Of a stretch of 64,000 bases of DNA, positions 1 through 64,000 are shown one piece after another. The stretch is from the NCBI RefSeq assembly GCF_013343115.1, contig NZ_CP054570.1:1982501-2046500 (forward strand), in the 5' to 3' direction. Both the position numbers and the translations under genes were made by a program. Position 1 is the first letter of the stretch, and every line of letters begins with the position of its first letter. This DNA is from Streptococcus sanguinis. Its GTDB lineage: Bacteria; Bacillota; Bacilli; Lactobacillales; Streptococcaceae. Below the pieces are notes generated by a model. That model saw nothing but the letters and a program-made list of their open reading frames with translations. It was not told the origin of the DNA and made no database searches.

Positions 1-1278
1 TCACTTCTATGCGTTCCAGCGCTCCTCACGGTACACCTTCTCCACACATAGAACGCTCTCCTACCATACCTATAAAAGGTATCCACAGCTTCGGTAAATT
101 GTTTTAGCCCCGGTACATTTTCGGCGCAGGGTCACTCGACTAGTGAGCTATTACGCACTCTTTGAATGAATAGCTGCTTCTAAGCTAACATCCTAGTTGT
201 CTGTGCAACCCCACATCCTTTTCCACTTAACAATTATTTTGGGACCTTAGCTGGTGGTCTGGGCTGTTTCCCTTTCGACTACGGATCTTAGCACTCGCAG
301 TCTGACTGCCGACCATAATTCATTGGCATTCGGAGTTTATCTGAGATTGGTAATCCGGGATGGACCCCTCACCCAAACAGTGCTCTACCTCCAAGAATCT
401 TCATGTCGACGCTAGCCCTAAAGCTATTTCGGAGAGAACCAGCTATCTCCAAGTTCGTTTGGAATTTCTCCGCTACCCACAAGTCATCCAAGCACTTTTC
501 AACGTGCCCTGGTTCGGTCCTCCAGTGCGTTTTACCGCACCTTCAACCTGCTCATGGGTAGGTCACATGGTTTCGGGTCTACATCATGATACTAAAGCGC
601 CCTATTCAGACTCGGTTTCCCTACGGCTCCGTCTCTTCAACTTAACCTCGCATCATAACGTAACTCGCCGGTTCATTCTACAAAAGGCACGCTCTCACCC
701 ATGAACGGGCTCGAACTTGTTGTAGGCACACGGTTTCAGGTTCTATTTCACTCCCCTCCCGGGGTGCTTTTCACCTTTCCCTCACGGTACTGGTTCACTA
801 TCGGTCACTAGGGAGTATTTAGGGTTGGGAGATGGTCCTCCCAGATTCCGACGGGATTTCACGTGTCCCGCCGTACTCAGGATACTGCTAGGTACAGAAT
901 CTATTTAAAATACGAGGCTCTTACTCTCTTTGGCTGACTTTCCCAAGTCATTCTTCTATAAATTCTGAGTCCACAGCGCAGTCCTACAACCCCGAAGAGT
1001 AAACTCTTCGGTTTGCCCTTCTGCCTCTTCGCTCGCCGCTACTAAGGCAATCGCTTTTGCTTTCTCTTCCTGCAGCTACTTAGATGTTTCAGTTCACTGC
1101 GTCTTCCTCCTCATTCCCTTAACAGAAATGGGTAACAGGCATCAACCTGTTGGGTTCCCCCATTCGGACATCTCCGGATCGAAGCTTACTTACAGCTCCC
1201 CGAGGCATTTCGTCGTTTGTCACGTCCTTCATCGGCTCCTAGTGCCAAGGCATCCACCGTGCGCCCTTACTAACTTAA
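1..1278 (-). rRNA. rrl: 23S ribosomal RNA, 5' part (runs off the window start)
   Basis: On the minus strand the sequence begins near 1278 with the typical 23S 5' end (GTTAAGTTAGTAAGGGCGCA, then the conserved GGTGGATGCCTTGGC) and continues as conserved 23S sequence to position 1. Only the 5' part of the roughly 2.9-kb gene is present. It lies downstream of tRNA-Ala and 16S in the same transcript. Open frames seen in either direction here are by-products of rRNA sequence. Confidence 0.97.
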
Positions 1279-1406
1279 CCTTATTTTGACCTTTCAGTCT
1301 TAAACTCATTAATATTCACAGCGTTTTCGGTTTATTTTCTTGTTACTATTTGATATCGGTATTCAATTTTCAATGGACAAGTTCTTTATCTAGTCAAACT
1401 AGATAA

Positions 1407-1479
1407 TGGAGCCTAGCGGGATCGAACCGCTGACCTCCTGCGTGCAAAGCAGGCGCTCTCCCAGCTGAGCTAAGGCCCC
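1407..1479 (-). tRNA. tRNA-Ala (anticodon UGC)
   Basis: A 73-nt cloverleaf on the minus strand starts GGGGCCTTAGCTCAGCTGGG and ends GGTTCGATCCCGCTAGGCTCCA. The anticodon loop reads CTTTGCACG, giving anticodon TGC. It lies in the 16S-23S spacer as the only spacer tRNA, which is the usual arrangement in streptococci. It would be cut from the rRNA precursor by RNases P and Z. Confidence 0.97.
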
Positions 1480-1537
1480 ACATAGCCCTCTCAAAACTAA
1501 ACAAGACGCAAGTGCATTCCGTGTGTCCTTACGGACT

Positions 1538-3090
<1,553 letters not shown>

Positions 3091-3230
3091 AAAGTTTGAG
3101 TTCGCACTCATTACTGTCCACTGACAGATTTATTTTCGTTTTTTGACAGGTTACATATCTCTATGTCACCCTGCACTTGGTTCGTCTTGTTCAGTTTTCA
3201 AAGGGCTTTGTCTTTCGCGACAACTATATT

Positions 3231-3260
3231 AGTATATCACCTATACCCACCAACTGTCAA
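3231..3260 (-). promoter_or_regulatory. rRNA operon promoter
   Basis: The minus strand carries TTGACA (3255-3260), an 18-base spacer and TATACT (3231-3236), about 140 bases ahead of the mature 16S 5' end. A perfect -35 and a strong -10 fit an rrn promoter. No second promoter is obvious before the upstream gene's stop at 3324. Confidence 0.8.
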
Positions 3261-3323
3261 TACCTTTTTTGAAAAAAATTAAAAGTTTTCTAGAATTTTT
3301 TATTCATCAGAGGCTAGCCTCTA

Positions 3324-4577
3324 TTAAAGAGTGGGAAGATAAGCTTCCTCACCTAGTTGACGAGCTAATAAACCAGCTCTCGCCAGCTGAAGCAAAGTCT
3401 TTGTGAATTCATAAATATGATCTGTTTCACTTGCGGTTAACTCTTTTTTAGAAAACTTTCTTCTTAAAGCTTTGTAATCCCGACTTTCCTCCTGAAAGAA
3501 GGGAGCGTTTTGTAAATAGGCTTTTACACTTTCCAAATTTTCTAAAATACCAAGATGAAAAGCAGCAGAAGAAAAGGTTCTATCAAAAGGCTGAGTACAG
3601 ACACTCCGAAACTCTACTGTCCCCCGTGTCGTCAAATCTTGATACTGGTAACTTCTGTGATTCTTGAAGTCTGCTTCCCTTGGAGTCAAGTTTACTTTTT
3701 CACCTGAAAGGCTATAAGCTTCAATAGTTTTCTGGCTCAAGTATTCATTAGCAGCTATCGGATAGAAATAGTAGGATTTACCTTCACGTTCGGCAGTAAA
3801 AAGTGCTGATCTATTGAGATATGCAAAAAAATCATCTTCAGTTTGAAAATCTTTCGAATTCACACCCGCATTTTCCTGTAAAATGCCATGCATCGATTGC
3901 TCCCAGAAAATATCCCGAGCTATTTTTGTATCCCAAGAAGAATCCGAAAACTCTGAATTAGCAAAGAGGTATGCCTTAGCAGCTTCAATTTGATTGAAGA
4001 CATTGATAACAGTTAAATAATTTTCTCTTGAGACATCCAGCTGAACTTGACTCCCACAAATAAAAGCACCATATTCTGGATAATTGTGCAGACCATCCAT
4101 GTTCTTTCCCATAGCTAAATACTGCATCAACATTTCATATCTTGGATACTTAACTGGACTATTATCATTTTCTGCCCAGAAAGGATGAATTCCTTTACCT
4201 TGAATTTCATGGTTTTCTTTGCGTAGAATTGCCTGAATAATGCTCAGATAGTTCTTAAAACGCTCTTCAACTTCTTGAATTCTGCTAGCCTTGGCAAAAG
4301 CAAATTCCAAAGTATTGTAAGAGACCTCAAAAAGAATTCTGTCTTCATTTTTAGTAGATTTCAGTTGAATGGGATTCCCGTCTCTGTCAAATCGTTCTGC
4401 CTCAAAATCATACTCTTCCAACAGATGTTTTAAGAGATTTTTTGCAACATTTGTATCAGTCGCTCCGCCCTGGCTATTGACAATAGGAAATTCTAACTCA
4501 ATGCCAATGTATACCGTTGGATTTTCTTTGATATTCTTTAAATAGCGTTCTTTTAAAATTTGGATTGAATCCATCAT
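3324..4577 (-). CDS. glutamate-cysteine ligase family protein (stand-alone GCS-like)
   Basis: A 417-residue protein resembling the ligase domain of gamma-glutamylcysteine synthetases. It has an N-terminal YIGIELEFPIV segment (the Glu-rich metal/ATP-binding start of the fold) and a later RGTVEFRSVCTQPFD segment like those around substrate-binding residues of the family. There is no ATP-grasp glutathione synthetase domain, unlike the roughly 750-residue bifunctional GshF of many streptococci. ATG 4577 was chosen because AGGA sits 7 bases upstream, while ATG 4583 overlaps the Shine-Dalgarno. It lies alone between the ribosomal protein operon and the rRNA operon. The reaction (Glu + Cys + ATP, or another amine) is inferred from family only. 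Confidence 0.75.
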   Translation of the reverse strand: MMDSIQILKERYLKNIKENPTVYIGIELEFPIVNSQGGATDTNVAKNLLKHLLEEYDFEAERFDRDGNPIQLKSTKNEDRILFEVSYNTLEFAFAKASRIQEVEERFKNYLSIIQAILRKENHEIQGKGIHPFWAENDNSPVKYPRYEMLMQYLAMGKNMDGLHNYPEYGAFICGSQVQLDVSRENYLTVINVFNQIEAAKAYLFANSEFSDSSWDTKIARDIFWEQSMHGILQENAGVNSKDFQTEDDFFAYLNRSALFTAEREGKSYYFYPIAANEYLSQKTIEAYSLSGEKVNLTPREADFKNHRSYQYQDLTTRGTVEFRSVCTQPFDRTFSSAAFHLGILENLESVKAYLQNAPFFQEESRDYKALRRKFSKKELTASETDHIYEFTKTLLQLARAGLLARQLGEEAYLPTL

Positions 4578-4650
4578 TTCCATTTCCTATAAATTTTTGA
4601 TAGTGTTAAAGTATTATAACAAAATTTCAGGTATTTTCCTAGCCTCATGC

Positions 4651-4707
4651 AAAAACGCCTGCTTACGAAATTGTTTTTGCCTTAAAAGCAATTTCGTAAA
4701 CAAGCGT
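4651..4707 (-). terminator. terminator of the S10-spc-alpha operon
   Basis: A 19-bp near-perfect stem (4655-4673 with 4689-4707) is followed on the minus strand by GTTTTTGC. It lies about 120 bases after the rplQ stop and before the GCS-like gene, so it should end the ribosomal protein transcript. Confidence 0.85.
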
Positions 4708-4830
4708 CTACCTATTATCAACTATATGATGAGTGTTCCCGCTAGGAAAGAATCCTAGCGGTAGACCAGAGCTAGACTAAGAATAGAGATTCTATTCCAT
4801 CATCATAACACTCAACAAAGATTGATGATC

Positions 4831-5217
4831 TTAAACTAATTCGATGATTGCCATTGGCGCAGCATCTCCACGGCGCGGTTCAGTTTTCAGGATACGAGTA
4901 TATCCACCGTTGCGCTCTGCATAGCGTGGTGCAATCTCAGAGAACAATTTTTGAAGAGCAGTAGTTGTAGTATACTTTTCTGTTGCTTCATCATAGTTTT
5001 CTGATGCGATTTCATTACGTACAAAAGCTGCAGCTTGACGGCGAGCGTGCAAGTCTCCACGTTTGCCCAATGTAATCATTTTTTCTACTGTTTTACGGAT
5101 TTCTTTAGCACGAGCTTCAGTTGTCACGATTGATTCGTTGATCAGCAAATCAGTAGTCAAATCGCGAAGCATCGCTTTACGTTGCGAGCTAGTGCGTCCT
5201 AGTTTACGGTAAGCCAT
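4831..5217 (-). CDS. rplQ: 50S ribosomal protein L17
   Basis: This 128-residue protein starts [20 protein letters not shown], the L17 signature, and has normal length for Firmicutes. L17 sits near the peptide exit region of the large subunit. It is the last gene of the alpha operon, 11 bases after rpoA, and is followed by a strong terminator at 4651-4707. Confidence 0.98.
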
Positions 5218-5228
5218 GTATTCCTCCT

Positions 5229-6167
5229 TTATTTATCGTTTTTTAACCCCAGACCGAGATCAGCAAGTTTAACTTTTACTTCTTCCAGACTCTTGCGTCC
5301 CAAGTTACGAACTTTCATCATTTCAGGCTCAGATTTTTCTGTCAAATCAAATACAGTATTGATACCTGCACGTTTCAAACAGTTGTATGAGCGAACTGAC
5401 AAATCTAATTCTTCGATGGTCCGTTCCAAAATGCGGTCATCAGAAGTCTTTTCTGCTTCCTTCATAACGTCTGCAGCGATAGCTACTTCTGTCAGATTAG
5501 TGAAGAGATTCAAATGTTCCGTAAGGATGCGGGCTGAAAGTCCCAAAGCATCTTCTGGAATAATTGTTCCATTCGTTAAAATTTCAAGGGTTAGTTTGTC
5601 AAAACCATCGTTGCTACCAACACGAGCTGGCTCAACCTGGTAATTAACTTTTGTCACTGGCGTATAGATAGAATCCACCGCAAGTGTTCCCACTGGTGCA
5701 TCATCTTTCTTATTTTCATCTGCAGGCACATAACCACGACCGCTGTTGACAGTCATCGTTGCCTTAAAGCTTGCGCCTTCTCCGATTGTAAAGAGATAAT
5801 GATCAGGGTTTATAATTTCAATATCACTGTCTGTCAAAATGTCTCCGGCAGTTACTTCTGCTGGGCCTTCAACATCCAGTTCAATAATCTTTTCGTCTTG
5901 GACGTAAGATTTTACAGCAATCCCTTTGACGTTCAGAATAATTTGCATCACGTCTTCGCGGACACCGGAAATTGTATCAAACTCGTGCAAAACACCTTCA
6001 ATATTAATTGAAGTAACAGCAGCTCCTGGAAGTGAAGCCAAAAGCACACGGCGAAGAGAATTTCCCAGTGTTGTACCATAGCCACGCTCAAGCGGCTCTA
6101 CTACAAACTTGCCATAATCTTTATTTTCATCAATTTTTGTTATATTTGGTTTTTCAAACTCAATCAT
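5229..6167 (-). CDS. rpoA: DNA-directed RNA polymerase subunit alpha
   Basis: A 312-residue alpha subunit. The N-terminal dimerisation domain (about 1-225) includes [21 protein letters not shown] short acidic linker leads to the C-terminal helix-hairpin-helix domain (about 240-312, [20 protein letters not shown]), which contacts UP elements and activators. It scaffolds the beta and beta' subunits. The gene lies 45 bases after rpsK and 11 before rplQ, the standard alpha operon order. Confidence 0.99.
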
Positions 6168-6212
6168 TTGCTATACTCCCTCTTAAACGAAAAGCAGTGT
6201 AACGGTTGGTGA

Positions 6213-6596
6213 TTATACACGGCGACGTTTTGGAGGACGAGCACCATTGTGTGGTACAGGAGTCACATCACGAATAGCTGTTACTTCAAGACCAGCGGCA
6301 GCAAGAGCACGAATAGCAGACTCACGACCAGAACCTGGACCTTTTACAGTAACTTCAACTGATTTCAGACCGTGTTCCTGTGCAGATTTAGCAGCTGCTT
6401 CAGATGCCATTTGGGCAGCAAATGGTGTAGATTTACGAGAACCTTTAAATCCAAGAGCTCCAGCAGATGACCAAGCAATCGCGTTACCATGCACATCAGT
6501 AATCATAACAATAGTGTTATTAAATGTAGCGTGAATATGAGCAATACCGGATTCGATATTTTTCTTCACACGACGTTTACGTGTTGGTTTAGCCAA
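6213..6596 (-). CDS. rpsK: 30S ribosomal protein S11
   Basis: This 127-residue protein has the S11 core ([20 protein letters not shown]) and the closing segment [19 protein letters not shown]11 lies on the platform of the small subunit near the 3' end of 16S rRNA. It follows rpsM by 19 bases. Length and order are standard. Confidence 0.98.
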
Positions 6597-6615
6597 GACT
6601 TTTTACCTCCTTATA

Positions 6616-6981
6616 TTATTTTTTCTTACCTGCAATCGCAACAGCTTTACCTTTACGAGTGCGGGCGTTATTTTTAGTGTTTTGTCCACGGACAGGAAGT
6701 CCACGACGGTGACGGATTCCACGGTATGAACCGATTTCCATCAAACGTTTGATGTTCAAGTTTACTTCACGACGAAGGTCACCTTCAACTTTAATCGCAT
6801 CTACTTCACGACGGATAGCGTCTTCTTGTTCGATTGTAAGATCTTTTACACGAATATCTTCTGAAACTCCAGCAGCTGCCAAGATTTTCTTAGAAGTTGG
6901 AAGTCCGATACCGTACACATAAGTCAGTGAAACGACTACACGTTTGTCATTTGGAATGTCAACTCCAGCAATACGAGCCAT
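6616..6981 (-). CDS. rpsM: 30S ribosomal protein S13
   Basis: This 121-residue protein starts [19 protein letters not shown] and has [20 protein letters not shown], the S13 signature. Its basic C-terminal tail reaches the P-site tRNA, and S13 forms bridges to the large subunit from the 30S head. It lies 17 bases after rpmJ in the alpha operon. Confidence 0.98.
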
Positions 6982-6998
6982 TTTTTCTCCTTTCTATC

Positions 6999-7115
6999 TT
7001 ATCCTTGACGTTGTTTGTGTTTTGGATTTGCTGGGCAAATTACCATAACACGACCATTACGACGAATAACTTTGCAGTATTCGCAAATTGGTTTGACCGA
7101 TGGTCTTACTTTCAT
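6999..7115 (-). CDS. rpmJ: 50S ribosomal protein L36 (zinc-ribbon form)
   Basis: A small 38-residue frame, [20 protein letters not shown] followed by [18 protein letters not shown]. It has the L36 zinc ligands Cys-x2-Cys, Cys and His (C11, C14, C27, H33 by count). GGAGGG lies just upstream of the ATG at 7115. It sits between infA and rpsM as in other Firmicutes and is easily missed because of its size. Confidence 0.97.
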
Positions 7116-7137
7116 TTTTTCCCTCCAAGTTTTTCGA

Positions 7138-7356
7138 TTATTTAAAGCGGTATGTGATCCGTCCACGTGTCAAATCATAAGGACTCATTTCTACAGTCAC
7201 ACGGTCTCCCGCTAAAATACGAATATAGTTTTTACGAATTTTACCAGAAACTGTTGCTAAAATCTGATGTCCATTTTCAAGTTCAACCGTAAACATTGCA
7301 TTAGGCATTGTATCAACTACCTTGCCTTCAACCTCAATCACATCGTCTTTTGCCAC
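7138..7356 (-). CDS. infA: translation initiation factor IF-1
   Basis: A 72-residue single OB-fold protein starting (GTG)[20 protein letters not shown] and ending [10 protein letters not shown]-1 blocks the A site during initiation with IF-2 and IF-3. GTG at 7356 was chosen because GGAGGT precedes it at the right distance and the family begins exactly there. An in-frame ATG 54 bases upstream would add unrelated residues. A promoter for infA lies at 7430-7458. Confidence 0.97.
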
Positions 7357-7388
7357 GCAAAAGTACCTCCATAAATTTCGATTTGATC

Positions 7389-7404
7389 CCTCTGAGCACA
7401 GAGG
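7389..7404 (-). other. small hairpin in the infA leader
   Basis: A CCTCTG/CAGAGG hairpin with a 4-base loop lies between the internal promoter and the infA Shine-Dalgarno. Its function is unknown; it may only stabilise the leader. Confidence 0.4.
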
Positions 7405-7429
7405 TAACAATTATAAGTCAGACTAATTC

Positions 7430-7458
7430 ATTGTATCACTACTTGTCAAATATTGCAA
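7430..7458 (-). promoter_or_regulatory. internal promoter ahead of infA
   Basis: The minus strand shows TTGCAA (7453-7458), a 17-base spacer and TACAAT (7430-7435) with a TG one base upstream. It lies in the 117-base gap after adk. It would let infA-rpmJ-rpsM-rpsK-rpoA-rplQ be transcribed apart from the spc genes. Confidence 0.7.
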
Positions 7459-7473
7459 GCAGGAAAAACGCTT

Positions 7474-8112
7474 TTATTTCAAATTTGTCAAGACTTTTTC
7501 GATAGCTGAGAAGACATCATTAATATCTTGATTTCCTTGAATATCATGGACCAGACCTTTGCTGCGATAGTGATCAATAATCGGCTGACCCTGAGCGATA
7601 TTGACATCCAAACGACGTTTAACTGTCTCAGGCTTGTCATCTTCACGCTGGTAATAATCCTCTTCCTTGTAGTCTGCTGGCGGATTGAAGACCTTGTGGA
7701 AGGTTTCACCTGTTTCACGATGGATAATCCGACCGCTCAAACGCTCCAGTAAGCTGTTAGGATCCACTTCGATATTGATAACTCCGTCCAAAGCCAAATC
7801 AAGCTCTGCTAGTGTTTGATCCAAGGCATTTGCTTGCTCAATCGTGCGCGGATAGCCATCCAAGAGGAAGCCTGTTTGCTTAATATCATCCTGGCTCAAG
7901 CGCTCTTTGACAATGCCGTTTGTCACTTGGTCTGGAACCAACTCGCCCTTGTCAATATATGACTTGGCTAAAACGCCCATCTCTGTTTGGTTAGCAATCG
8001 CTGCACGGAACATATCTCCAGTCGAAATATGCGCAACATTGAAATGCTCAACGATTTTAGCAGCTTGAGTTCCTTTACCAGCACCTGGTAAGCCCATAAT
8101 CAAAAGATTCAT
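7474..8112 (-). CDS. adk: adenylate kinase
   Basis: This 212-residue protein catalyses ATP + AMP = 2 ADP in the cytoplasm. The P-loop [10 protein letters not shown] lies at about residues 7-16, and DGYPRT and [13 protein letters not shown] mark the AMP-binding and LID regions. The LID (about 127-160) has no cysteine quartet, so it is not the zinc-binding form found in bacilli. It follows secY in the spc operon after a 173-base gap with a terminator-like hairpin. Confidence 0.98.
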
Positions 8113-8170
8113 GATTGGTCTCCTTTTTTGTTTTTAAAGCAATCTATTAAACCGATTAATAAACTCGTTT

Positions 8171-8221
8171 AAAAACAAAATAGAAGGGGGTGAGTCTACT
8201 CTGTCCCCTTTTATTTTGTTT
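8171..8221 (-). terminator. terminator-like hairpin between secY and adk
   Basis: A stem of about 17 bp pairs 8173-8189 with 8205-8221, with one mismatch. On the minus strand it ends in TTTTGTTTTTAAACG, as an intrinsic terminator would. It lies in mid-operon, so it may attenuate adk expression or protect the secY mRNA end. Confidence 0.65.
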
Positions 8222-8285
8222 ATTTTCGGTTCAAGAAAGGTTATCTGAACGGGCTTCTCATTAGAAAAGCTATTCAAAAAGTCCC

Positions 8286-9593
8286 TTACTCTGAAGTATC
8301 CATAAAGCCGACATACTTTCTCTTCAGCAGGTAGCCTTCTAGCTGTTTCATTCCCTCAATACCGGTTGAGATGATGATCAAGAGACTGGTTCCTCCAAGA
8401 GCAACGGCATCTGTCAATCCAAATACATCTTTAGCCAAAATAGGCAGGATAGAAATGAAACCTAGGAAGAGAGATCCCACTGTTGCCAAACGACGAAGCA
8501 GCTTAGACATATAGTCTTCTGTTCCTTTACCTGGACGAACACCTGGAATGTAGGCTCCGCTCTTTTGCAGATTTTCTGCTGTCTTCTCTGGATTAATCTG
8601 TACAAAAGTATAGAAGAATGTAAAGAGGACAATCAGGAAGGCGTACATGAACATGCCACTAATGGTCGTTGTTGCCAAAAGTGACTGAGCTGTCTTAACC
8701 CAATCTGCGTCATAGCCCAAGGCACTGACAACTTGGAAAATCGCTGCCGGTGCAGCTGTAATCGAGCTGGCAAAGATTACTGGAATAACCCCAGCCGGAT
8801 TGACTTTCAGTGGCAGATAGGAGCTAGAAGGTGCACCCTTAGCTACTTTCGTATACTGAATTGGAATTTTATATTCAGCCTGCTGTACAAAGGTTGTAAA
8901 GTAAATGATAAGCAGGACTGCCACAATCAGAATCCCTACAAAAATGAAAGATGAAGTCAAGCGTTCACTAGGAATATTTACAAAGTAATCTTCATAGATA
9001 CCTTTAATCATATCAGGGATAGCTGAAACGATACCAGCAAAGATGATCATGGAAACGCCATTTCCGTAACCCTTGTCTGTAATCTGCTCACCCAGCCAAG
9101 TTACAATCATTGAACCAGTTGCTAGAAGAACGCAAATCAAAGCGTAGGTCTGCACATTAGGATTGGCAACCAGATTAGCTCTTGAGAGAGTATCAAAACC
9201 AGCGGTAATCCCAATTGCCTGCACAAAGGCCAAAACTAGGGCGATATAACGGGTCGCTTGATTCAGCTTCCTCCGTCCCACTTCCCCTTGCTTGCCCCAC
9301 TCTACAAACTTCGGAAGCAAGTCCATTTGCAGCAGCTGAACAACGATCGAAGCTGTGATGTAAGGACTGACTCCAAGTGCAAAGACAGAGAAGTTGCGCA
9401 TGGCGTTACCAGAGACCAGGCTTAGCATATTCAGGAATGGCAAATCATTCAAATTGCTTAAGGCTTTGGCATTAATCCCCGGAACCGTTATGGTTGTACC
9501 GATACGGAAAACTAAGATAATAAAAATCGTGAACAGAATCTTAGATCGTACCTGTTTGATTTTAAATGCGTCTTTTAATAGTTTGAAAAACAT
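8286..9593 (-). CDS. secY: preprotein translocase subunit SecY
   Basis: A 435-residue integral membrane protein with about ten hydrophobic helices, the channel core of the Sec translocon. It has MFFKLLKDAFKIKQVRSKIL at the start, the ILVFRIGTTITVPGI first helix, a plug region after it, and GVRPGKGTEDYMSKLLRRLA in a cytoplasmic loop. It lies 12 bases after rplO, as is standard. It works with SecE, SecG and SecA encoded elsewhere. Confidence 0.98.
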   Translation of the reverse strand: MFFKLLKDAFKIKQVRSKILFTIFIILVFRIGTTITVPGINAKALSNLNDLPFLNMLSLVSGNAMRNFSVFALGVSPYITASIVVQLLQMDLLPKFVEWGKQGEVGRRKLNQATRYIALVLAFVQAIGITAGFDTLSRANLVANPNVQTYALICVLLATGSMIVTWLGEQITDKGYGNGVSMIIFAGIVSAIPDMIKGIYEDYFVNIPSERLTSSFIFVGILIVAVLLIIYFTTFVQQAEYKIPIQYTKVAKGAPSSSYLPLKVNPAGVIPVIFASSITAAPAAIFQVVSALGYDADWVKTAQSLLATTTISGMFMYAFLIVLFTFFYTFVQINPEKTAENLQKSGAYIPGVRPGKGTEDYMSKLLRRLATVGSLFLGFISILPILAKDVFGLTDAVALGGTSLLIIISTGIEGMKQLEGYLLKRKYVGFMDTSE

Positions 9594-9605
9594 AGGTCAC
9601 CTCGC

Positions 9606-10046
9606 TTAGATGACTTCCACTGAACCACCTTTAGCAGTGATAGCTTCTTCAGCTGATTTAGAGAATTTAGCTGCCTTAACAGTCAATTTCTTTGTCAATT
9701 CTCCGTTACCAAGAATCTTGATACCTGATTTTTCAGCTTTTACAATACCTGCTTCGATGAGAACAACTGGTGTTACTTCAGCGCCATCTTCAAAGGCGTT
9801 CAGTTGGTCAAGGTTAACAATCGCATATTCTTTGCGGTTGATGTTCAAGAAACCACGTTTTGGAAGACGACGGAACAATGGAGTTTGTCCACCTTCAAAA
9901 CCAAGGCGAACGCCGCCACCGCTACGAGCTTTTTGACCTTTTTGACCACGGCCAGATGTTTTACCGTTACCAGATGATGTACCACGACCAACACGGTTGC
10001 GGACTTTACGAGAACCTGCAGCAGGTTGTAATTCATGAAGTTTCAT
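9606..10046 (-). CDS. rplO: 50S ribosomal protein L15
   Basis: A 146-residue protein starting [20 protein letters not shown] with the Gly/Arg-rich [20 protein letters not shown] region that threads into 23S rRNA. The start at 10046 was chosen by family homology and because a GGAGAAAT Shine-Dalgarno precedes it; the longer frame from 10085 adds unrelated residues. A 154-base gap with two hairpins separates it from rpmD. Confidence 0.97.
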
Positions 10047-10083
10047 TATATTATTTCTCCTCTTTTGTAAAATGCTAGCGCTC

Positions 10084-10165
10084 ATATAGGAGAAAAGGTG
10101 TCTCCTATATAAACTCGCCTATACATATATTTAGTTTTAGGGGCTGAGAAAATCCCATCCCCTAA
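10084..10165 (-). other. paired hairpins between rpmD and rplO
   Basis: Two perfect inverted repeats lie in this 154-base gap: ATATAGGAGA with TCTCCTATAT (10084-10110) and TTAGGGG with CCCCTAA (10137-10165). Neither has a long U-tract. They may be processing or stability signals; function unknown. Confidence 0.55.
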
Positions 10166-10200
10166 CGTATTTTAATTTAAAGTTGTTAAATCAGCAAAGC

Positions 10201-10383
10201 TTATTTAACTTCTTCAACAGTTACCAAGTGTGATACTGCAGTAATCATACCGCGTACTGCTGGATTATCTTCTTTGATAACTGAGCTGTTCAATTTGCCA
10301 AGTCCAAGTGCTACAACAGTTTTACGTTGTGACGGGATGCGTCCGATTGGAGACTTAGTCAAAGTAATTTTAATTTGAGCCAT
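10201..10383 (-). CDS. rpmD: 50S ribosomal protein L30
   Basis: A 60-residue protein starting [20 protein letters not shown] and continuing [12 protein letters not shown], full length for the bacterial family. AAAGGGG precedes the ATG at 10383, which decides the start. It lies 13 bases after rpsE. L30 binds 23S and 5S rRNA regions near the central protuberance. Confidence 0.97.
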
Positions 10384-10396
10384 GTTATCCCCTTTC

Positions 10397-10891
10397 TTAT
10401 GCCAAGTCAGAAACTGAAATACCACGAAGGGCAGCAACTTCTTCAGCGCGTTTTAATTGTTTCAAACCTTCAACAGTTGCGCGAACGATGTTGATTGGAG
10501 TGTTAGAGCCAAGAGATTTAGATGTAACATCTGCTACACCTGCCAACTCGATGACTGCACGAACCGCACCACCAGCAGCAACTCCAGAACCCTCAACAGC
10601 TGGCTTAAGCAATACTTTAGCTCCGCCAAATTCTGAAAGAACTTCGTGAGGAATTGTTGTGCCAACCATTGGTACTTCAATCAAATTCTTCTTCGCATCT
10701 TCAACTGCTTTGCGGATTGCTTCTGGTACTTCTTGAGCTTTACCAGTACCGAAGCCAACACGACCATTGCGATCACCAACAACTACAAGAGCTGCAAAGC
10801 GAAGACGACGTCCACCTTTAACAACTTTTGTAACACGGTTGATGGCAACTAAACGTTCTTCAAGTTCAACTGCGTTGTCTTTAAATGCCAT
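10397..10891 (-). CDS. rpsE: 30S ribosomal protein S5
   Basis: A 164-residue protein with the N-terminal double-stranded RNA-binding domain ([20 protein letters not shown], about 18-37) and the C-terminal S5 fold ending VSDLA. S5 sits by the mRNA entry channel and affects decoding accuracy. It lies 17 bases after rplR. Confidence 0.98.
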
Positions 10892-10908
10892 TTTCTAGTG
10901 TCCTCCTC

Positions 10909-11265
10909 TTAGAATTTCAATCCGTTTTCACGAGCTGCATCAGCCAAAGCTTTTACACGTCCGTGATAGAGATATCCACCGCGGTCGAAGACGACTTCAG
11001 AAATACCTTTAGCAACTGCACGTTCAGCAACGAGCTTACCAACAACAACGGCTTGTTCTGTTTTAGTTCCTTTTGAAACTTCTTTGTCAAGAGTTGAAGC
11101 GCTTGCGAGCGTTACACCCGCTACGTCATCAATCACTTGAGCGTAGATGCCTGTATTAGAACGGAATACGTTCAAACGTGGGCGATCAGCAGTTCCAGAG
11201 AGTTTTCCGCGAACGCGACGGTGGCGTTTTTGGCGGATTTTATTTTTATCTGGTTTCGTAATCAC
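10909..11265 (-). CDS. rplR: 50S ribosomal protein L18 (GTG start)
   Basis: A 118-residue protein beginning (GTG)[20 protein letters not shown] and ending [10 protein letters not shown]. It binds 5S rRNA with L5. The GTG at 11265 was chosen: AGAGG lies 8 bases upstream and the family begins here. The GTG at 11274 overlaps that Shine-Dalgarno, so it is unlikely. It lies 85 bases after rplF. Confidence 0.95.
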
Positions 11266-11350
11266 AATTTTCACCTCTTAATTTTAATCTTGTGCTTATG
11301 CACAACCTTGGGAAACAGCTTGTTTGGCTGAAAAAATCAGCCAGACAAGA

Positions 11351-11887
11351 TTATTTACCAGTTTTACCTTCTTTGCGGCGAACGAATTCACCAACGTAGC
11401 GGATACCTTTACCTTTGTATGGCTCTGGAGCACGCAGACTACGTACGTAAGCTGCAGTTTGTCCGACTACTTCTTTTGAAATTCCGCTGACAACGATAGT
11501 TGTTGGGTTTGGAAGTTCAAAAGTGATGCCTTCTGGTGCTTCTACTTCGTCTGGATGAGATTTACCAACTGAAAGTACAAGCTTTTTGCCTTGAAGTTGT
11601 GCACGGTAACCAACCCCGCGCATTTCAAGTTCTTTCTTGAATCCTTCTGATACACCAACAACCATGTTGTTCAAAAGGGCACGAGTTGTTCCGTGGATTG
11701 TTTTCATTTCTTTTGAATCGTTTGGACGGTGAAGAGTTACTTCAGTTCCTTCCACACGGATTTCAATATCTTTTGAGAACTCACGAGTCAGTTCTCCTTT
11801 AGGTCCTTTTACAGTTACAACGTTGTCTTTGTTGCTGATCTCAACACCAGCAGGCAACACGATAACTTTATTACCAATACGTGACAT
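11351..11887 (-). CDS. rplF: 50S ribosomal protein L6
   Basis: This 178-residue protein starts [20 protein letters not shown] and ends with the [20 protein letters not shown] signature. Two tandem L6 folds fill about residues 1-80 and 85-170. L6 lies at the base of the L7/L12 stalk near the sarcin-ricin loop. The 190-base gap on its 5' side carries long inverted repeats. Confidence 0.98.
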
Positions 11888-11940
11888 GTATATATTCTCC
11901 TGTTAGATTGTCAGGCCGCAAGCGACCAGTTTTCACGGGG

Positions 11941-12076
11941 CCTTAAATCGATTTCTCGATTTAAAGGAACATTTAGTTTTCAATTTCAAAGTGAATCTAG
12001 GCATCGTCTCGCAGGCATAACTTTGGGTTAGGCAAGAGAAGATAACGAAGAGTCACAAGGAAATTGGGAACTAAAT
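11941..12076 (-). repeat. inverted repeats between rpsH and rplF
   Basis: This 190-base gap holds two foldbacks. One pairs 11971-11987 with 12060-12076 (17 bp, two mismatches) around a loop of about 70 bases. The other, 11941-11967, is an 11-bp stem (CCTTAAATCGA with its complement, one bulge). There is no coding frame and no U-tract. It is a structured insert inside the spc operon. Confidence 0.6.
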
Positions 12077-12077
12077 A

Positions 12078-12476
12078 TTACCAAACGTAAGCGATAACTT
12101 CTCCACCAACATTCTTTTGGCGTGCTTCTTTATCAGTCAGCAAACCTTCAGATGTTGAAAGGATAGCAATTCCAAGTCCATTCAGAACTTTTGGAAGATC
12201 TTCGCGTTTCTTGTAAACACGCAGACCTGGTTTTGAAATACGTTTCAAACCAGTGATAACTTTTTCACCATTTTGTCCGTATTTAAGGAATACACGGATG
12301 ATGCCTTGTTTGTCATCTTCGATGATTTCAACGTTTTTTACAAAACCTTCACGCTTCAGGATTTCAGCAATCCCTTTTTTGATGTTTGATGCAGGCACTT
12401 CAAGCACTTCGTGGTTTGCTTGGTTAGCATTACGGATACGTGTCAGGAAGTCTGCAATTGGGTCAGTCATAACCAT
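12078..12476 (-). CDS. rpsH: 30S ribosomal protein S8
   Basis: This 132-residue protein starts [20 protein letters not shown] and ends [15 protein letters not shown], typical of S8. S8 binds the 16S central domain; in E. coli it is the spc operon's translational repressor. Here it follows rpsN after an unusual 213-base gap containing a repeat element. ATG is preceded by AGGAGAAAT. Confidence 0.98.
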
Positions 12477-12587
12477 TTTATATTTCTCCTCTTACTAGTA
12501 GTTTGCAAGCTGCACTTGCTAGTTAATGATTGAGCTGGGCTCAGATTGTATTGACACATTCGAATAAGATAACTCTTATTTGAACAC

Positions 12588-12683
12588 GAGCTACAACCTG
12601 GGCAAAAAAGATAAATTTGTTTTGGAGCATCGCTCCTTCACCAAATTTCCTATTTTTGCTGTGGTTGTTACGCTCTTTGTATC
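12588..12683 (-). repeat. dispersed nested-hairpin repeat, copy A (rpsN-rpsH gap)
   Basis: Read on the minus strand it starts GATACAAAGAGCGT right behind the rpsN stop. It then shows an AAAAATAGG box, an outer stem AAATTTG/CAAATTT, an inner stem GGAGC-GAT-GCTCC, then ATCTTTTTTGCCCAGG and TTGTAGCTC. Copy B at 23596-23690 is clearly homologous; copies C and D share the plan. The T-run after the stem makes it terminator-like, although it lies in mid-operon. Confidence 0.75.
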
Positions 12684-12689
12684 ATGATA

Positions 12690-12875
12690 TTACCAAGATG
12701 CTTTGGTAACGCCTGGGATTTGTCCTTTGTATGCTAATTCACGGAAGCAAACACGGCAAAGTTTAAACTTGCGGTAAACGGAATGTGGACGGCCACATTT
12801 TTCACAACGAGTATAAGCTTGCGTAGAGAACTTAGCTGGGCGTTTGTTCTTAGCAATCATTGATTTTTTAGCCAT
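12690..12875 (-). CDS. rpsN: 30S ribosomal protein S14 (zinc-binding, type Z)
   Basis: A 61-residue protein with the zinc knuckle [20 protein letters not shown], so the Cys4 (C+) form. S14 lies in the 30S head near the A site. A zinc-free paralogue may exist elsewhere, as in many streptococci, but not in this window. It lies 17 bases after rplE; a dispersed repeat begins directly after its stop. Confidence 0.98.
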
Positions 12876-12892
12876 TTGTTTTACCTCCTATA

Positions 12893-13435
12893 TTATTTTG
12901 CAAAAGGCATTCCAAGGCCTGTAAGCAATTCGCGTGACTCTTCGTCAGTGTTAGCAGTTGTTACGATAACGATGTCAAGACCGCGAGTCTTATCAACGTC
13001 ATCAAAGTTGATTTCTGGGAAGATCAATTGTTCTTTCACACCAAGTGTGTAGTTTCCGCGTCCATCAAAAGATTTTGTTGGAACACCGTGGAAGTCACGA
13101 ACACGTGGAAGAGAAACTGAAACCAATTTATCCAAGAATTCATACATACGTTCGCCACGAAGGGTTACTTTAGCACCGATCGCTACACCTTCACGAAGAC
13201 GGAAGCCGGCGATTGATTTTTTAGCTTTAGTGATAAGTGGTTTTTGACCTGAGATAAGAGCCAATTCTTCAGCAGCTTTTTCAAGGTTTTTAGCGTTTGA
13301 TACAGCGTCACCGACACCCATGTTCAAAACGATTTTATCCACTTTTGGCACAGCCATAACAGATGAGTAGTTGAACTTTTCAGTCAAAGCTGGAACTACT
13401 TCTTTAAGATATTTTTCTTTTAAACGATTTGCCAT
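12893..13435 (-). CDS. rplE: 50S ribosomal protein L5
   Basis: A 180-residue protein with the L5 motifs [19 protein letters not shown] and [15 protein letters not shown]. It binds 5S rRNA in the central protuberance and touches the P-site tRNA. It lies 23 bases after rplX and 17 before rpsN. Confidence 0.98.
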
Positions 13436-13458
13436 TATACTTCTCCTTTCCTTCGTGA

Positions 13459-13764
13459 TTAGTCAAGCACTTCGCCTGATTTTTTATTGTAACGAACTTT
13501 TTTGCCGTCTACAAACTTGTAGCCAACACGTCCTGCAACACCATTTTTGTCAAGAACTTGAACGTTTGACACATGGATTGGTGCTTCTTTTTCCACGATA
13601 GCACCTTGAGGGTTTTCGTTATTTGGCTTTTGGTGTTTCTTAACGATGTTTACACCTTCAACAACAACTTTGTTTACTTTTGGAAGAGCTGTAACAACAA
13701 GTGCTTCAACACCCTTGTCTTTACCAGCAATTACGCGAACTTTGTCGCCTTTTTTTACAAACAT
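13459..13764 (-). CDS. rplX: 50S ribosomal protein L24
   Basis: A 101-residue protein with an N-terminal KOW motif ([20 protein letters not shown], about 4-23), the mark of L24. L24 initiates 50S assembly on 23S domain I. The 75-base gap before it holds a small CCCTG/CAGGG hairpin at 13801-13818. Confidence 0.98.
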
Positions 13765-13839
13765 TTATTTCTCCTCTTAATTCTTACGCCCATAGGGGCA
13801 CCCTGACTTTTGCCAGGGGACTGTGTTTGTTAATTTTGA

Positions 13840-14208
13840 TTAAAGTACTTCTGGAGCCAATGATACGATCTTCATGAAGCCGCCGTCACGCAATTCACGA
13901 GCAACTGGGCCGAAGATACGAGTTCCGCGAGGAGTTTTGTCTTCACGGATGATGACTGCAGCGTTTTCGTCAAATTTGATGTATGAACCATCTTTACGAC
14001 GAGCACCTGATTTAGTACGAACGATAACAGCTTTTACAACGTCACCTTTCTTAACCGCACCACCAGGAGTAGCTTGTTTTACAGACGCAACGATTACATC
14101 ACCGATGTTAGCGAACTTACGTCCTGAGCCACCAAGAACTTTGATTGTCAAGATTTCGCGAGCGCCGCTGTTGTCGGCAACTTTCAAACGAGTTTCTGTT
14201 TGAATCAT
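13840..14208 (-). CDS. rplN: 50S ribosomal protein L14
   Basis: This 122-residue protein starts [20 protein letters not shown] and ends [11 protein letters not shown], the classic L14. It forms an intersubunit bridge and is the docking site of the silencing factor RsfS. It lies 25 bases after rpsQ. Confidence 0.98.
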
Positions 14209-14233
14209 TTAAGTTTTCTCCTTTCTGGTTTGA

Positions 14234-14494
14234 TTAGATGATAACCGCTTCTTCAACGACTTCTACAAGACGGAAGCGTTTTGTAGCTGAAAGCGGACGA
14301 GTTTCCATGATACGAACGATATCGCCTTCTTTGGCAACATTGTTTTCGTCATGTGCTTTGTACTTCTTAGAGTAGTTAATACGTTTACCATAGACTGGGT
14401 GGTTACGTTTAGTTTCAACTACAACTGTGATTGTTTTGTCCATTTTGTCAGAAACAACGCGTCCGACAAGAACTTTACGATTATTGCGTTCCAT
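14234..14494 (-). CDS. rpsQ: 30S ribosomal protein S17
   Basis: This 86-residue OB-fold protein has [20 protein letters not shown], the S17 signature. It binds 16S domain I early in assembly. It lies 23 bases after rpmC, as in other Firmicutes. Confidence 0.98.
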
Positions 14495-14517
14495 TGAAAT
14501 TCTCCTTCCCTAGTCTA

Positions 14518-14724
14518 TTATTTAACTTCTGATTGAACAGTTTTGATACGAGCGATTTGTTTTTTCACTTCTTTCAGGCGAGCTGTCTGCTCCAATTGGC
14601 CAGCAGCTGCTTGGAAACGAAGATCAAACAATTCTTTCTTCAATTCATTTTCACGCTTCGCGAGTTCTTCTTGAGAAAGACCACGAAGTTCTTTAACAAA
14701 TTCTTTTACTTCATTAAGTTTCAT
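14518..14724 (-). CDS. rpmC: 50S ribosomal protein L29
   Basis: A 68-residue, largely helical protein ([20 protein letters not shown], then [20 protein letters not shown]). L29 lies by the tunnel exit next to L23. It follows rplP by 9 bases. Confidence 0.98.
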
Positions 14725-14733
14725 GCCTTCTCC

Positions 14734-15147
14734 TTATTCTGCTTCACGTTTTACGAATTTACATTTAACTGGAAGTTTGTGGCTTGCAAGGCGAAGCGCT
14801 TCGCGAGCGATTTCTTCTGAAACGCCAGCAACTTCAAACATTACTTTGCCACGCTTAACCGGTGCAACCCAACCTTCTGGAGCACCTTTACCAGATCCCA
14901 TCCGTACACCGATAGCTTTTGCAGTGTATGATTTGTGTGGGAAGATTTTAATCCAAACTTTACCACCACGCTTCATGTAACGAGTCATAGCGATACGGGC
15001 AGCTTCGATTTGGCGGTTAGTGATCCAGTGGCTAGTAGTTGCTTGAAGACCGTATTCTCCAAATGCTACTTCTTTTCCGCCTTTAGCTTCACCGCGCATT
15101 TTTCCACGGAATTCGCGACGGTGTTTAACACGTTTAGGTACTAACAT
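14734..15147 (-). CDS. rplP: 50S ribosomal protein L16
   Basis: This 137-residue protein starts [20 protein letters not shown] and includes [21 protein letters not shown]16 helps position A-site tRNA; it is a known site of evernimicin resistance mutations. It lies 3 bases after rpsC, consistent with translational coupling. Confidence 0.98.
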
Positions 15148-15150
15148 TGG

Positions 15151-15804
15151 TTATTTACCTCCTTTAGTGTTTTTACGAGCTGGAAGGACTTCTCCACGGT
15201 AGATCCAGACTTTAACACCCAGTTTACCGTAAGTAGTATCAGCTTCTTCCCAAGCGTAATCGATATCCGCACGAAGAGTGTGAAGCGGAACAGTTCCCTC
15301 AGAGTAACCTTCGCTGCGGGCAATATCTGCACCGTTCAAACGACCTGATACTTGAGTTTTGATTCCTTTAGCTCCTGCACGCATTGTACGTTGGATAGCT
15401 TGTTTTTGAGCACGACGGAAAGCAACACGCTGCTCAAGCTGGCGAGCAATTCCTTCACCAACCAGATGCGCATCCAAGTCAGGACGCTTGATTTCGATGA
15501 TGTTGATGTGGACTTGTTTTCCAGTCAATTTGTTGAGTTTTGCACGGAGTGCATCAACGTTTGCTCCACCTTTACCGATAACCATGCCTGGCTTAGCAGT
15601 GTGAAGAGAAACGTTTACTTTGTTTACTGCGCGTTCAATTTCAATAGTTGAAATCGCTGCGTCAGCCAATTCTTTTTGAACGAATTTACGGATTGCAAGA
15701 TCTTCATGAAGGTAATCCGCGTATTCTTTTTCAGCATACCATTTGGCATCCCAATCACGGATGATGCCGACACGCATACCAATTGGATGTACTTTTTGAC
15801 CCAC
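15151..15804 (-). CDS. rpsC: 30S ribosomal protein S3
   Basis: This 217-residue protein starts [23 protein letters not shown] domain with the [14 protein letters not shown] loop lies at about 73-86, and the C-terminal S3 domain includes [20 protein letters not shown]. It lines the mRNA entry channel. It lies 12 bases after rplV. Confidence 0.98.
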
Positions 15805-15816
15805 GATGTTACCTCC

Positions 15817-16161
15817 TTATTTTTCTGCAACAACCACAGTAATGTGGCTTGTGCGTTTGTTGATTGGTGAAGCTGAACCTTTAGCGCGCGGACGGAAACG
15901 TTTCATAGTTGGTCCTTCGTTTGCGAAAGCTTCAGATACTACCAAGTTTGCTTTTTCCAAACCAAAGTTGTTTTCAGCATTAGCGATTGCAGAGTTCAAA
16001 ACTTTTTCGATAATGCCAGCAGCTTTGTTTGGAGTGAATTTCAAGATTGCGATTGCGTCAGCGACGTTTTTACCACGAATATTGTCAAGAACCAGACGAG
16101 ATTTACGAGGTGAAACACGCACTGTACGAGCCATTGCTTTAGCTGAAGTAATTTCTGCCAT
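15817..16161 (-). CDS. rplV: 50S ribosomal protein L22
   Basis: This 114-residue protein has [20 protein letters not shown] and, near the end, [20 protein letters not shown], the tip of the long hairpin that lines the exit tunnel. That loop is a known site of macrolide-resistance changes. It lies 11 bases after rpsS. Confidence 0.98.
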
Positions 16162-16172
16162 TTATGTTCTCC

Positions 16173-16454
16173 TTATTTTCTACGTGTTTTCTTGTCGTCT
16201 GCAGCGTGACCCTTGTAAGTACGAGTTGGCGCAAATTCACCAAGCTTGTGACCTACCATGTCTTCCTGGATGTAAACAGGCACGTGTTTACGTCCGTCAT
16301 AAACTGCGATTGTGTAACCAATGAAACTTGGGAAGATCGTTGAACGACGTGACCAAGTTTTGATGACTTTTTTCTTTTCGTCGTTAGCTTGAGCTTCAAC
16401 TTTCTTCATCAGATGCTCATCGACGAAAGGTCCTTTTTTAAGACTGCGTCCCAT
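16173..16454 (-). CDS. rpsS: 30S ribosomal protein S19
   Basis: This 93-residue protein starts [20 protein letters not shown] and has [15 protein letters not shown] and [16 protein letters not shown], all S19 hallmarks. It lies in the 30S head with S13. The 85-base gap after rplB contains no gene. Confidence 0.98.
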
Positions 16455-16539
16455 TTTATATTTTCTCCTTTAAATAAGTACCACAGCGGCCTGCGCTGAC
16501 TAAGCAGCGCTACCGAGCTGGCGGATAGATTGTTTTAAA

Positions 16540-17373
16540 TTATTTCTCGTTGCGACGACGAACGATAAGTTTGTCAGATTTCGCTTTTTTGTTACGAGTT
16601 TTAAGTCCAAGAGCAGGTTTGCCCCATGGAGTAGATGGCGCTTTACGACCAACTGGTGCTTTACCTTCACCACCACCGTGTGGGTGATCGTTAGGGTTCA
16701 TTACAGAACCGCGAACTGTTGGGCGGATACCTTTCCAACGGCTACGTCCTGCTTTACCAAGATTTACAAGTCCATGTTGTTCGTTTCCGACAACACCAAC
16801 TGTAGCGCGGCAAGTACCAAGAATCATACGAACTTCGCCTGATTGAAGACGAACAAGAGTGTACTTACCTTCTTGACCCAATACTTGAGCAGAAGCTCCA
16901 GCAGCACGAACCAATTCTCCACCACGGCCTGGTTTCAACTCAATGTTGTGAACCAAAGTACCAACTGGGATGTTAGCAAGCGGAAGAGCGTTTCCGACTT
17001 TGATATCTGCTTCAGGACCTGAAACGATACGTTGACCAACTTCAAGACCTTTAGGAGCGATGATATAAGCCTTCACACCGTCAGTGTAGTGAACCAAAGC
17101 GATGTTTGCTGAACGATTTGGATCATACTCGATTGTTTTTACAACTGCTTCAACAGCGTCTTTGTTACGCTTGAAGTCAATCAAACGGTAGTGACGTTTG
17201 TGGCCGCCACCTTGGTGACGAACAGTGATGCGACCGTTGTTATTACGACCAGCCTTGCTCTTCAAAGAAACAAGCAAAGATTTTTCTGGAGTGCTGGTAG
17301 TGATCTCAGCGAAATCCAAAGAAGTCATATTACGGCGACCGTTTGTTGTTGGTTTATAAACACGAATTCCCAC
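16540..17373 (-). CDS. rplB: 50S ribosomal protein L2
   Basis: This 277-residue protein includes the [21 protein letters not shown]-terminal signature (about 48-67) and the conserved [19 protein letters not shown] segment near the peptidyl-transferase centre. L2 is needed for subunit association and peptide bond formation. It lies 17 bases after rplW. Confidence 0.99.
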
Positions 17374-17390
17374 GATATTTCCTCCTTAGA

Positions 17391-17687
17391 TTATTCTTCT
17401 TCTGCACCGAACAACTCGATTGCTTTAGAATCAGCTGTCAGTGTTACGATAGCTTTTTTAGTTTTGTTTGTAAAACCAGTGTAGCGTCCAACGCGTTTTG
17501 CTTTTGGTTTTACATTGATAGTGTTAACGTTAGCAACCTTAACTCCCTCAAAAGCAGCTTCAACAGCTTGCTTGATTAAGAGCTTGTGAGCGCGAGTGTC
17601 CACTTCAAATACGTATTTGCCTGCTTCGTACTGAGCCATTGAACCTTCAGTGATAACAGGTTTTTTGATTACGTCGTACAAATTCAT
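17391..17687 (-). CDS. rplW: 50S ribosomal protein L23
   Basis: This 98-residue protein starts [20 protein letters not shown] and has [21 protein letters not shown]23 is the docking site of trigger factor and SRP at the tunnel exit. Its start codon overlaps the rplD stop by one base, so translation is probably coupled. Confidence 0.98.
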
Positions 17688-18310
17688 TATGCAAGAACCT
17701 CCTCAATTTTAGAGATAGCTGCCTGAGTAACCAGAAGTTTATCGCTGTTTACGATGTCCAGAACGCTTGCAGTTGTTGCAGTTGCAACTTTCACGTTTGG
17801 AAGGTTGCGAGCTGAAAGTGCAGCGAATTCATTTCCTTCTTCAAGGATAACAAGAACTTTAGTATCGATGCTCAGTGCAGCAAGCACTTTTGCAAACTCA
17901 GCAGTTTTTGGAGCTGTAAATGAAAGGCTGTCTACAGCTACGAATTTGTTTTCAGCAACTTTTTCAGAGTAAACTGATTTCAATGCCAATCTACGAACTT
18001 TACGTGGAAGTTTGTAAGCATATGAACGAGGAGTTGGACCGAATACGATACCACCACCACGCCATTGTGGAGAGCGGATAGAACCTTGACGAGCACGTCC
18101 AGTTCCTTTTTGACGCCATGGTTTGCGTCCGCCGCCTGATACTGCAGAACGGTTTTTAACAGCGTGAGTTCCTTGACGAAGGCTAGCGCGTTGGCTGATG
18201 ATAACATCAAAGACAACTGATTCATTTGGCTCAATACCAAAGACCGCATCGTTCAGAACTACTTCACCAGCTTCTTTACCAGTTTGGTCAAATAATTTTA
18301 CGTTTGCCAT
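17687..18310 (-). CDS. rplD: 50S ribosomal protein L4
   Basis: This 207-residue protein carries the extended tunnel loop [20 protein letters not shown] at about 53-72. L4 lines the exit tunnel. In E. coli it also represses its own S10 operon through the leader. A structured leader is present here too (19398-19454), but no link to L4 is shown. Confidence 0.98.
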
Positions 18311-18334
18311 TGTGACTGATTTCCCCTTTCTTTA

Positions 18335-18961
18335 TTATTTACCAGCTTTAACTGCTGACTTGATAGTGATAAGAGATTTCTTAGCACCTGGTACGTTACC
18401 TTTAATCAGGATAACGTTCTTCTCTGGAACAACCTGTACGATTTCAAGGTTTTGAATCGTTACACGGTTACCGCCCATACGTCCAGCCAAGCGTTTGTTT
18501 TTGAACACGCGGTTTGGCGCAACTGGTCCCATTGAACCAGGACGACGGTGGTAACGTGAACCGTGAGCCATTGGACCACGAGATTGGCCGTGGCGTTTGA
18601 TAACACCTTGGAAACCTTTACCTTTTGAAGTTCCTGTTACATCAACAACATCACCAGCTTCGAATGTATCGACAGTGATTTCTGCTCCTACTTCCAAGCC
18701 TTCAATGTTTTTGAATTCACGAATGAAGCGCTTAGGAGCTGTGTTAGCTTTCGCTACATGGCCTTTGGCAGGTTTGTTGCTCAATACGTCACGAAGGTCA
18801 TCAAAACCAACTTGAACTGCGTTGTAACCATCTGTTTCAACTGTTTTAACTTGAAGAACAACGTTTGGAGCTGCTTCAACAACAGTTACAGGGATTAATT
18901 CGCCAGCTTCAGTGAAGATTTGAGTCATTCCCACTTTTTTCCCTAAGATTCCTTTTGTCAT
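18335..18961 (-). CDS. rplC: 50S ribosomal protein L3
   Basis: This 208-residue protein starts [20 protein letters not shown] and contains the loop [20 protein letters not shown] that reaches toward the peptidyl-transferase centre. L3 is an early assembly protein of the 50S. It lies 84 bases after rpsJ. Confidence 0.98.
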
Positions 18962-19045
18962 GAGAAAATGTTTCCTTTTCTATAATTTTTTTCAAAAAGT
19001 TTTTAACGAGCGTTTTTCATGCTCTGGTTTAGATCAAACTTTAGA

Positions 19046-19354
19046 TTAAAGTTTAATCTCTACGTTCACACCACTTGGAAGATCCAATTTCATCAAAGCG
19101 TCAACTGTTTTTTGAGTTGGGTTGATGATATCAATCAAGCGTTTGTGAGTACGCATTTCAAATTGTTCGCGAGAGTCTTTGTATTTGTGAGTCGCACGAA
19201 TGATTGTGTAGAGGCTGCGCTCAGTTGGAAGTGGGATTGGACCCGCAACTTCAGCACCAGTACGAGTAGCAGTTTCTACGATTTTTGCAGCCGCTGTATC
19301 AAGTGTACGATGTTCGTAAGCTTTCAAACGGATGCGGATTTTTTTGTTTGCCAT
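19046..19354 (-). CDS. rpsJ: 30S ribosomal protein S10
   Basis: This 102-residue protein has [20 protein letters not shown] and [21 protein letters not shown]10 is in the 30S head and doubles as NusE in antitermination. It is the first gene of the operon, about 140 bases from the predicted transcription start. GGAGAAA precedes the ATG. Confidence 0.98.
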
Positions 19355-19397
19355 CTTTTTCTCCTTTTCGTCTATTTAAGATAATAGGCTAGCTCCA

Positions 19398-19454
19398 CAA
19401 GAAAACCGACAGGCGATTGCGTGGCAATGCAACCGAGCGTGTCGCAACCTCTTG
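19398..19454 (-). ncRNA. structured 5' leader of the S10 operon
   Basis: On the minus strand three nested stems form one long hairpin: CAAGA/TCTTG (outer), CGACA/TGTCG (middle) and GGTTGC/GCAATC (inner, with one G-U pair), closing on an 8-base loop. It lies in the leader between the promoter at 19493-19521 and rpsJ. A leader controlled by a ribosomal protein is plausible by analogy, but unproven here. Confidence 0.5.
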
Positions 19455-19492
19455 CATCAAAGCTACACACTGTATTTTTACAGCACCATAGT

Positions 19493-19521
19493 ATCTTAAC
19501 ACAAAGAACCAGTCATTGCAA
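19493..19521 (-). promoter_or_regulatory. promoter of the S10-spc-alpha operon
   Basis: The minus strand shows TTGCAA (19516-19521), a 17-base spacer and TAAGAT (19493-19498). Transcription should start near 19486, giving a leader of about 130 bases before rpsJ. Between this promoter and the terminator at 19662 I see AT-rich sequence without a gene. Confidence 0.75.
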
Positions 19522-19661
19522 GGGATTTGAGTAATTTTTTAAAGATTTTTAGGATAATTTTTTATGAAAGTGTTTTCTAAACAATTTATAAGTCTTGTAA
19601 ATCATTATAGAGAAGAAAATTTAGACTTTTAACCTATTTATTCGAGTTTGTATTCAGAAAA

Positions 19662-19694
19662 TACAAAATCTCACTGACGCACATCAGTGAGATT
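19662..19694 (-). terminator. terminator after the tgt-kinase gene pair
   Basis: A perfect 11-bp stem AATCTCACTGA/TCAGTGAGATT with a 6-base loop is followed on the minus strand by TTGTATTTTC. It lies 30 bases after the stop of the gene at 19727. Confidence 0.85.
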
Positions 19695-19726
19695 ATAAAT
19701 GAAAATTTACTCTTGGCTACTTTATT

Positions 19727-20365
19727 TTATAGTAAGGGGCTGTCCTTTTCGATGCGAAAGCTGTTGCCTGACTGGCAGATGACAAGGTCGGCAGCCGCTA
19801 GATAGGGCTGATAAAAGTGCCTATATTGCTCTCGTCGAGCCAGATGCGTCTGCTCTATCCACTCTGGCCTGCGCTCTCGCACAGCCACATCCCGTGCCAA
19901 GCGTCGTTCTAACTCAGTCTGATCGTCCGTGTAAAAGCAAAGCGACAAATCAAACAAACTTTCAGGCAAAAAGGCAGCCGACATACCTTCTACTATTAAA
20001 ATAGGCTCTCGGGCTGATAAACGCAAGCTAGACGACCAAGCTGTGCCAATGGTCAGAATATCCAGACCAGACTGCAAGGCGCAAATATCTCGCTCCAGAC
20101 TCCCGAGTTCATGAACAGCTGGGAGACAGGCTGTGACTTTTTGATGAGGAAAATCTTTGGAACTGAGCAAATCTCGATACTCCCCAGTAATTACATAAGG
20201 ATCTGTTTCCAGCAGATTGGCTCGGTCCTCACCCAAGGCTAGCTGGAGTTTTAGAGCAAAAGTCGACTTCCCCGAAGCACCATGACCATAAATACGCAGG
20301 GTATGTTTTTGGTCGTCTGACAGATAAGCTGTCAATCTTTTCAGCAATTTCTCTTCATCAGACAT
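19727..20365 (-). CDS. P-loop kinase-like protein (uridine kinase-like fold)
   Basis: This 212-residue cytoplasmic protein has a Walker A motif GHGASGKST and a layout like uridine kinase/phosphoribulokinase proteins: P-loop, a DPYVI segment where those kinases have an acceptor-binding Asp, LIVEGMSA strand, then RRLARDVAVRERRPEWI like their lid. The natural substrate is unknown. ATG 20365 was chosen because AAAGGGGAAGCT precedes it; the longer frame overlaps tgt and its extra 33 residues look unlike the family. It lies 25 bases after tgt and is probably co-transcribed. Confidence 0.75.
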   Translation of the reverse strand: MSDEEKLLKRLTAYLSDDQKHTLRIYGHGASGKSTFALKLQLALGEDRANLLETDPYVITGEYRDLLSSKDFPHQKVTACLPAVHELGSLERDICALQSGLDILTIGTAWSSSLRLSAREPILIVEGMSAAFLPESLFDLSLCFYTDDQTELERRLARDVAVRERRPEWIEQTHLARREQYRHFYQPYLAAADLVICQSGNSFRIEKDSPLL

Positions 20366-20390
20366 AGCTTCCCCTTTCAAATGGAGCTTC

Positions 20391-21596
<1,206 letters not shown>

Positions 21597-21651
21597 TCAC
21601 AAGATACCGTATGATTTTACCAAAAAAACTTCTATCTGTCACGGGGTATGA

Positions 21652-21657
21652 TATAAT
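21652..21657 (+). promoter_or_regulatory. extended -10 promoter of the DUF975 gene
   Basis: TGATATAAT lies 28 bases ahead of the ATG at 21686, with GGAGGAATT as Shine-Dalgarno between. The -35 is weak, which fits an extended -10 promoter. Confidence 0.65.
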
Positions 21658-21685
21658 GTAACAGACAAATCCAAATGGAGGAATT

Positions 21686-22561
21686 ATGAAACTAAGTAAC
21701 ATCAGAGCTCAGGCTCGTAACGTCCGCAGCCAAACGAGGGGGATTTTTCTTTTGTTTGCGACCCCAACCCTTGTCAGCATCCTCAGCATCTTACTTTCCC
21801 TTAATGACAATCTAAGAGATTCCATTCCCAGCCTAACTTTTAGCCAGTCCATCTATCTTCTCATTAGTAAAAATCTTTTCCCGACAACCATCCAGTTTAT
21901 CTTGACCTTGCTACTGCTTTCTGCCAGCTATACTATGATGAAGGTCCTTCGTAAAACAAAGGATGACGTTGGCTTTTCAGATATTGGGCATCTTTTTATG
22001 AGCAAGAACTTCACACCTGTTTTTAAAACCGTTTTGCTCAAGCAGCTCTTGCTTTTCCTTTGGAATCTTCCTATATTTTGCGGGAGTCTTTTGTCCGTCT
22101 TCAATGCTTATAAGATTCTCAATATTTCGGAAAAACTTCCTGCCCATACTGTGCTGACTGCTCAAAGCGAGGCAGGTCAGCAGATTCTTCAATACACCCC
22201 TGGTATGTTACTGGGAAGCCTCTTGATATTGGTTGGTCTAGGCATCACCATCCCTCAGTACTACGCATATTCTCAAGCAGAGCTGATCCTATATGACCAG
22301 CTTGAGACTGACACCTACCTGGGAGCTTTCTCTGCTATCCGTCAAAGTCGGAAGCTCATGAAGGGCTATAAAAGAAAGCTGTTTATGCTAGACCTGAGCT
22401 TCATCGGCTGGAATTTATTGGCCAAAATGACTTACGGTGTACTGAATATTATGGTTCTTCCTTATACAGCGACTGCTTACATTCTTTTCTACGAAGAGTT
22501 GAAAAAAGAAAAAGCTATTCTAAACGAAAACAACCCGCAAGCACGGAACTCCTTGTCCTAA
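21686..22561 (+). CDS. DUF975 family integral membrane protein
   Basis: A 291-residue protein with a basic N terminus (MKLSNIRAQARNVRSQTRG) and about five or six hydrophobic helices, including FLLFATPTLVSILSILLSL, FILTLLLLSASYTMM and GMLLGSLLILVGLGITI. The SQAELILYDQ and AIRQSRKLMKGYKRKLFMLD segments match the DUF975 family, whose function is unknown. A terminator overlaps its 3' end. It diverges from tgt. Confidence 0.8.
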   Translation: MKLSNIRAQARNVRSQTRGIFLLFATPTLVSILSILLSLNDNLRDSIPSLTFSQSIYLLISKNLFPTTIQFILTLLLLSASYTMMKVLRKTKDDVGFSDIGHLFMSKNFTPVFKTVLLKQLLLFLWNLPIFCGSLLSVFNAYKILNISEKLPAHTVLTAQSEAGQQILQYTPGMLLGSLLILVGLGITIPQYYAYSQAELILYDQLETDTYLGAFSAIRQSRKLMKGYKRKLFMLDLSFIGWNLLAKMTYGVLNIMVLPYTATAYILFYEELKKEKAILNENNPQARNSLS

Positions 22562-22580
22562 GCTTGTGAGTTGTTTTTTT
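22529..22580 (+). terminator. terminator of the DUF975 gene
   Basis: AACAACCCGCAAGC (22529-22542, inside the coding end) pairs with GCTTGTGAGTTGTT (22562-22575), followed by a T-tract to 22580. The stop codon lies in the loop side. Confidence 0.7.
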
Positions 22581-22588
22581 ATTTACTA

Positions 22589-23092
22589 TTATATTTCTGT
22601 CTTGTCAAGGGTAGAGCAGATTTTATCAAAGGCTGTCTCTAGTGAATCCTTATCTGTAAAAAAAGCTTCCTCTTCCCAGCCTAAGAAGTCTCGGTCTTTC
22701 CACCAGCGCTTCATGTCGGCAGGGGAAAATTCTTCTTGTTTAGCTCTAGTCTGATGGCGGCGGACTGTTTCTTCAAAGGATAGGTCATAGTAGTAGGCAA
22801 AGACCTGCGGAGCGAAGAGTTTTTTCAACCGCTCTAGCATCTGTCCGTAAATGTCTGTCTCATAAAATCCTTCTACCAGAACCAGCAAATCATGTTCGTA
22901 GCCGAAGCTGGCCAACGTTTCCGTCAGGTCAATAGACAAATTTCCCGGCTCAACTTTTTCCTTGAGCATATCCCGTCTAACCGTATCCTGCGCTATCAGG
23001 AGAGTCCCTCGGCCATAGTGAGTCTGCAGTTTCCTGGCTAGGCTAGACTTGCCAGAGCCGGAATTGCCACGAATGATGACTAACTTGGCCAT
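22589..23092 (-). CDS. P-loop ATPase/kinase-like protein
   Basis: This 167-residue protein starts MAKLVIIRGNSGSGKSSLAR with a Walker A motif GNSGSGKSS. A conserved acid follows a beta strand (LLIAQDTVRRDML) as in zeta-toxin/AAA kinase-like proteins; VLVEGFYETDIYG is the Walker B-like strand. The substrate is not known. It follows the CoA-binding gene by one base and ends just before the DUF975 terminator region (convergent). Confidence 0.75.
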   Translation of the reverse strand: MAKLVIIRGNSGSGKSSLARKLQTHYGRGTLLIAQDTVRRDMLKEKVEPGNLSIDLTETLASFGYEHDLLVLVEGFYETDIYGQMLERLKKLFAPQVFAYYYDLSFEETVRRHQTRAKQEEFSPADMKRWWKDRDFLGWEEEAFFTDKDSLETAFDKICSTLDKTEI

Positions 23093-23093
23093 C

Positions 23094-23531
23094 TTATTCG
23101 CCCAGAATCAAGCGGGTATGCTCGCGTTTAATGCAGCGGTCCATGACAATGTCGTCCCGACCGGCTGCCCGCAAAATTTGCTCAGCCTCCTCACTCTCCA
23201 AGCCCAACTGAGCCCAGAAAATCTTGGCATCCGACTGCAGAAAATCCAGTGCCACATCCGGCAAAAACTCACTGCGACGGTATACATCGACAATATCAAC
23301 CGGAAAAGGAATATCTTTGAGACTGGCATAAACAGTCTCACCAAAAATCTGACTGCCCGCTGCCCGCGGATTGACAGGGATAATGCGATAGCCCCGATCT
23401 TGCATCTCTTTGGACACACGATTACTGGTCGTTTCTTCGCGGTCAGACAAGCCAACAACAGCAATTACCTTGCTGTTTTTCAGATAATGCTTGACGATGG
23501 CATCGCTGGGATTTTGAAAATGATAAGTCAT
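23094..23531 (-). CDS. CoA-binding (YccU-like) protein
   Basis: A 145-residue single-domain protein of the Rossmann-type CoA_binding family. It has SKVIAVVGLSDREETTSNRV (nucleotide-binding loop), YRIIPVNPRAAGSQIFGETV and VDIVDVYRRSEFLPDVA. The cellular role is not established in the family. ATG 23531 was chosen because AGGAGG sits 7 bases upstream; the ATG at 23546 overlaps that Shine-Dalgarno. It lies between polA and the kinase-like gene. Confidence 0.85.
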   Translation of the reverse strand: MTYHFQNPSDAIVKHYLKNSKVIAVVGLSDREETTSNRVSKEMQDRGYRIIPVNPRAAGSQIFGETVYASLKDIPFPVDIVDVYRRSEFLPDVALDFLQSDAKIFWAQLGLESEEAEQILRAAGRDDIVMDRCIKREHTRLILGE

Positions 23532-23595
23532 AGATTTCCTCCTCATTCATAATAAAGCTGGATAATTTTGCATTGTTTGCGTCTTAACTGAGTCT

Positions 23596-23690
23596 GAGCT
23601 AAAACCTTGGAAAATAGATAATCCGTTCTAGGAGCATCGCTCCTTCGTCCGGCTGCCTAATTTTCAGTCGGTTTTGACGCTCTTTGTATC
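23596..23690 (-). repeat. dispersed nested-hairpin repeat, copy B (after polA)
   Basis: Read on the minus strand, GATACAAAGAGCGT begins six bases after the polA stop. It continues with AAAATTAGG, a partial outer stem (CCG/CGG), the inner stem GGAGC-GAT-GCTCC identical to copy A, and ATCTATTTTCCAAGG then TTTTAGCTC. Similarity to copy A is evident over nearly all 95 bases. Confidence 0.75.
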
Positions 23691-23695
23691 TTATC

Positions 23696-26338
23696 TTACT
23701 TTGCCTCGTACCAAGTTTGGCCGGCATTTTCATCAGCCACTAGTGGAACGGCCAGCTTAATCGCAGCCTCCATGGTTTCTTTGACTAGCTGGCGGACGGC
23801 TGTTAGCTCGTCAGCTGGCACTTCTAGCACGATTTCATCGTGAACCTGCAAGAGCATGCGAGACTTGAAATTTTTCTCTGTCAGAGCTCGATCCAGATTA
23901 ATCATAGCAACTTTGAGAATGTCTGCGGCCGATCCTTGAATCGGGCTGTTAATAGCTGTGCGCTCCGCAAAATTTCGGATGTTAAAGTTGCGGGAATTGA
24001 TGTCCGGCAAGGAGCGGCGGCGATGATAAATGGTCTCTACATAGCCTTTATCACGCGCTTCGCGAACGATGGTTTCCATATAATTCTTGATACCAGGGAA
24101 ACGCTCAAAATAGGTCTCAATGTAGTCCTTGGCAGCCTTGCGGGAAATTCCCAAATTATTGGCCAGCCCGAAGTCGGAGATGCCATAGACTACTCCGAAG
24201 TTGACAGCCTTGGCATTGCGACGGTCATTTGGTGTCACATCCTCTGCCTTTTCAATACCAAAGACCCGCATGGCGGTAGCCGTGTGAATGTCTTCTCCAT
24301 GCTGAAAGGCAGCAATCAGATGCTCGTCCTGCGAAATGTGAGCCAGCACCCGCAGCTCAATCTGGGAATAATCCGAGCTGAGTAGTACGCTATCTGCCCA
24401 CTCTGGCACAAAGGCCTTGCGAATGAGGCGCCCCTGCTCCAAACGAACGGGGATATTCTGCAAGTTCGGGTCAACCGAGGACAGACGGCCAGTCTGGGTC
24501 AAATCCTGAACATAGCGAGTGTGAATCTTACCGTCAGCCGCTATCGCCTCCTGCAGTCCGATGATATAAGTAGACTGGAGCTTGCTGATTTGACGGTATT
24601 CCAGAATCTTAGACACAATCGGTGCAATCGGTGCTAAACGCTCCAGCACATCCACCGCTGTCGAGTAGCCCGTCTTGGTCTTTTTGGTGTACTCCAGCGG
24701 CAACCCCATATCCTCAAAGAGAATGGTTCCCAGCTGTTTCGGTGAGTTAATATTAAACTCCTGACCAGCCAGATCATAAATCTCCTGAGTCAGACTTTCC
24801 AGCGTCTTTTCATTTTCCGCCTGCATGCCCTGCAGGGTTTCCCGCTCAACCTTAATCCCCGCAATCTCCATCTTAGCTAGGACAAAGGCCAGCGGTTGCT
24901 CCATTTCAAGCAACAAATCCAGCTGATTGTGGGCGCGGAGTTGTTCTTGCATTGGCTCTTCTGTTTCCAGCAGTATTTGAACCTTACGAGCCAGATGCTC
25001 AAAGAGCTGCTCTTTCTCCGGCAAAGCGCGCTTGGCTCCCTTGCCATAAACCTCGTCATCCGTCGGCAGAATTGTTTGGCCGTAGAGGCGAGCAATGGTC
25101 GCCAGCTCATTGTCCTCGACCGTCGAAAGCAGATACTTGGCTAGACGCGCATCAAAGGATGCTACTGGTAGCTCGATGCCATAATGACTGAGCAGTACCT
25201 TGGTCCGCTTGAGGTCGTAGGTTTTCAGAGCTATTTTTGTCAAAAAATCCTGAAAGAGAGGCTGCTGCAGTAAATCGCTGGTGCCGACATAAATCTGACG
25301 ACTATCTCCCCAAGCAAGGCCGACAATCTCTTCCTTGTGGTAGTTGTCACCCAAGATTTCAAAATAGAAAAATTGCTCTGGTGCCAGCATATCTGCTGTG
25401 ACCTCAGTCACTTTGGTAAATTCAATTGGTTTAACTTCTACCGGATCTTGACCAGTTCCTAGCTGAGCCTTGAGCTGCTTGAAGCCCATCTCGTCGTAGA
25501 ACTTGCTCAGAGCCTCTACCTGAGGACCCTTATAAACCAAATCATCCAGCCCGATTTCAATCGGAGCCTGAGTATTAATGGTAGCTAGAGTTTTGGATAA
25601 GAAAGCCTTGTCCTTGTCATTGATCAAATTTTCCTTCATCTTGGAAGCCTTGAGCTGGTCAATATTTTCATAGAGATTTTCCAAAGAGCCATACTCCAAG
25701 AGGAGCTTGAGACCAGTCTTCTCACCGATCTTGGTCACTCCGGGGATATTGTCCGACTGATCGCCCATCAGCGCCTTGAGGTCGATGAACTGCTCTGGCG
25801 TGATGCCCATCTTTTCCATGAGGTAGGCTGGGGTAAATTCCTCAAACTCAGCCACGCCTTTCTTGGAAATCTCCACCACGGTATTATCATCCGTCAGCTG
25901 AATCAAGTCTTTATCGCCGCTGACAATGGTCACATCGTAAGGCGCAGCTGTCTTTTCAGCCATCTTGTCCAAGGTTCCGATGATGTCATCCGCCTCGTAC
26001 CGAGCCAAGTCGTAGTAGTGAATGCCTAGGTGCTGCAGCATCTCTCGGATAAAGGGCAGCTGTTCACGAAATTCATCCGGTGTCTTGGCCCGACCAGCCT
26101 TATAGTCGGCGTACATCTCGGTCCGGAAGGTCGTCTTGCCAGCATCAAAAGCTACCAGGACATGAGTCGGCTGCACGCGCTCCAAGAGATGATTGAGCAT
26201 GAGGTGGAAGCCATAAATGGCATTGGTATGCAGGCCCGATGGACTCTTGAAACGGTCAATTTGATTATAAAGCGCAAAAAAAGCGCGAAAAGCAACGGAC
26301 GAACCATCGATTAATAATAATTTGTTCTTTTTTTCCAT
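23696..26338 (-). CDS. polA: DNA polymerase I (proofreading domain inactive)
   Basis: An 880-residue protein. Residues 1-290 are the 5' nuclease (LLLIDGSSVAFRAFFAL, YEADDIIGTL, DKDLIQL). About 300-470 is the 3'-5' exonuclease fold with the metal-binding acids lost. About 480-880 is the polymerase: motif A DYSQIELRVLAHIS, motif B RRNAKAVNFGVVYG, motif C LQVHDEIVLE. It processes Okazaki fragments and fills repair gaps. The ATG at 26338 has no Shine-Dalgarno and lies 7 bases from the -10 box, so the mRNA is probably leaderless. Confidence 0.98.
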   Translation of the reverse strand: MEKKNKLLLIDGSSVAFRAFFALYNQIDRFKSPSGLHTNAIYGFHLMLNHLLERVQPTHVLVAFDAGKTTFRTEMYADYKAGRAKTPDEFREQLPFIREMLQHLGIHYYDLARYEADDIIGTLDKMAEKTAAPYDVTIVSGDKDLIQLTDDNTVVEISKKGVAEFEEFTPAYLMEKMGITPEQFIDLKALMGDQSDNIPGVTKIGEKTGLKLLLEYGSLENLYENIDQLKASKMKENLINDKDKAFLSKTLATINTQAPIEIGLDDLVYKGPQVEALSKFYDEMGFKQLKAQLGTGQDPVEVKPIEFTKVTEVTADMLAPEQFFYFEILGDNYHKEEIVGLAWGDSRQIYVGTSDLLQQPLFQDFLTKIALKTYDLKRTKVLLSHYGIELPVASFDARLAKYLLSTVEDNELATIARLYGQTILPTDDEVYGKGAKRALPEKEQLFEHLARKVQILLETEEPMQEQLRAHNQLDLLLEMEQPLAFVLAKMEIAGIKVERETLQGMQAENEKTLESLTQEIYDLAGQEFNINSPKQLGTILFEDMGLPLEYTKKTKTGYSTAVDVLERLAPIAPIVSKILEYRQISKLQSTYIIGLQEAIAADGKIHTRYVQDLTQTGRLSSVDPNLQNIPVRLEQGRLIRKAFVPEWADSVLLSSDYSQIELRVLAHISQDEHLIAAFQHGEDIHTATAMRVFGIEKAEDVTPNDRRNAKAVNFGVVYGISDFGLANNLGISRKAAKDYIETYFERFPGIKNYMETIVREARDKGYVETIYHRRRSLPDINSRNFNIRNFAERTAINSPIQGSAADILKVAMINLDRALTEKNFKSRMLLQVHDEIVLEVPADELTAVRQLVKETMEAAIKLAVPLVADENAGQTWYEAK

Positions 26339-26344
26339 AGGTTT

Positions 26345-26353
26345 ATTATAACA
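26345..26353 (-). promoter_or_regulatory. extended -10 promoter of polA (leaderless start)
   Basis: TGTTATAAT on the minus strand, with TATAAT at 26345-26350 and the polA ATG at 26338-26336. The expected start point about 7 bases downstream is the A of the ATG. No good -35 is seen. Confidence 0.65.
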
Positions 26354-26421
26354 CGAAAGGCGGACAAAGACAGAAAAGGCGGCGTGGAAAATAGGTAGAA
26401 AATGAATGGAGATTTAAATTT

Positions 26422-26430
26422 TGCTATAAT
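26422..26430 (+). promoter_or_regulatory. extended -10 promoter of the histidine phosphatase gene (leaderless start)
   Basis: TGCTATAAT with TATAAT at 26425-26430; the ATG begins at 26437, the expected start point. The intervening bases (CATCCT) hold no Shine-Dalgarno. It diverges from the polA promoter with about 70 bases between the two -10 boxes. Confidence 0.65.
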
Positions 26431-26436
26431 CATCCT

Positions 26437-26979
26437 ATGAAAAACACTTACTATTTTATCCGTCATGCGCATTCTAACTATACACCTGATGAAATCAACC
26501 GACCATTATCAGACAAAGGGCAAGAATCCTTGGCACAGCTTGAATTTTTAGCAGACAAATTCATTACCGCCATTTATTCTAGCCCCTACTGCAGAGCCAT
26601 TCAAACGGTCGAGCCTTTGGCTCAAAGCCTTAAACTCTCCATTCAAACCGACAGACGTCTAATAGAGCGAAAGCTAAGTAGTCAAGCGATTGCCGACCAA
26701 GACTTTGAAGAAGCCCTCATGCAACTTTGGTCACAGCCGACTTTTTCATTTGTTGGTGGCGAGTCTAATCAACAAGCTCAACAGCGAGCCTTAGCTCTTC
26801 TTCAAGAACTGGAAAGCAAACATCAAAACAAAGAGATTATCATTAGCTCCCATGGTAACCTTATCTGCATTTTACTAAGCGCATTCGACTCCAGCATTGA
26901 TTATAACTTCTGGCATAATCTTTCCATGCCAGATGTGCTAGTTTTAGATAAAACCGAAAGAATCACTCGTCTTCCCTAA
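26437..26979 (+). CDS. histidine phosphatase family protein
   Basis: A 180-residue protein of the phosphoglycerate-mutase-like superfamily. It has the catalytic FIRHAHSNY (RHG-type, nucleophile His), SSPYCRAIQT with the phosphate-binding Arg, a central acid region and IIISSHGNLICIL with the second His. The substrate is unknown. The family normally dephosphorylates small molecules or proteins. No Shine-Dalgarno precedes the ATG, and the -10 box at 26425 implies a leaderless mRNA. Confidence 0.85.
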   Translation: MKNTYYFIRHAHSNYTPDEINRPLSDKGQESLAQLEFLADKFITAIYSSPYCRAIQTVEPLAQSLKLSIQTDRRLIERKLSSQAIADQDFEEALMQLWSQPTFSFVGGESNQQAQQRALALLQELESKHQNKEIIISSHGNLICILLSAFDSSIDYNFWHNLSMPDVLVLDKTERITRLP

Positions 26980-27048
26980 AAGAAAATTCGACGGCCCTTG
27001 CTTCACCTAGTTCAATCGCAACATTCCCTACATCTTACCATTCCTCTG

Positions 27049-27057
27049 TGTTATAAT
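27049..27057 (+). promoter_or_regulatory. extended -10 promoter of the YcxB-like gene
   Basis: TGTTATAAT, 21 bases before the ATG at 27079; GGAGGTG lies between. This is one of several extended -10 boxes of the same form in this window. Confidence 0.65.
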
Positions 27058-27078
27058 AATAAAAACTGGAGGTGAAAG

Positions 27079-27555
27079 ATGTTTCCAATTCGTATTACAA
27101 CTCTTGTGACTGAAGAAGTTTATAAAAGATTTTCATGGGCTATTCTCATACGACGAAAAGGATTTGTATTATACATAATCATACTGATAATCGGGCTGTT
27201 CACCTACGTAATGCTCGGCCCATTAGAGGAAAAGATAATATCCATCATATTGGCTCTCCCTATTTTCGCCTCTATGTACTATTTTGGCATGAATTATCAG
27301 ATAAAGAGAGCTTATCAAAAAAATCCTTTATTTCAGAACATGGAGGTCACTCTGATATTTGACAGAGAGGCTTTTATCGCAAGATATATACGCGGAGAAT
27401 TTCACTATACCTATGATGATATTGTCAAAGTCATTATGACAAAGCAAGATTTTTATATCTTGATAGGAGAGAACACTGGTTTCGCAATTGAAAAAGAAAA
27501 CTGTTCTCCCGAGGCTCTTGAGTTCTTGCTAGAACTTCACATTGAGCATATGTAA
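27079..27555 (+). CDS. YcxB-like membrane protein
   Basis: A 158-residue protein with two close hydrophobic helices (VLYIIILIIGLFTYVMLG and IISIILALPIFASMYYFGM) and a soluble C-terminal part with EFHYTYDDIVKVIMTKQDFY and ILIGENTGFAIEKENCS, the pattern of the YcxB-like domain. Function unknown. It has its own promoter and ends at a bidirectional terminator shared with the HAD gene. Confidence 0.7.
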   Translation: MFPIRITTLVTEEVYKRFSWAILIRRKGFVLYIIILIIGLFTYVMLGPLEEKIISIILALPIFASMYYFGMNYQIKRAYQKNPLFQNMEVTLIFDREAFIARYIRGEFHYTYDDIVKVIMTKQDFYILIGENTGFAIEKENCSPEALEFLLELHIEHM

Positions 27556-27557
27556 AA

Positions 27558-27610
27558 GAAAAAGCAGGCTAGACTGACAATAGAGCAGTTCTGGTCTGCT
27601 TTTTATTTTG
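27558..27610. terminator. bidirectional terminator
   Basis: AAAAAGCAG (27559-27567) pairs with CTGCTTTTT (27596-27604), with further pairing inside, giving A- and T-runs on both sides. It separates the YcxB-like gene (plus) from the HAD gene (minus) and overlaps the HAD stop codon. Confidence 0.75.
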
Positions 27611-28217
27611 TAAATAATTGCTTGATATCCATCAACTTCTCTATTTTGTGATTGATTTCTGGTCGGTAGTCACAGAAGTTAATGCTCTGGATGCCACTGT
27701 TGACTGCGACATCCACGTCCAGCGTCCGATCGCCGATATAGTAGGTTTCCTGCTTATCCAGGCCATATTTATCGAGCATATAGTCGACACCTTCTGGGTG
27801 GGGCTTGCGCTCAAAGCCGTTGGCTGTTGTGATGATTTCTATAAAATAATCATGAATTCCCAAGTCTTTCAGGATTTGATGGGCATTGAGTCCCTTGTGG
27901 GTATAGACAAACTGAGCAATGCCCTGCTCCTCAGCCCAGGCCAATATCTCTGAAGCTCCTTCCATCAGATGGACCTGAGCATTCTTTTCCTTTAGACTTG
28001 CTCCACGGAAGGCATTCATCTCAGCAGCGTCCAGCCCCTTCTCAGATGCCACTTCCTCCAAGAGCTTCTGGACAGAGTGCTTTAGGATATAGCTGTGAAT
28101 ACTCGCCCTGTCGAAGTCCAGACCATAGTGAGCGTAGGTTTCCTCAATCCCCGCCAAAATAGCATCGTAGGAGTCCAGCAAGGTGCCGTCTAAATCCCAA
28201 ATAAACGCTTTTTTCAT
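27603..28217 (-). CDS. HAD-superfamily phosphatase
   Basis: A 204-residue protein with HAD motif I DLDGTLLDS (catalytic Asp pair, about residues 8-16), a helical cap at about 18-85, motif II FVYTHKG, motif III KPHPEGV and motif IV YYIGDRTLDVDVA. It is of phosphoglycolate phosphatase type, but the substrate is not determined. Its ATG overlaps the stop of the MATE gene by four bases, so the two are coupled. Confidence 0.88.
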   Translation of the reverse strand: MKKAFIWDLDGTLLDSYDAILAGIEETYAHYGLDFDRASIHSYILKHSVQKLLEEVASEKGLDAAEMNAFRGASLKEKNAQVHLMEGASEILAWAEEQGIAQFVYTHKGLNAHQILKDLGIHDYFIEIITTANGFERKPHPEGVDYMLDKYGLDKQETYYIGDRTLDVDVAVNSGIQSINFCDYRPEINHKIEKLMDIKQLFTK

Positions 28218-29491
28218 GTGATTTCCCTCATTTTTCTGTCAAATAAAACCTTTAAAAATAACCAGCGGAAGCCATTGTCCAAGAGCGTCCCAGCCCAGAC
28301 CCCCGGCAGACCCAAGCCAAATGTCACACCCAGCAAATAACCTGTAACGATGCGAATCAGCCACATACCAATAGTCGTGGCATAAAAGGGCAGTCTAGCA
28401 TTGCCCAGCCCCTGCCAGACAGCTGTGTAAATCACGGTTCCCACTGCCATGGGAGTTCCCAGCAGTGAGAATAGGATAACTAAAAGACTGGCTGTGATAG
28501 CTCCGCTATTATCCGTATAGAGCAAGGTCAGCGGCCGACCAAGGGCGAAAATCCCTAAAGCCACAGGCCACATGCAAGCAAAAGACAGCCAGAAGGTCCG
28601 CTGACGAATCAGACCGACCTCTTTCATATCTCCCTCACCTACCGCATGGCCTACCAACATGACAGTTGCTGTCGCAACCCCAAAGGCAGGCATATAATTA
28701 AACTGAGTCAGAACTTCACCGATGGCATTTCCCGCTACTGCGTCTGTCCCAAAGACGACCACAATGGCAATAATAACTACATCACCCGCCCGCATCATGA
28801 GCCGCTCTCCAGCAGCCGGCAGAGACAGGCGCAAAAGCTCGCCATCTAAGCCCCAGCTCCAGCGGATTGTGGACAAATCCAGCTCCCGCCAAAGAATCAA
28901 CACACCCACCAAACGAGCCAGCACCGTTCCCAGCGCTACACCGACAATACCAAGCCGAAAGACGTAAATCCCCAGACCGGAAAAGAGGGCATTGAGGACA
29001 TTAGTCAGAAGACTGACATACATGGGAAATCTAGGATTGCGCGTGACCCGCACTAGAGCCCCAAAGGAAGTCATCAAGCCAAGCAGAACAATAGTCCCGC
29101 CGACCAGAGCCAGATAAAGCCCCCCAGCTTCAGCCACTGCCTTTTCTGTCCCTAGAAGATCCAGCATCTGCCTGCCAAAGAGTAGAGAAATCAGCCCCAA
29201 CAGAAGGCTCAGAAGCAGCGTCAGCTTGATAGCCTCAGCTGTATGATAGGCCAAACGCTCCTTGTCTCCTTGAGCCAGAGTCTTGGAGATGAGACTGGAA
29301 ATAGCAGCCACCAGCGCGATAAAGATTGCCTGATAAATCGTAATGATGTTGCCGGCCACCGAGACACCAGAGATCGCAATCAACCCAAGACTGGCCACCA
29401 GATAGCTGTCGACCATTCCCATGAGCATCTGCAAAAAGTTCTCCGCCATAGCCGGCAAGGCGATATTCATGATTTTTTTATAGGTCGTCAT
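28214..29491 (-). CDS. MATE family efflux transporter
   Basis: A 425-residue membrane protein with twelve likely helices in two MatE halves. It starts with the typical IMNIALPAMAENFLQMLMGM VDSYLV helix. The family exports drugs or metabolites by cation antiport. It lies upstream of, and overlaps, the HAD gene. The substrate cannot be read from sequence. The only visible separation from thrC is the terminator at 29552. Confidence 0.9.
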   Translation of the reverse strand: MTTYKKIMNIALPAMAENFLQMLMGMVDSYLVASLGLIAISGVSVAGNIITIYQAIFIALVAAISSLISKTLAQGDKERLAYHTAEAIKLTLLLSLLLGLISLLFGRQMLDLLGTEKAVAEAGGLYLALVGGTIVLLGLMTSFGALVRVTRNPRFPMYVSLLTNVLNALFSGLGIYVFRLGIVGVALGTVLARLVGVLILWRELDLSTIRWSWGLDGELLRLSLPAAGERLMMRAGDVVIIAIVVVFGTDAVAGNAIGEVLTQFNYMPAFGVATATVMLVGHAVGEGDMKEVGLIRQRTFWLSFACMWPVALGIFALGRPLTLLYTDNSGAITASLLVILFSLLGTPMAVGTVIYTAVWQGLGNARLPFYATTIGMWLIRIVTGYLLGVTFGLGLPGVWAGTLLDNGFRWLFLKVLFDRKMREIT

Positions 29492-29551
29492 AGAGAAAAT
29501 TCTTCCTTTTAAGCATCAGCTACTTCACTTTCTTTCATTGGACATCCTAAG

Positions 29552-29580
29552 AAAAAATCAGCCAGATATCCAGCTGATTT
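29552..29580 (-). terminator. terminator of thrC
   Basis: AATCAGC/GCTGATT with a 10-base loop, followed on the minus strand by TTTTTTC. It begins about 20 bases after the thrC stop. Confidence 0.85.
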
Positions 29581-29599
29581 TAGGCCTTCTAAGTAAACT

Positions 29600-31084
29600 T
29601 TACAATCCCAAATAATCCTCGACTGCTGCCTGCATTTGGTCTGCAGCGACCGTCGTTTTGTGGCGCACTGGGGCTGTTTCTAAGCCATCCACAGCTGGTG
29701 GCAAGGCTACGCCAGAAAGTTCGTGCAGTTGATCCAAAGCCTCAAAGTCACTGAGTCCTGTTTGGCCAGTCACAGCCTCAACAGCCACGACTGGGAATTT
29801 ATAAGGACTAGCGGTAGACGCGATAACAGTCTTGCGCTGATCAGCTGTTTCTGCCAGATATTTTTGATAGACAGCAGACGCGACAGCCGTATGAGGGTCT
29901 TCGATGTAGTCAGATGCTTGATAGACCCGCTTGATTTCAGCAGCTGTTTCTTGCTCTGTCGCATAATCAGCCGCAAAGAGCTCTAAAATATCAGCGTCAA
30001 AGTCCGTCAGTTCATACTGTCCATGCTCATTCAGAGCCGCCATCAAGGCTGCTGTTTTCTCAGCGCTGTTACCAGATAGATGGAAAATCAAACGCTCTAA
30101 GTTAGAGGAAACTAAAATATCCATGGACGGACTAGACGTCACCTTGAAGCTCCGCTTCTTGTCATAAACCTGAGTCTTGAAGAAGTCTGTCAGGACATTG
30201 TTCTCATTTGATGCGCAAATCAGCTTGCCAACCGGCAGACCGATTTGCTTGGCATAGTAGGCCGCCAGGATATTACCAAAGTTCCCTGTCGGAACGGTAA
30301 AGTTGACCTTGTCTCCTGCTGTGATTTCTCCTGTCTTCACTAGCTGAGCATAAGCATAGACATAGTAGACAATCTGCGGCACCAAACGGCCGATATTCAT
30401 GGAGTTAGCTGATGAGAACTGGAGTTTGTACTCCAAGAGACGAGCTCGTAGGTCTGTGTCGTTAAACATGTGTTTGACATTGGTCTGGGCATCGTCAAAG
30501 TTGCCATCAATAGCCACCACATGCGTATTGGCACCTGTCTGCGTCGTCATTTGCAGCTCTTGGACCTTGCTGACACCATCTTTCGGATAAAAGACGATAA
30601 TCTCAGTCCCAGGAACATCCGCAAAGCCTGCCATAGCCGCCTTGCCTGTGTCACCAGAAGTCGCTGTCAAAATGACAATTTTGTTTTCCAAGCCGTGCTT
30701 TTTGGCTGCGGTTGTCATCAGGTGAGGCAGGATAGACAAAGCCATGTCCTTGAAGGCAATGGTCGCTCCGTGGAAAAGCTCTAGATTATACTGACCATCC
30801 AGCTTGACCAAGGGAGCAATCGCCGCATCATCAAACTTGCTGTCGTAGGCATGGTTGATACAGTAGTCCAGCTCTGCTTCAGAAAAATCATCCAAAAAAG
30901 CAGACAAAACCAGCTTGGCTACTTCCTGATAGGAAGCGTCTTTGAGCTTGGCAAAGTCCAAATCGACCTGCGGATAGGTAATGGGCGTAAAGAGCCCGCC
31001 GTCTGTTGCCAAACCTTGCAGAATCGCCTGGCTAGCTGTTACTCTATTCTTTTCGTCGCGTGTTGATTGATAAACTAAGGTCAT
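29600..31084 (-). CDS. thrC: threonine synthase
   Basis: A 494-residue PLP enzyme converting O-phosphohomoserine to threonine. The PLP lysine lies in HGATIAFKDMALSILPHLM (about residue 112) and ILTATSGDTGKAAMAGF is the cofactor phosphate loop. Its length fits the longer class of threonine synthases. It stands alone, with an extended -10 promoter at 31116-31121. I saw no T-box or other riboswitch in the short leader. Confidence 0.96.
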   Translation of the reverse strand: MTLVYQSTRDEKNRVTASQAILQGLATDGGLFTPITYPQVDLDFAKLKDASYQEVAKLVLSAFLDDFSEAELDYCINHAYDSKFDDAAIAPLVKLDGQYNLELFHGATIAFKDMALSILPHLMTTAAKKHGLENKIVILTATSGDTGKAAMAGFADVPGTEIIVFYPKDGVSKVQELQMTTQTGANTHVVAIDGNFDDAQTNVKHMFNDTDLRARLLEYKLQFSSANSMNIGRLVPQIVYYVYAYAQLVKTGEITAGDKVNFTVPTGNFGNILAAYYAKQIGLPVGKLICASNENNVLTDFFKTQVYDKKRSFKVTSSPSMDILVSSNLERLIFHLSGNSAEKTAALMAALNEHGQYELTDFDADILELFAADYATEQETAAEIKRVYQASDYIEDPHTAVASAVYQKYLAETADQRKTVIASTASPYKFPVVAVEAVTGQTGLSDFEALDQLHELSGVALPPAVDGLETAPVRHKTTVAADQMQAAVEDYLGL

Positions 31085-31115
31085 TCTCTCTCATCCTTTA
31101 TCTGTAGTTCGCTTT

Positions 31116-31124
31116 ATTATACCA
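31116..31124 (-). promoter_or_regulatory. extended -10 promoter of thrC
   Basis: TGGTATAAT on the minus strand (TATAAT at 31116-31121), about 32 bases ahead of the ATG. The -35 is weak. Confidence 0.65.
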
Positions 31125-31165
31125 AAATTTATCAGAAAATTCTCGCTTTTTCACAGAGAATATAA

Positions 31166-31187
31166 GAAAAAGCCCATTTCTGGGCTT
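31166..31187 (-). terminator. terminator of the LysM gene
   Basis: AAGCCCA/TGGGCTT stem, followed on the minus strand by TTTTCTT. It starts 10 bases after the LysM gene stop and lies upstream of the thrC promoter. Confidence 0.88.
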
Positions 31188-31196
31188 GTTTTCATC

Positions 31197-32294
31197 TTAT
31201 TCATTCATAGATACGTGAACGTGGTCGTAGTGGTTTTCGGTTACGCTGCCACGGTCTGGCATTTGGTTCCAAGTGTTAGCTGGTCCATAAATGCTTTCAA
31301 ATGGTGCATAGAACTGTTGCTGCCAGATAACGTAAGAGATTCCTCTTTCAGTCATGTTAGAAGTAACATCGGCTGCGACCTGGTTTCCTAATTCAGTATT
31401 CTCACCAACGATAAAGTCAGCTGCCAAGCCCTTACCATGATCTCCGCTATCACCTGGGCGGTAGAGACTAAATTCTGTAATTCCATATTTAGCTGCTATC
31501 TCTTCTTTCAGAGCAGCAGTCTGTGGCTGAAGACCTTCATTAGCAGGATTGTTAGTCGTCACGCTAGCAGCATCTGTTACAGCTGGAGCATTGTAAGTTG
31601 TTGGCTCAACAGCGGCAGTTGCTTGACTGACTTGGTCTTGGCCTAATTCAGTCACTTCTGAAGCTGCCTCTGCTGGAGCTGCTGGACTTGCAGCAACTGC
31701 TGGCTGCGGTGCTGCCTCTACAGGAGCGGCTGCATTTGCTTCCGCAGCTGGGGCTGCTTCACTTGCAACTTCTGCTACTGGGGTAGGAGCTTCTTCAGCA
31801 GGCGCTGGTGCTTGGTCTGCTGGAGCTGCAACAGCTTCCTCAACAGCCGGAGCTGGAGTTTCTGCTGTTTGAGCCGGTGCCGCTGGAGCGGCTTGTTCAG
31901 TACCAAAAATCTCACTTGCTGTATAATCTTCCGTTACCAAACCTGCATTATTGCCTGCTTGGTAGCTTTGGATTTCTACAGAGGTGATTTCGTTTTGTCC
32001 ATTTGTTGTAATAGTCAAAACAGTACCTGGGAAAATCAAGTCAGCATTGGCAATTTGGTTGATTTTAGCCAAGTCAACAAGATCAATGTTCATCGCTTGA
32101 GCGATATTTCCTAAAGTGTCTCCATATTGAACAGTGTACGTTTGTTGGTTTTCATTGCTCGTAATATCCGCTTTAATTTGCTCAACTGTTCTGGCAGTCC
32201 AGTTTTGTGGCTGCTCCTCAGCTCGCGTTGTTAACAAAGGCAATGCTGACAAAGCAACAGTTGAAGCTAAAAGTAATTTCTTATTCATTTTCAT
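31197..32294 (-). CDS. secreted LysM-domain cell wall protein
   Basis: A 365-residue secreted protein. The signal peptide (about 1-25) ends LLTTRA|EE. One LysM domain (about 50-100: YTVQYGDTLGNIAQAMNIDL, LAKINQIANADLIFPGTVL) should bind peptidoglycan. A long Ala/Pro/Glu linker (about 130-250) follows. The C-terminal domain (about 255-365) has GDHGKGLAADFIV and ENHYDHVHVSMNE, like the His/Asp metal site of D,D-peptidase-like or ARB_07466-type wall domains. ATG 32294 is chosen; a TTG at 32300 has better RBS spacing. Related pneumococcal LysM proteins belong to the WalRK regulon; no clear WalR box was found here. Confidence 0.85.
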   Translation of the reverse strand: MKMNKKLLLASTVALSALPLLTTRAEEQPQNWTARTVEQIKADITSNENQQTYTVQYGDTLGNIAQAMNIDLVDLAKINQIANADLIFPGTVLTITTNGQNEITSVEIQSYQAGNNAGLVTEDYTASEIFGTEQAAPAAPAQTAETPAPAVEEAVAAPADQAPAPAEEAPTPVAEVASEAAPAAEANAAAPVEAAPQPAVAASPAAPAEAASEVTELGQDQVSQATAAVEPTTYNAPAVTDAASVTTNNPANEGLQPQTAALKEEIAAKYGITEFSLYRPGDSGDHGKGLAADFIVGENTELGNQVAADVTSNMTERGISYVIWQQQFYAPFESIYGPANTWNQMPDRGSVTENHYDHVHVSMNE

Positions 32295-32446
32295 ATGCAA
32301 AATGCACCTTCCTAATCATTCATGATACAAAAACCATCTTACCATAAATCTTCTAAGAAAAAAGCCTTTTTCGACCTATTTAACAGAACTGTCCGTCCCC
32401 TGTAATATGGAGATTTGTTTGTAACATATTAAAATTAGCAATAAGC

Positions 32447-32473
32447 AAAAGAACCTCGATTTAGAGAGGTTCT
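32447..32473 (-). terminator. third terminator-like hairpin downstream of the V-ATPase operon
   Basis: AGAACCTC/GAGGTTCT stem, followed by TTTTGC on the minus strand. It follows two repeat copies (C and D) in the 438-base gap between ntpD and the LysM gene. The rest of the gap (32301-32446) is the AT-rich LysM leader. Confidence 0.7.
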
Positions 32474-32526
32474 GTTTCTTTTGGGCTTATTTGAATTTTT
32501 TCTACTCTGGTGAACTGAACCCGACC

Positions 32527-32600
32527 TAAGCTCTGGGAAAAAAAGATAAAATCTCCTAGAAGCTGTCACTTCTTCGTCTATTTTCCTATTTTTGCTGTGA
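32527..32600 (-). repeat. dispersed nested-hairpin repeat, copy C
   Basis: On the minus strand: CACAGCAAAAATAGGAAAAT, an inner stem GAAG-tgaca-CTTC, the outer AAAAT/ATTTT pair, then ATCTTTTTTTCCCAGAG. The boxes around the stems match copies A and B while the stem sequences differ but still pair. It lies behind copy D in the gap after ntpD. Confidence 0.65.
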
Positions 32601-32635
32601 ATAGATCTATTCAGTCTAGGTTAGCTCAGCTAAAT

Positions 32636-32716
32636 CGAGCTTCGGCTAAAAACTCGGAAAAAAGAGAACTGGACTTGGATTCATAGAATCCATCGCCCAG
32701 TTCCTATTTTTCATTC
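32636..32716 (-). repeat. dispersed nested-hairpin repeat, copy D
   Basis: On the minus strand: AAAAATAGG box, outer stem AACTGG/CCAGTT, inner stem GGATTC-TAT-GAATCC, then TCTTTTTTCCGAG and TTTTAGCC. It begins just after the ntpD stop at 32739 and is a strong candidate terminator of the V-ATPase operon. Confidence 0.65.
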
Positions 32717-32738
32717 GTTTTTTTAACGCCTCCACATC

Positions 32739-33362
32739 TTACTTCACCTTCATCATTCGGACGAGGCTGGCCCGTTCGGCTTCTTCCAGCTTCATTTCGA
32801 TGTAGTAGATGGTTTCTTTGAGGTCAGGGATGGTAGCATACTCTAGCCCGTTGACCCGACGGCGGGTTTTCTCGATTTCATCCGCCATGAGCTGGCAGCT
32901 TTTCTCAATCTCAGCCAGTCGCAGCAAGTCAGGAAGCAGATCGCTCATGCTTTCAATGGTTTCATCCATCTGGCTGTTAGACGCCACATAGCTATAAACC
33001 ACGTCTCCCTCGTCATCACTATGCGGATTGTCAATATGAGCGTGCATCTTGGGCACGCGCACACTCATGATATTCTCAGTCTCCACATGCAGATTGACCT
33101 CCCGCGTGGGGACGGCAAAAATCTCCTCGACCATGAGGTCGCTCTCCAACGCCTTGGCCATGACAAAGTCCTGCAGGTGACCGACCAGAGCGGATTCGAC
33201 CTTTTGGCGGAGCTGATTGTTCTCACGGACAGACTCAATGAAGCGCCGCATCAGCTCATCCCGCTTGTCCTTGAGCAGTTTATGCCCACGGACAGCCGTT
33301 TTGAGACGGGCTTTTAAGTTATTCAGCTCCATCCGAGTCGGCTTGACATTGAGTCGCGTCAT
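32739..33362 (-). CDS. ntpD: V-type ATPase subunit D
   Basis: A 207-residue, mostly helical protein starting [20 protein letters not shown], the signature of the central shaft subunit D. It forms the rotor axle with subunit F between the A3B3 head and the membrane ring. Its start overlaps the ntpB stop by 4 bases (ATGA type). It is the last gene of the operon and is followed by three stacked terminator-like hairpins. Confidence 0.96.
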
Positions 33363-34753
33363 CTTTCTTCCTCCTTGGTCTGCGGCAGGTATTGGTCAAT
33401 CATATCGTCTTTGATCCGCTTAAGCTCCGTTCTAGGTAAGATGGACAGGAGTTCCCAGCCCAGATCCAAGCTTTCCTCGATGGTTCGGTTGGTCTGGAAA
33501 CCTTGATTGATGTAGTCCTGCTCGAAGCGGTCGGTAAAGCGGACATAGAGCTTGTCCGTTTCGGACAGGGCGGATTCCCCCAGAACGACAGCCAACTCCT
33601 TGGCCTGCTTGCCTTGCGCATAGGCAGCAAATAATTGGTTCATAGTTGCGGCATGGTCACCCCTAGTCTTACCCTCACCTGAGCCCTTGTCCTTGAGACG
33701 AGACAGAGATGGCAGGACATTGATTGGCGGACGATAGCCGCTGTTGTAAAGGTCGCGTGAAAGGATAATCTGACCTTCTGTAATATAACCCGTCAAGTCT
33801 GGAATCGGATGGGTAATGTCATCCTCTGGCATGGACAGGATCGGAATCTGCGTCACTGAGCCTTTCTTACCAACCAGACGACCAGCCCGCTCATAGAGGG
33901 TGGACAGGTTAGTATAGAGGTAACCCGGATACCCACGGCGGCCCGGCACTTCACGACGAGCTGCAGAAACTTCCCGCAGGGCTTCGCAATAGTTGGTCAT
34001 GTCAGTCATGATGACCAGAACGTGCATGTCTTTTTCATAAGCTAGGTACTCAGCTGCTGTCAGGGCAATCCGTGGCGTTGCAATCCGCTCGATAGCCGGA
34101 TCATTAGCCAGATTGATAAAGAGCACCGAGCGGTCAATAGCTCCCGTCTCCCGGAGGTCATTCATGAAGAACTCGGCTTCTTCAAAGGTAATACCCATGG
34201 CCGCAAAGACCACGGCGAAGTTTTCATCAGAGTTGAGCACAGTTGCCTGACGGGCGATTTGAGCAGCTAATTCCTTGTGGGGCAGACCAGAGCCAGAAAA
34301 TACTGGCAGTTTTTGCCCCCGAACCAAGGTATTGAGATGGTCGATGGCCGAGATACCGGTCTGGATAAACTCATCCGGATAGTCGCGAGCTACTGGATTG
34401 ATGGCTTGACCGTCAATATCCAGATATTTTTCTGGCAAGATAGCTGGGCCGCCATCAATTGGCTTGCCCATTCCATTGAAAATCCGACCTACCATGTCTT
34501 CTGACACTGGCAACTCTAGCGGACGGCCGGTAAAGCGAACCTTGGCTTTTTCCAGATTGATACCGCTAGATCCCTCAAAAAGCTGGACCATAGCCTTGTC
34601 TTCTTGGACTTCCAGAACCTGGCCCTGACGCTTGCTGCCGTCATGCAGCTGGATTTCTACCAATTCATTGAAATGCACGCCAGCGACTTGGTCGACAATC
34701 ATCAGAGGGCCGACAACTTCACTGACGGTGCGGTATTCTTTAATGACGCTCAT
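33359..34753 (-). CDS. ntpB: V-type ATPase subunit B
   Basis: A 464-residue subunit of the A3B3 head. B is the non-catalytic nucleotide-site subunit: where A has a P-loop it has a degenerate [20 protein letters not shown] segment (no GKT). It also has the [20 protein letters not shown] conserved block and [20 protein letters not shown]. It overlaps ntpA by 14 bases. Confidence 0.97.
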
Positions 34754-36530
34754 TGTCTAGTCCTCCTTGGGCAAGAATCTGGTGCAGGGTTTCCTCGATA
34801 GTCTGACTGAGGGCCTGGATTTTTTCCAACTGGTCTTCGTGAATAAACTTACTGCGGGCAATTCGGTCACGCAGCTCCACCGTTCCTTCCATGATTTCCC
34901 GGAAATAAGCTCCCAGCTCCAAGGCACGATTGGCCTCCGCATCGAAGGTCAGGATATTGCTCAATAAAGCCACCTGTTTTTTGAAAGAAGTATAGGTGTC
35001 CACATCATCAAAGGCATTCTGCTGCAGGTAGTCCTCGCGAATCATCTTGGCTGCATTCATGGTCAGCCGGTCCTTTTCAGACAAGGAATCCAAGCCAACC
35101 AAACGCACGATTTCCTGCAGTTCGCTTTCCTTTTGCAGGATATTCATGGCCTTGGTGACTTTCTCAGCCCAAGCAATCTTCTCATGCTGGTCGATATAGG
35201 CTCCCACTTCGTCTAGATAGAGCGAGTAAGAGCTCAGCCAGTTGATAGCTGGGAAATGCCGGCGTTGAGCCAGCTGGGCATCTAAGCCCCAGAAAACCTT
35301 GACAATCCGCAGGGTATTTTGCGTTACCGGCTCAGAAATATCTCCACCTGGAGGTGATACGGCCCCAATAGCAGTAATAGATCCTTCTCGCGCAGTCGAA
35401 CCGAGTGTTTTGACCCGGCCTGCCCGCTCGTAATACTCAGCAATCCGGCTGCCAAGATAGGCTGGATAGCCTTCGTCACCTGGCATTTCTTCCAGACGGC
35501 CGGACATTTCCCGCAGGGCTTCCGCCCAGCGAGAGGTGGAGTCCGCCATGATGGCCACGGAATAGCCCATGTCACGGAAGTATTCTGCAATAGTAATCCC
35601 TGTGTAAATCGACGCTTCCCGAGCCGCTACCGGCATATTGGATGTGTTGGCAATCAGCACCGTCCGCTGCATGATGGACTGGCCAGTTGATGGGTCAATC
35701 AGTTCTGGAAATTCATTGAGTACGTCGGTCATCTCATTGCCACGCTCGCCGCAGCCGACATAGATAACGATGTCAACATTGGCAAACTTGGCCACCTGGT
35801 GCTGAACGACAGTCTTACCAGCCCCGAAAGGTCCTGGTACGGCTGCTGCTCCGCCCTTGGTCACTGGGAAGAAGGTATCGATGACCCGCTGGCCAGTCAC
35901 CAAAGGCTCAACCGGAATCAGCTTCTGAGCAAAAGGACGCCCACGACGGACTGGCCATTTTTGCATGAGAGCCCCTTTAAAAATAGACCCATCCGCTTGC
36001 TCAATCTCGTAAACAGTTTCTTCAACAGTGAAACTGCCAGCCGAGATATTGGCCAAGCGTCCACTGACGCCGACCGGCACCATGATGCGGTGCTCCACCA
36101 GATTGGTCTCCTGCACCGTTCCCAGAATATCGCCAGCCTCAACCGTATCTCCGACAGACAGACTTGGAACAAAATCCCACTTAGTCTCTCGGTCTAGATT
36201 TGGCAGTTGGACACCGCGGACGAGGAAGTCGCTCTCCGTGATGGTTTGGAAACGCTCCAAAGGCCGCTGAATCCCGTCAAACATCTGAGAAATCAGACCT
36301 GGTCCTAGTTCAACAGACAAAGGGCTTCCAGTCGTGATGACCGGCTCTCCCGGACCCAAGCCAGAAGTTTCTTCATAAACCTGGATAGAGGCTTGGTCCC
36401 GCCGCATTTCAATAATTTCACCGATCAGCCCCAAATCGCCAACCCGGCAGATATCCTGAATATTCGCTTCCTGCATCCCTGATGCCAGCACCAGAGGACC
36501 AGAAACTTTGATAATCTTTCCTTGACTCAC
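34740..36530 (-). CDS. ntpA: V-type ATPase catalytic subunit A
   Basis: A 596-residue catalytic subunit. It carries a Walker [21 protein letters not shown] (about 232-251), the catalytic Glu in [15 protein letters not shown], the large non-homologous insertion of V/A-type A subunits (about 110-190) and the [20 protein letters not shown] block. ATP hydrolysis here drives the rotor. It is separated from the acetyltransferase gene by 174 bases containing a degenerate repeat-like hairpin. Confidence 0.98.
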
Positions 36531-36568
36531 AATCTTCCTCCATTCTTGGGAGATTTTTGTTACTTTTC

Positions 36569-36622
36569 AATGAAAATCAAAGCTCAAACTAAGTTAGATA
36601 CGGACCTAGTTTGAATTTTATT
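36569..36622 (-). repeat. degenerate streptococcal intergenic repeat with hairpin
   Basis: TCAAACTA and TAGTTTGA pair across about 15 bases, and the sequence ATGAAAATCAAAGCTCAAAC resembles an intergenic repeat that I recall as common in mitis-group streptococci. The rest of the 36531-36704 gap shows no gene. The family link is from memory only. Confidence 0.4.
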
Positions 36623-36704
36623 TCCAAAGAGTGTTTTTTGATTCTTGCCGCGAGTTTGAAATTCTTCTTAGCTAACTCTAGGGCAAGGATTGTTTCTTTT
36701 TATT

Positions 36705-37400
36705 TTAAAAATCAGATAAGGCTTTTATTTGCTGGCCCTTTTCGTCGAAATTGTCTGGGCTTAGCCATTTTTCTAGACGACTCTTGACGGCCGGCCAATC
36801 CGTGTCAATCATAGACAGCCAGTCCGTGTCTCGGTTGCGCCCCTTATAGACAAGAGCCTGACGAAACCTGCCTTCATAGGTGAAACCAAGTCTCTCTGCT
36901 GCCCGTCTTGAAGGCTGATTGAGGGCATCGCATTTCCATTCGTAGCGGCGATACTCCAGCTCTTCAAAGACATAGCGTGCCAGCAAGTACTGAGCTTCAG
37001 TAGCCAGTCTGGTGCGCTTCAGTTTGGGCGAATAGGTCACAGCTCCCACTTCGATAACGCGGTTATTTCGGTCAATCCTCATCAAGGCAAAAGTTCCTAG
37101 AGCCTTGCCGCTCTCCTTGTCCACAATCGCATAGTGAAAACGATCCTGTGCTGCCAGCATCTGATCTAACAGCTGAGACCATTCTGCCTGACTTTGGGCA
37201 GGATTTTGAAAGAGATAGGTCCACATATCCGCAGGAGAATCCGGGCCATACACTTCATATAAATCCGCTCCATGCTTGTCCTTAGACAAACGCTCGATAA
37301 TAACATACTGGCCTTCGATTCGCTCCAGGTTAGGCAAGTCCCCCGGCTGAAAATCCGGCAGAGCATCCCCAATGGGCTGGCCTAGTTGATTGATTCGCAT
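36705..37400 (-). CDS. GNAT family acetyltransferase within the V-ATPase operon
   Basis: A 231-residue protein with a GNAT domain (about 40-200): YAIVDKESGKALGTFALMRI, LKRTRLATEAQYLLARYVFE (acetyl-CoA loop region) and YEWKCDALNQPSRRAAERLGFTYEGRFRQ, typical of RimJ/L-type N-acetyltransferases. The substrate is unknown. ATG 37400 has GAGG upstream and is only 7 bases after ntpG; longer starts run inside ntpG. No role in the ATPase is known. Confidence 0.87.
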   Translation of the reverse strand: MRINQLGQPIGDALPDFQPGDLPNLERIEGQYVIIERLSKDKHGADLYEVYGPDSPADMWTYLFQNPAQSQAEWSQLLDQMLAAQDRFHYAIVDKESGKALGTFALMRIDRNNRVIEVGAVTYSPKLKRTRLATEAQYLLARYVFEELEYRRYEWKCDALNQPSRRAAERLGFTYEGRFRQALVYKGRNRDTDWLSMIDTDWPAVKSRLEKWLSPDNFDEKGQQIKALSDF

Positions 37401-37407
37401 AAAAACC

Positions 37408-37728
37408 TCACAATATATCCTGTCCGACAGCCTTTTCGACATTTTCATGAATCCGCGAAAGAGCCAGTCCCGTGCTCCCCTTATGGGTAGGAATGAGCAC
37501 AAGAGCAGGAATTTCCAGCTGGTCATAGTAGGCCAGGGTTTCTGGAATATCCGCTGCCATATCCTCCGTCAGATAGATAATGCCGAAATCTTCACGGGCG
37601 AGCCGACGAAGGGTATTGACCGTCTCCTGAGCTTCCTTCACCGGAAAGGTCTGAAAACCAATCAGCTTAAACGGGAGAATAGTATCGCGATTCCCCACGA
37701 CAGCAATCTTGTAGCTAGTCTTGTCCAT
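37408..37728 (-). CDS. ntpG: V-type ATPase subunit F (ntpG in Enterococcus naming)
   Basis: A 106-residue protein with a Rossmann-like F-subunit fold (YKIAVVGNRDTILPFKLIGF, then FGIIYLTEDMAADIPETL). It binds subunit D in the rotor shaft. Its start overlaps the ntpC stop by 14 bases. Naming differs between systems: F subunit by structure, NtpG in E. hirae. Confidence 0.92.
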   Translation of the reverse strand: MDKTSYKIAVVGNRDTILPFKLIGFQTFPVKEAQETVNTLRRLAREDFGIIYLTEDMAADIPETLAYYDQLEIPALVLIPTHKGSTGLALSRIHENVEKAVGQDIL

Positions 37729-38728
37729 AAATCGGTCGCATCCTTTCTCTGATAAGCTCTACCGGCAGCTGATTGTCCATACCTGTCAAAATCAGCCGCA
37801 GATTCTTGACTTCCAGCTCCTTGCCCAGCAGATAGCGGGCCAGAGGGAGCGAGCCATCTGTCTCAAACTGACCAGCCGCAAGCAACTTAGCCTGCAAGAG
37901 GTCCGCTAGATATTCTAACTCTACTGTCGTCAAGGTCTGGTTCCGCATTTTTTCCTCATAGGAGCGCAAATCCAGATCGTAACCGCAGGGATTGACCTGG
38001 CTAAACCAAGTCAAGAAATCCCCCTGCTCTGCCATGGCAATCCAGTTGGCAGCAGAGAGGCTCCCTTCATCAGACAGGAGCTGCCTCATAAAGCTGCGCG
38101 GTTTTCCCAAGTCAACAGCCCGCTTAACGGTGATGGCATTATAAAAATCAATAGTCAGATTCACCAACTGCAGCAGGCTCTCATCTTCCAACTCCTGTGT
38201 CAGGCGCTTGAGATGCTGGAAATAAGCCATATCCATGCCAATCTCCAAGACGCGCACATCCTTATAATCCTGGTATTCCTGCCAGGTCGCAAGCACCTCG
38301 TCCAGCATGAAATCTGGACAATACTCAGCCGAAAAGGCCATGACTAAGTGCTCCAAAACCTCCAGCGAATAGGTCCCCACTGGCATCAGCAAATGCTCCA
38401 GGGACTGACCTGTCGCCCGACCCTTGAGAAAAACTTTGAGATTGTGGTAGGTATAGCGGAGCGTGAAAATCTCCACCAGCTCCTTACTAGGACTAATCTC
38501 AAGCACCCAATTATAGACGGAATACAAATGCTTCATCAGTACTTGCTCAATGGCATTGAGATCCTTGATAGCTTCAGCATCCATGGCATAGACCGTTCCC
38601 TGCAGAAGAGCCGAACGGCTGGCAGCATCGTCAGTCTGCAGCAACTGATCATATTGCTGGGGCGTCAAAAAGGAAGCCTCCTGCACACTAATGGCTGTAT
38701 TGACTTGAGAGAAGCTTGTTTCACTCAT
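37715..38728 (-). CDS. ntpC: V-type ATPase subunit C (d-type)
   Basis: A 337-residue, mostly helical protein of the V-ATPase C/AC39 (d) family, with recurring acidic/aromatic helices (FTLRYTYHNLKVFLKGRATG, then LEIGMDMAYFQHLKRLTQEL). It links the rotor shaft to the K ring. It lies 10 bases after ntpE. Confidence 0.92.
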   Translation of the reverse strand: MSETSFSQVNTAISVQEASFLTPQQYDQLLQTDDAASRSALLQGTVYAMDAEAIKDLNAIEQVLMKHLYSVYNWVLEISPSKELVEIFTLRYTYHNLKVFLKGRATGQSLEHLLMPVGTYSLEVLEHLVMAFSAEYCPDFMLDEVLATWQEYQDYKDVRVLEIGMDMAYFQHLKRLTQELEDESLLQLVNLTIDFYNAITVKRAVDLGKPRSFMRQLLSDEGSLSAANWIAMAEQGDFLTWFSQVNPCGYDLDLRSYEEKMRNQTLTTVELEYLADLLQAKLLAAGQFETDGSLPLARYLLGKELEVKNLRLILTGMDNQLPVELIRERMRPIYGQD

Positions 38729-38738
38729 GGTCCGCCTC

Positions 38739-39329
38739 CTATTCTGCCTGGTCTTTGAAAATATCCTGAGCTAGACGGTAGCTTTCCTCCTGCCAGACAG
38801 AGTCCAGCAAGTCACGATAGAGATAACTATCATCCACTCGTCCTTGGCTCAGCACAAAGCCTGCCTGACCGGCTATGGACTGGTCTGAAAAGTGTACTTG
38901 CGGAAAGGATCTTTTCAAGTCTTCTAACTGGCTGGAGCTGAATTTCTCAGCTGATAGAGCACCGAAAGTCAGTGCCAACTCTTTCTCTGGGTATTTAGCC
39001 AAGACACTCTTCAGAAAATGCTCTTCTTCAGCTGGTGACCAAGCTGCCATCTGAGCATAGGCTTCCTCAAAAAGCTCTCTGAGAACCCGCTGCTTGATGA
39101 CCAGAGTAGACTGGCGCTTTTGATTTTCCAGCTGCTGAATATCGCGCTGACTGCGCCGGCTGATTTCTTTCAGCTGCTGCTCTCGCTGTCCAAGCTTTTG
39201 CCGAACCAGCTGGGCCTCACGTTCCTTGGCTTCCTGTTCTATTTTCTCAGTAGCCTCGGCCAAAAGCAAATGCCCCTTCTCGTGAGCCTGCTCCAAGACA
39301 GAAGCTTTGAGATCTGATATGTCAGACAT
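38739..39329 (-). CDS. ntpE: V-type ATPase subunit E (peripheral stalk)
   Basis: A 196-residue protein with a long N-terminal coiled coil (about 1-95, rich in Glu, Gln, Arg and Lys) and a globular C-terminal domain (about 100-196), as in stator subunit E. It pairs with the 107-residue ntpF product. It lies 10 bases after ntpK. Confidence 0.92.
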   Translation of the reverse strand: MSDISDLKASVLEQAHEKGHLLLAEATEKIEQEAKEREAQLVRQKLGQREQQLKEISRRSQRDIQQLENQKRQSTLVIKQRVLRELFEEAYAQMAAWSPAEEEHFLKSVLAKYPEKELALTFGALSAEKFSSSQLEDLKRSFPQVHFSDQSIAGQAGFVLSQGRVDDSYLYRDLLDSVWQEESYRLAQDIFKDQAE

Positions 39330-39339
39330 AAAAGCCTCC

Positions 39340-39822
<483 letters not shown>

Positions 39823-39894
39823 TTACTCCTATGAAATTGCTGTAATTCTTGTAAAACCAACAGCTAGTTTAATGAATGTTGCTTGTTTTTGATG

Positions 39895-39938
39895 TTTTAG
39901 AAAGTGTTTTTCTAAAGATGAGCTTCTCATCTCTTACC
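39895..39938 (-). other. two hairpins in the ntpI-ntpK gap
   Basis: TTTAGAAA/TTTCTAAA and the adjoining palindrome GATGAGCTTCTCATC lie just after the ntpI stop. They could be processing or protection signals that raise ntpK mRNA relative to ntpI; function inferred only. Confidence 0.45.
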
Positions 39939-39952
39939 ATAGTTCCTAATCT

Positions 39953-41908
39953 TTATTTCTTGCTTTGCTGAACGTATTTCTCACTAGGCTTGAGCGGAGT
40001 GAAAGGCTTGCCACCGCCGTCGTAGAATTTTCCAAAGAATTCCACGAAAATCAAACGCGCTCCGTGCACATAGCCGGACAGAAAAGATAGAAACATATTG
40101 ACCAAATGCAGGGCAATAAAGAGCAGAATGCCGATGCTAAAGCGAGCGACAGGTGGAAAGAGGCTGACAATCAGGTTAAAGGCCGAGCCGATGCTGGCTC
40201 CCGAAAGTCCCAGAGCCATCAGCCGCGTAAAGCTGACAAGATCTCCCACGTAACCGCTGACATTGTAGAGATTAAAGAGACCTGACCCCAATCCTGCCAA
40301 GCTTTTAGCACTGACAATAGACACTGCCAGTATGCCCAGAGCATTGATGATGGCCAACCACTGACCAATCGTTGCTGCAAAGGCCAAGGATGGGAAGAAA
40401 TTTCCCAAGGCCAAGAGTAGCAACCCCAGCAAAATCAGCACCCAAGCAAAGCCCTCATTATAAGCTTCTGCATAATCCTTTAGGCGGATATTTTTCAGAC
40501 CGCTGAGGAAGAGGCCCGCCAGCACTGTAACAAAGCCAAAGACGACAGAAATAACCAGAATCGTCATGGCGTCGGAGCTGGTGCTAATCAGAGCGAAGGG
40601 CAGTTCAAAGCCAAAGAAAGAGCCATAAACCAGTCCCCAGATGATGACTGCCACACCCAGCAGGCGGAAGAATCGCAGATTCTTAGCCAGTCCCGACTTG
40701 ACATGCAAGAAGTGCAGCGCCAGGCTGGTGCCCAAAAAGAGCAAGAGGCCGTAACCAATGTCGGCAACCATCATGCCAAAGAATACAAAATAGAAGAGGG
40801 AAACGACAGGGGTTGGATCCTTGTCACCATATTTAGGCAAGGAATACATCTCCGTCACTAGCTCGAAAGGCTCCACCAAGGCATTGTTTTTTAGCTTGGT
40901 TGGAACCTTATCTTCCTCGTCCTGTCGAATTTCTCTGGTCTGGATGAGAATGCTCTGGCCAAACTGCTCTGTCAAGCAAGCCTCAAGAGCTTGGACCTGA
41001 TTGCTTTCGATCCAGCCTTCCAAGGCTGCCAAATTTTGCGTACTGGCTAACTGGTTCTTACTTTCTTGACGGGAGGAGAGATTGCAGAGATAATCAAGCT
41101 GAACCTTGAGCTGATCCAGTTCATTCTTGGAAGCTGCCAGACTCTTAGTCATAGCATCTGCCACAGCCTCCTGCTGTCGAATGTTGGCCTTGATCTGGGC
41201 TACCCGCTCAGCAGGCAGCTCCTCATGGTCATAATCAAAAGGCTTAAAGCCATACTCTTTCAAGATTTTGCGAACTTCTTCCAGAGAGCCTGTCTTATAA
41301 AAGACAAGAACCCCATGCTCCGTATCATCGGTAAAGACTTCCTGAAACTTCAGGTCAGGATGTGCTCCCAGAGCCAGGCGCAGAGCATCGTCGTCGGTAT
41401 TGGGAATCGTCCCAATCAAAGCTCCCAGATGACTGAAAGTCGCAGCTGCTTGCGGTGTTAGCTCCAGCGGCTCCCACTTCTCCAGCGCAGCCACTTCCAA
41501 GCGGTCAGCTTCTATCTGAGCTTTGGCTTCTTGCAAGACCTTAAGCTGCTTGCTGATTCCTTCCAGCAGCGCCTCCTCATCTTGGGCCCTCCCTGCCTGC
41601 TCCAAAGCAGCAAAGGACAGCTCCAAAGGCTCGTCTTTTAAGGATTCCAGCAGTTTCTTTTTCGGCATAAAAGGCTCCAGCTCTGCAATTAGCCTCTCGA
41701 GCTTTTCCTGACGACTGAGCAAATCCTGCTGAGATAGCTGCCGATCCGGCCGGCCGACTAAAGCCTGCTCAAAGGCTGCCTGCCAGTCCTCTTCCTGCCG
41801 CAAGTCATGAATCTGAACTGACTCTAAACCCTGTAGGTAAAAGAGAAGCTGATCTAGCAGTTCCTTGGGCAAAAGCAGAGACAGCTGCCGCATTTGACTA
41901 ATGGCCAT
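39953..41908 (-). CDS. ntpI: V-type ATPase membrane subunit I (a-type)
   Basis: A 651-residue protein with a cytoplasmic N-terminal half rich in coiled coil (about 1-330) and a membrane half with seven or eight helices (about 360-640). The helix ending FTRLMALGLSGASIGSAFNL carries the conserved Arg that faces the K ring during ion transfer. It overlaps ntpF by 11 bases. Confidence 0.96.
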   Translation of the reverse strand: MAISQMRQLSLLLPKELLDQLLFYLQGLESVQIHDLRQEEDWQAAFEQALVGRPDRQLSQQDLLSRQEKLERLIAELEPFMPKKKLLESLKDEPLELSFAALEQAGRAQDEEALLEGISKQLKVLQEAKAQIEADRLEVAALEKWEPLELTPQAAATFSHLGALIGTIPNTDDDALRLALGAHPDLKFQEVFTDDTEHGVLVFYKTGSLEEVRKILKEYGFKPFDYDHEELPAERVAQIKANIRQQEAVADAMTKSLAASKNELDQLKVQLDYLCNLSSRQESKNQLASTQNLAALEGWIESNQVQALEACLTEQFGQSILIQTREIRQDEEDKVPTKLKNNALVEPFELVTEMYSLPKYGDKDPTPVVSLFYFVFFGMMVADIGYGLLLFLGTSLALHFLHVKSGLAKNLRFFRLLGVAVIIWGLVYGSFFGFELPFALISTSSDAMTILVISVVFGFVTVLAGLFLSGLKNIRLKDYAEAYNEGFAWVLILLGLLLLALGNFFPSLAFAATIGQWLAIINALGILAVSIVSAKSLAGLGSGLFNLYNVSGYVGDLVSFTRLMALGLSGASIGSAFNLIVSLFPPVARFSIGILLFIALHLVNMFLSFLSGYVHGARLIFVEFFGKFYDGGGKPFTPLKPSEKYVQQSKK

Positions 41909-42221
41909 AGGCTTCTACCACCTTCTCTACAATGGCTCGCGCCAAGTCTGCTTTTTTATCTGTCAGCGCAGCCGCAACCTTGTCCTCATTTTGCTGGGTT
42001 GTCTGCTCCAAGTCTTGCTGCAGGTGCACCAACTTTTGCTGAGAAGTCGCGGTTAATTCCTCAGCCAGCTTCTGCGTTTCATCGTCATAAGTCAGACCTA
42101 GCTGTCTGAGATTTTCATCTACCTGCTGTCGCAGCTCCTGAGCCTGTGTCCTGTAGCCCATCAAAACTTCTTCTGCAGCAGTTTCAATTTCCTGCATTTT
42201 TTCAAGTGTTTCATTGGCCAT
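41898..42221 (-). CDS. ntpF: V-type ATPase peripheral stalk subunit G/H (ntpF)
   Basis: A 107-residue, almost wholly helical protein (ETLEKMQEIETAAEEVLMGY, then AQELRQQVDENLRQLGLTYD) forming the coiled-coil partner of subunit E. It is the first gene of the operon, as ntpF is in E. hirae. Promoter at 42340-42369. The small size makes homology weak, but position and form fit. Confidence 0.85.
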   Translation of the reverse strand: MANETLEKMQEIETAAEEVLMGYRTQAQELRQQVDENLRQLGLTYDDETQKLAEELTATSQQKLVHLQQDLEQTTQQNEDKVAAALTDKKADLARAIVEKVVEAYGH

Positions 42222-42339
42222 CTATTCACCCCCTCGTTTTCAAAAACCTTCGAAAACGGATTTTAAAATCTGCATTCCTGGCTGACTGTCCCGCATCTGG
42301 TACAGTCATCTTCTGGAATACAGCTTCGTACTTGCATAA

Positions 42340-42369
42340 ATTATATCATATTTTCAGAAAAACAGTCAG
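42340..42369 (-). promoter_or_regulatory. promoter of the V-ATPase operon
   Basis: Minus strand CTGACT (42364-42369), 18 bases, TATAAT (42340-42345) with an upstream TG, giving a leader of about 110 bases. The 42222-42634 gap holds this and the divergent promoter of the RpiR gene, and nothing else I can identify. Confidence 0.65.
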
Positions 42370-42505
42370 AGATTACTAAACAGGCATCTCAAACTGATAG
42401 GAAAAGCCGATATAGATTTGATTCATTTCAATACTTACAAATCAGTCTCAGCTGTACACTCTTGATAAGTTTCAGTCTTGCAAACGGTTTATTTGTCTAT
42501 AACTA

Positions 42506-42514
42506 TGTTATAAT
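42506..42514 (+). promoter_or_regulatory. extended -10 promoter of the RpiR regulator gene
   Basis: TGTTATAAT with TATAAT at 42509-42514, about 120 bases ahead of the ATG. Just upstream, TTGCAAACGGTTTA partly resembles a cre box but its 3' half is poor. Confidence 0.6.
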
Positions 42515-42634
42515 ATAAACAAATTCTAAGACAAATATAGAATAGCAGAATAGTAAAAGTGGCTTCAAATGTACCTTCCAGCCAGAACAGCCCTAAACTT
42601 TTAATAAACATTATCCCATGAAGAAAGTGATTTT

Positions 42635-43486
42635 ATGAGTCAGCAGAATATCTTGGCCATCATTGAGAGCCATCTTGACAAGATGACCGACTTGGAACAG
42701 AGGATTGGTCACTATTTTTTGGATCCAAATAGTATTCAAGAGGATTTATCCTCTTTGCAAGTTGCTCAAACCTTGCACATTTCTCAAGCAGCCTTGACCC
42801 GTTTCGCCAAAAAATGCGGCTTTAAAGGTTATCGGGAATTTAGCTTTCAATATTTACAGGACCTACAAAAGGCGCAAACCGAGTCGGATAATATGCAAAG
42901 CAGCTTATCCCGTCATGTCTTGTACAACTACAATCAAATCCACCAGCAGACAAAAGAACTGATAGATGAGGAAAAGCTGGAGCGAGTGGCTCAAATCATA
43001 GAAGAGGCAGACCGTGTTTATTTCTTTGGAACAGGGAGCTCAGGCTTAGTAGCACGTGATATGAAGCTACGCTTCATGAGACTAGGAGTCGTTTGTGAAG
43101 CCCTAACTGACCAAGATGGCTTCGCTTGGACAACTAGTATTCTGGACAAGAACTGCCTCGTTATCGGATTTTCTCTATCCGGACAGACCCAGTCTATCAT
43201 TGACAGCTTGATTGACGCTAAAAATATGGGAGCAAAAACCATCTTGGTGACAGGACAGCCTGAAAAGATTCAAGAGGACTTCACTGAAGTCGTTCCTGTT
43301 GCTCTTCAAAGCAAGCCTGAGTTTATCCTGCGAATTTCCGCACAATTCCCCATGCTTCTCATGATTGACCTCATCTATGCTTTTTTCCTCGAGATTAACC
43401 GCGAAAAGAAAGAAAGAATCTTTAACAGCTTTTGGGAGAATCAGAAACTAAATGGCTACTACCGCCGCAATACCCACAAAAGATAA
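42635..43486 (+). CDS. RpiR family regulator, likely controls the sialic acid operon
   Basis: A 283-residue protein with an N-terminal RpiR-type helix-turn-helix (about 1-80; LHISQAALTRFAKKCGFKGY) and a C-terminal SIS sugar-phosphate domain (about 120-250; VYFFGTGSSGLVARDMKLRF and VIGFSLSGQTQSIID). It is convergent with the nan operon. Pneumococcal and other nan loci contain an RpiR/NanR regulator in this place, so binding of a sialic acid intermediate is likely; the effector is not shown by sequence. Confidence 0.85.
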   Translation: MSQQNILAIIESHLDKMTDLEQRIGHYFLDPNSIQEDLSSLQVAQTLHISQAALTRFAKKCGFKGYREFSFQYLQDLQKAQTESDNMQSSLSRHVLYNYNQIHQQTKELIDEEKLERVAQIIEEADRVYFFGTGSSGLVARDMKLRFMRLGVVCEALTDQDGFAWTTSILDKNCLVIGFSLSGQTQSIIDSLIDAKNMGAKTILVTGQPEKIQEDFTEVVPVALQSKPEFILRISAQFPMLLMIDLIYAFFLEINREKKERIFNSFWENQKLNGYYRRNTHKR

Positions 43487-43521
43487 AAACGAATCAGGAT
43501 TTTCTGACTCGTTTTTCTTTT
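43486..43521 (+). terminator. terminator of the RpiR gene
   Basis: AAAACGAATCAG (43486-43497) pairs with CTGACTCGTTTT (43504-43515), with one G-U pair, then TTCTTTTT. It probably also limits the convergent nan operon transcript. Confidence 0.85.
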
Positions 43522-43547
43522 TCGGTTCTAACTTTTTCCTCTTTCTT

Positions 43548-43877
43548 TCACAAGGGAAGGATTGGCCCGTAGATTTCTAATTGGGGCTGAATTTTTTCCA
43601 TATGAAAAGCATCGTAGGCACGCCACTTTTGATAAGTAGACTGATCCATTTTGAGGCTACTAAGACCAATTAAAAAACTAGCACGTTTATGGAATCTTTC
43701 AAGAGCAATGAGGAGACGGTTATCCAGAGCTTTGGTTTTCTCCAAACTCCTCAAAACTTCTGCTAAGCACTCGTAAAAGCGGATTTCATCACTTGATTGA
43801 ATTGTCTTCTTTTGAAAATCTTCCATCAAGGAACCTAGAAGCTGAGCAGCTTCCTGAATGAAACTTCTTTCTGCCAT
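43548..43877 (-). CDS. uncharacterised small helical protein, end of the nan operon
   Basis: A 109-residue protein of four likely helices (RSFIQEAAQLLGSLMEDFQK, RFYECLAEVLRSLEKTKALD, LLIALERFHKRASFLIG, then QKWRAYDAFHMEKIQPQLEI). There is no signal peptide or known motif. It lies 45 bases after nanK. The size and helical plan recall small bacteriocin-immunity-type bundles, but that is a weak resemblance only. Its place suggests a link to sialic acid use or simply operon hitch-hiking. Confidence 0.6.
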   Translation of the reverse strand: MAERSFIQEAAQLLGSLMEDFQKKTIQSSDEIRFYECLAEVLRSLEKTKALDNRLLIALERFHKRASFLIGLSSLKMDQSTYQKWRAYDAFHMEKIQPQLEIYGPILPL

Positions 43878-43904
43878 TTGATTTTCCTCTTGAAAGACAA
43901 GGAA

Positions 43905-43926
43905 CCTGAGAAAAATCTCAGGTTAA
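43905..43926 (-). other. hairpin at the nanK 3' end
   Basis: AACCTGAGA/TCTCAGGTT with a short T-rich loop overlaps the nanK stop. No U-tract follows, so it looks more like an mRNA-stability or attenuation signal before the last gene. Confidence 0.45.
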
Positions 43927-44807
43927 ACTTGTCTATTTTTGAAATGATAGTAGGCTCCAAACATACCTGCAGTATTTTGATGATGAGCAAAGGCCAGTTT
44001 GGTTTTGTCAGCGATGCTTGGAACCAAAGCATCCTGCAAAGCCGCCTGAATTCGCGGTCTAAGAATAGCTTCTTGTCCCATGATGCCGCCCCCTAGGATG
44101 ACAACTTCCGGATTAACGACATAGCAGATATTGGCAATTCCTTGGCCCAGATAGCCAACCATGCGATCAATGCCCTCGATACAGAGTTTATTGCCCTCAG
44201 TTGCTTCTTTGAAAATCCGACGGCCATTCCAATGCTCAGCGTCTTCTCCGTGTAGCTCAGCCACATAATTGACTAAAGCAGTTGTAGATGCCACATCCTG
44301 AAAGGCTCCGTCTGGTAGATGCAGGTAACCGACCTCACAAGCAGAGTTACTAAAGCCATGGAAGACCTGACCATCTACGACCAGACAGCCTCCAATACCT
44401 GTACCAATTGTCAAACAAAGAGCAATCTTGGCTCCCTTGCCACTGCCTGACATAGCCTCAGCCAGACCAGCACAGTTGACATCATTTTCAATCTCACAAG
44501 GCAGGGAGAATTTTTCTTCCAGCACTTTTTTGAACTGAGTCCCAGCGTAATTCGGAATCTGCGGCCCGGCATAGAAAATTTCACCCTTGTCTGGATCCAC
44601 CATACCAGCTGAAGAAATACAAATCCCAACCAGAGCTCCTTTTTCTAAATAGGCTGCAACAATCCCTTCAACCTTTTGCAAAATTCCCGGACCGCCTTTG
44701 TGGGCCTCCGTCGGCATTTCATGTGCTTCCACCAAGGTTTCCGCCTCGTTGATTAAGCCATACTTGATATTGGTACCGCCAATATCAATAGCAACATAGT
44801 GTTTCAT
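43923..44807 (-). CDS. nanK: N-acetylmannosamine kinase (ROK family)
   Basis: A 294-residue ROK kinase. It has the N-terminal phosphate loop YVAIDIGGTNIKYGLINEAE, the conserved ENDVNCAGLAEAMSGSG block and LTIGTGIGGCLVVDGQVFHG. The usual ROK zinc cysteine cluster after the ExGH motif is altered: here it reads CEVGYLHLPDG, without the CxCGxxGC signature. In this operon it should phosphorylate ManNAc made by the lyase 33 bases upstream. The assignment of substrate rests on context. Confidence 0.87.
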   Translation of the reverse strand: MKHYVAIDIGGTNIKYGLINEAETLVEAHEMPTEAHKGGPGILQKVEGIVAAYLEKGALVGICISSAGMVDPDKGEIFYAGPQIPNYAGTQFKKVLEEKFSLPCEIENDVNCAGLAEAMSGSGKGAKIALCLTIGTGIGGCLVVDGQVFHGFSNSACEVGYLHLPDGAFQDVASTTALVNYVAELHGEDAEHWNGRRIFKEATEGNKLCIEGIDRMVGYLGQGIANICYVVNPEVVILGGGIMGQEAILRPRIQAALQDALVPSIADKTKLAFAHHQNTAGMFGAYYHFKNRQV

Positions 44808-44840
44808 AGCACACCTTCTCTCTAGTGTTTATCCTGTTGC

Positions 44841-45758
44841 TTATAAAAATTGCTCCTTGGTTTGTCTAATTAACTGAGCAGCTTCTTCCACAATTGGCCG
44901 ATCACTTTCCTGTAGCGGTGTCAGAGGAGAACGGACAGATCCGATGGTCAAGCCTTCGTTAATTTCCAAAACACCCTTAATAACAGCGTACATATTGCCG
45001 CGGGCGCTGGTTAATTTTCCGATGATGGCATTAATCGCATATTGCAACTCTTTAGCACGTTCCAATTCCTTGTCAGCAATCAGTTGATTGAGTTTGAGGA
45101 AGAGCTCTGGCATAGCTCCGTATGTACCACCGATACCGGCTGCAGCACCCATAAGACGGCCACCTAAGAATTGCTCATCTGGACCGTTAAAGACTACATG
45201 ATCTTCTCCCCCAAGAGCTACAAAGGTCTGAATATCCTGCACTGGCATTGAAGAGTTCTTCACACCAATCACGCGCTCATTCTTAAGCATCTCCTTGTAA
45301 AGGCTAGGAGTCAAGGCTACACCAGCCAGCTGAGGGATATTATAAATCACGAAATCAGTATTAGGCGCCGCCGCACTAATGTCATTCCAATATTGGGCAA
45401 CCGAATACTCTGGCAAACGGAAATAAATCGGCGGAATAGCGGCAATAGCATCGACACCCAAACTTTCCGCATGACGAGCCAGCTCCACGCTGTCTTTAGT
45501 ATTGTTGCAAGCCACATGGGCAATGATAGTCAGACGCCCCTTAGCAACTTTCATCACTTCTTCTAGAACCCGTTTTCGGTCTTCTACACTCAGATAGATA
45601 CACTCGCCCGAAGAACCGTTGACATAAAGACCTTGCACGCCCTTGGCGATGAAATATTCCACTAAAGCACGAGTCCGCTCCGGGCTGATTTCACCTTCCT
45701 CGTCATAGCAGGCGTAGAAAGCAGGAATGACACCTTGGTATTTTTTTAAATCTGACAT
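44841..45758 (-). CDS. nanA: N-acetylneuraminate lyase
   Basis: A 305-residue class I aldolase of the DHDPS/NAL family splitting Neu5Ac into ManNAc and pyruvate. It has YVNGSSGECIYLS (carboxylate loop), FVIYNIPQLAGVALTPSLY with the proton-relay Tyr, and VIGVKNSSMPVQDIQ with the Schiff-base Lys (about 165-170). It lies between the oxidoreductase and kinase genes. Note that in pneumococcus nanA names the sialidase; here it denotes the lyase. Confidence 0.95.
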   Translation of the reverse strand: MSDLKKYQGVIPAFYACYDEEGEISPERTRALVEYFIAKGVQGLYVNGSSGECIYLSVEDRKRVLEEVMKVAKGRLTIIAHVACNNTKDSVELARHAESLGVDAIAAIPPIYFRLPEYSVAQYWNDISAAAPNTDFVIYNIPQLAGVALTPSLYKEMLKNERVIGVKNSSMPVQDIQTFVALGGEDHVVFNGPDEQFLGGRLMGAAAGIGGTYGAMPELFLKLNQLIADKELERAKELQYAINAIIGKLTSARGNMYAVIKGVLEINEGLTIGSVRSPLTPLQESDRPIVEEAAQLIRQTKEQFL

Positions 45759-45771
45759 AGTTTTCTCCTAA

Positions 45772-45818
45772 TGTTTTAGAAATGAGAGGGACGAAAATCA
45801 TTGTTTCATCCCCACATC
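45772..45818 (-). other. intercistronic hairpin before nanA
   Basis: GGGATGAAAC pairs with GTTTTCGTCCC-like sequence (GGGACGAAAA and TTTCATCCCC on the plus strand, about 45788-45813). It lies in the 62-base gap between the oxidoreductase gene and nanA, without a U-tract. Possible processing signal. Confidence 0.4.
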
Positions 45819-45820
45819 TT

Positions 45821-46924
45821 TTATTTTACAATTTCCGATAATTTAACTTTACGATCTTCAAACATAGACTGAGTACATGCATCTGCTGTTGCAATAGCCT
45901 CCAGAGCTGCTTCTCCTGTCAATAATTTTTTGAATTCTTCTGTTACCGGTGCTCCCTGCATGATTTCATGAAGGTAACGCATTTCCTTGTCAATAACAGA
46001 TGATAACCACAATGGAGTACGTTTACCAGGTTTTCCGTAAGCAATCGCTCCATCCATTTCGGTACTATGGTAAATACGAGTACGATCATCATCTTCTTCC
46101 TGTGACTCATGGATTAGGAAGTAACTTTCTTGACCATCTAATTTGAGAGTTCCTTTACAGTTGAACAAGTCCAGGCGAATCGCACCTTTTGTCCCTTGAA
46201 TCAAGACATAGTGTTCACCCCAGCGATAAGCAGAACCCCATTCAAGCAAAGCAAAACGCTTGTTTGAAAATTCCATATTGACAAAAATCATGTCATCTTC
46301 ATCACCAAAGTTTTCTCCCTCATGAGCTACATTGCCACCAGTCATTGTAACAGTTTCAGGCATCCCACCCATAAGAAATTGAACACAGTCTAATTCATGG
46401 ATATGGTGATATAAGTGACCACCAGATTTTTCGCGGATTTTCTTCCAAGATACTGATGGTTGTTGCTCCTCCCATCCATTACGAGCTGTATGACAATACA
46501 GAACATCCCCAATCACACCTTGATTGATTAATTCTTTGGCATGATGAACACCATTAAAGAAGTTCATGATATGCCCCGCCATAAAGGTCACATTATTTTC
46601 TTTACAAGCATCTACCATTTCGCGACAATCCTCATAGGAAAGAGCAATTGGTTTTTCACAAAAAACATTTTTTCCATGCTGAGCTGCTTTGATAACCGGC
46701 TCTTTATGAAGATTATTTGGAGAAGCTACAATAACACAGTCAACTTCATCGCTAGCCACTAATTCATCTATCGAAGCTGCAACTTTCGCTCCTAACTCTT
46801 CAGCTACTGCTTCCGCGTTTTCTGGATCATAAACAATCGTAATCTCTGCACCATCATTTTTTTGCATATAACGAGCCAATTCAGCTCCAAAATATCCTGT
46901 TCCTACGACGCCATATTTAACCAT
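45821..46924 (-). CDS. Gfo/Idh/MocA family oxidoreductase
   Basis: A 367-residue protein with an N-terminal Rossmann domain (GVVGTGYFGAELARYMQKND) and the family's EKPIALS motif with the catalytic-site Lys (about residue 94). HDxxH-like HIHELDCVQFLMGG marks the substrate domain. A homologue accompanies pneumococcal nan genes. It may convert a sialic acid variant such as 2,7-anhydro-Neu5Ac to Neu5Ac, as described for related gut enzymes; that is inference. Confidence 0.85.
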   Translation of the reverse strand: MVKYGVVGTGYFGAELARYMQKNDGAEITIVYDPENAEAVAEELGAKVAASIDELVASDEVDCVIVASPNNLHKEPVIKAAQHGKNVFCEKPIALSYEDCREMVDACKENNVTFMAGHIMNFFNGVHHAKELINQGVIGDVLYCHTARNGWEEQQPSVSWKKIREKSGGHLYHHIHELDCVQFLMGGMPETVTMTGGNVAHEGENFGDEDDMIFVNMEFSNKRFALLEWGSAYRWGEHYVLIQGTKGAIRLDLFNCKGTLKLDGQESYFLIHESQEEDDDRTRIYHSTEMDGAIAYGKPGKRTPLWLSSVIDKEMRYLHEIMQGAPVTEEFKKLLTGEAALEAIATADACTQSMFEDRKVKLSEIVK

Positions 46925-46981
46925 TTTTATTCTCCTGTTGTTTAATACAATATCCTATTTTTAAATATTGTTTCGAAATGT

Positions 46982-47815
46982 CTATTTTACAGATCCTTCT
47001 GAAAGACCACTTGCAATCTTATTTTGAATGATTGAGAAGAAGATGATAGAAGGCAATACAACAATCACAGATGCCGCCATCATATCTCCCCAGTCTAGCA
47101 CCTCTGATCCATTCAATGAACGAAGTGCTACTGCAACGGTCATTTTACTTGTATCGTTAATCAGTATCAATGCATATAAGAATTCATTCCACGCATTAAT
47201 AAAGGTATAAATCGCTGTTGCAACAATTCCCGGAGCAACGATTGGTAATACCACTTTATAAAAAGTAACAAATTTATTTGCTCCATCAATACGGGCTGCC
47301 TCTTCAATCCCAATTGGAACCGTTTGGAAGAAGCCAACCAGCAGCCATACCGCATAAGGTACACTAAATGACAAATAAATGATGATAAGGCCAATGATGC
47401 TATTTCCCAAACCTGCTTTTGCAATTGCAATAGAATAAGGTATTGCTAGCAAAATAGGTGGGAAAATATAAGTTGTTACCAAAAGCCGTGACATTATTGC
47501 TCCTAGTTTAGGGAAGAAACGAACAATACCATAAGCAGCCATGGAAGAAATAATCGTTGCAATAACTGTTGTGGACAAAGAAATTACTAAACTATTTCGG
47601 ATATTATCAACGAAATGCAAATCATCAATAACATGTGTAAAGTAGTCTAGCGTAAAAGTCTGAGGCCAGAAGCGAGTTGGGAATTGTGTCAACTCCCCTT
47701 TTCCTTTAATCGAAGATATAATAATCCATACAAGCGGGAAGATTGCAACAATTGTTGCAATTATCAAAACTAAATGAGCTCCGATATCTAAGTAGAAATT
47801 TGATTTTTTCTTCAT
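46982..47815 (-). CDS. sialic acid ABC transporter permease (second)
   Basis: A 277-residue permease with six helices and the EAA loop EEAARIDGANKFVTFYKVVL (about 188-207), of the CUT1 sugar transporter type. It pairs with the permease whose stop it overlaps by one base and with the lipoprotein at 48767. It corresponds to SatC/SatD-type components in pneumococcus. Confidence 0.9.
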   Translation of the reverse strand: MKKKSNFYLDIGAHLVLIIATIVAIFPLVWIIISSIKGKGELTQFPTRFWPQTFTLDYFTHVIDDLHFVDNIRNSLVISLSTTVIATIISSMAAYGIVRFFPKLGAIMSRLLVTTYIFPPILLAIPYSIAIAKAGLGNSIIGLIIIYLSFSVPYAVWLLVGFFQTVPIGIEEAARIDGANKFVTFYKVVLPIVAPGIVATAIYTFINAWNEFLYALILINDTSKMTVAVALRSLNGSEVLDWGDMMAASVIVVLPSIIFFSIIQNKIASGLSEGSVK

Positions 47816-48699
47816 TATTTTCTACCCTCCTTTTCCCATTTACTAATTACAGAGAAGTAAATGAAGCAAACTGTCAATAGGAAGATAAAGAGCAATACTG
47901 TGACTGCTGAAGCTCGTCCTAATAACTTCGTTCCCCAACCTAAGTTGTAAGCGAAAATCGGCAAGGTCATAGTCGCATTAGACGGACCACCACCAGTAAT
48001 GAGGTAGATAATATCAAAATTGTTAAAGATCCAAACCGTTCTCAGTACAACTAGCAATCCTACAACGACCTTAATATGCGGAAAAGTAATATGTCTGAAC
48101 ACTTGCCAACTTGTCGCACCATCAATTTTAGCTGCCTCAAACTGCTCCTGAGGAACTGTTTGAAGTGCAGATAAAACATTAACCATAATCATTGGAGCTC
48201 CAAACCAGATATTGATAAACACCAAGCAAATAAAGGCCCACGTGCTATCAGTCAGAAAAGCTGGAGCATGCTCCATTAAACCAAGCTTAACAATGATATT
48301 TGGCAGATACCCATAGACACCATTTAGAATCCATTGCCATGAAAAAGCAATAACAATTGTAGGAAAGGCCCACGGTACGATTAACAACGTCCGATAAAGT
48401 TTTTTAAATCGTCGCACTCTATGCAAAGCAAGAGCCAGAATAAATCCGATGATAACTTGTCCAGCTAAGGAAAGGACAGTCCATTTTATTGAATTAAAAA
48501 ATGCACTAAAAAAGTTAGGGTCTGACAATACTGCTTTATAATTATCCAAACCAACAAAACGATAGTTGGGCATAATTAAATTCTTATTGGTAAAGCTATA
48601 AAAGATGCTTGAAAAAAATGGATAAACAAAGAGTAATCCTACGATAATCACCGCTGGCAGTACAAATATCCAACGCGTCAAATTACGATCTCTGACCAT
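47815..48699 (-). CDS. sialic acid ABC transporter permease (first)
   Basis: A 294-residue CUT1-type permease with six or more helices and the EAA loop EQFEAAKIDGATSWQVFRHI. The N-terminal helix WIFVLPAVIIVGLLFVYPF is typical of MalF/UgpA-like partners. It follows the binding-protein gene after 67 bases with a hairpin. Substrate assignment comes from the operon. Confidence 0.9.
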   Translation of the reverse strand: MVRDRNLTRWIFVLPAVIIVGLLFVYPFFSSIFYSFTNKNLIMPNYRFVGLDNYKAVLSDPNFFSAFFNSIKWTVLSLAGQVIIGFILALALHRVRRFKKLYRTLLIVPWAFPTIVIAFSWQWILNGVYGYLPNIIVKLGLMEHAPAFLTDSTWAFICLVFINIWFGAPMIMVNVLSALQTVPQEQFEAAKIDGATSWQVFRHITFPHIKVVVGLLVVLRTVWIFNNFDIIYLITGGGPSNATMTLPIFAYNLGWGTKLLGRASAVTVLLFIFLLTVCFIYFSVISKWEKEGRK

Positions 48700-48725
48700 C
48701 TCTTACCCCTTTCTTTAAAATAAGA

Positions 48726-48751
48726 GGCTATAGCGCTACTGCACCATAGCC
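48726..48751 (-). other. hairpin between binding-protein and permease genes
   Basis: GGCTAT and ATAGCC pair around a partly paired loop, 15 bases after the lipoprotein stop. Such hairpins in ABC operons often protect the binding-protein mRNA so that more of it is made than of the permeases. There is no U-tract. Confidence 0.5.
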
Positions 48752-48766
48752 CTAATAATCTAGGTA

Positions 48767-50113
48767 TTATTTCACATCAACTGCAACCGTTTCAAATAAA
48801 TCGTTTAATTGCTTTTCAGCATCTTTTGCTGCAGCCATAGGGTCTTTCCCATTTGTGATAATATCTTGGAACATTTGTTCAATAATGTGTTGGTTTGTCA
48901 ACATACCAGCCTCAACACTTGGGCCGTTTTCATAACCAATAGCAGTACCTTTTTGAACAGCCTCGTTGATTACTTGTTCAGCATGTTGGAATTTTTGGCG
49001 TGTTTCATTTTCCTTATAAGCTGGTAAATCAGAAATACCGCTAATCGTTGGCAACATACCAACTGGAGTAGAATCTAAGAAACCAACATAGTTGTCTTGT
49101 TCATACAGATATTCTAAAAATGCTTTTGCAACTTCTGGATGTTTAGAATTTTTCCATACAACCATTGGAACATTTGAAGTTTCAATCCCTTGATCTTTAT
49201 CGGATGCTTTGACCTTCGGAATAGGATAAGCATCAATTGATTCTAATAATTGTGGACTGTTCGCTTCAACCCCTCCAATGTGGAAACCTGAGTTAAAGTC
49301 AAAGGCTGTCTTGCCTTGGTAGAATAGGGTAGCTTGTTGTAATACATTATAATTGAGTGAATCTTTAGGAGAAACATCCTTGTACATTTTCACCCAGTAT
49401 TTGATTCCTTCTTGAGCCAAATCGCTAGTTAAATCAACCTTCTTATCCTTTGTTAACAGGCTTCCTCCTGCACTACGAACATAGAAATTCAGGAAACGAG
49501 TAGCCATAAAGTCATTCGTACCAAGCGGCACTGACATACCATAAACTCCATCAGCTGTTAATTTCTTGGATGCTTCATAAAGTTCATCCCAAGTTTTAGG
49601 TACTTCAATATTGTGTTGTTTTAATAAATCTGTTCGTACCCACATCACTTGCGCATGGGAATAAAGAGGAACAGAATAGTAATCACTGCCAATTTTTGCT
49701 TCATTCAGAGCTGTTTTATTGAAACGATCTTTTCCAATTTTGTCAATTGTATCATTCAATGGAACAATAGCATCTGAGTTAATCATTTCCATTACTTGGT
49801 TCGGCAAAGCTGTACTGACATCAGGTACGTTTCCGTTAGCAAGGCCTGTTGTCCATTTGGTGTAAAAGTCATTCCAAGAAAAAGTTTCAATTTTAATCTT
49901 AACTTTTGGATGCTTCTTCATAAATTCATCTGCAGATTTCTGGATACTTTCTAAACGAGGTCCCTGTGTAAATGAGTGCCACATAACGATTTCCCCAGAT
50001 AATTCACCTGAATCATTTCCTTTACTATTTTCCCCACTTGGAGAACAACCACTGATTATCAGTGCAACAAGTCCTGTTAGAAGAACGAATAAAAATTTCT
50101 TTAGATTTTTCAT
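48767..50113 (-). CDS. sialic acid ABC transporter substrate-binding lipoprotein
   Basis: A 448-residue extracellular lipoprotein. The signal peptide KNLKKFLFVLLTGLVALIIS ends with the lipobox ISGC (Cys about 23), then a Ser/Gly/Asn-rich linker. The rest is a family 1 solute-binding protein (IVMWHSFTQGPRLESIQKSA; DVSTALPNQVMEM). It is encoded with the permeases and ATPase. Sialic acid as ligand is inferred from the surrounding catabolic genes and the pneumococcal SatA parallel. Confidence 0.92.
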   Translation of the reverse strand: MKNLKKFLFVLLTGLVALIISGCSPSGENSKGNDSGELSGEIVMWHSFTQGPRLESIQKSADEFMKKHPKVKIKIETFSWNDFYTKWTTGLANGNVPDVSTALPNQVMEMINSDAIVPLNDTIDKIGKDRFNKTALNEAKIGSDYYSVPLYSHAQVMWVRTDLLKQHNIEVPKTWDELYEASKKLTADGVYGMSVPLGTNDFMATRFLNFYVRSAGGSLLTKDKKVDLTSDLAQEGIKYWVKMYKDVSPKDSLNYNVLQQATLFYQGKTAFDFNSGFHIGGVEANSPQLLESIDAYPIPKVKASDKDQGIETSNVPMVVWKNSKHPEVAKAFLEYLYEQDNYVGFLDSTPVGMLPTISGISDLPAYKENETRQKFQHAEQVINEAVQKGTAIGYENGPSVEAGMLTNQHIIEQMFQDIITNGKDPMAAAKDAEKQLNDLFETVAVDVK

Positions 50114-50130
50114 AGTTTACCTCTTTCTAT

Positions 50131-50583
50131 TTAAGAAATAGCTACTTTAAATACTACTTTTTTTAAGGGTAGATCATTTACACGAACTTTGGGCTGATGC
50201 AAATCCTCAGGGAATGTTATTAAACATTCTCCAGATTTCAAGTGAATAAGCTGCTCCACTTTTCCTTCATATAACTCAATATCCTTTTCCTTATTATAAG
50301 GTTGACTAACTGTTGTGCTTTTAACAGAAGAAACTGCCATGTCTTCTGTATTTTCTAACACCAGATGGATATCAAGATATTTCCTATGAGTTTCAAAGAA
50401 ATCTCCTGGTTGACCATCTGCTACATAACTAAAACAATTGCCAAATAATTTATCACCTTCAATATCTATCTTCCCTTCTGGAAGACTTCCCAAATCAACT
50501 GTTTTTAAAAAATTTATTAATCTTTCAAAATATGGATTTACTCCTACATAAGTTGATAGATTATTAATTTCCGTTACAATCAT
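50131..50583 (-). CDS. YhcH/YjgK/YiaL family protein
   Basis: A 150-residue cupin-like protein of the YhcH family, with EGKIDIEGDKLFGNCFSYVA and FFETHRKYLDIHLVLENTED (metal-binding His region), and TFPEDLHQPKVRVNDLPLKK. Family members in E. coli (YhcH/NanQ) speed up anomer conversion of sialic acid. It lies 17 bases ahead of the binding-protein gene in the operon. Confidence 0.9.
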   Translation of the reverse strand: MIVTEINNLSTYVGVNPYFERLINFLKTVDLGSLPEGKIDIEGDKLFGNCFSYVADGQPGDFFETHRKYLDIHLVLENTEDMAVSSVKSTTVSQPYNKEKDIELYEGKVEQLIHLKSGECLITFPEDLHQPKVRVNDLPLKKVVFKVAIS

Positions 50584-50606
50584 AATTAAAATTTCCTTAT
50601 AAAATT

Positions 50607-51740
50607 TTATTTAATACGTGAACCGTTCTCTAATTCAAAGAAGTGTGCTTTTGCAATATTGAATACCAAGTTTATTTTCTGTCCTGCTTCATGGTAATTA
50701 TGAGCAGCAACACGTGCAGAAAATTCCTGAACTCCTACTTTACAATAAAGGATAGAATCGCTTCCTAAAAGTTCAGAAACTATAATCTCTGCTTCAACAA
50801 CAGAATCTGGGAAAGCATCAGCAGCTATCAACTCAGCTGAGATATCCTCTGGTCGAATACCCAGTATCACTTTCTTTCCTTGATAGCCTTTTTCTTCTAG
50901 GATTTTACGCTGACCGTCTGGGAGTCCAACAGCAAAGCCTTGTCCATCTGTAAGCTGATTACCCTCTAAGTTCACTTCAAAGAAATTCATGGCTGGACTG
51001 CCGATAAAACCTGCCACAAATTTATTAGCTGGTTCGTTATAAAGTTCCTGCGGCGTACCGATTTGCTCGATTCGACCAATAGTACCTGTTCCTGCTTCAT
51101 TCTTAGTAGCTGACATGATAACGATGCGGTCAGCCAAGGTCATGGCCTCGGTCTGGTCGTGGGTTACATAGATAGTCGTCGCTCCGATACGGCGGTGAAT
51201 TTTTGCGATTTCTGCCCGCATGGACACGCGCAGTTTAGCATCCAAGTTAGATAAAGGCTCATCCATGAGGAAGACTTTGGCATCACGGACAATCGCCCGC
51301 CCCATAGCTACCCGCTGACGCTGACCGCCAGACAAGTCGGCCGGTTTACGATCCAGCAGCTCTTTCAGCCCAAGGATTTCCGCCGCTTCCTGAACTCTTT
51401 TGTCAATATCAGCCTTGTCGTACTTGCGAAGCTTGAGTCCGAATGCCATATTGTCATAAACAGTCATGTGAGGATAAAGAGCGTAATTTTGGAAAACCAT
51501 GGCGATATCCCGATCTTTAGGAGCAATGTCATTGACAAGATTTTGATCAATATAGAGCTCCCCTTCTGTGATATCCTCAAGTCCTGCAATCATCCGCAAG
51601 GTTGTTGATTTCCCGCAACCAGAAGGGCCTACAAAAACGATAAACTCCTTATCCTTAATATCCAAATCAAAATTTTCAACAGAGTAAAAATCACTATTAG
51701 GATATTTTTTATATAGTTTATTTAGTGTTAAGGTTGTCAT
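50607..51740 (-). CDS. ABC transporter ATPase (MsmK/UgpC type) in the nan operon
   Basis: A 377-residue CUT1 ATPase. It has Walker A VGPSGCGKSTTLRM, signature LSGGQRQRVAMGRAIVRDAK, Walker B VFLMDEPLSNLDAKLR and switch His in TIYVTHDQTEAM, then a C-terminal TOBE regulatory domain (about 240-377). It should power the sialic acid importer. In pneumococcus the equivalent importer uses the shared ATPase MsmK encoded far away, so a local copy is notable. Confidence 0.93.
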   Translation of the reverse strand: MTTLTLNKLYKKYPNSDFYSVENFDLDIKDKEFIVFVGPSGCGKSTTLRMIAGLEDITEGELYIDQNLVNDIAPKDRDIAMVFQNYALYPHMTVYDNMAFGLKLRKYDKADIDKRVQEAAEILGLKELLDRKPADLSGGQRQRVAMGRAIVRDAKVFLMDEPLSNLDAKLRVSMRAEIAKIHRRIGATTIYVTHDQTEAMTLADRIVIMSATKNEAGTGTIGRIEQIGTPQELYNEPANKFVAGFIGSPAMNFFEVNLEGNQLTDGQGFAVGLPDGQRKILEEKGYQGKKVILGIRPEDISAELIAADAFPDSVVEAEIIVSELLGSDSILYCKVGVQEFSARVAAHNYHEAGQKINLVFNIAKAHFFELENGSRIK

Positions 51741-51753
51741 TCATCTACCTCAC

Positions 51754-52452
51754 TTATTTTAATCCTGCAACAAAGCGCTCTGTAATTTCTTTAGGGCGAG
51801 TAATGGCTCCGCCGACAACGATGCCTCTTACACCCAAATCATGTATCTGCTTGGCTTGACTTGGATAATGAATCTTTCCTTCAGCGATGACATCAAAGCC
51901 TGCTTGGCACAAGCGGCGGATGAGCTCAATGTCCGGTCCGTCAACCTTGGGACTGTAGGAAGTGTAGCCCGACAAGGTGGTGCCGACAAAGTCTACACCA
52001 GCTTCTACAGCAGCAGCAGCTTCCTCATAGGTACTGATATCTGCCATCAATAGCTGATGAGGATACTTGGCCTTGACCTGCTTGATGAAATCCGCAACTG
52101 TCAAGCCATCATGGCGCTCTCGCTTGGTACAGTCCAGAGCAATGACTTCAATATCCAGAGCAGCCAACTCATCCACTTCCCGCATGGTAGCCGTGATAAA
52201 AGGTTCTTGTGGCGGATAGTCGCGTTTGATAATTCCGATGATAGGCAGAGAAGTTACTTCCTTGATCTCCCGAATATCGCGAACGCTATTAGCTCGAATA
52301 CCTACAGCACCGCCCTGCTCAGCTGCCTTGACCAAGAGAGGAATGACTCCTCCAGCTTCCGTATAAAGCGGCTCCTGCGGCAAGGCTTGACAAGAAACAA
52401 TGATGCCGTCTTTAATCTTGGCTATCAAGTCATCTTTTAAAATCTGTGACAT
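51754..52452 (-). CDS. nanE: N-acetylmannosamine-6-phosphate 2-epimerase
   Basis: A 232-residue TIM-barrel enzyme turning ManNAc-6-P into GlcNAc-6-P. It has [40 protein letters not shown] (catalytic Lys region), [20 protein letters not shown] and [20 protein letters not shown]. It is the first gene of the operon, with a leader of about 145 bases. GGAGAT precedes the ATG. Confidence 0.96.
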
Positions 52453-52605
52453 GAATATACAATCTCCTTTCGTAAGACATCGGTCTAATCAGATAGTCTA
52501 ACAACTACCTAGGACCTCAGGTGGAGCAGAGAAGAAGGCCGCAAACAAATATTTTTACTTCCTTATCCTAGACTCCATTTTTTAACTCGAGTATTTCATA
52601 ATGTT

Positions 52606-52634
52606 ATTATAAATAATTTTTAAAGCGCTTTCAA
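52606..52634 (-). promoter_or_regulatory. nan operon promoter with overlapping cre (CcpA) site
   Basis: On the minus strand TTGAAA (52629-52634), 17 bases, TATAAT (52606-52611). The cre core TGAAAGCGCTTTAA (52620-52633) covers most of the -35 and the start of the spacer, so CcpA binding would block polymerase. The downstream 52453-52605 leader has no other feature I can name. Confidence 0.82.
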
Positions 52635-52785
52635 TATTGTTTGAGATTTAGATTTTAGTTTCCGAATTTTCCAGAAAAACAGAAATTCCTGAAAGTACTT
52701 TCAGGATTCCGTTTTGTAGAAAAGTCAATGAAAGAGCAAGCAAACTTCTAAAAAGATTCTCATTTCTATGCTCCCTCAGGCAAGT

Positions 52786-52812
52786 AAAAAGGGCTAGGCC
52801 TTTGCCTAGCCC
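52786..52812 (-). terminator. terminator of the acetyl-esterase gene
   Basis: GGGCTAGGC/GCCTAGCCC stem with a short loop, followed on the minus strand by TTTTTAC. It is 18 bases after the esterase stop. Confidence 0.9.
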
Positions 52813-52829
52813 CAAAGGGGGGACGAATA

Positions 52830-53831
52830 TTATCTCTCGGATTTAAAGTCCGAAACGAGAGAAAGTCTTTTTATTTTGGTTCCGCAGAGCCAGTTAAAGA
52901 CAGTATCGCTGACACGTACATTCATAGCCTCATGCCCATATTCAGGCAGGAGATGATACTCCTTTTCTCCAGCCAAACGGTTATAAATGGCAAACTGCGT
53001 GATAGGATAGCAAACATCATCCTCCAGGCCAATAATCATCTGCACTGGACAGCTAATACGATGGGCCAGATTTTTCACGTCAATATAAGCAAGTGTCTGC
53101 AACAACTGCTCTTCTGTCTCATGAAAAGGATCATGGAATTTGAAATAACGAAAGAGCTCATCATAGGCTTCACTGGTATTGCCAATCTCCAAAACCCGTC
53201 TAAAGTCCGCAAGGAAGGGATAGATGGCTACAGTCTGCTTGATCCGAGAGTTTAAAGCAGCTGCCACTAGGGCCAAGGCTCCGCCCTGTGAACCGCCAAA
53301 ACTAGACAAACGGTTTTCATCCACGAAGTCCAAACCAGCCACTAGCTCGACCAAGGTGTAAACATCCAGATAGACATCCTTGAAAAAGAGCTGATCCGGT
53401 CCATCCAGAGCCCCGCGGATAATATGTCCTTTAACAGTATTGCCACGGACTTCTCTATTACCATCCAGTGAATATCCTGACTGACCACGCACATCCATCG
53501 ACACCACACCCCAGCTCGCTGCCGTATAGGCCAGCATATCAGCCCAATCCCAGCCCTGCCCCATATAACCATGGAAATGAAACAATACCGGAACTTTTTC
53601 TGATAACTTAGGCACAACTAGCTTAGCATAGATTTGCCCACCGTTTCCAGACTTGAAGGTTAGCTCATAGCAAGTCGCATATGCAATTTGAAAATCTTTT
53701 TCCAGCAACTGGTAGTCCTGAGGCACTTCCACCTCTGCCACTTGTTTATCCCAAAAGGTATCAAAATCGTCGGGCATTTCATCTCTTCCGCGATAATGTA
53801 ACATTTCTTTAAGTAAAGTAGGGTTTTTCAT
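52830..53831 (-). CDS. acetyl-esterase, AXE1/cephalosporin-C deacetylase family
   Basis: A 333-residue alpha/beta hydrolase. The nucleophile Ser lies in SSFGGSQGGALALVAAAL (about 180-197), the Asp in IIGLEDDVCYPITQF and the His in LPEYGHEAMNV. A conserved N-terminal RGRDEMPDDFDTFWDKQ marks the family. Members remove acetyl groups from sugars. Beside a sialic acid operon, O-acetylated sialic acid is a plausible substrate, since pneumococcal nan loci carry a homologue. It has its own promoter. Confidence 0.88.
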   Translation of the reverse strand: MKNPTLLKEMLHYRGRDEMPDDFDTFWDKQVAEVEVPQDYQLLEKDFQIAYATCYELTFKSGNGGQIYAKLVVPKLSEKVPVLFHFHGYMGQGWDWADMLAYTAASWGVVSMDVRGQSGYSLDGNREVRGNTVKGHIIRGALDGPDQLFFKDVYLDVYTLVELVAGLDFVDENRLSSFGGSQGGALALVAAALNSRIKQTVAIYPFLADFRRVLEIGNTSEAYDELFRYFKFHDPFHETEEQLLQTLAYIDVKNLAHRISCPVQMIIGLEDDVCYPITQFAIYNRLAGEKEYHLLPEYGHEAMNVRVSDTVFNWLCGTKIKRLSLVSDFKSER

Positions 53832-53866
53832 GTCTTATCCTCCCAACGATTCTTGAGACCTCTTTC

Positions 53867-53895
53867 ATCATACCATATAAAGAGGAAGTTTTCAA
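53867..53895 (-). promoter_or_regulatory. promoter of the acetyl-esterase gene
   Basis: Minus strand TTGAAA (53890-53895), 17 bases, TATGAT (53867-53872), about 36 bases before the ATG. No cre overlaps it. Confidence 0.7.
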
Positions 53896-53946
53896 TAGGT
53901 TAATATATAGATTTTCTGTTTTTCTGAAATTTGTCGGGCCCACTAC

Positions 53947-54588
53947 CTAAGAACCTATATGAAGCAGGAGCAGTAAATAGAACAAACTAAATCCTATGTT
54001 TAGGCCAGCTCCGTTAAGATAGGGGCGTCCGATTCTCAGCTTTTCTACCAGTAAGATAGTCAACAGACTGAGAGGTAAAGGGGTCAGCAGCCCCAGATAA
54101 GCAGGCAATATTGTCTGACCGGTAACTATTAGCAGTGAGTAAATGAGCCAGCCTAGTCCGGTCAGAGCGATAGCTGTCCGCCAGGTTATATCTAGAAAGA
54201 GCACTGCTTCATTGATAAGCTCGCTGTCTTCGTCTGAGCAGACCTGTCCACCGCTTCGTTTATAAGCCTTTTTGCTGATGATTCCAACGTAGTAAAAGGC
54301 CACATGTGCCACTGGCGACAGGGCAAATCCAATTCCTAACAGTGCTATTGACAGATAAGCCCACAAGCCCTTATTTGTCAAACCAAAGAGAGCATAAAGC
54401 GAGACTAACATAAGAGGGATTGAGAAGTTAGCCACCAGAGCGCCCAGACGCAGCCGACCGACAGAGCCAGACAGCATCAGCATAGCCAGATTCTTATTGC
54501 TAATCCGACTCTGCTCCGTAAAGGAAGCATAGCTTTCCTTGTCTACCTCAAAGCCAACCAGCAAAGACCACTCAACAGCCCAGCCCAT
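53947..54588 (-). CDS. membrane protein of unknown function (DUF6796-like), start uncertain
   Basis: A 213-residue frame with six or seven hydrophobic helices, e.g. GALVANFSIPLMLVSLYALF and AYLSIALLGIGFALSPVAHV, resembling the DUF6796 group of integral membrane proteins; that match is from memory. The ATG at 54588 lies 24 bases from the only Shine-Dalgarno (AGGAG). A GTG at 54605 sits at the ideal distance but is out of frame by one base because of a seven-T run. Either the gene starts inefficiently at 54588, or it is frameshifted or phase-variable. Confidence 0.6.
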   Translation of the reverse strand: MGWAVEWSLLVGFEVDKESYASFTEQSRISNKNLAMLMLSGSVGRLRLGALVANFSIPLMLVSLYALFGLTNKGLWAYLSIALLGIGFALSPVAHVAFYYVGIISKKAYKRSGGQVCSDEDSELINEAVLFLDITWRTAIALTGLGWLIYSLLIVTGQTILPAYLGLLTPLPLSLLTILLVEKLRIGRPYLNGAGLNIGFSLFYLLLLLHIGS

Positions 54589-54803
54589 AAAGATAAAAAA
54601 ATCACATTGCTCTCCTTTTTTCTATTGTCCCCCTATCTTAGCACAAAAGCTCACTCAATCACAAGTAGTCAGAAGGTTTACGAGTTTTTACCATAACAAG
54701 CTCCTTTCGTTAAGAGACCTAAAACTCATGTCGCTCCGCTCCTCAGCATCCATGTCTCTAAGCTTGGCTTCGACCAATGGTCTTGCCTCGCTAAGACACA
54801 TAG

Positions 54804-54830
54804 AAAAATCCCCTACCAAAGGGTAGGGGA
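54804..54830 (-). terminator. terminator of adhE
   Basis: TCCCCTACC/GGTAGGGGA with a 4-base loop, then TTTTTC on the minus strand; it starts about 43 bases after the adhE stop. Between it and the next gene (54631-54803) I see only short AT-rich sequence. Confidence 0.9.
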
Positions 54831-54873
54831 TGACCGACAGACTGTCTTATTTTTTATTGAGGAAGCTACTCGC

Positions 54874-57528
54874 TTATTTGCGGCGTCCTGGGCGTTCCTT
54901 GTAGCCATAGTAAGCGTCTTCGATGATTTCCTGCATGTGGTCAACCATTGGAAGGCGTGGGTTGGCTGGAGAACATTGGTCTTCGTAGGCAAGGAAGGCC
55001 AATTCACGTGAATGTTCTTTCCATTCTTTTTCGTCAATACCTTGAGCCTTGAAGTTCATTTCGATACCGACACGTTCTCCCAGTTCATAAACAGCTTTCG
55101 CAAATGATTCCACACCTTCTTCTGGAGTAGAAGCTGGAAGTCCAAGCATGCGTGCGATGTCTTGGTATTTCTCATCCGCACGGTAGTAGTTGTACTTAGG
55201 CCATGTCGCTGTCTTAGCTGGACGTGTACCGTTATAGCGGATTACGTATGGCAGCAAGATCGCATTGGTACGACCGTGGATCGTATGGAACTGAGCACCA
55301 ATCTTATGGGCCATAGAGTGGGAAATTCCCAGGAAGGCATTGGCAAAGGCCATACCAGCGATAGTAGAGGCATTGTGCATCTTTTCGCGAGAGTGGAAGT
55401 CAGCATTCTTAACAGAGCTTTCCAGATTTTCAAAGACGAGTTTGATCGCTTGGAGAGCCAAACCATCTGTAAAGTCGCTGGCCATCTGAGATACATAAGC
55501 TTCTGTGGCGTGAGTCAGAACGTCCATACCAGTGTCTGCTGCAACAAATCCTGGAACAGTCAGTACCAGAGCTGGGTCTACGATGGCTACAGTTGGAGTC
55601 AGAGAGTAGTCAGCGATTGGGTACTTACGGTTGTTAGCCTTGTCAGAGATAACGGCAAACGGTGTTACTTCTGAACCTGTACCAGATGTTGTAGGGATTG
55701 CGATAAACTTAGTCTTCTTGCCAAGCAATGGGAATTTGAAGGCACGTTTACGGATATCCATGAATTTTTGCACAAGATCACGGAAGTCCACTTCTGGTTG
55801 CTCATAGAAGAGCCACATGACTTTAGCTGCGTCCATTGGTGAACCACCACCAAGTGCGATAATTGTATCAGGTTTGAAGGTACGCATAATCTCTGTACCA
55901 CGTTCAACTGTTGTGATATCTGGATCTGGCTCTACGTCTGCAAAGATTTGGTAAACAACCTTATTACGACGAAGATCGAGTTGTTCGATGATACGATCTA
56001 GGAAACCAAGCTCTACCATAGCATGGTCTGTAACGATCATGACACGTTCCACATCACGACATTTTTGCAGGTATTGGATAGAGTCACGCTCGAAGTAAGT
56101 TTTTGAAGGGAGTTTCATCCATTGCATATTATTTCTACGTCTTCCTACTTTTTTGATGTTCAAGAGATTCACAGCACTAACGTTATCACCAACTGAGTTG
56201 CGGCCATAAGATCCACAGCCCAAAGTCAGTGATGGCAGGAAGGCATTATAAACATCCCCGATACCGCCGAAAGTAGAAGGTGAGTTACAAATAACACGGA
56301 TAGCACGAACAGCCTTACCAAATTCCTTAGTCAATTCTTCGTCCGCTGTATGGATAGCAGCTGAGTGGCCAAGACCATGAAATTCTACCATTTGACGGGC
56401 TTTTTCAACACCGTCTTCACGGGATTCAGACTTGAGAACAGCAATGACAGGTGACAGTTTTTCACGTGTCAATGGCTCTTTTTCACCAACTTCTTTACAC
56501 TCTGCGGCCAAGATATTCGTGTCTTCTGGCACGCTGAAGCCTGCCTGCTCTGCAATCCAAGTAGCTGGCTTACCAACGATATCCGGATTGAGCTTAGCAC
56601 CAGCACAGTTCTTGCTATTTGCCTTAGCACCGAAGCAGAATTCTTCCAACAGAGCTTTTTCTTTCTTATTTACAAAGTAAGTATGATAAGATTTGAACTC
56701 TTCTACAAATTCATCATAAACTTCCTTGTCAATGATAACAGCTTGCTCAGAAGCACAAACCATACCATTGTCAAAGGACTTAGACATAACGATATCGTGC
56801 GCTGCTTGACGGATATTAGCGGATTTTTCCACATAAGCTGGTACGTTTCCGGCACCTACCCCAAGGGCTGGTTTTCCGCATGAATAGGCAGCCTTCACCA
56901 TTGCATTACCACCGGTCGCAAGGATAGTCGCAATCCCTTCGTGGTTCATAAGGGCAGAAGTTGCTTCCATAGATGGTTGTGTAATCCATTGCACACAGTT
57001 CTCAGGCGCACCTGCTGCAATCGCTGCATCACGAACGATTTGCGCTGCATGGGCAGATGATTCTTGAGCTGATGGGTGGAAAGCAAAGATAATCGGATTA
57101 CGTGTTTTTAAGGAAATCAAAGCCTTAAAAATAGCTGTTGAAGTTGGGTTAGTTGTTGGAGTAATTCCGCAGACAACACCCACAGGCTCCGCAATCAAGG
57201 TCAAACCAGTCACATCATCTTCCTGAATAACACCGACAGTTTTCGTGTGGCGCATATTATTCACAACGTGCTCACAGGCGAAAAGGTTTTTAGTTGCCTT
57301 ATCTTCAAAAACTCCACGGCCCGTTTCTTCATAAGCATGCAGAGCCAACTCACCATGGGCATCCAAAGCTGCTACAGAAGCCTTGGCTACAATGTAATCC
57401 ACCTGTTCCTGATTCAGCTTTCTCATTTCCTCCAGTGCAACCAGACCTTTTTGCACCAATTCATCGACATGCTTTTGCGCTGCCAAAGCCTTGTCTTCTT
57501 GTTCTACCGTTTTCTTCTTTTCAGCCAT
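54874..57528 (-). CDS. adhE: bifunctional acetaldehyde-CoA/alcohol dehydrogenase
   Basis: An 884-residue fusion that reduces acetyl-CoA to acetaldehyde and then ethanol, using two NADH. The N-terminal aldehyde dehydrogenase (about 1-440) has the catalytic Cys in NGMVCASEQAVI. The C-terminal iron alcohol dehydrogenase (about 460-865) has IALGGGSPMDAAKVMWL and the metal-binding GISHSMAHKIGAQFHTIHGR. Such proteins form spirosome filaments. Two good Rex operators and a cre lie upstream, matching redox and glucose control. Confidence 0.98.
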   Translation of the reverse strand: MAEKKKTVEQEDKALAAQKHVDELVQKGLVALEEMRKLNQEQVDYIVAKASVAALDAHGELALHAYEETGRGVFEDKATKNLFACEHVVNNMRHTKTVGVIQEDDVTGLTLIAEPVGVVCGITPTTNPTSTAIFKALISLKTRNPIIFAFHPSAQESSAHAAQIVRDAAIAAGAPENCVQWITQPSMEATSALMNHEGIATILATGGNAMVKAAYSCGKPALGVGAGNVPAYVEKSANIRQAAHDIVMSKSFDNGMVCASEQAVIIDKEVYDEFVEEFKSYHTYFVNKKEKALLEEFCFGAKANSKNCAGAKLNPDIVGKPATWIAEQAGFSVPEDTNILAAECKEVGEKEPLTREKLSPVIAVLKSESREDGVEKARQMVEFHGLGHSAAIHTADEELTKEFGKAVRAIRVICNSPSTFGGIGDVYNAFLPSLTLGCGSYGRNSVGDNVSAVNLLNIKKVGRRRNNMQWMKLPSKTYFERDSIQYLQKCRDVERVMIVTDHAMVELGFLDRIIEQLDLRRNKVVYQIFADVEPDPDITTVERGTEIMRTFKPDTIIALGGGSPMDAAKVMWLFYEQPEVDFRDLVQKFMDIRKRAFKFPLLGKKTKFIAIPTTSGTGSEVTPFAVISDKANNRKYPIADYSLTPTVAIVDPALVLTVPGFVAADTGMDVLTHATEAYVSQMASDFTDGLALQAIKLVFENLESSVKNADFHSREKMHNASTIAGMAFANAFLGISHSMAHKIGAQFHTIHGRTNAILLPYVIRYNGTRPAKTATWPKYNYYRADEKYQDIARMLGLPASTPEEGVESFAKAVYELGERVGIEMNFKAQGIDEKEWKEHSRELAFLAYEDQCSPANPRLPMVDHMQEIIEDAYYGYKERPGRRK

Positions 57529-57577
57529 TCTATTCCTCCAATGGTTTTGCCTTAGGTTAGACGAAGAACTCTAACCT

Positions 57578-57595
57578 TTGTTAAATATTTCACAA
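57578..57595 (-). promoter_or_regulatory. Rex operator 1 at the adhE start site
   Basis: The near-perfect palindrome TTGTGAAATATTTAACAA lies directly downstream of the -10 box, where the transcription start is expected. It fits the Rex consensus TTGTGAA-N4-TTCACAA with one mismatch in the second half. Bound Rex would block transcription at low NADH. Confidence 0.8.
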
Positions 57596-57599
57596 TTCA

Positions 57600-57628
57600 A
57601 TTATAACCCATTTAATGATTTTTGTAAA
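57600..57628 (-). promoter_or_regulatory. adhE promoter
   Basis: On the minus strand TTTACA (57623-57628), 17 bases, TATAAT (57600-57605). The leader is about 65 bases. Confidence 0.82.
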
Positions 57629-57666
57629 CACTTTCACTTAACATTCACAAACTTTTCTCTATTAAT

Positions 57667-57684
57667 TTGTGAAATAAATAACAA
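57667..57684 (-). promoter_or_regulatory. Rex operator 2 upstream of adhE
   Basis: TTGTGAAATAAATAACAA, an 18-base Rex-like palindrome about 70 bases upstream of the -10. A longer, looser version with wider spacing, TTGTGAAAAAATTTTTTACA, lies at 57718-57737 and may be a third, weaker site. Confidence 0.7.
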
Positions 57685-57776
57685 ATTCGCCTATTTTACA
57701 GTCTATAATTTTAGTTATTGTGAAAAAATTTTTTACATTTTAAAGATTTCACATACTTTTACTTTCACATAATATA

Positions 57777-57790
57777 TGAAAACGCTTTCT
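57777..57790. promoter_or_regulatory. cre site upstream of adhE
   Basis: TGAAAACGCTTTCT matches the cre core TGNAANCGNTNNCA at most positions. It lies about 165 bases upstream of the adhE -10, and also just beyond the toxin-operon terminator. CcpA could act on adhE from here, but the distance makes the effect uncertain. Confidence 0.65.
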
Positions 57791-57801
57791 TTATTTAAAT
57801 A

Positions 57802-57825
57802 TAAAAAGCTCGGACGAACCGAGCT
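57802..57825 (-). terminator. terminator of the LXG toxin cassette
   Basis: AGCTCGG/CCGAGCT stem with a 5-base loop, followed by TTTTTATATTT on the minus strand, 57 bases after the candidate immunity gene. Confidence 0.88.
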
Positions 57826-57881
57826 GATCTTTACTTTATAAACTTATAAAAGATGAACCTTAATTCCCATTTTTAATAATC

Positions 57882-58499
57882 TCAATCGTCATCATAAACA
57901 CGTTCACCATGTATTTTGATATATTCTTCGCGTTTTCTATCCAACTCTTCCCAGATGGGATCGTCAATAGCATCAATCGTCTGAATTTCTTCCAGGCTCA
58001 TCTCATTTGCTTCATCAAAGGTTAGAGATAAGATATCTTGGTGCTTTTCCTTGAATTCCTCGACTGTTAGCCATGTTTTCTTATCATCTTCACTGATTTG
58101 TCCATCAATAGCAATTGCAATTTCAAGCGCCATAATATACATAGCACGCTTATCAACTGTTAAAACATCCAAATAATTAGAAGCGATTCTTAGATATTTT
58201 CCCTTTTCTCTACCGTCGCTTTCATAACTTCCCTCATAATCCAAATCAATATTTTCATATTTTTGGGAATTTATTGCACTGCCACCTTTAACCTTGGCAT
58301 CTTTCCAACGAGAGCCACTTGCTCCCCACTTATCTAAACGCAAAGATAAATAAAAGTCATTTTGCAACATCTCATCATCCCCGACATTTGAGAAACTTAT
58401 TTTTTGACCATTTCTTTCTTTAAACCACATTTTCCATGCAAGTTCTCTGTAGCCAAATGACACTTTTCTAGTATAATCACCTTTTATATATAATCTCAT
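57882..58499 (-). CDS. candidate immunity protein for the LXG toxin
   Basis: A 205-residue soluble protein with no signal peptide or membrane helix. It starts MRLYIKGDYTRKVSFGYREL and has a strongly acidic C-terminal half (EFKEKHQDILSLTFDEANEM, then EEIQTIDAIDDPIWEELDRK). I recognise no family. It begins 9 bases after the toxin stop, where LXG immunity genes usually lie. ATG 58499 was chosen because AGGTG lies just upstream; the GTG at 58508 overlaps that site. The acidic surface could mask the basic toxin domain; inference only. Confidence 0.65.
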   Translation of the reverse strand: MRLYIKGDYTRKVSFGYRELAWKMWFKERNGQKISFSNVGDDEMLQNDFYLSLRLDKWGASGSRWKDAKVKGGSAINSQKYENIDLDYEGSYESDGREKGKYLRIASNYLDVLTVDKRAMYIMALEIAIAIDGQISEDDKKTWLTVEEFKEKHQDILSLTFDEANEMSLEEIQTIDAIDDPIWEELDRKREEYIKIHGERVYDDD

Positions 58500-58508
58500 A
58501 CACTTCAC

Positions 58509-60140
58509 CTAATTTCCGTAATAGTCTCGGTATCCTTTCCAGATTCTTTCTACAATTTCACTTTTTACACTTTTATCTAGGTTTTTAATCTTTTTAGTTT
58601 TATTCACCCAATCCAATATATCTGTTTTGCTGGATATACTATTAACATCTATAGATTCGTTAAGTGAATACCCCGACTTCCCACTTCCAGATTGAACCTG
58701 GAAAACTCCATCACCATTCGAACCACTCGTTGGCTCCCAATCTACACGAAGCTTCACTTTTCGATTTCCTACTCGGGCTTCAATTTGTTTACCACCTCTG
58801 CCAGAAATGGTCTTACTCGTCGGTTTATTTGCCTGCCAGCTGTTATAGTTACTAGCTGCACTGAGGGTAACTCCTAAATTCGCTGTATCAATTTCATAAA
58901 GAGTTCTAGCAACTGACAAAGTCCCATCTACAACTAGGCCTTCTGCAGTAATATACCCTGCTTCTACAGCAGCTGCTGCTACTAGCGCCGAGCCACCTCC
59001 AGTTAGTGGAGCCCACTCCAAAGCAAAAGCTGCTCCTAGAGAAGTACCAGCATAAATACCAAGACCAGCTAAAATTTCTACTACTCCCTTAGCCAAGTCA
59101 ACAGAATTAGCTTCAAAATTTTCTTGAATAAGTTCTTGGTATTTTTCATTGACCATTCTCGTATAAGCACTATCATACTTTCCATTTTTTAGTACAGAAA
59201 AGTTATCATCTTTTTGATAATGACGATCCTTATAAGCTCTAAAATCAAAAATATCAATTATATTGCCTTCATTGTCAATCTTTAGAGTATGATTATAATC
59301 ATCAACAATCTTATCCCATTCTGAACGCGGTTTCCCCTTTAACTTTTCCTTGAGTTGACTACGATAATAGGCATCCCCTTCATCCGATAGCATCATATTC
59401 CGAGAAGCTTCTTGAATCAATCGTTCTTTAGGCTCTAGATATTTTTTCTTCGAAATAGTCTGAATCTTCTGAGCCTTCATCTTAGTAGACCAACTCATAT
59501 CTATGCCATCAGTAGAGTAATTACCCTCACTGTCTACCAATACCTGACTAAGCTGCGTCGCTCCTTGGATAGCTAAACCCAAAACCTGCAGACTATCTGT
59601 GAAATACTGGGACACCTGATCCACAAACCATTCCAGTTTGTCTATTTTTTCTTGAATTTCTCGAATACCGATATTTAGTTGAGTTTCAACTTCCATTAAA
59701 GCAGATGTCTGAGATAAAAGGTCTCCCAACTTACCTGTCAGCAGAGCTCCTGCATTACGGAAAAAATCTTGATTATCTGCAATCTGCTTTTCTACTTTTG
59801 CCAGTTGCTCATTTTTTATTTTCAGCTGTTCCTTCAGTAGATCCAAGTCCAATTCGCCATATCCAGCCACCTCGGAATCAGCACTTTTATAGGAAGCAAG
59901 CTCTCCCTGAATATCATCAATAGCCTCTTGCAACTTCTTGATGGCAGGGATGATTACCTCAGTAAATAAGCCTTTTCCTGCTGTATAAGCCGCTCCCTGC
60001 AACTCACCCGAATCCAAAGAGGCAATCAGATGGTCGCAGCCACTAGATAGACGATCGGTCACCTGATTGGCTACTTGAAGGTTGCTGGTCATCGCTTGGA
60101 TAAGCTGGGCTGAATCTGCTGCACTATATTTTACTCCCAC
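58509..60140 (-). CDS. LXG-domain polymorphic toxin (T7SSb effector), unknown C-terminal activity
   Basis: A 543-residue protein. The N-terminal LXG domain (about 1-210) is long helices, starting MGVKYSAADSAQLIQAMTSN, with coiled-coil segments around 90-185. A middle linker (210-350) follows. A Gly/Ala-rich hydrophobic stretch (about 355-405) precedes a basic C-terminal domain of about 115 residues (GRGGKQIEARVGNRKVKLRV; then ISSKTDILDWVNKTKKIKNL). I cannot assign its activity; the RVDWEP piece loosely recalls some polymorphic toxin nuclease-like tails. No secretion machine (EssC etc.) is in this window. Confidence 0.85.
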   Translation of the reverse strand: MGVKYSAADSAQLIQAMTSNLQVANQVTDRLSSGCDHLIASLDSGELQGAAYTAGKGLFTEVIIPAIKKLQEAIDDIQGELASYKSADSEVAGYGELDLDLLKEQLKIKNEQLAKVEKQIADNQDFFRNAGALLTGKLGDLLSQTSALMEVETQLNIGIREIQEKIDKLEWFVDQVSQYFTDSLQVLGLAIQGATQLSQVLVDSEGNYSTDGIDMSWSTKMKAQKIQTISKKKYLEPKERLIQEASRNMMLSDEGDAYYRSQLKEKLKGKPRSEWDKIVDDYNHTLKIDNEGNIIDIFDFRAYKDRHYQKDDNFSVLKNGKYDSAYTRMVNEKYQELIQENFEANSVDLAKGVVEILAGLGIYAGTSLGAAFALEWAPLTGGGSALVAAAAVEAGYITAEGLVVDGTLSVARTLYEIDTANLGVTLSAASNYNSWQANKPTSKTISGRGGKQIEARVGNRKVKLRVDWEPTSGSNGDGVFQVQSGSGKSGYSLNESIDVNSISSKTDILDWVNKTKKIKNLDKSVKSEIVERIWKGYRDYYGN

Positions 60141-60490
60141 GGCAGACTATTCCTTTCTTTGGTCAGTTTGTCTCGCTCTTCTTCCATAGTCTTTCTTGTT
60201 TGACGACTGAGCTTTCCAAGTTCATCCATCTGAACATCCACATAGTTCTTAACCTGTCGGTTAAGATACTGATTTTCTGATAAATCACGACTGAGGGCAG
60301 CAGAGCTTTGAGGGTGTTCATAAAGTAGATGTTCCATTCGGGTCGTCAAGTATTGGAAATCCGTCGCAAAATTCGCCAGGGAAATCTCGTATTGACGTTT
60401 CATCGTCATAAATTCGTCTTCTTTTTGGTCAACTTTGAGAATTTTTTCGTAAAGTGCCTGACGTTCTTTTTCGCTTTTATCAGCCTTCAT
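60131..60490 (-). CDS. LapA2-like (DUF3958) LXG targeting protein
   Basis: A 119-residue, highly charged helical protein (QALYEKILKVDQKEDEFMTM, then RQVKNYVDVQMDELGKLSRQ, ending ERNSLPWE). Size, helical content and position directly before an LXG gene match the DUF3958/LapA2 family, which in S. intermedius binds the LXG domain and is needed for export. It overlaps the toxin start by 10 bases. Confidence 0.8.
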   Translation of the reverse strand: MKADKSEKERQALYEKILKVDQKEDEFMTMKRQYEISLANFATDFQYLTTRMEHLLYEHPQSSAALSRDLSENQYLNRQVKNYVDVQMDELGKLSRQTRKTMEEERDKLTKERNSLPWE

Positions 60491-60491
60491 C

Positions 60492-60764
60492 TCAACTCTC
60501 CCAGCGCTTGGCTTCCTCTATATCGCGTTTTTCAATTTTTGCAGCAATTTCTGGAAATTTATTGGCCTGAGTCAGAACAGCTGAGCTGAAGTCACTGACA
60601 GCCTGCAGCATTTGATTGCAGGCCTGACGGCCAGCTTCCATACCAGCAATCCCTGTTGTATAGGAAAATTCGACTTGTTGATTTTGTGCATTGCTAGTAT
60701 CAACTCCAACGAGCTCACTGATAGCAGAGCCAGCTGAAATGGCGCTTGATTTAATTTGTCCCAT
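60492..60764 (-). CDS. LapA1-like (DUF3130/TIGR04197) LXG targeting protein
   Basis: A 90-residue WXG100-like helical hairpin without the WxG itself: SSAISAGSAISELVGVDTSN, then QMLQAVSDFSSAVLTQANKF and a charged tail AAKIEKRDIEEAKRW. Such small partners pair with LXG domains and supply the secretion signal. It is the first gene of the cassette, 21 bases after the acyltransferase stop, with GGAGAAG as Shine-Dalgarno. Confidence 0.82.
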   Translation of the reverse strand: MGQIKSSAISAGSAISELVGVDTSNAQNQQVEFSYTTGIAGMEAGRQACNQMLQAVSDFSSAVLTQANKFPEIAAKIEKRDIEEAKRWES

Positions 60765-60785
60765 TGTTGCTTCTCCTTTTGGAAT

Positions 60786-62591
60786 TTATGGTTTCACATT
60801 GCCAGAATTTGCTTCATCTATGGCTTGCTTAATGGTATTGGCATAGAGAGTCCCCCCCTCAATCATAGACTCTGAGTTTGAGCCAAAGTGGACATAGTCT
60901 GTCCCTTCCCAAATCTGCGGATTTTCGATAGCAGTTTGATGCCAGTCAGCTACAAAGACATAGTCGTACTTTTTGGCTAATTCCAGCTCATACTCCCGCT
61001 GCTGGGCCAAGACTCCGCCCTCTGAGCGACCGTCATAAGGAGTCACGAGGATCAGTTGATGCCCCTTAGGCAGGCTGGAAACATATTCATCCAAAAGCTC
61101 ATTCGAATAACCAGACGAATTGGTCCCGAGAGCCAGGACAACCTGCTTCTTCAGCACTCTATTAGCAATATCTGTCTTGTAGACCTCTAAGCCTGTGCTC
61201 AGACTGCGGCTAACGACAGTATCTAGCTCGATTCCTGGTAAGATCTGCTGCAATTGTTCGCTTGAGCGTAGGGCAACGGAGTCACCAATCATGGTAATCC
61301 CGTCCGCCACATTGTACTCAGTCGCCTTGGACTGATCAACCTGACTCCGAGTTGTCTGTATCTTAGTGTCTGCTTGATTCAGAGCATTGACAATCAAACT
61401 TTCCTCAAAAGCTCCGACCTTTGGTGCTGTCACCGAAATAAAGAACATAATCAAAGTCAGCGGAATCATGCTGTAAAAGATTGGTCTTGTAAGAGACGAT
61501 AAATCCATCTTGGTTCCCATGATAACTGGCTGACGACCAGCAAGAGTTGGCTCCAAGATATAGAAAGACAAGGCTGCAAAAGTAATAGATAACAGCGTAG
61601 TCAAGAGAACAGCCAAGCCGTTACTCATCAGCTGGGTAAAGATTATATAGAATGGCCAGTGGAAGAGATAAACACCATAGCTGGTATCCGCGATAAAGTT
61701 GATAAGGCTAGGCTCCTTCACATCAGGGAGCTTGTCATGCAACATCCTAGCAGCCAAAATCATCAGACAAGCCAAGATAGTTGAAATCAATAACCCTACC
61801 AGGTAAGTCCAAAGATTGTCAAACTTGAGCAGGAAGCTGAGCAAAAGCAAAATAGCTGCGCTGCCCCCCATAATCCCTAGTACTTGCTTAAGAGTCAGCT
61901 TCTCCTCCAACATCTTAAAGCGACTGCTGACATGGCCGACACCAGACAAGGTAGCCAGAATGCTTCCTGCAAAGAAAGGAAAGACGTGGGTCAAACTTGA
62001 GAAATAAATGTCAGAATAATTCTTAGTGGTCAAAGCGCCAGCAAACATTGATACAAAGCTGAGCAAAAAGAGACCCGCAGAAACCAGCGCAATCATGCCA
62101 CGATAGCGGGCCGTTGACTTGGCAACCTTGCCCAAGCCCCAAGCAGCCAAGCCCCAAAGAACATAATAGTGCACTTCTAAAGCCAGACTCCAAGTGTGGA
62201 TCAGGATGTGCGGTACAAACTGACTCTCATAACTGCCGCCTGAGAGCATTTCATAAAAGTTTGTCACAAAGCCCAAGGCAGCTGCAATCTGTGTCCCAAT
62301 CCCAGCCACAAAATCCTTACGAATCAAGAGAGTAAAGGGCATAACGACCAAAATCATAAAGACCAGAGGCGGTACAATCCGATAAAAACGTCGTTTGAAA
62401 AAGCCTTGGATATCGATTTCTTTCTTCTTGGCAAACTCGTCAATAAGCAGAGATGTAATCAAGAATCCAGAAAAGGTAAAGAAGATATCCACGCCAATAA
62501 AACCGCCAGGGAAAACGCCCTGGAAGTAATGATAAAGCAGAACTAGAAGCAGCCCCGTGATTCTGACGAGCGAAAACCATTTAATGCGCAT
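60786..62591 (-). CDS. OatA-like peptidoglycan O-acetyltransferase
   Basis: A 601-residue membrane enzyme. The N-terminal acyltransferase-3 domain (about 1-375, ten or eleven helices) carries RITGLLLVLLYHYFQGVFPG and the family's GFIGVDIFFTFSGFLI. The extracellular SGNH domain (about 410-601) has GDSVALRSS with the catalytic Ser, LALGTNSSG, and GTDYVHFGSNS with the Asp/His pair. It should O-acetylate MurNAc and resist lysozyme. ATG 62591 overlaps the MORN gene by 11 bases; a start at 62633 is also possible. Confidence 0.9.
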   Translation of the reverse strand: MRIKWFSLVRITGLLLVLLYHYFQGVFPGGFIGVDIFFTFSGFLITSLLIDEFAKKKEIDIQGFFKRRFYRIVPPLVFMILVVMPFTLLIRKDFVAGIGTQIAAALGFVTNFYEMLSGGSYESQFVPHILIHTWSLALEVHYYVLWGLAAWGLGKVAKSTARYRGMIALVSAGLFLLSFVSMFAGALTTKNYSDIYFSSLTHVFPFFAGSILATLSGVGHVSSRFKMLEEKLTLKQVLGIMGGSAAILLLLSFLLKFDNLWTYLVGLLISTILACLMILAARMLHDKLPDVKEPSLINFIADTSYGVYLFHWPFYIIFTQLMSNGLAVLLTTLLSITFAALSFYILEPTLAGRQPVIMGTKMDLSSLTRPIFYSMIPLTLIMFFISVTAPKVGAFEESLIVNALNQADTKIQTTRSQVDQSKATEYNVADGITMIGDSVALRSSEQLQQILPGIELDTVVSRSLSTGLEVYKTDIANRVLKKQVVLALGTNSSGYSNELLDEYVSSLPKGHQLILVTPYDGRSEGGVLAQQREYELELAKKYDYVFVADWHQTAIENPQIWEGTDYVHFGSNSESMIEGGTLYANTIKQAIDEANSGNVKP

Positions 62592-62994
62592 TTTGATAAA
62601 TTCCTTGTTTAAACGTTCCTTCATAAACGACATTGCCTTCTGTCGTTAGTTTTCCTTGTCCATCGGCCTGGCCCTTGCTGAAGTCCCCTTCATATTTCCA
62701 GCCAGCCTGCGAGGTAAAAGTTCCTTTGCCGTCAAAAATGCCATTGCGAAATTGACCGCTATAACTGTCCCCATTTTGAAAAGTCATAGTCCCCTGACCG
62801 TTCATCTTCCCGCGAACCAAGGTCCCGTCATACTTGATCTTCCCCTGATCCAGCGTTAAAACGCCCTTACCAGGAATCCCCGAGGTAAAAACCAGAATAG
62901 CTGACAGTACAATGACCGTTACAGCCAAAAGTTCTAAATTCTGCCGGGTCAGATAGACCTTGTATTTAGCGTAAAATTCTTTTACTGTATCCAT
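62581..62994 (-). CDS. membrane-anchored MORN-repeat protein
   Basis: A 137-residue protein with one N-terminal helix (LELLAVTVIVLSAILVFTSG, about 20-40) and three or four MORN repeats on the outside: YDGTLVRGKMNGQGTMTFQN, YSGQFRNGIFDGKGTFT, YEGDFSKGQADGQGKLT and YEGTFKQG. MORN repeats bind lipids or proteins; the bacterial role is unclear. It lies between the phosphatase (5-base gap) and the overlapping acyltransferase gene, so the three are likely one unit. A start at 63006 is possible. Confidence 0.8.
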   Translation of the reverse strand: MDTVKEFYAKYKVYLTRQNLELLAVTVIVLSAILVFTSGIPGKGVLTLDQGKIKYDGTLVRGKMNGQGTMTFQNGDSYSGQFRNGIFDGKGTFTSQAGWKYEGDFSKGQADGQGKLTTEGNVVYEGTFKQGIYQNAH

Positions 62995-62998
62995 ATTC

Positions 62999-63421
62999 CT
63001 ATCCATCCAAACGCTCTAGCCACTTCTTGCAGCCAGCCAAGACCAAATCATAGGTTTGGTCAAAATCTCCTGTGTACCAAGGATCTGGCACACTTTCTTC
63101 CTCAAACTGATAAATTTTATGCTGAAAATCCTCAGGCGCCATCCGCTTCAAATCTCGGACATTGCTTTCATCCATACCGATGATGTAGTCAAAATCCGCA
63201 AAATCCTCTGCCGAAATTTGCTGAGAAGTCTTGTTCCTATCATAAGCAATGGCATATTTCTTAAAAATAGCCTGTGTTCCCTGATGAATGGGATTGCCGT
63301 GCTCCCAGCTTGAGGTTGCCCGGCTCTCGATTTTCAGTTGGTCTGTTAAACTCTTCATGACAAACTCTGCCATCGGACTGCGGCAGATATTGCCCAAACA
63401 TACAAATACAATTTTCTTCAT
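62999..63421 (-). CDS. low-molecular-weight protein tyrosine phosphatase
   Basis: A 140-residue cytoplasmic phosphatase with the N-terminal P-loop VFVCLGNICRSPMAEFVMKS (C-x5-R-S; catalytic Cys about residue 8) and the acid loop VPDPWYTGDFDQTYDLV (catalytic Asp). In streptococci such enzymes may reverse tyrosine kinase action on wall or capsule systems; the target here is unknown. It heads the unit that contains the MORN protein and the acyltransferase, with an extended -10 promoter upstream. Confidence 0.94.
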   Translation of the reverse strand: MKKIVFVCLGNICRSPMAEFVMKSLTDQLKIESRATSSWEHGNPIHQGTQAIFKKYAIAYDRNKTSQQISAEDFADFDYIIGMDESNVRDLKRMAPEDFQHKIYQFEEESVPDPWYTGDFDQTYDLVLAGCKKWLERLDG

Positions 63422-63438
63422 AGAATACCTCGCTATCT

Positions 63439-63447
63439 ATTATAACA
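63439..63447 (-). promoter_or_regulatory. extended -10 promoter of the phosphatase-MORN-acyltransferase unit
   Basis: TGTTATAAT on the minus strand (TATAAT at 63439-63444), 18 bases ahead of the ATG at 63421, with GCGAGGT as Shine-Dalgarno. Confidence 0.65.
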
Positions 63448-63540
63448 AAATAATGGCAAAAACTAGCCCTGAATCGTTTACAGTTTCCTGATTCTCGTTG
63501 AAAACTGGCAAGCCCTGCCCCTCTCATGCCTGAAAATAGC

Positions 63541-63566
63541 AAAAAACCACCGTTTGGTGGCTTTTT
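63541..63566. terminator. bidirectional terminator
   Basis: AAAAAACCACC and GGTGGCTTTTT form a short stem with A/T runs on both sides. It would end the transcript of the gene at 63697. In the stretch 63567-63696 I see only AT-rich sequence with a small GTTAAG/CTTAAC repeat. Confidence 0.8.
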
Positions 63567-63696
63567 GTAGGGAGATTATTTTTTAAAAAGAAAAAAGTTT
63601 TAGGAGTTAAGTTAATTTCTTAACTTGGTTATAGTATAATATCCATTCCTTAAAACTTCCTTAAAATAACTTAAACATTTTACTCTTAGCTTATAC

Positions 63697-64000
63697 CTAT
63701 TTATCAGGATAGTGATATTCCAGCTGGGGCCAGCGTTTCTGCCAATTCTTCTTAGCCAAGCGCTCAGCATAGACACGCTGGCGCTCCTTATTTTCAAGAA
63801 AATGAGGAGTCGGTCTAACCTGAAAGTTTAAGATATCCTCCAAACCATAGGGAGCAAAAAGTTCCAGTTTGTCATTTTCCAGTAAGCGCAGGCCAATAGC
63901 CGTACAGCGCTCAGGATACTTACTCATGGCTTCGCGAGCATTTTTATAAGGCGCCGTTCCAGGACTATGGCGGTGCATATAGGCTTGATTTCTCAGCTCC
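63697..64000 (-). CDS. nucleotidyltransferase family protein (COG3575-like), 5' part missing
   Basis: The C-terminal 100 residues of a protein that runs off the window end: the frame stays open upstream as ELRNQAY before MHRHSPGTAPYKN. Segments EAMSKYPERCTAIGLRLLEN, LELFAPYGLEDILNFQVRPT and RLAKKNWQKRWPQL are typical of the COG3575 group, which is of unknown substrate. The ATG at 63978 is therefore internal, not the start. Confidence 0.75.
   Translation of the reverse strand, partial: ELRNQAYMHRHSPGTAPYKNAREAMSKYPERCTAIGLRLLENDKLELFAPYGLEDILNFQVRPTPHFLENKERQRVYAERLAKKNWQKRWPQLEYHYPDK

Follow-up and report, generated by a model that had tools for sequence, protein, structure and literature searches.

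An LXG protein whose C-terminal region resembles no recognised toxin class, followed by a gene for an acidic protein, raises the question of whether the two form a new effector-immunity pair. The genes lie in the Streptococcus sanguinis NZ_CP054570.1 window (the whole stretch of DNA analysed, 64,000 nucleotides), where positions 57882-60764 of the minus strand contain four intact ORFs in one operon-like run (Table 1). Their order, Lap1-like, Lap2-like, 543-aa LXG protein and acidic 205-aa partner, is the T7SSb effector layout that the original prediction had read from this cassette, and the LXG gene overlaps the preceding Lap2-like gene by 10 nt. For the partner, a length of 208 aa is obtained from a GTG and of 205 aa, as originally given, from the ATG at 58499; the latter is likelier because AGGTGA directly precedes this ATG. 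Given that terminator-like hairpins numbered 3 in the window versus 2.3 in shuffles, the hairpin scan by itself proves no terminator at the cassette end.

Table 1. Features of the LXG cassette and the basis on which each was assigned
Feature	Position	Strand	Basis
Lap1-like targeting factor, 90 aa	60492..60764	-	ORF; DUF3130/TIGR04197 matches, both sub-cut-off
Lap2-like targeting factor, 119 aa	60131..60490	-	size and position between Lap1 and LXG genes
LXG effector, 543 aa, GTG start	58509..60140	-	ORF and PF04740 match
LXG delivery region, residues 1-200	59541..60140	-	PF04740 on residues 9-119; LxG motif, residues 47-49
Gly/Ala-rich hydrophobic stretch, residues 346-425, possible translocation segment	58866..59105	-	hydropathy maximum
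C-terminal toxin domain, residues 427-543, pI 9.8	58512..58862	-	homologue alignments; AlphaFold2 pLDDT 82
Conserved beta half of toxin domain, residues 439-491	58668..58826	-	17-row alignment; strands in AlphaFold2 model
Variable helical half of toxin domain, residues 492-543, G+C 0.287	58512..58667	-	co-variation; AlphaFold2 model
Immunity protein, 205 aa, pI 4.8	57882..58499 (full ORF 57882-58508)	-	AlphaFold2 pLDDT 87
Terminator-like hairpin and T tail, cassette end	57825-57807	-	hairpin scan

Assignment of the 543-aa protein to the LXG family by PF04740 is borderline. A single-protein scan returned E 4.5e-5 and 23.8 bits (cut-off 26.5), and the genome search gave 24.8 bits, or 27.7 bits, over the cut-off, when neighbouring matches in frame were counted. 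LxG was observed at residue 47 in all 19 full-length relatives. The Lap1 name derives from sub-cut-off matches to TIGR04197 (E 4.8e-4, 20.6 bits, cut-off 26) and DUF3130 (15.6 bits, cut-off 25). Residues 77-81 of this protein read IxxxD (I77, D81) in place of the published FxxxD motif, which corresponds to F77/D81 in LapD1 as described (PMC9600955), and the relative in locus L038 has F at the position matching I77. The Lap2-like protein had no DUF3958 match at E <= 1 in the Pfam scan and is named from position and size only.

The secretion machine had been predicted to lie elsewhere, with a search for essC proposed. Such a locus was found in the same genome ~170 kb from the cassette, where a full-length EssC (TIGR03928, 1770.9 bits, cut-off 778.4) is encoded beside ORFs with the size and order of EsxA, EsaA, EssA, EsaB and EssB, these being named from order and sequence. 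The genome contains a complete T7SSb-like locus. Among the 23 streptococci with the toxin domain, 19 have an EssC that exceeds the cut-off; in a genus sample of 177 genomes, carriers among them, the number was 55. The common gene order described for TelA-TelD of Streptococcus intermedius is Lap1, Lap2, LXG toxin and immunity (PMC5555719, PMC9600955), and the available accounts likewise describe an N-terminal LXG region with LxG, a variable C-terminal toxin domain and EssC in the genome. The cassette differs from these in having a C-terminal domain and partner without a match to any Pfam or NCBIfam family, and in its distance from essC, whereas telA tipA is found immediately upstream of the esx genes in the strain that carries it (PMC5555719). 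TelA and TipA, compared here by description only, are stated to lack homology to characterised proteins (PMC5555719, PMC9600955).

The original prediction held that neither the last ~115 residues of the toxin nor the acidic partner matches a recognised class, and both parts of that statement were upheld. Single and per-member scans of Pfam and NCBIfam with the toxin domain gave no credible model, and the C-terminal ~115 residues had no credible PDB-sequence or PDB-fold match; scans of Pfam, NCBIfam and PADLOC with the immunity protein gave no credible model either. The best per-member Pfam values, to DUF7024 (E 0.0037) and a viral stalk family (E 0.0043), came from one member each and were taken as chance. 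Against PDB sequences, the toxin profile had 0 matches at E <= 1. A wider toxin alignment reached one designed protein (E 0.021; single-domain values 16 and 46) and the immunity profile one archaeal ribonuclease (E 0.028; domain value 0.73), both of which were rejected. A literature search of titles and abstracts, with mostly open-access coverage, returned no description of the toxin domain. One finding that would have refuted the original prediction, a toxin family already known and clearly homologous, did not emerge at the sensitivity of the tools used. Despite there being no library match, the C-terminal ~115 residues are evidently a real domain. Toxin and immunity alike seem to be new as families, while the kind of effector is already known.

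Of 284 Streptococcus genomes, 23 have the toxin domain, and every one of these also has the immunity family; immunity matches only were found in 6 further Streptococcus genomes, one of them a 36-residue fragment. The immunity gene follows the toxin in 24 of 24 streptococcal loci, with a gap of 9-15 nt in 22 and of 163-173 nt between toxin stop and immunity gene in L016 and L028, where genes are interrupted. In wider genome samples, drawn evenly with partial coverage and overlapping between order, phylum and class, the domain was present in 13 of 395, 3 of 398 and 7 of 398 genomes, respectively. Beyond Streptococcus, these and other searches placed it in further Lactobacillales and two more Bacilli, on a Latilactobacillus plasmid and in a Thermincola bin. 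A homologous partner stood beside the toxin in each of ten non-Streptococcus loci that were read. Such partners aligned with the immunity family at hhalign E values of 6e-52 and 4.6e-17, and the negative control, toxin versus immunity, had a probability of 0.5%.

The domain is carried not only by LXG proteins but also by a 1386-aa repeat protein on the plasmid, presumably with a signal peptide, by a 369-aa non-LXG protein, which we take to have a pilin-like start and a pre-toxin region, and as a 98-aa ORF. An immunity homologue adjoins it on each carrier type, LXG and non-LXG. Several carriers with a linked partner are the mark of a polymorphic toxin-immunity pair, as which these families would qualify. 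The whole toxin matched 3 Enterococcus plasmid records, in the LXG part only, and in a search with a Lactobacillales form of the domain one Latilactobacillus record came up. Phage records contained no match to the toxin domain. Viral contigs had 22 matches to a pattern, none of them coding for a relative, and a phage origin was dropped.

Co-variation was assessed with 19 of the 24 loci, L016, L017, L018, L028 and L029 being left out because their toxin ORFs were interrupted or short. Mantel correlations with the first immunity gene were 0.88 for the helical half and 0.75 for the beta half (0 of 5000 permutations each), compared with 0.19 for the spacer (149 of 5000) and 0.05 for LXG (1236 of 5000). 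With 10 non-redundant loci, the corresponding values were 0.70, 0.62, 0.16 and -0.09. Individual loci behaved similarly: relative to the window, L011 is 99% identical in LXG, 50% in the helical half and 57% in immunity, and L007 is 64%, 96% and 97% identical, respectively. The toxin tip and its partner seem to be exchanged jointly from strain to strain, in lock-and-key fashion, and it is proposed, with support from the co-variation, that the helical half is the immunity-specificity surface. Spare immunity genes occur in tandem in other strains; in L013 and L035, spare copies 95% identical to the window partner are retained by strains that have other toxin variants.

In the AlphaFold2 model, the toxin domain consists of one small sheet followed by helices. 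The 17-row alignment gave S442, K461, R465, D467, E469 and Q483 as invariant in the beta half; in the model K461, R465, D467 and E469 occupy one face of one strand and Q483 the next strand. Across 22 of 22 loci the pI was 9.3-10.0 for the toxin domain and 4.3-4.8 for the immunity protein. The C-terminal part of the latter (residues 111-205) is more conserved, with a mean identity of 0.69 versus 0.49-0.58 elsewhere, and the N-terminal part more variable. The Gly/Ala-rich hydrophobic stretch that had been noted ahead of the toxin domain does contain the hydropathy maximum, at residue 356.

Given the co-occurrence across the genus, the co-variation, the joint swapping and the other carriers, effector and immunity is clearly the best reading, and the choice of this cassette as the best candidate for a new pair has held up at the level of sequence. 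The cassette very probably encodes a T7SSb antibacterial effector with a two-part toxin domain and its cognate cytoplasmic immunity protein. By analogy with other LXG toxins, Lap1 and Lap2 would attach to the LXG domain and take the effector to EssC, and the hydrophobic middle may help the C-terminal domain into the neighbouring cell. Once released from its partner, the basic domain would act in the target cytoplasm, with the strand bearing K461, R465, D467 and E469, together with Q483, as candidate active site. The acidic partner would stay in the producer cytoplasm and neutralise the toxin domain by recognising the variable helical half. New specificities could arise when this half and the immunity gene are exchanged as a unit. 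Other strains would build up spare immunity genes in tandem.

The toxin activity may be that of a nuclease, an RNase being likelier than a DNase, although we place this assignment somewhat short of an even chance. Ntox48 and other predicted RNases of the BECR fold have a small alpha+beta toxin domain, as here; Ntox48 is listed on LXG carriers, and its listed conserved residues are R, [RK], Q and Q, with which the invariant R, K and Q of the window domain were compared (PMC3482391). The window domain differs in the helices after its sheet, in its invariant D and E and in having no library match. A non-nuclease cytoplasmic enzyme (NAD(P)+-degrading, ADP-ribosylating or otherwise modifying), delivered and neutralised along the same lines, is a real possibility, to which we give roughly one chance in three. 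ADP-ribosyltransferases are usually larger than ~100 residues, whereas this domain has about that many, with one small sheet, and it matched none of the ART, TNT and ARC models of Pfam and NCBIfam. By contrast, the invariant R/D/E/Q/K set is compatible with several chemistries, and known LXG toxins are described as including NADases and ADP-ribosyl cyclases (PMC10765036, PMC12356396).

It is unlikely that the toxic element is instead the Gly/Ala-rich stretch, acting as a glycine-zipper pore in the manner of TelE/EsxX with the C-terminal domain as a cap or regulator. LXG toxins with a glycine zipper have been described (PMC10434224, PMC12744356), and GxxxGxxxG does occur at residue 361, ahead of the C-terminal domain and close to the hydropathy peak, but the pattern is present in only 3 of the 19 full-length relatives and is thus not a conserved zipper. 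Immunity also tracks the C-terminal domain rather than the spacer, hydropathy analysis gave no membrane-length hydrophobic segment in the partner, and the domain recurs on other carriers, even as the 98-aa ORF, each time with an immunity homologue. The adjacency of the two genes, and a correlation that weakens as distance along the toxin grows, with 0.49 left at the second array gene, would be explained if the downstream gene were no immunity gene and simply rode with the toxin 3' end. Such linkage accounts neither for the pairs found in other genera and on non-LXG carriers nor for the spare partner copies in L013 and L035, and we regard it as quite improbable. T7SSb is described as affecting hosts in some streptococci (PMC8675928), but that this effector mainly targets host cells is most improbable. 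Having a dedicated partner in the cytoplasm, and spare immunity genes in tandem, makes sense against bacterial targets, and relatives are found on the plasmid of a sausage Latilactobacillus as well as in a Thermincola bin.

With the pair read as effector and immunity, the partner can be compared with other immunity proteins. SUKH-type, EsaG/DUF600 and DUF443 immunity proteins are described as cytoplasmic acidic proteins encoded next to the toxin and having extra copies, as here (PMC10765036), and no sequence or convincing fold relation to these was found. For the S. suis MSE-ExT effectors, immunity C-terminal regions are described as aiding secretion, and the immunity proteins as having a variable N-terminal and a more conserved C-terminal part, as in the window family (PMC12558993). 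DUF6572 was not matched in the Pfam scans. That the acidic immunity tail might help secretion is only a thought suggested by this analogy.

The toxin and immunity families now have an alignment, invariant residues and two models of fair to confident quality, and nature supplies both matched and mismatched pairs. Some of these pairs differ in little besides the helical half and the partner, which puts the way LXG compatibility groups split within direct reach of a test. A bolder and rather doubtful reading is that the domain is a new nucleic-acid-cutting toxin class with its own small fold, in which a fixed catalytic beta half is joined to an exchangeable helical immunity address, such that the compatibility group could be swapped while catalysis stays unaffected. 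On this reading, the spare immunity genes in tandem would be a record of the toxins encountered from neighbouring oral streptococci. To judge by the tandem immunity copies, this toxin family may shape competition among oral streptococci.

The cassette between the acyltransferase gene and adhE has the content that the original prediction gave it, namely two Lap-like genes, an LXG toxin gene and an immunity candidate, arranged as a compact minus-strand run of four open reading frames (ORFs; 90, 119, 543 and 205 aa). Neighbouring genes of the run overlap or are 1 nt apart; only the last gene stands further off, its ATG lying 9 nt past the toxin stop. A hairpin with a T tail lies 3' of that gene. 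The N-terminal part of the toxin carries an LxG motif at residues 47-49 and was classed as LXG on a Pfam match of borderline score. The first gene is Lap1-like, with family scores below the cut-offs, and has I77-x3-D81 at the site of the FxxxD motif that a section of PMC9600955 gives for Lap1. A family search with the second gene (119 aa) returned no match.

Coordinates of the cassette and of related loci
Feature	Coordinates	Frame	Remark
Acyltransferase gene	60786-62633	window	flank of cassette
Cassette	57882-60764	window	minus strand
Immunity gene	57882-58499	window	last cassette gene
adhE	54874-57528	window	flank of cassette
EssC	2216847-2220698	source genome	
Region 3' of essC	13388-18711	L064	
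Second LXG cassette	3550-5818	L065	genome 738000-748000
Third LXG cassette	4210-9701	L066	genome 1562000-1576000
Two similar small ORFs	5929-6618	L066	downstream in third cassette
KO16 locus	2786-4073	L033	adhE-adjacent
Plasmid toxin locus	1113-5784	L067	p-1.1928_2

The source genome is a single contig of 2.36 Mb, in which the window occupies 1982501-2046500, and it also encodes EssC. Judged by size and order, the ORFs ahead of essC would correspond to EsxA, EsaA, EssA, EsaB and EssB, names that we assigned. Short helical ORFs lie 3' of essC, as does an 866-aa protein with a 295-aa ORF after it; the latter two are perhaps a further effector and its partner. Three LXG genes were found at E ≤ 0.01, whereas the toxin domain (residues 427-543) and the immunity family are represented by a single copy each. 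The second LXG cassette has a Lap1 gene and an LXG start of the same type, another C-terminal part and then a series of small, probably membrane, proteins. The third has an LXG of a different type, followed by several small ORFs, among them two that are alike and one of 235 aa that looks like a separate toxin end.

Searching with the 117-residue domain gave matches in 23 of 284 Streptococcus genomes. When an alignment served as query, it matched 13 of 395 genomes at the level of the order (5 non-Streptococcus), 7 of 398 at that of the class (2 beyond the order) and 3 of 398 at that of the phylum. Among the named relatives are S. parasanguinis, S. cristatus, S. oralis, S. sanguinis and S. acidominimus, together with one bin each of Streptococcaceae and Thermincola. 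Of the 31 genomes with the toxin domain, 25 have EssC above the cut-off, including 19 of the 23 Streptococcus carriers; in a sample of 177 Streptococcus genomes that includes carriers, 55 do. Among the four streptococcal carriers below the cut-off, G142 and G230 are fragmented assemblies containing EssC pieces, and G122 and G128 (loci L018 and L028) have interrupted toxin genes and have kept their immunity genes. Apart from 672 nt within the toxin gene, the cassette region is 93-96% identical to that of S. sanguinis KO16, which suggests that the source is S. sanguinis or a near relative; at this same locus in KO16, the toxin gene is interrupted and the immunity gene intact (93.7% identical to that of the window).

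The domain also occurs outside LXG proteins. It ends a 1386-aa repeat protein with DUF5776/SH3-like matches on the mobilizable Latilactobacillus curvatus plasmid p-1.1928_2, a plasmid-borne toxin without LXG that has an immunity homologue 8 nt 3' of its gene. It likewise ends a 369-aa protein of a Bacilli genome (L073), by our reading without LXG, and forms a standalone 98-aa ORF in Thermincola; EssC did not exceed the cut-off in the genomes of these last two carriers (G1311 and G494).

The immunity gene lies downstream of the toxin in all 24 streptococcal loci listed, 9-15 nt from the toxin stop in 22. Immunity matches were found in 29 of 284 Streptococcus genomes, comprising all 23 toxin-domain carriers and six non-carriers, one of which has only a 36-residue fragment. 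A partner adjoins the toxin in the ten non-Streptococcus loci read (L042, L053, L054, L055, L057, L059, L067, L073, L074 and L079). Non-Streptococcus partners are homologous to the streptococcal ones (hhalign E 6e-52 and 4.6e-17); the hhalign control of toxin against immunity protein was negative (0.5%). The streptococcal immunity proteins end in an additional acidic tail of ~30-40 residues, which is missing from the shorter partners (164-172 aa) of other Lactobacillales.

Similarity of the adjacent immunity protein followed the C-terminal end of the toxin. Over 19 loci, Mantel correlations were 0.88 for the helical half (residues 492-543) and 0.75 for the beta half (439-491), both with 0 of 5000 permutations, weak for the spacer (r 0.19, 149/5000) and absent for the LXG region (r 0.05, 1236/5000). 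With 10 non-redundant loci, the values were 0.70 (7/5000), 0.62 (4/5000), 0.16 (750/5000) and -0.09 (3370/5000), respectively. Relative to the window, locus L011 is alike in LXG (99%), spacer (100%) and beta half (96%) and unlike in helical half (50%) and immunity protein (57%); locus L007 is unlike in LXG (64%) and spacer (47%) and alike in helical half (96%) and immunity protein (97%). The beta half has a G+C of 0.472, against lower values of 0.287 for the helical half and 0.354 for the immunity gene. Given that second immunity genes still correlate with the helical half (r 0.49, 2/3000 permutations, 15 loci), linkage accounts for part of the co-variation; the drop from 0.89 for the first gene in the same loci fits a cognate first gene.

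In all 22 loci printed, a basic toxin domain (pI 9.3-10.0) is paired with an acidic partner (pI 4.3-4.8). Since its highest 19-residue hydropathy mean is 1.23, the partner is probably cytoplasmic. Predicted models were fair for the toxin domain (pLDDT 82.2, pTM 0.76) and good for the immunity protein (pLDDT 86.7, pTM 0.87), and fold comparison of both gave no convincing match. Across 17 diverse rows, S442, K461, R465, V466, D467, E469, Q483, G485 and G487 (window toxin numbering) are invariant. On the predicted strand K461-E469, residues 461, 465, 467 and 469 would share one face, with V466 on the opposite one, as expected of an active-site face above a packed core. Nuclease pairs typically combine a small basic domain, bearing an invariant charged face, with an acidic inhibitor in the cytoplasm. 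For Ntox48, a predicted RNase class, a section of PMC3482391 lists R, [RK], Q and Q. This general pattern and the residue list tentatively suggest that the toxin domain could be a nuclease, probably an RNase; another cytoplasmic enzyme is only slightly less likely.

The kind of system is likewise as originally predicted and is already known; what is new are the toxin and immunity families and how widely they occur, together with the domain's division into two parts and its joint exchange with the immunity gene. Immunity genes also accumulate, with a tandem array of six ORFs in L035 (the same place as L024) and up to 11 matches in one genome, fragments counted. The second immunity protein of L013 and one of L035 are 95.6 and 94.6% identical to that of the window, although in the helical half the toxins of these loci share just 58 and 33% identity with the window toxin. 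We read such spare immunity genes as protection against the toxins of neighbours.
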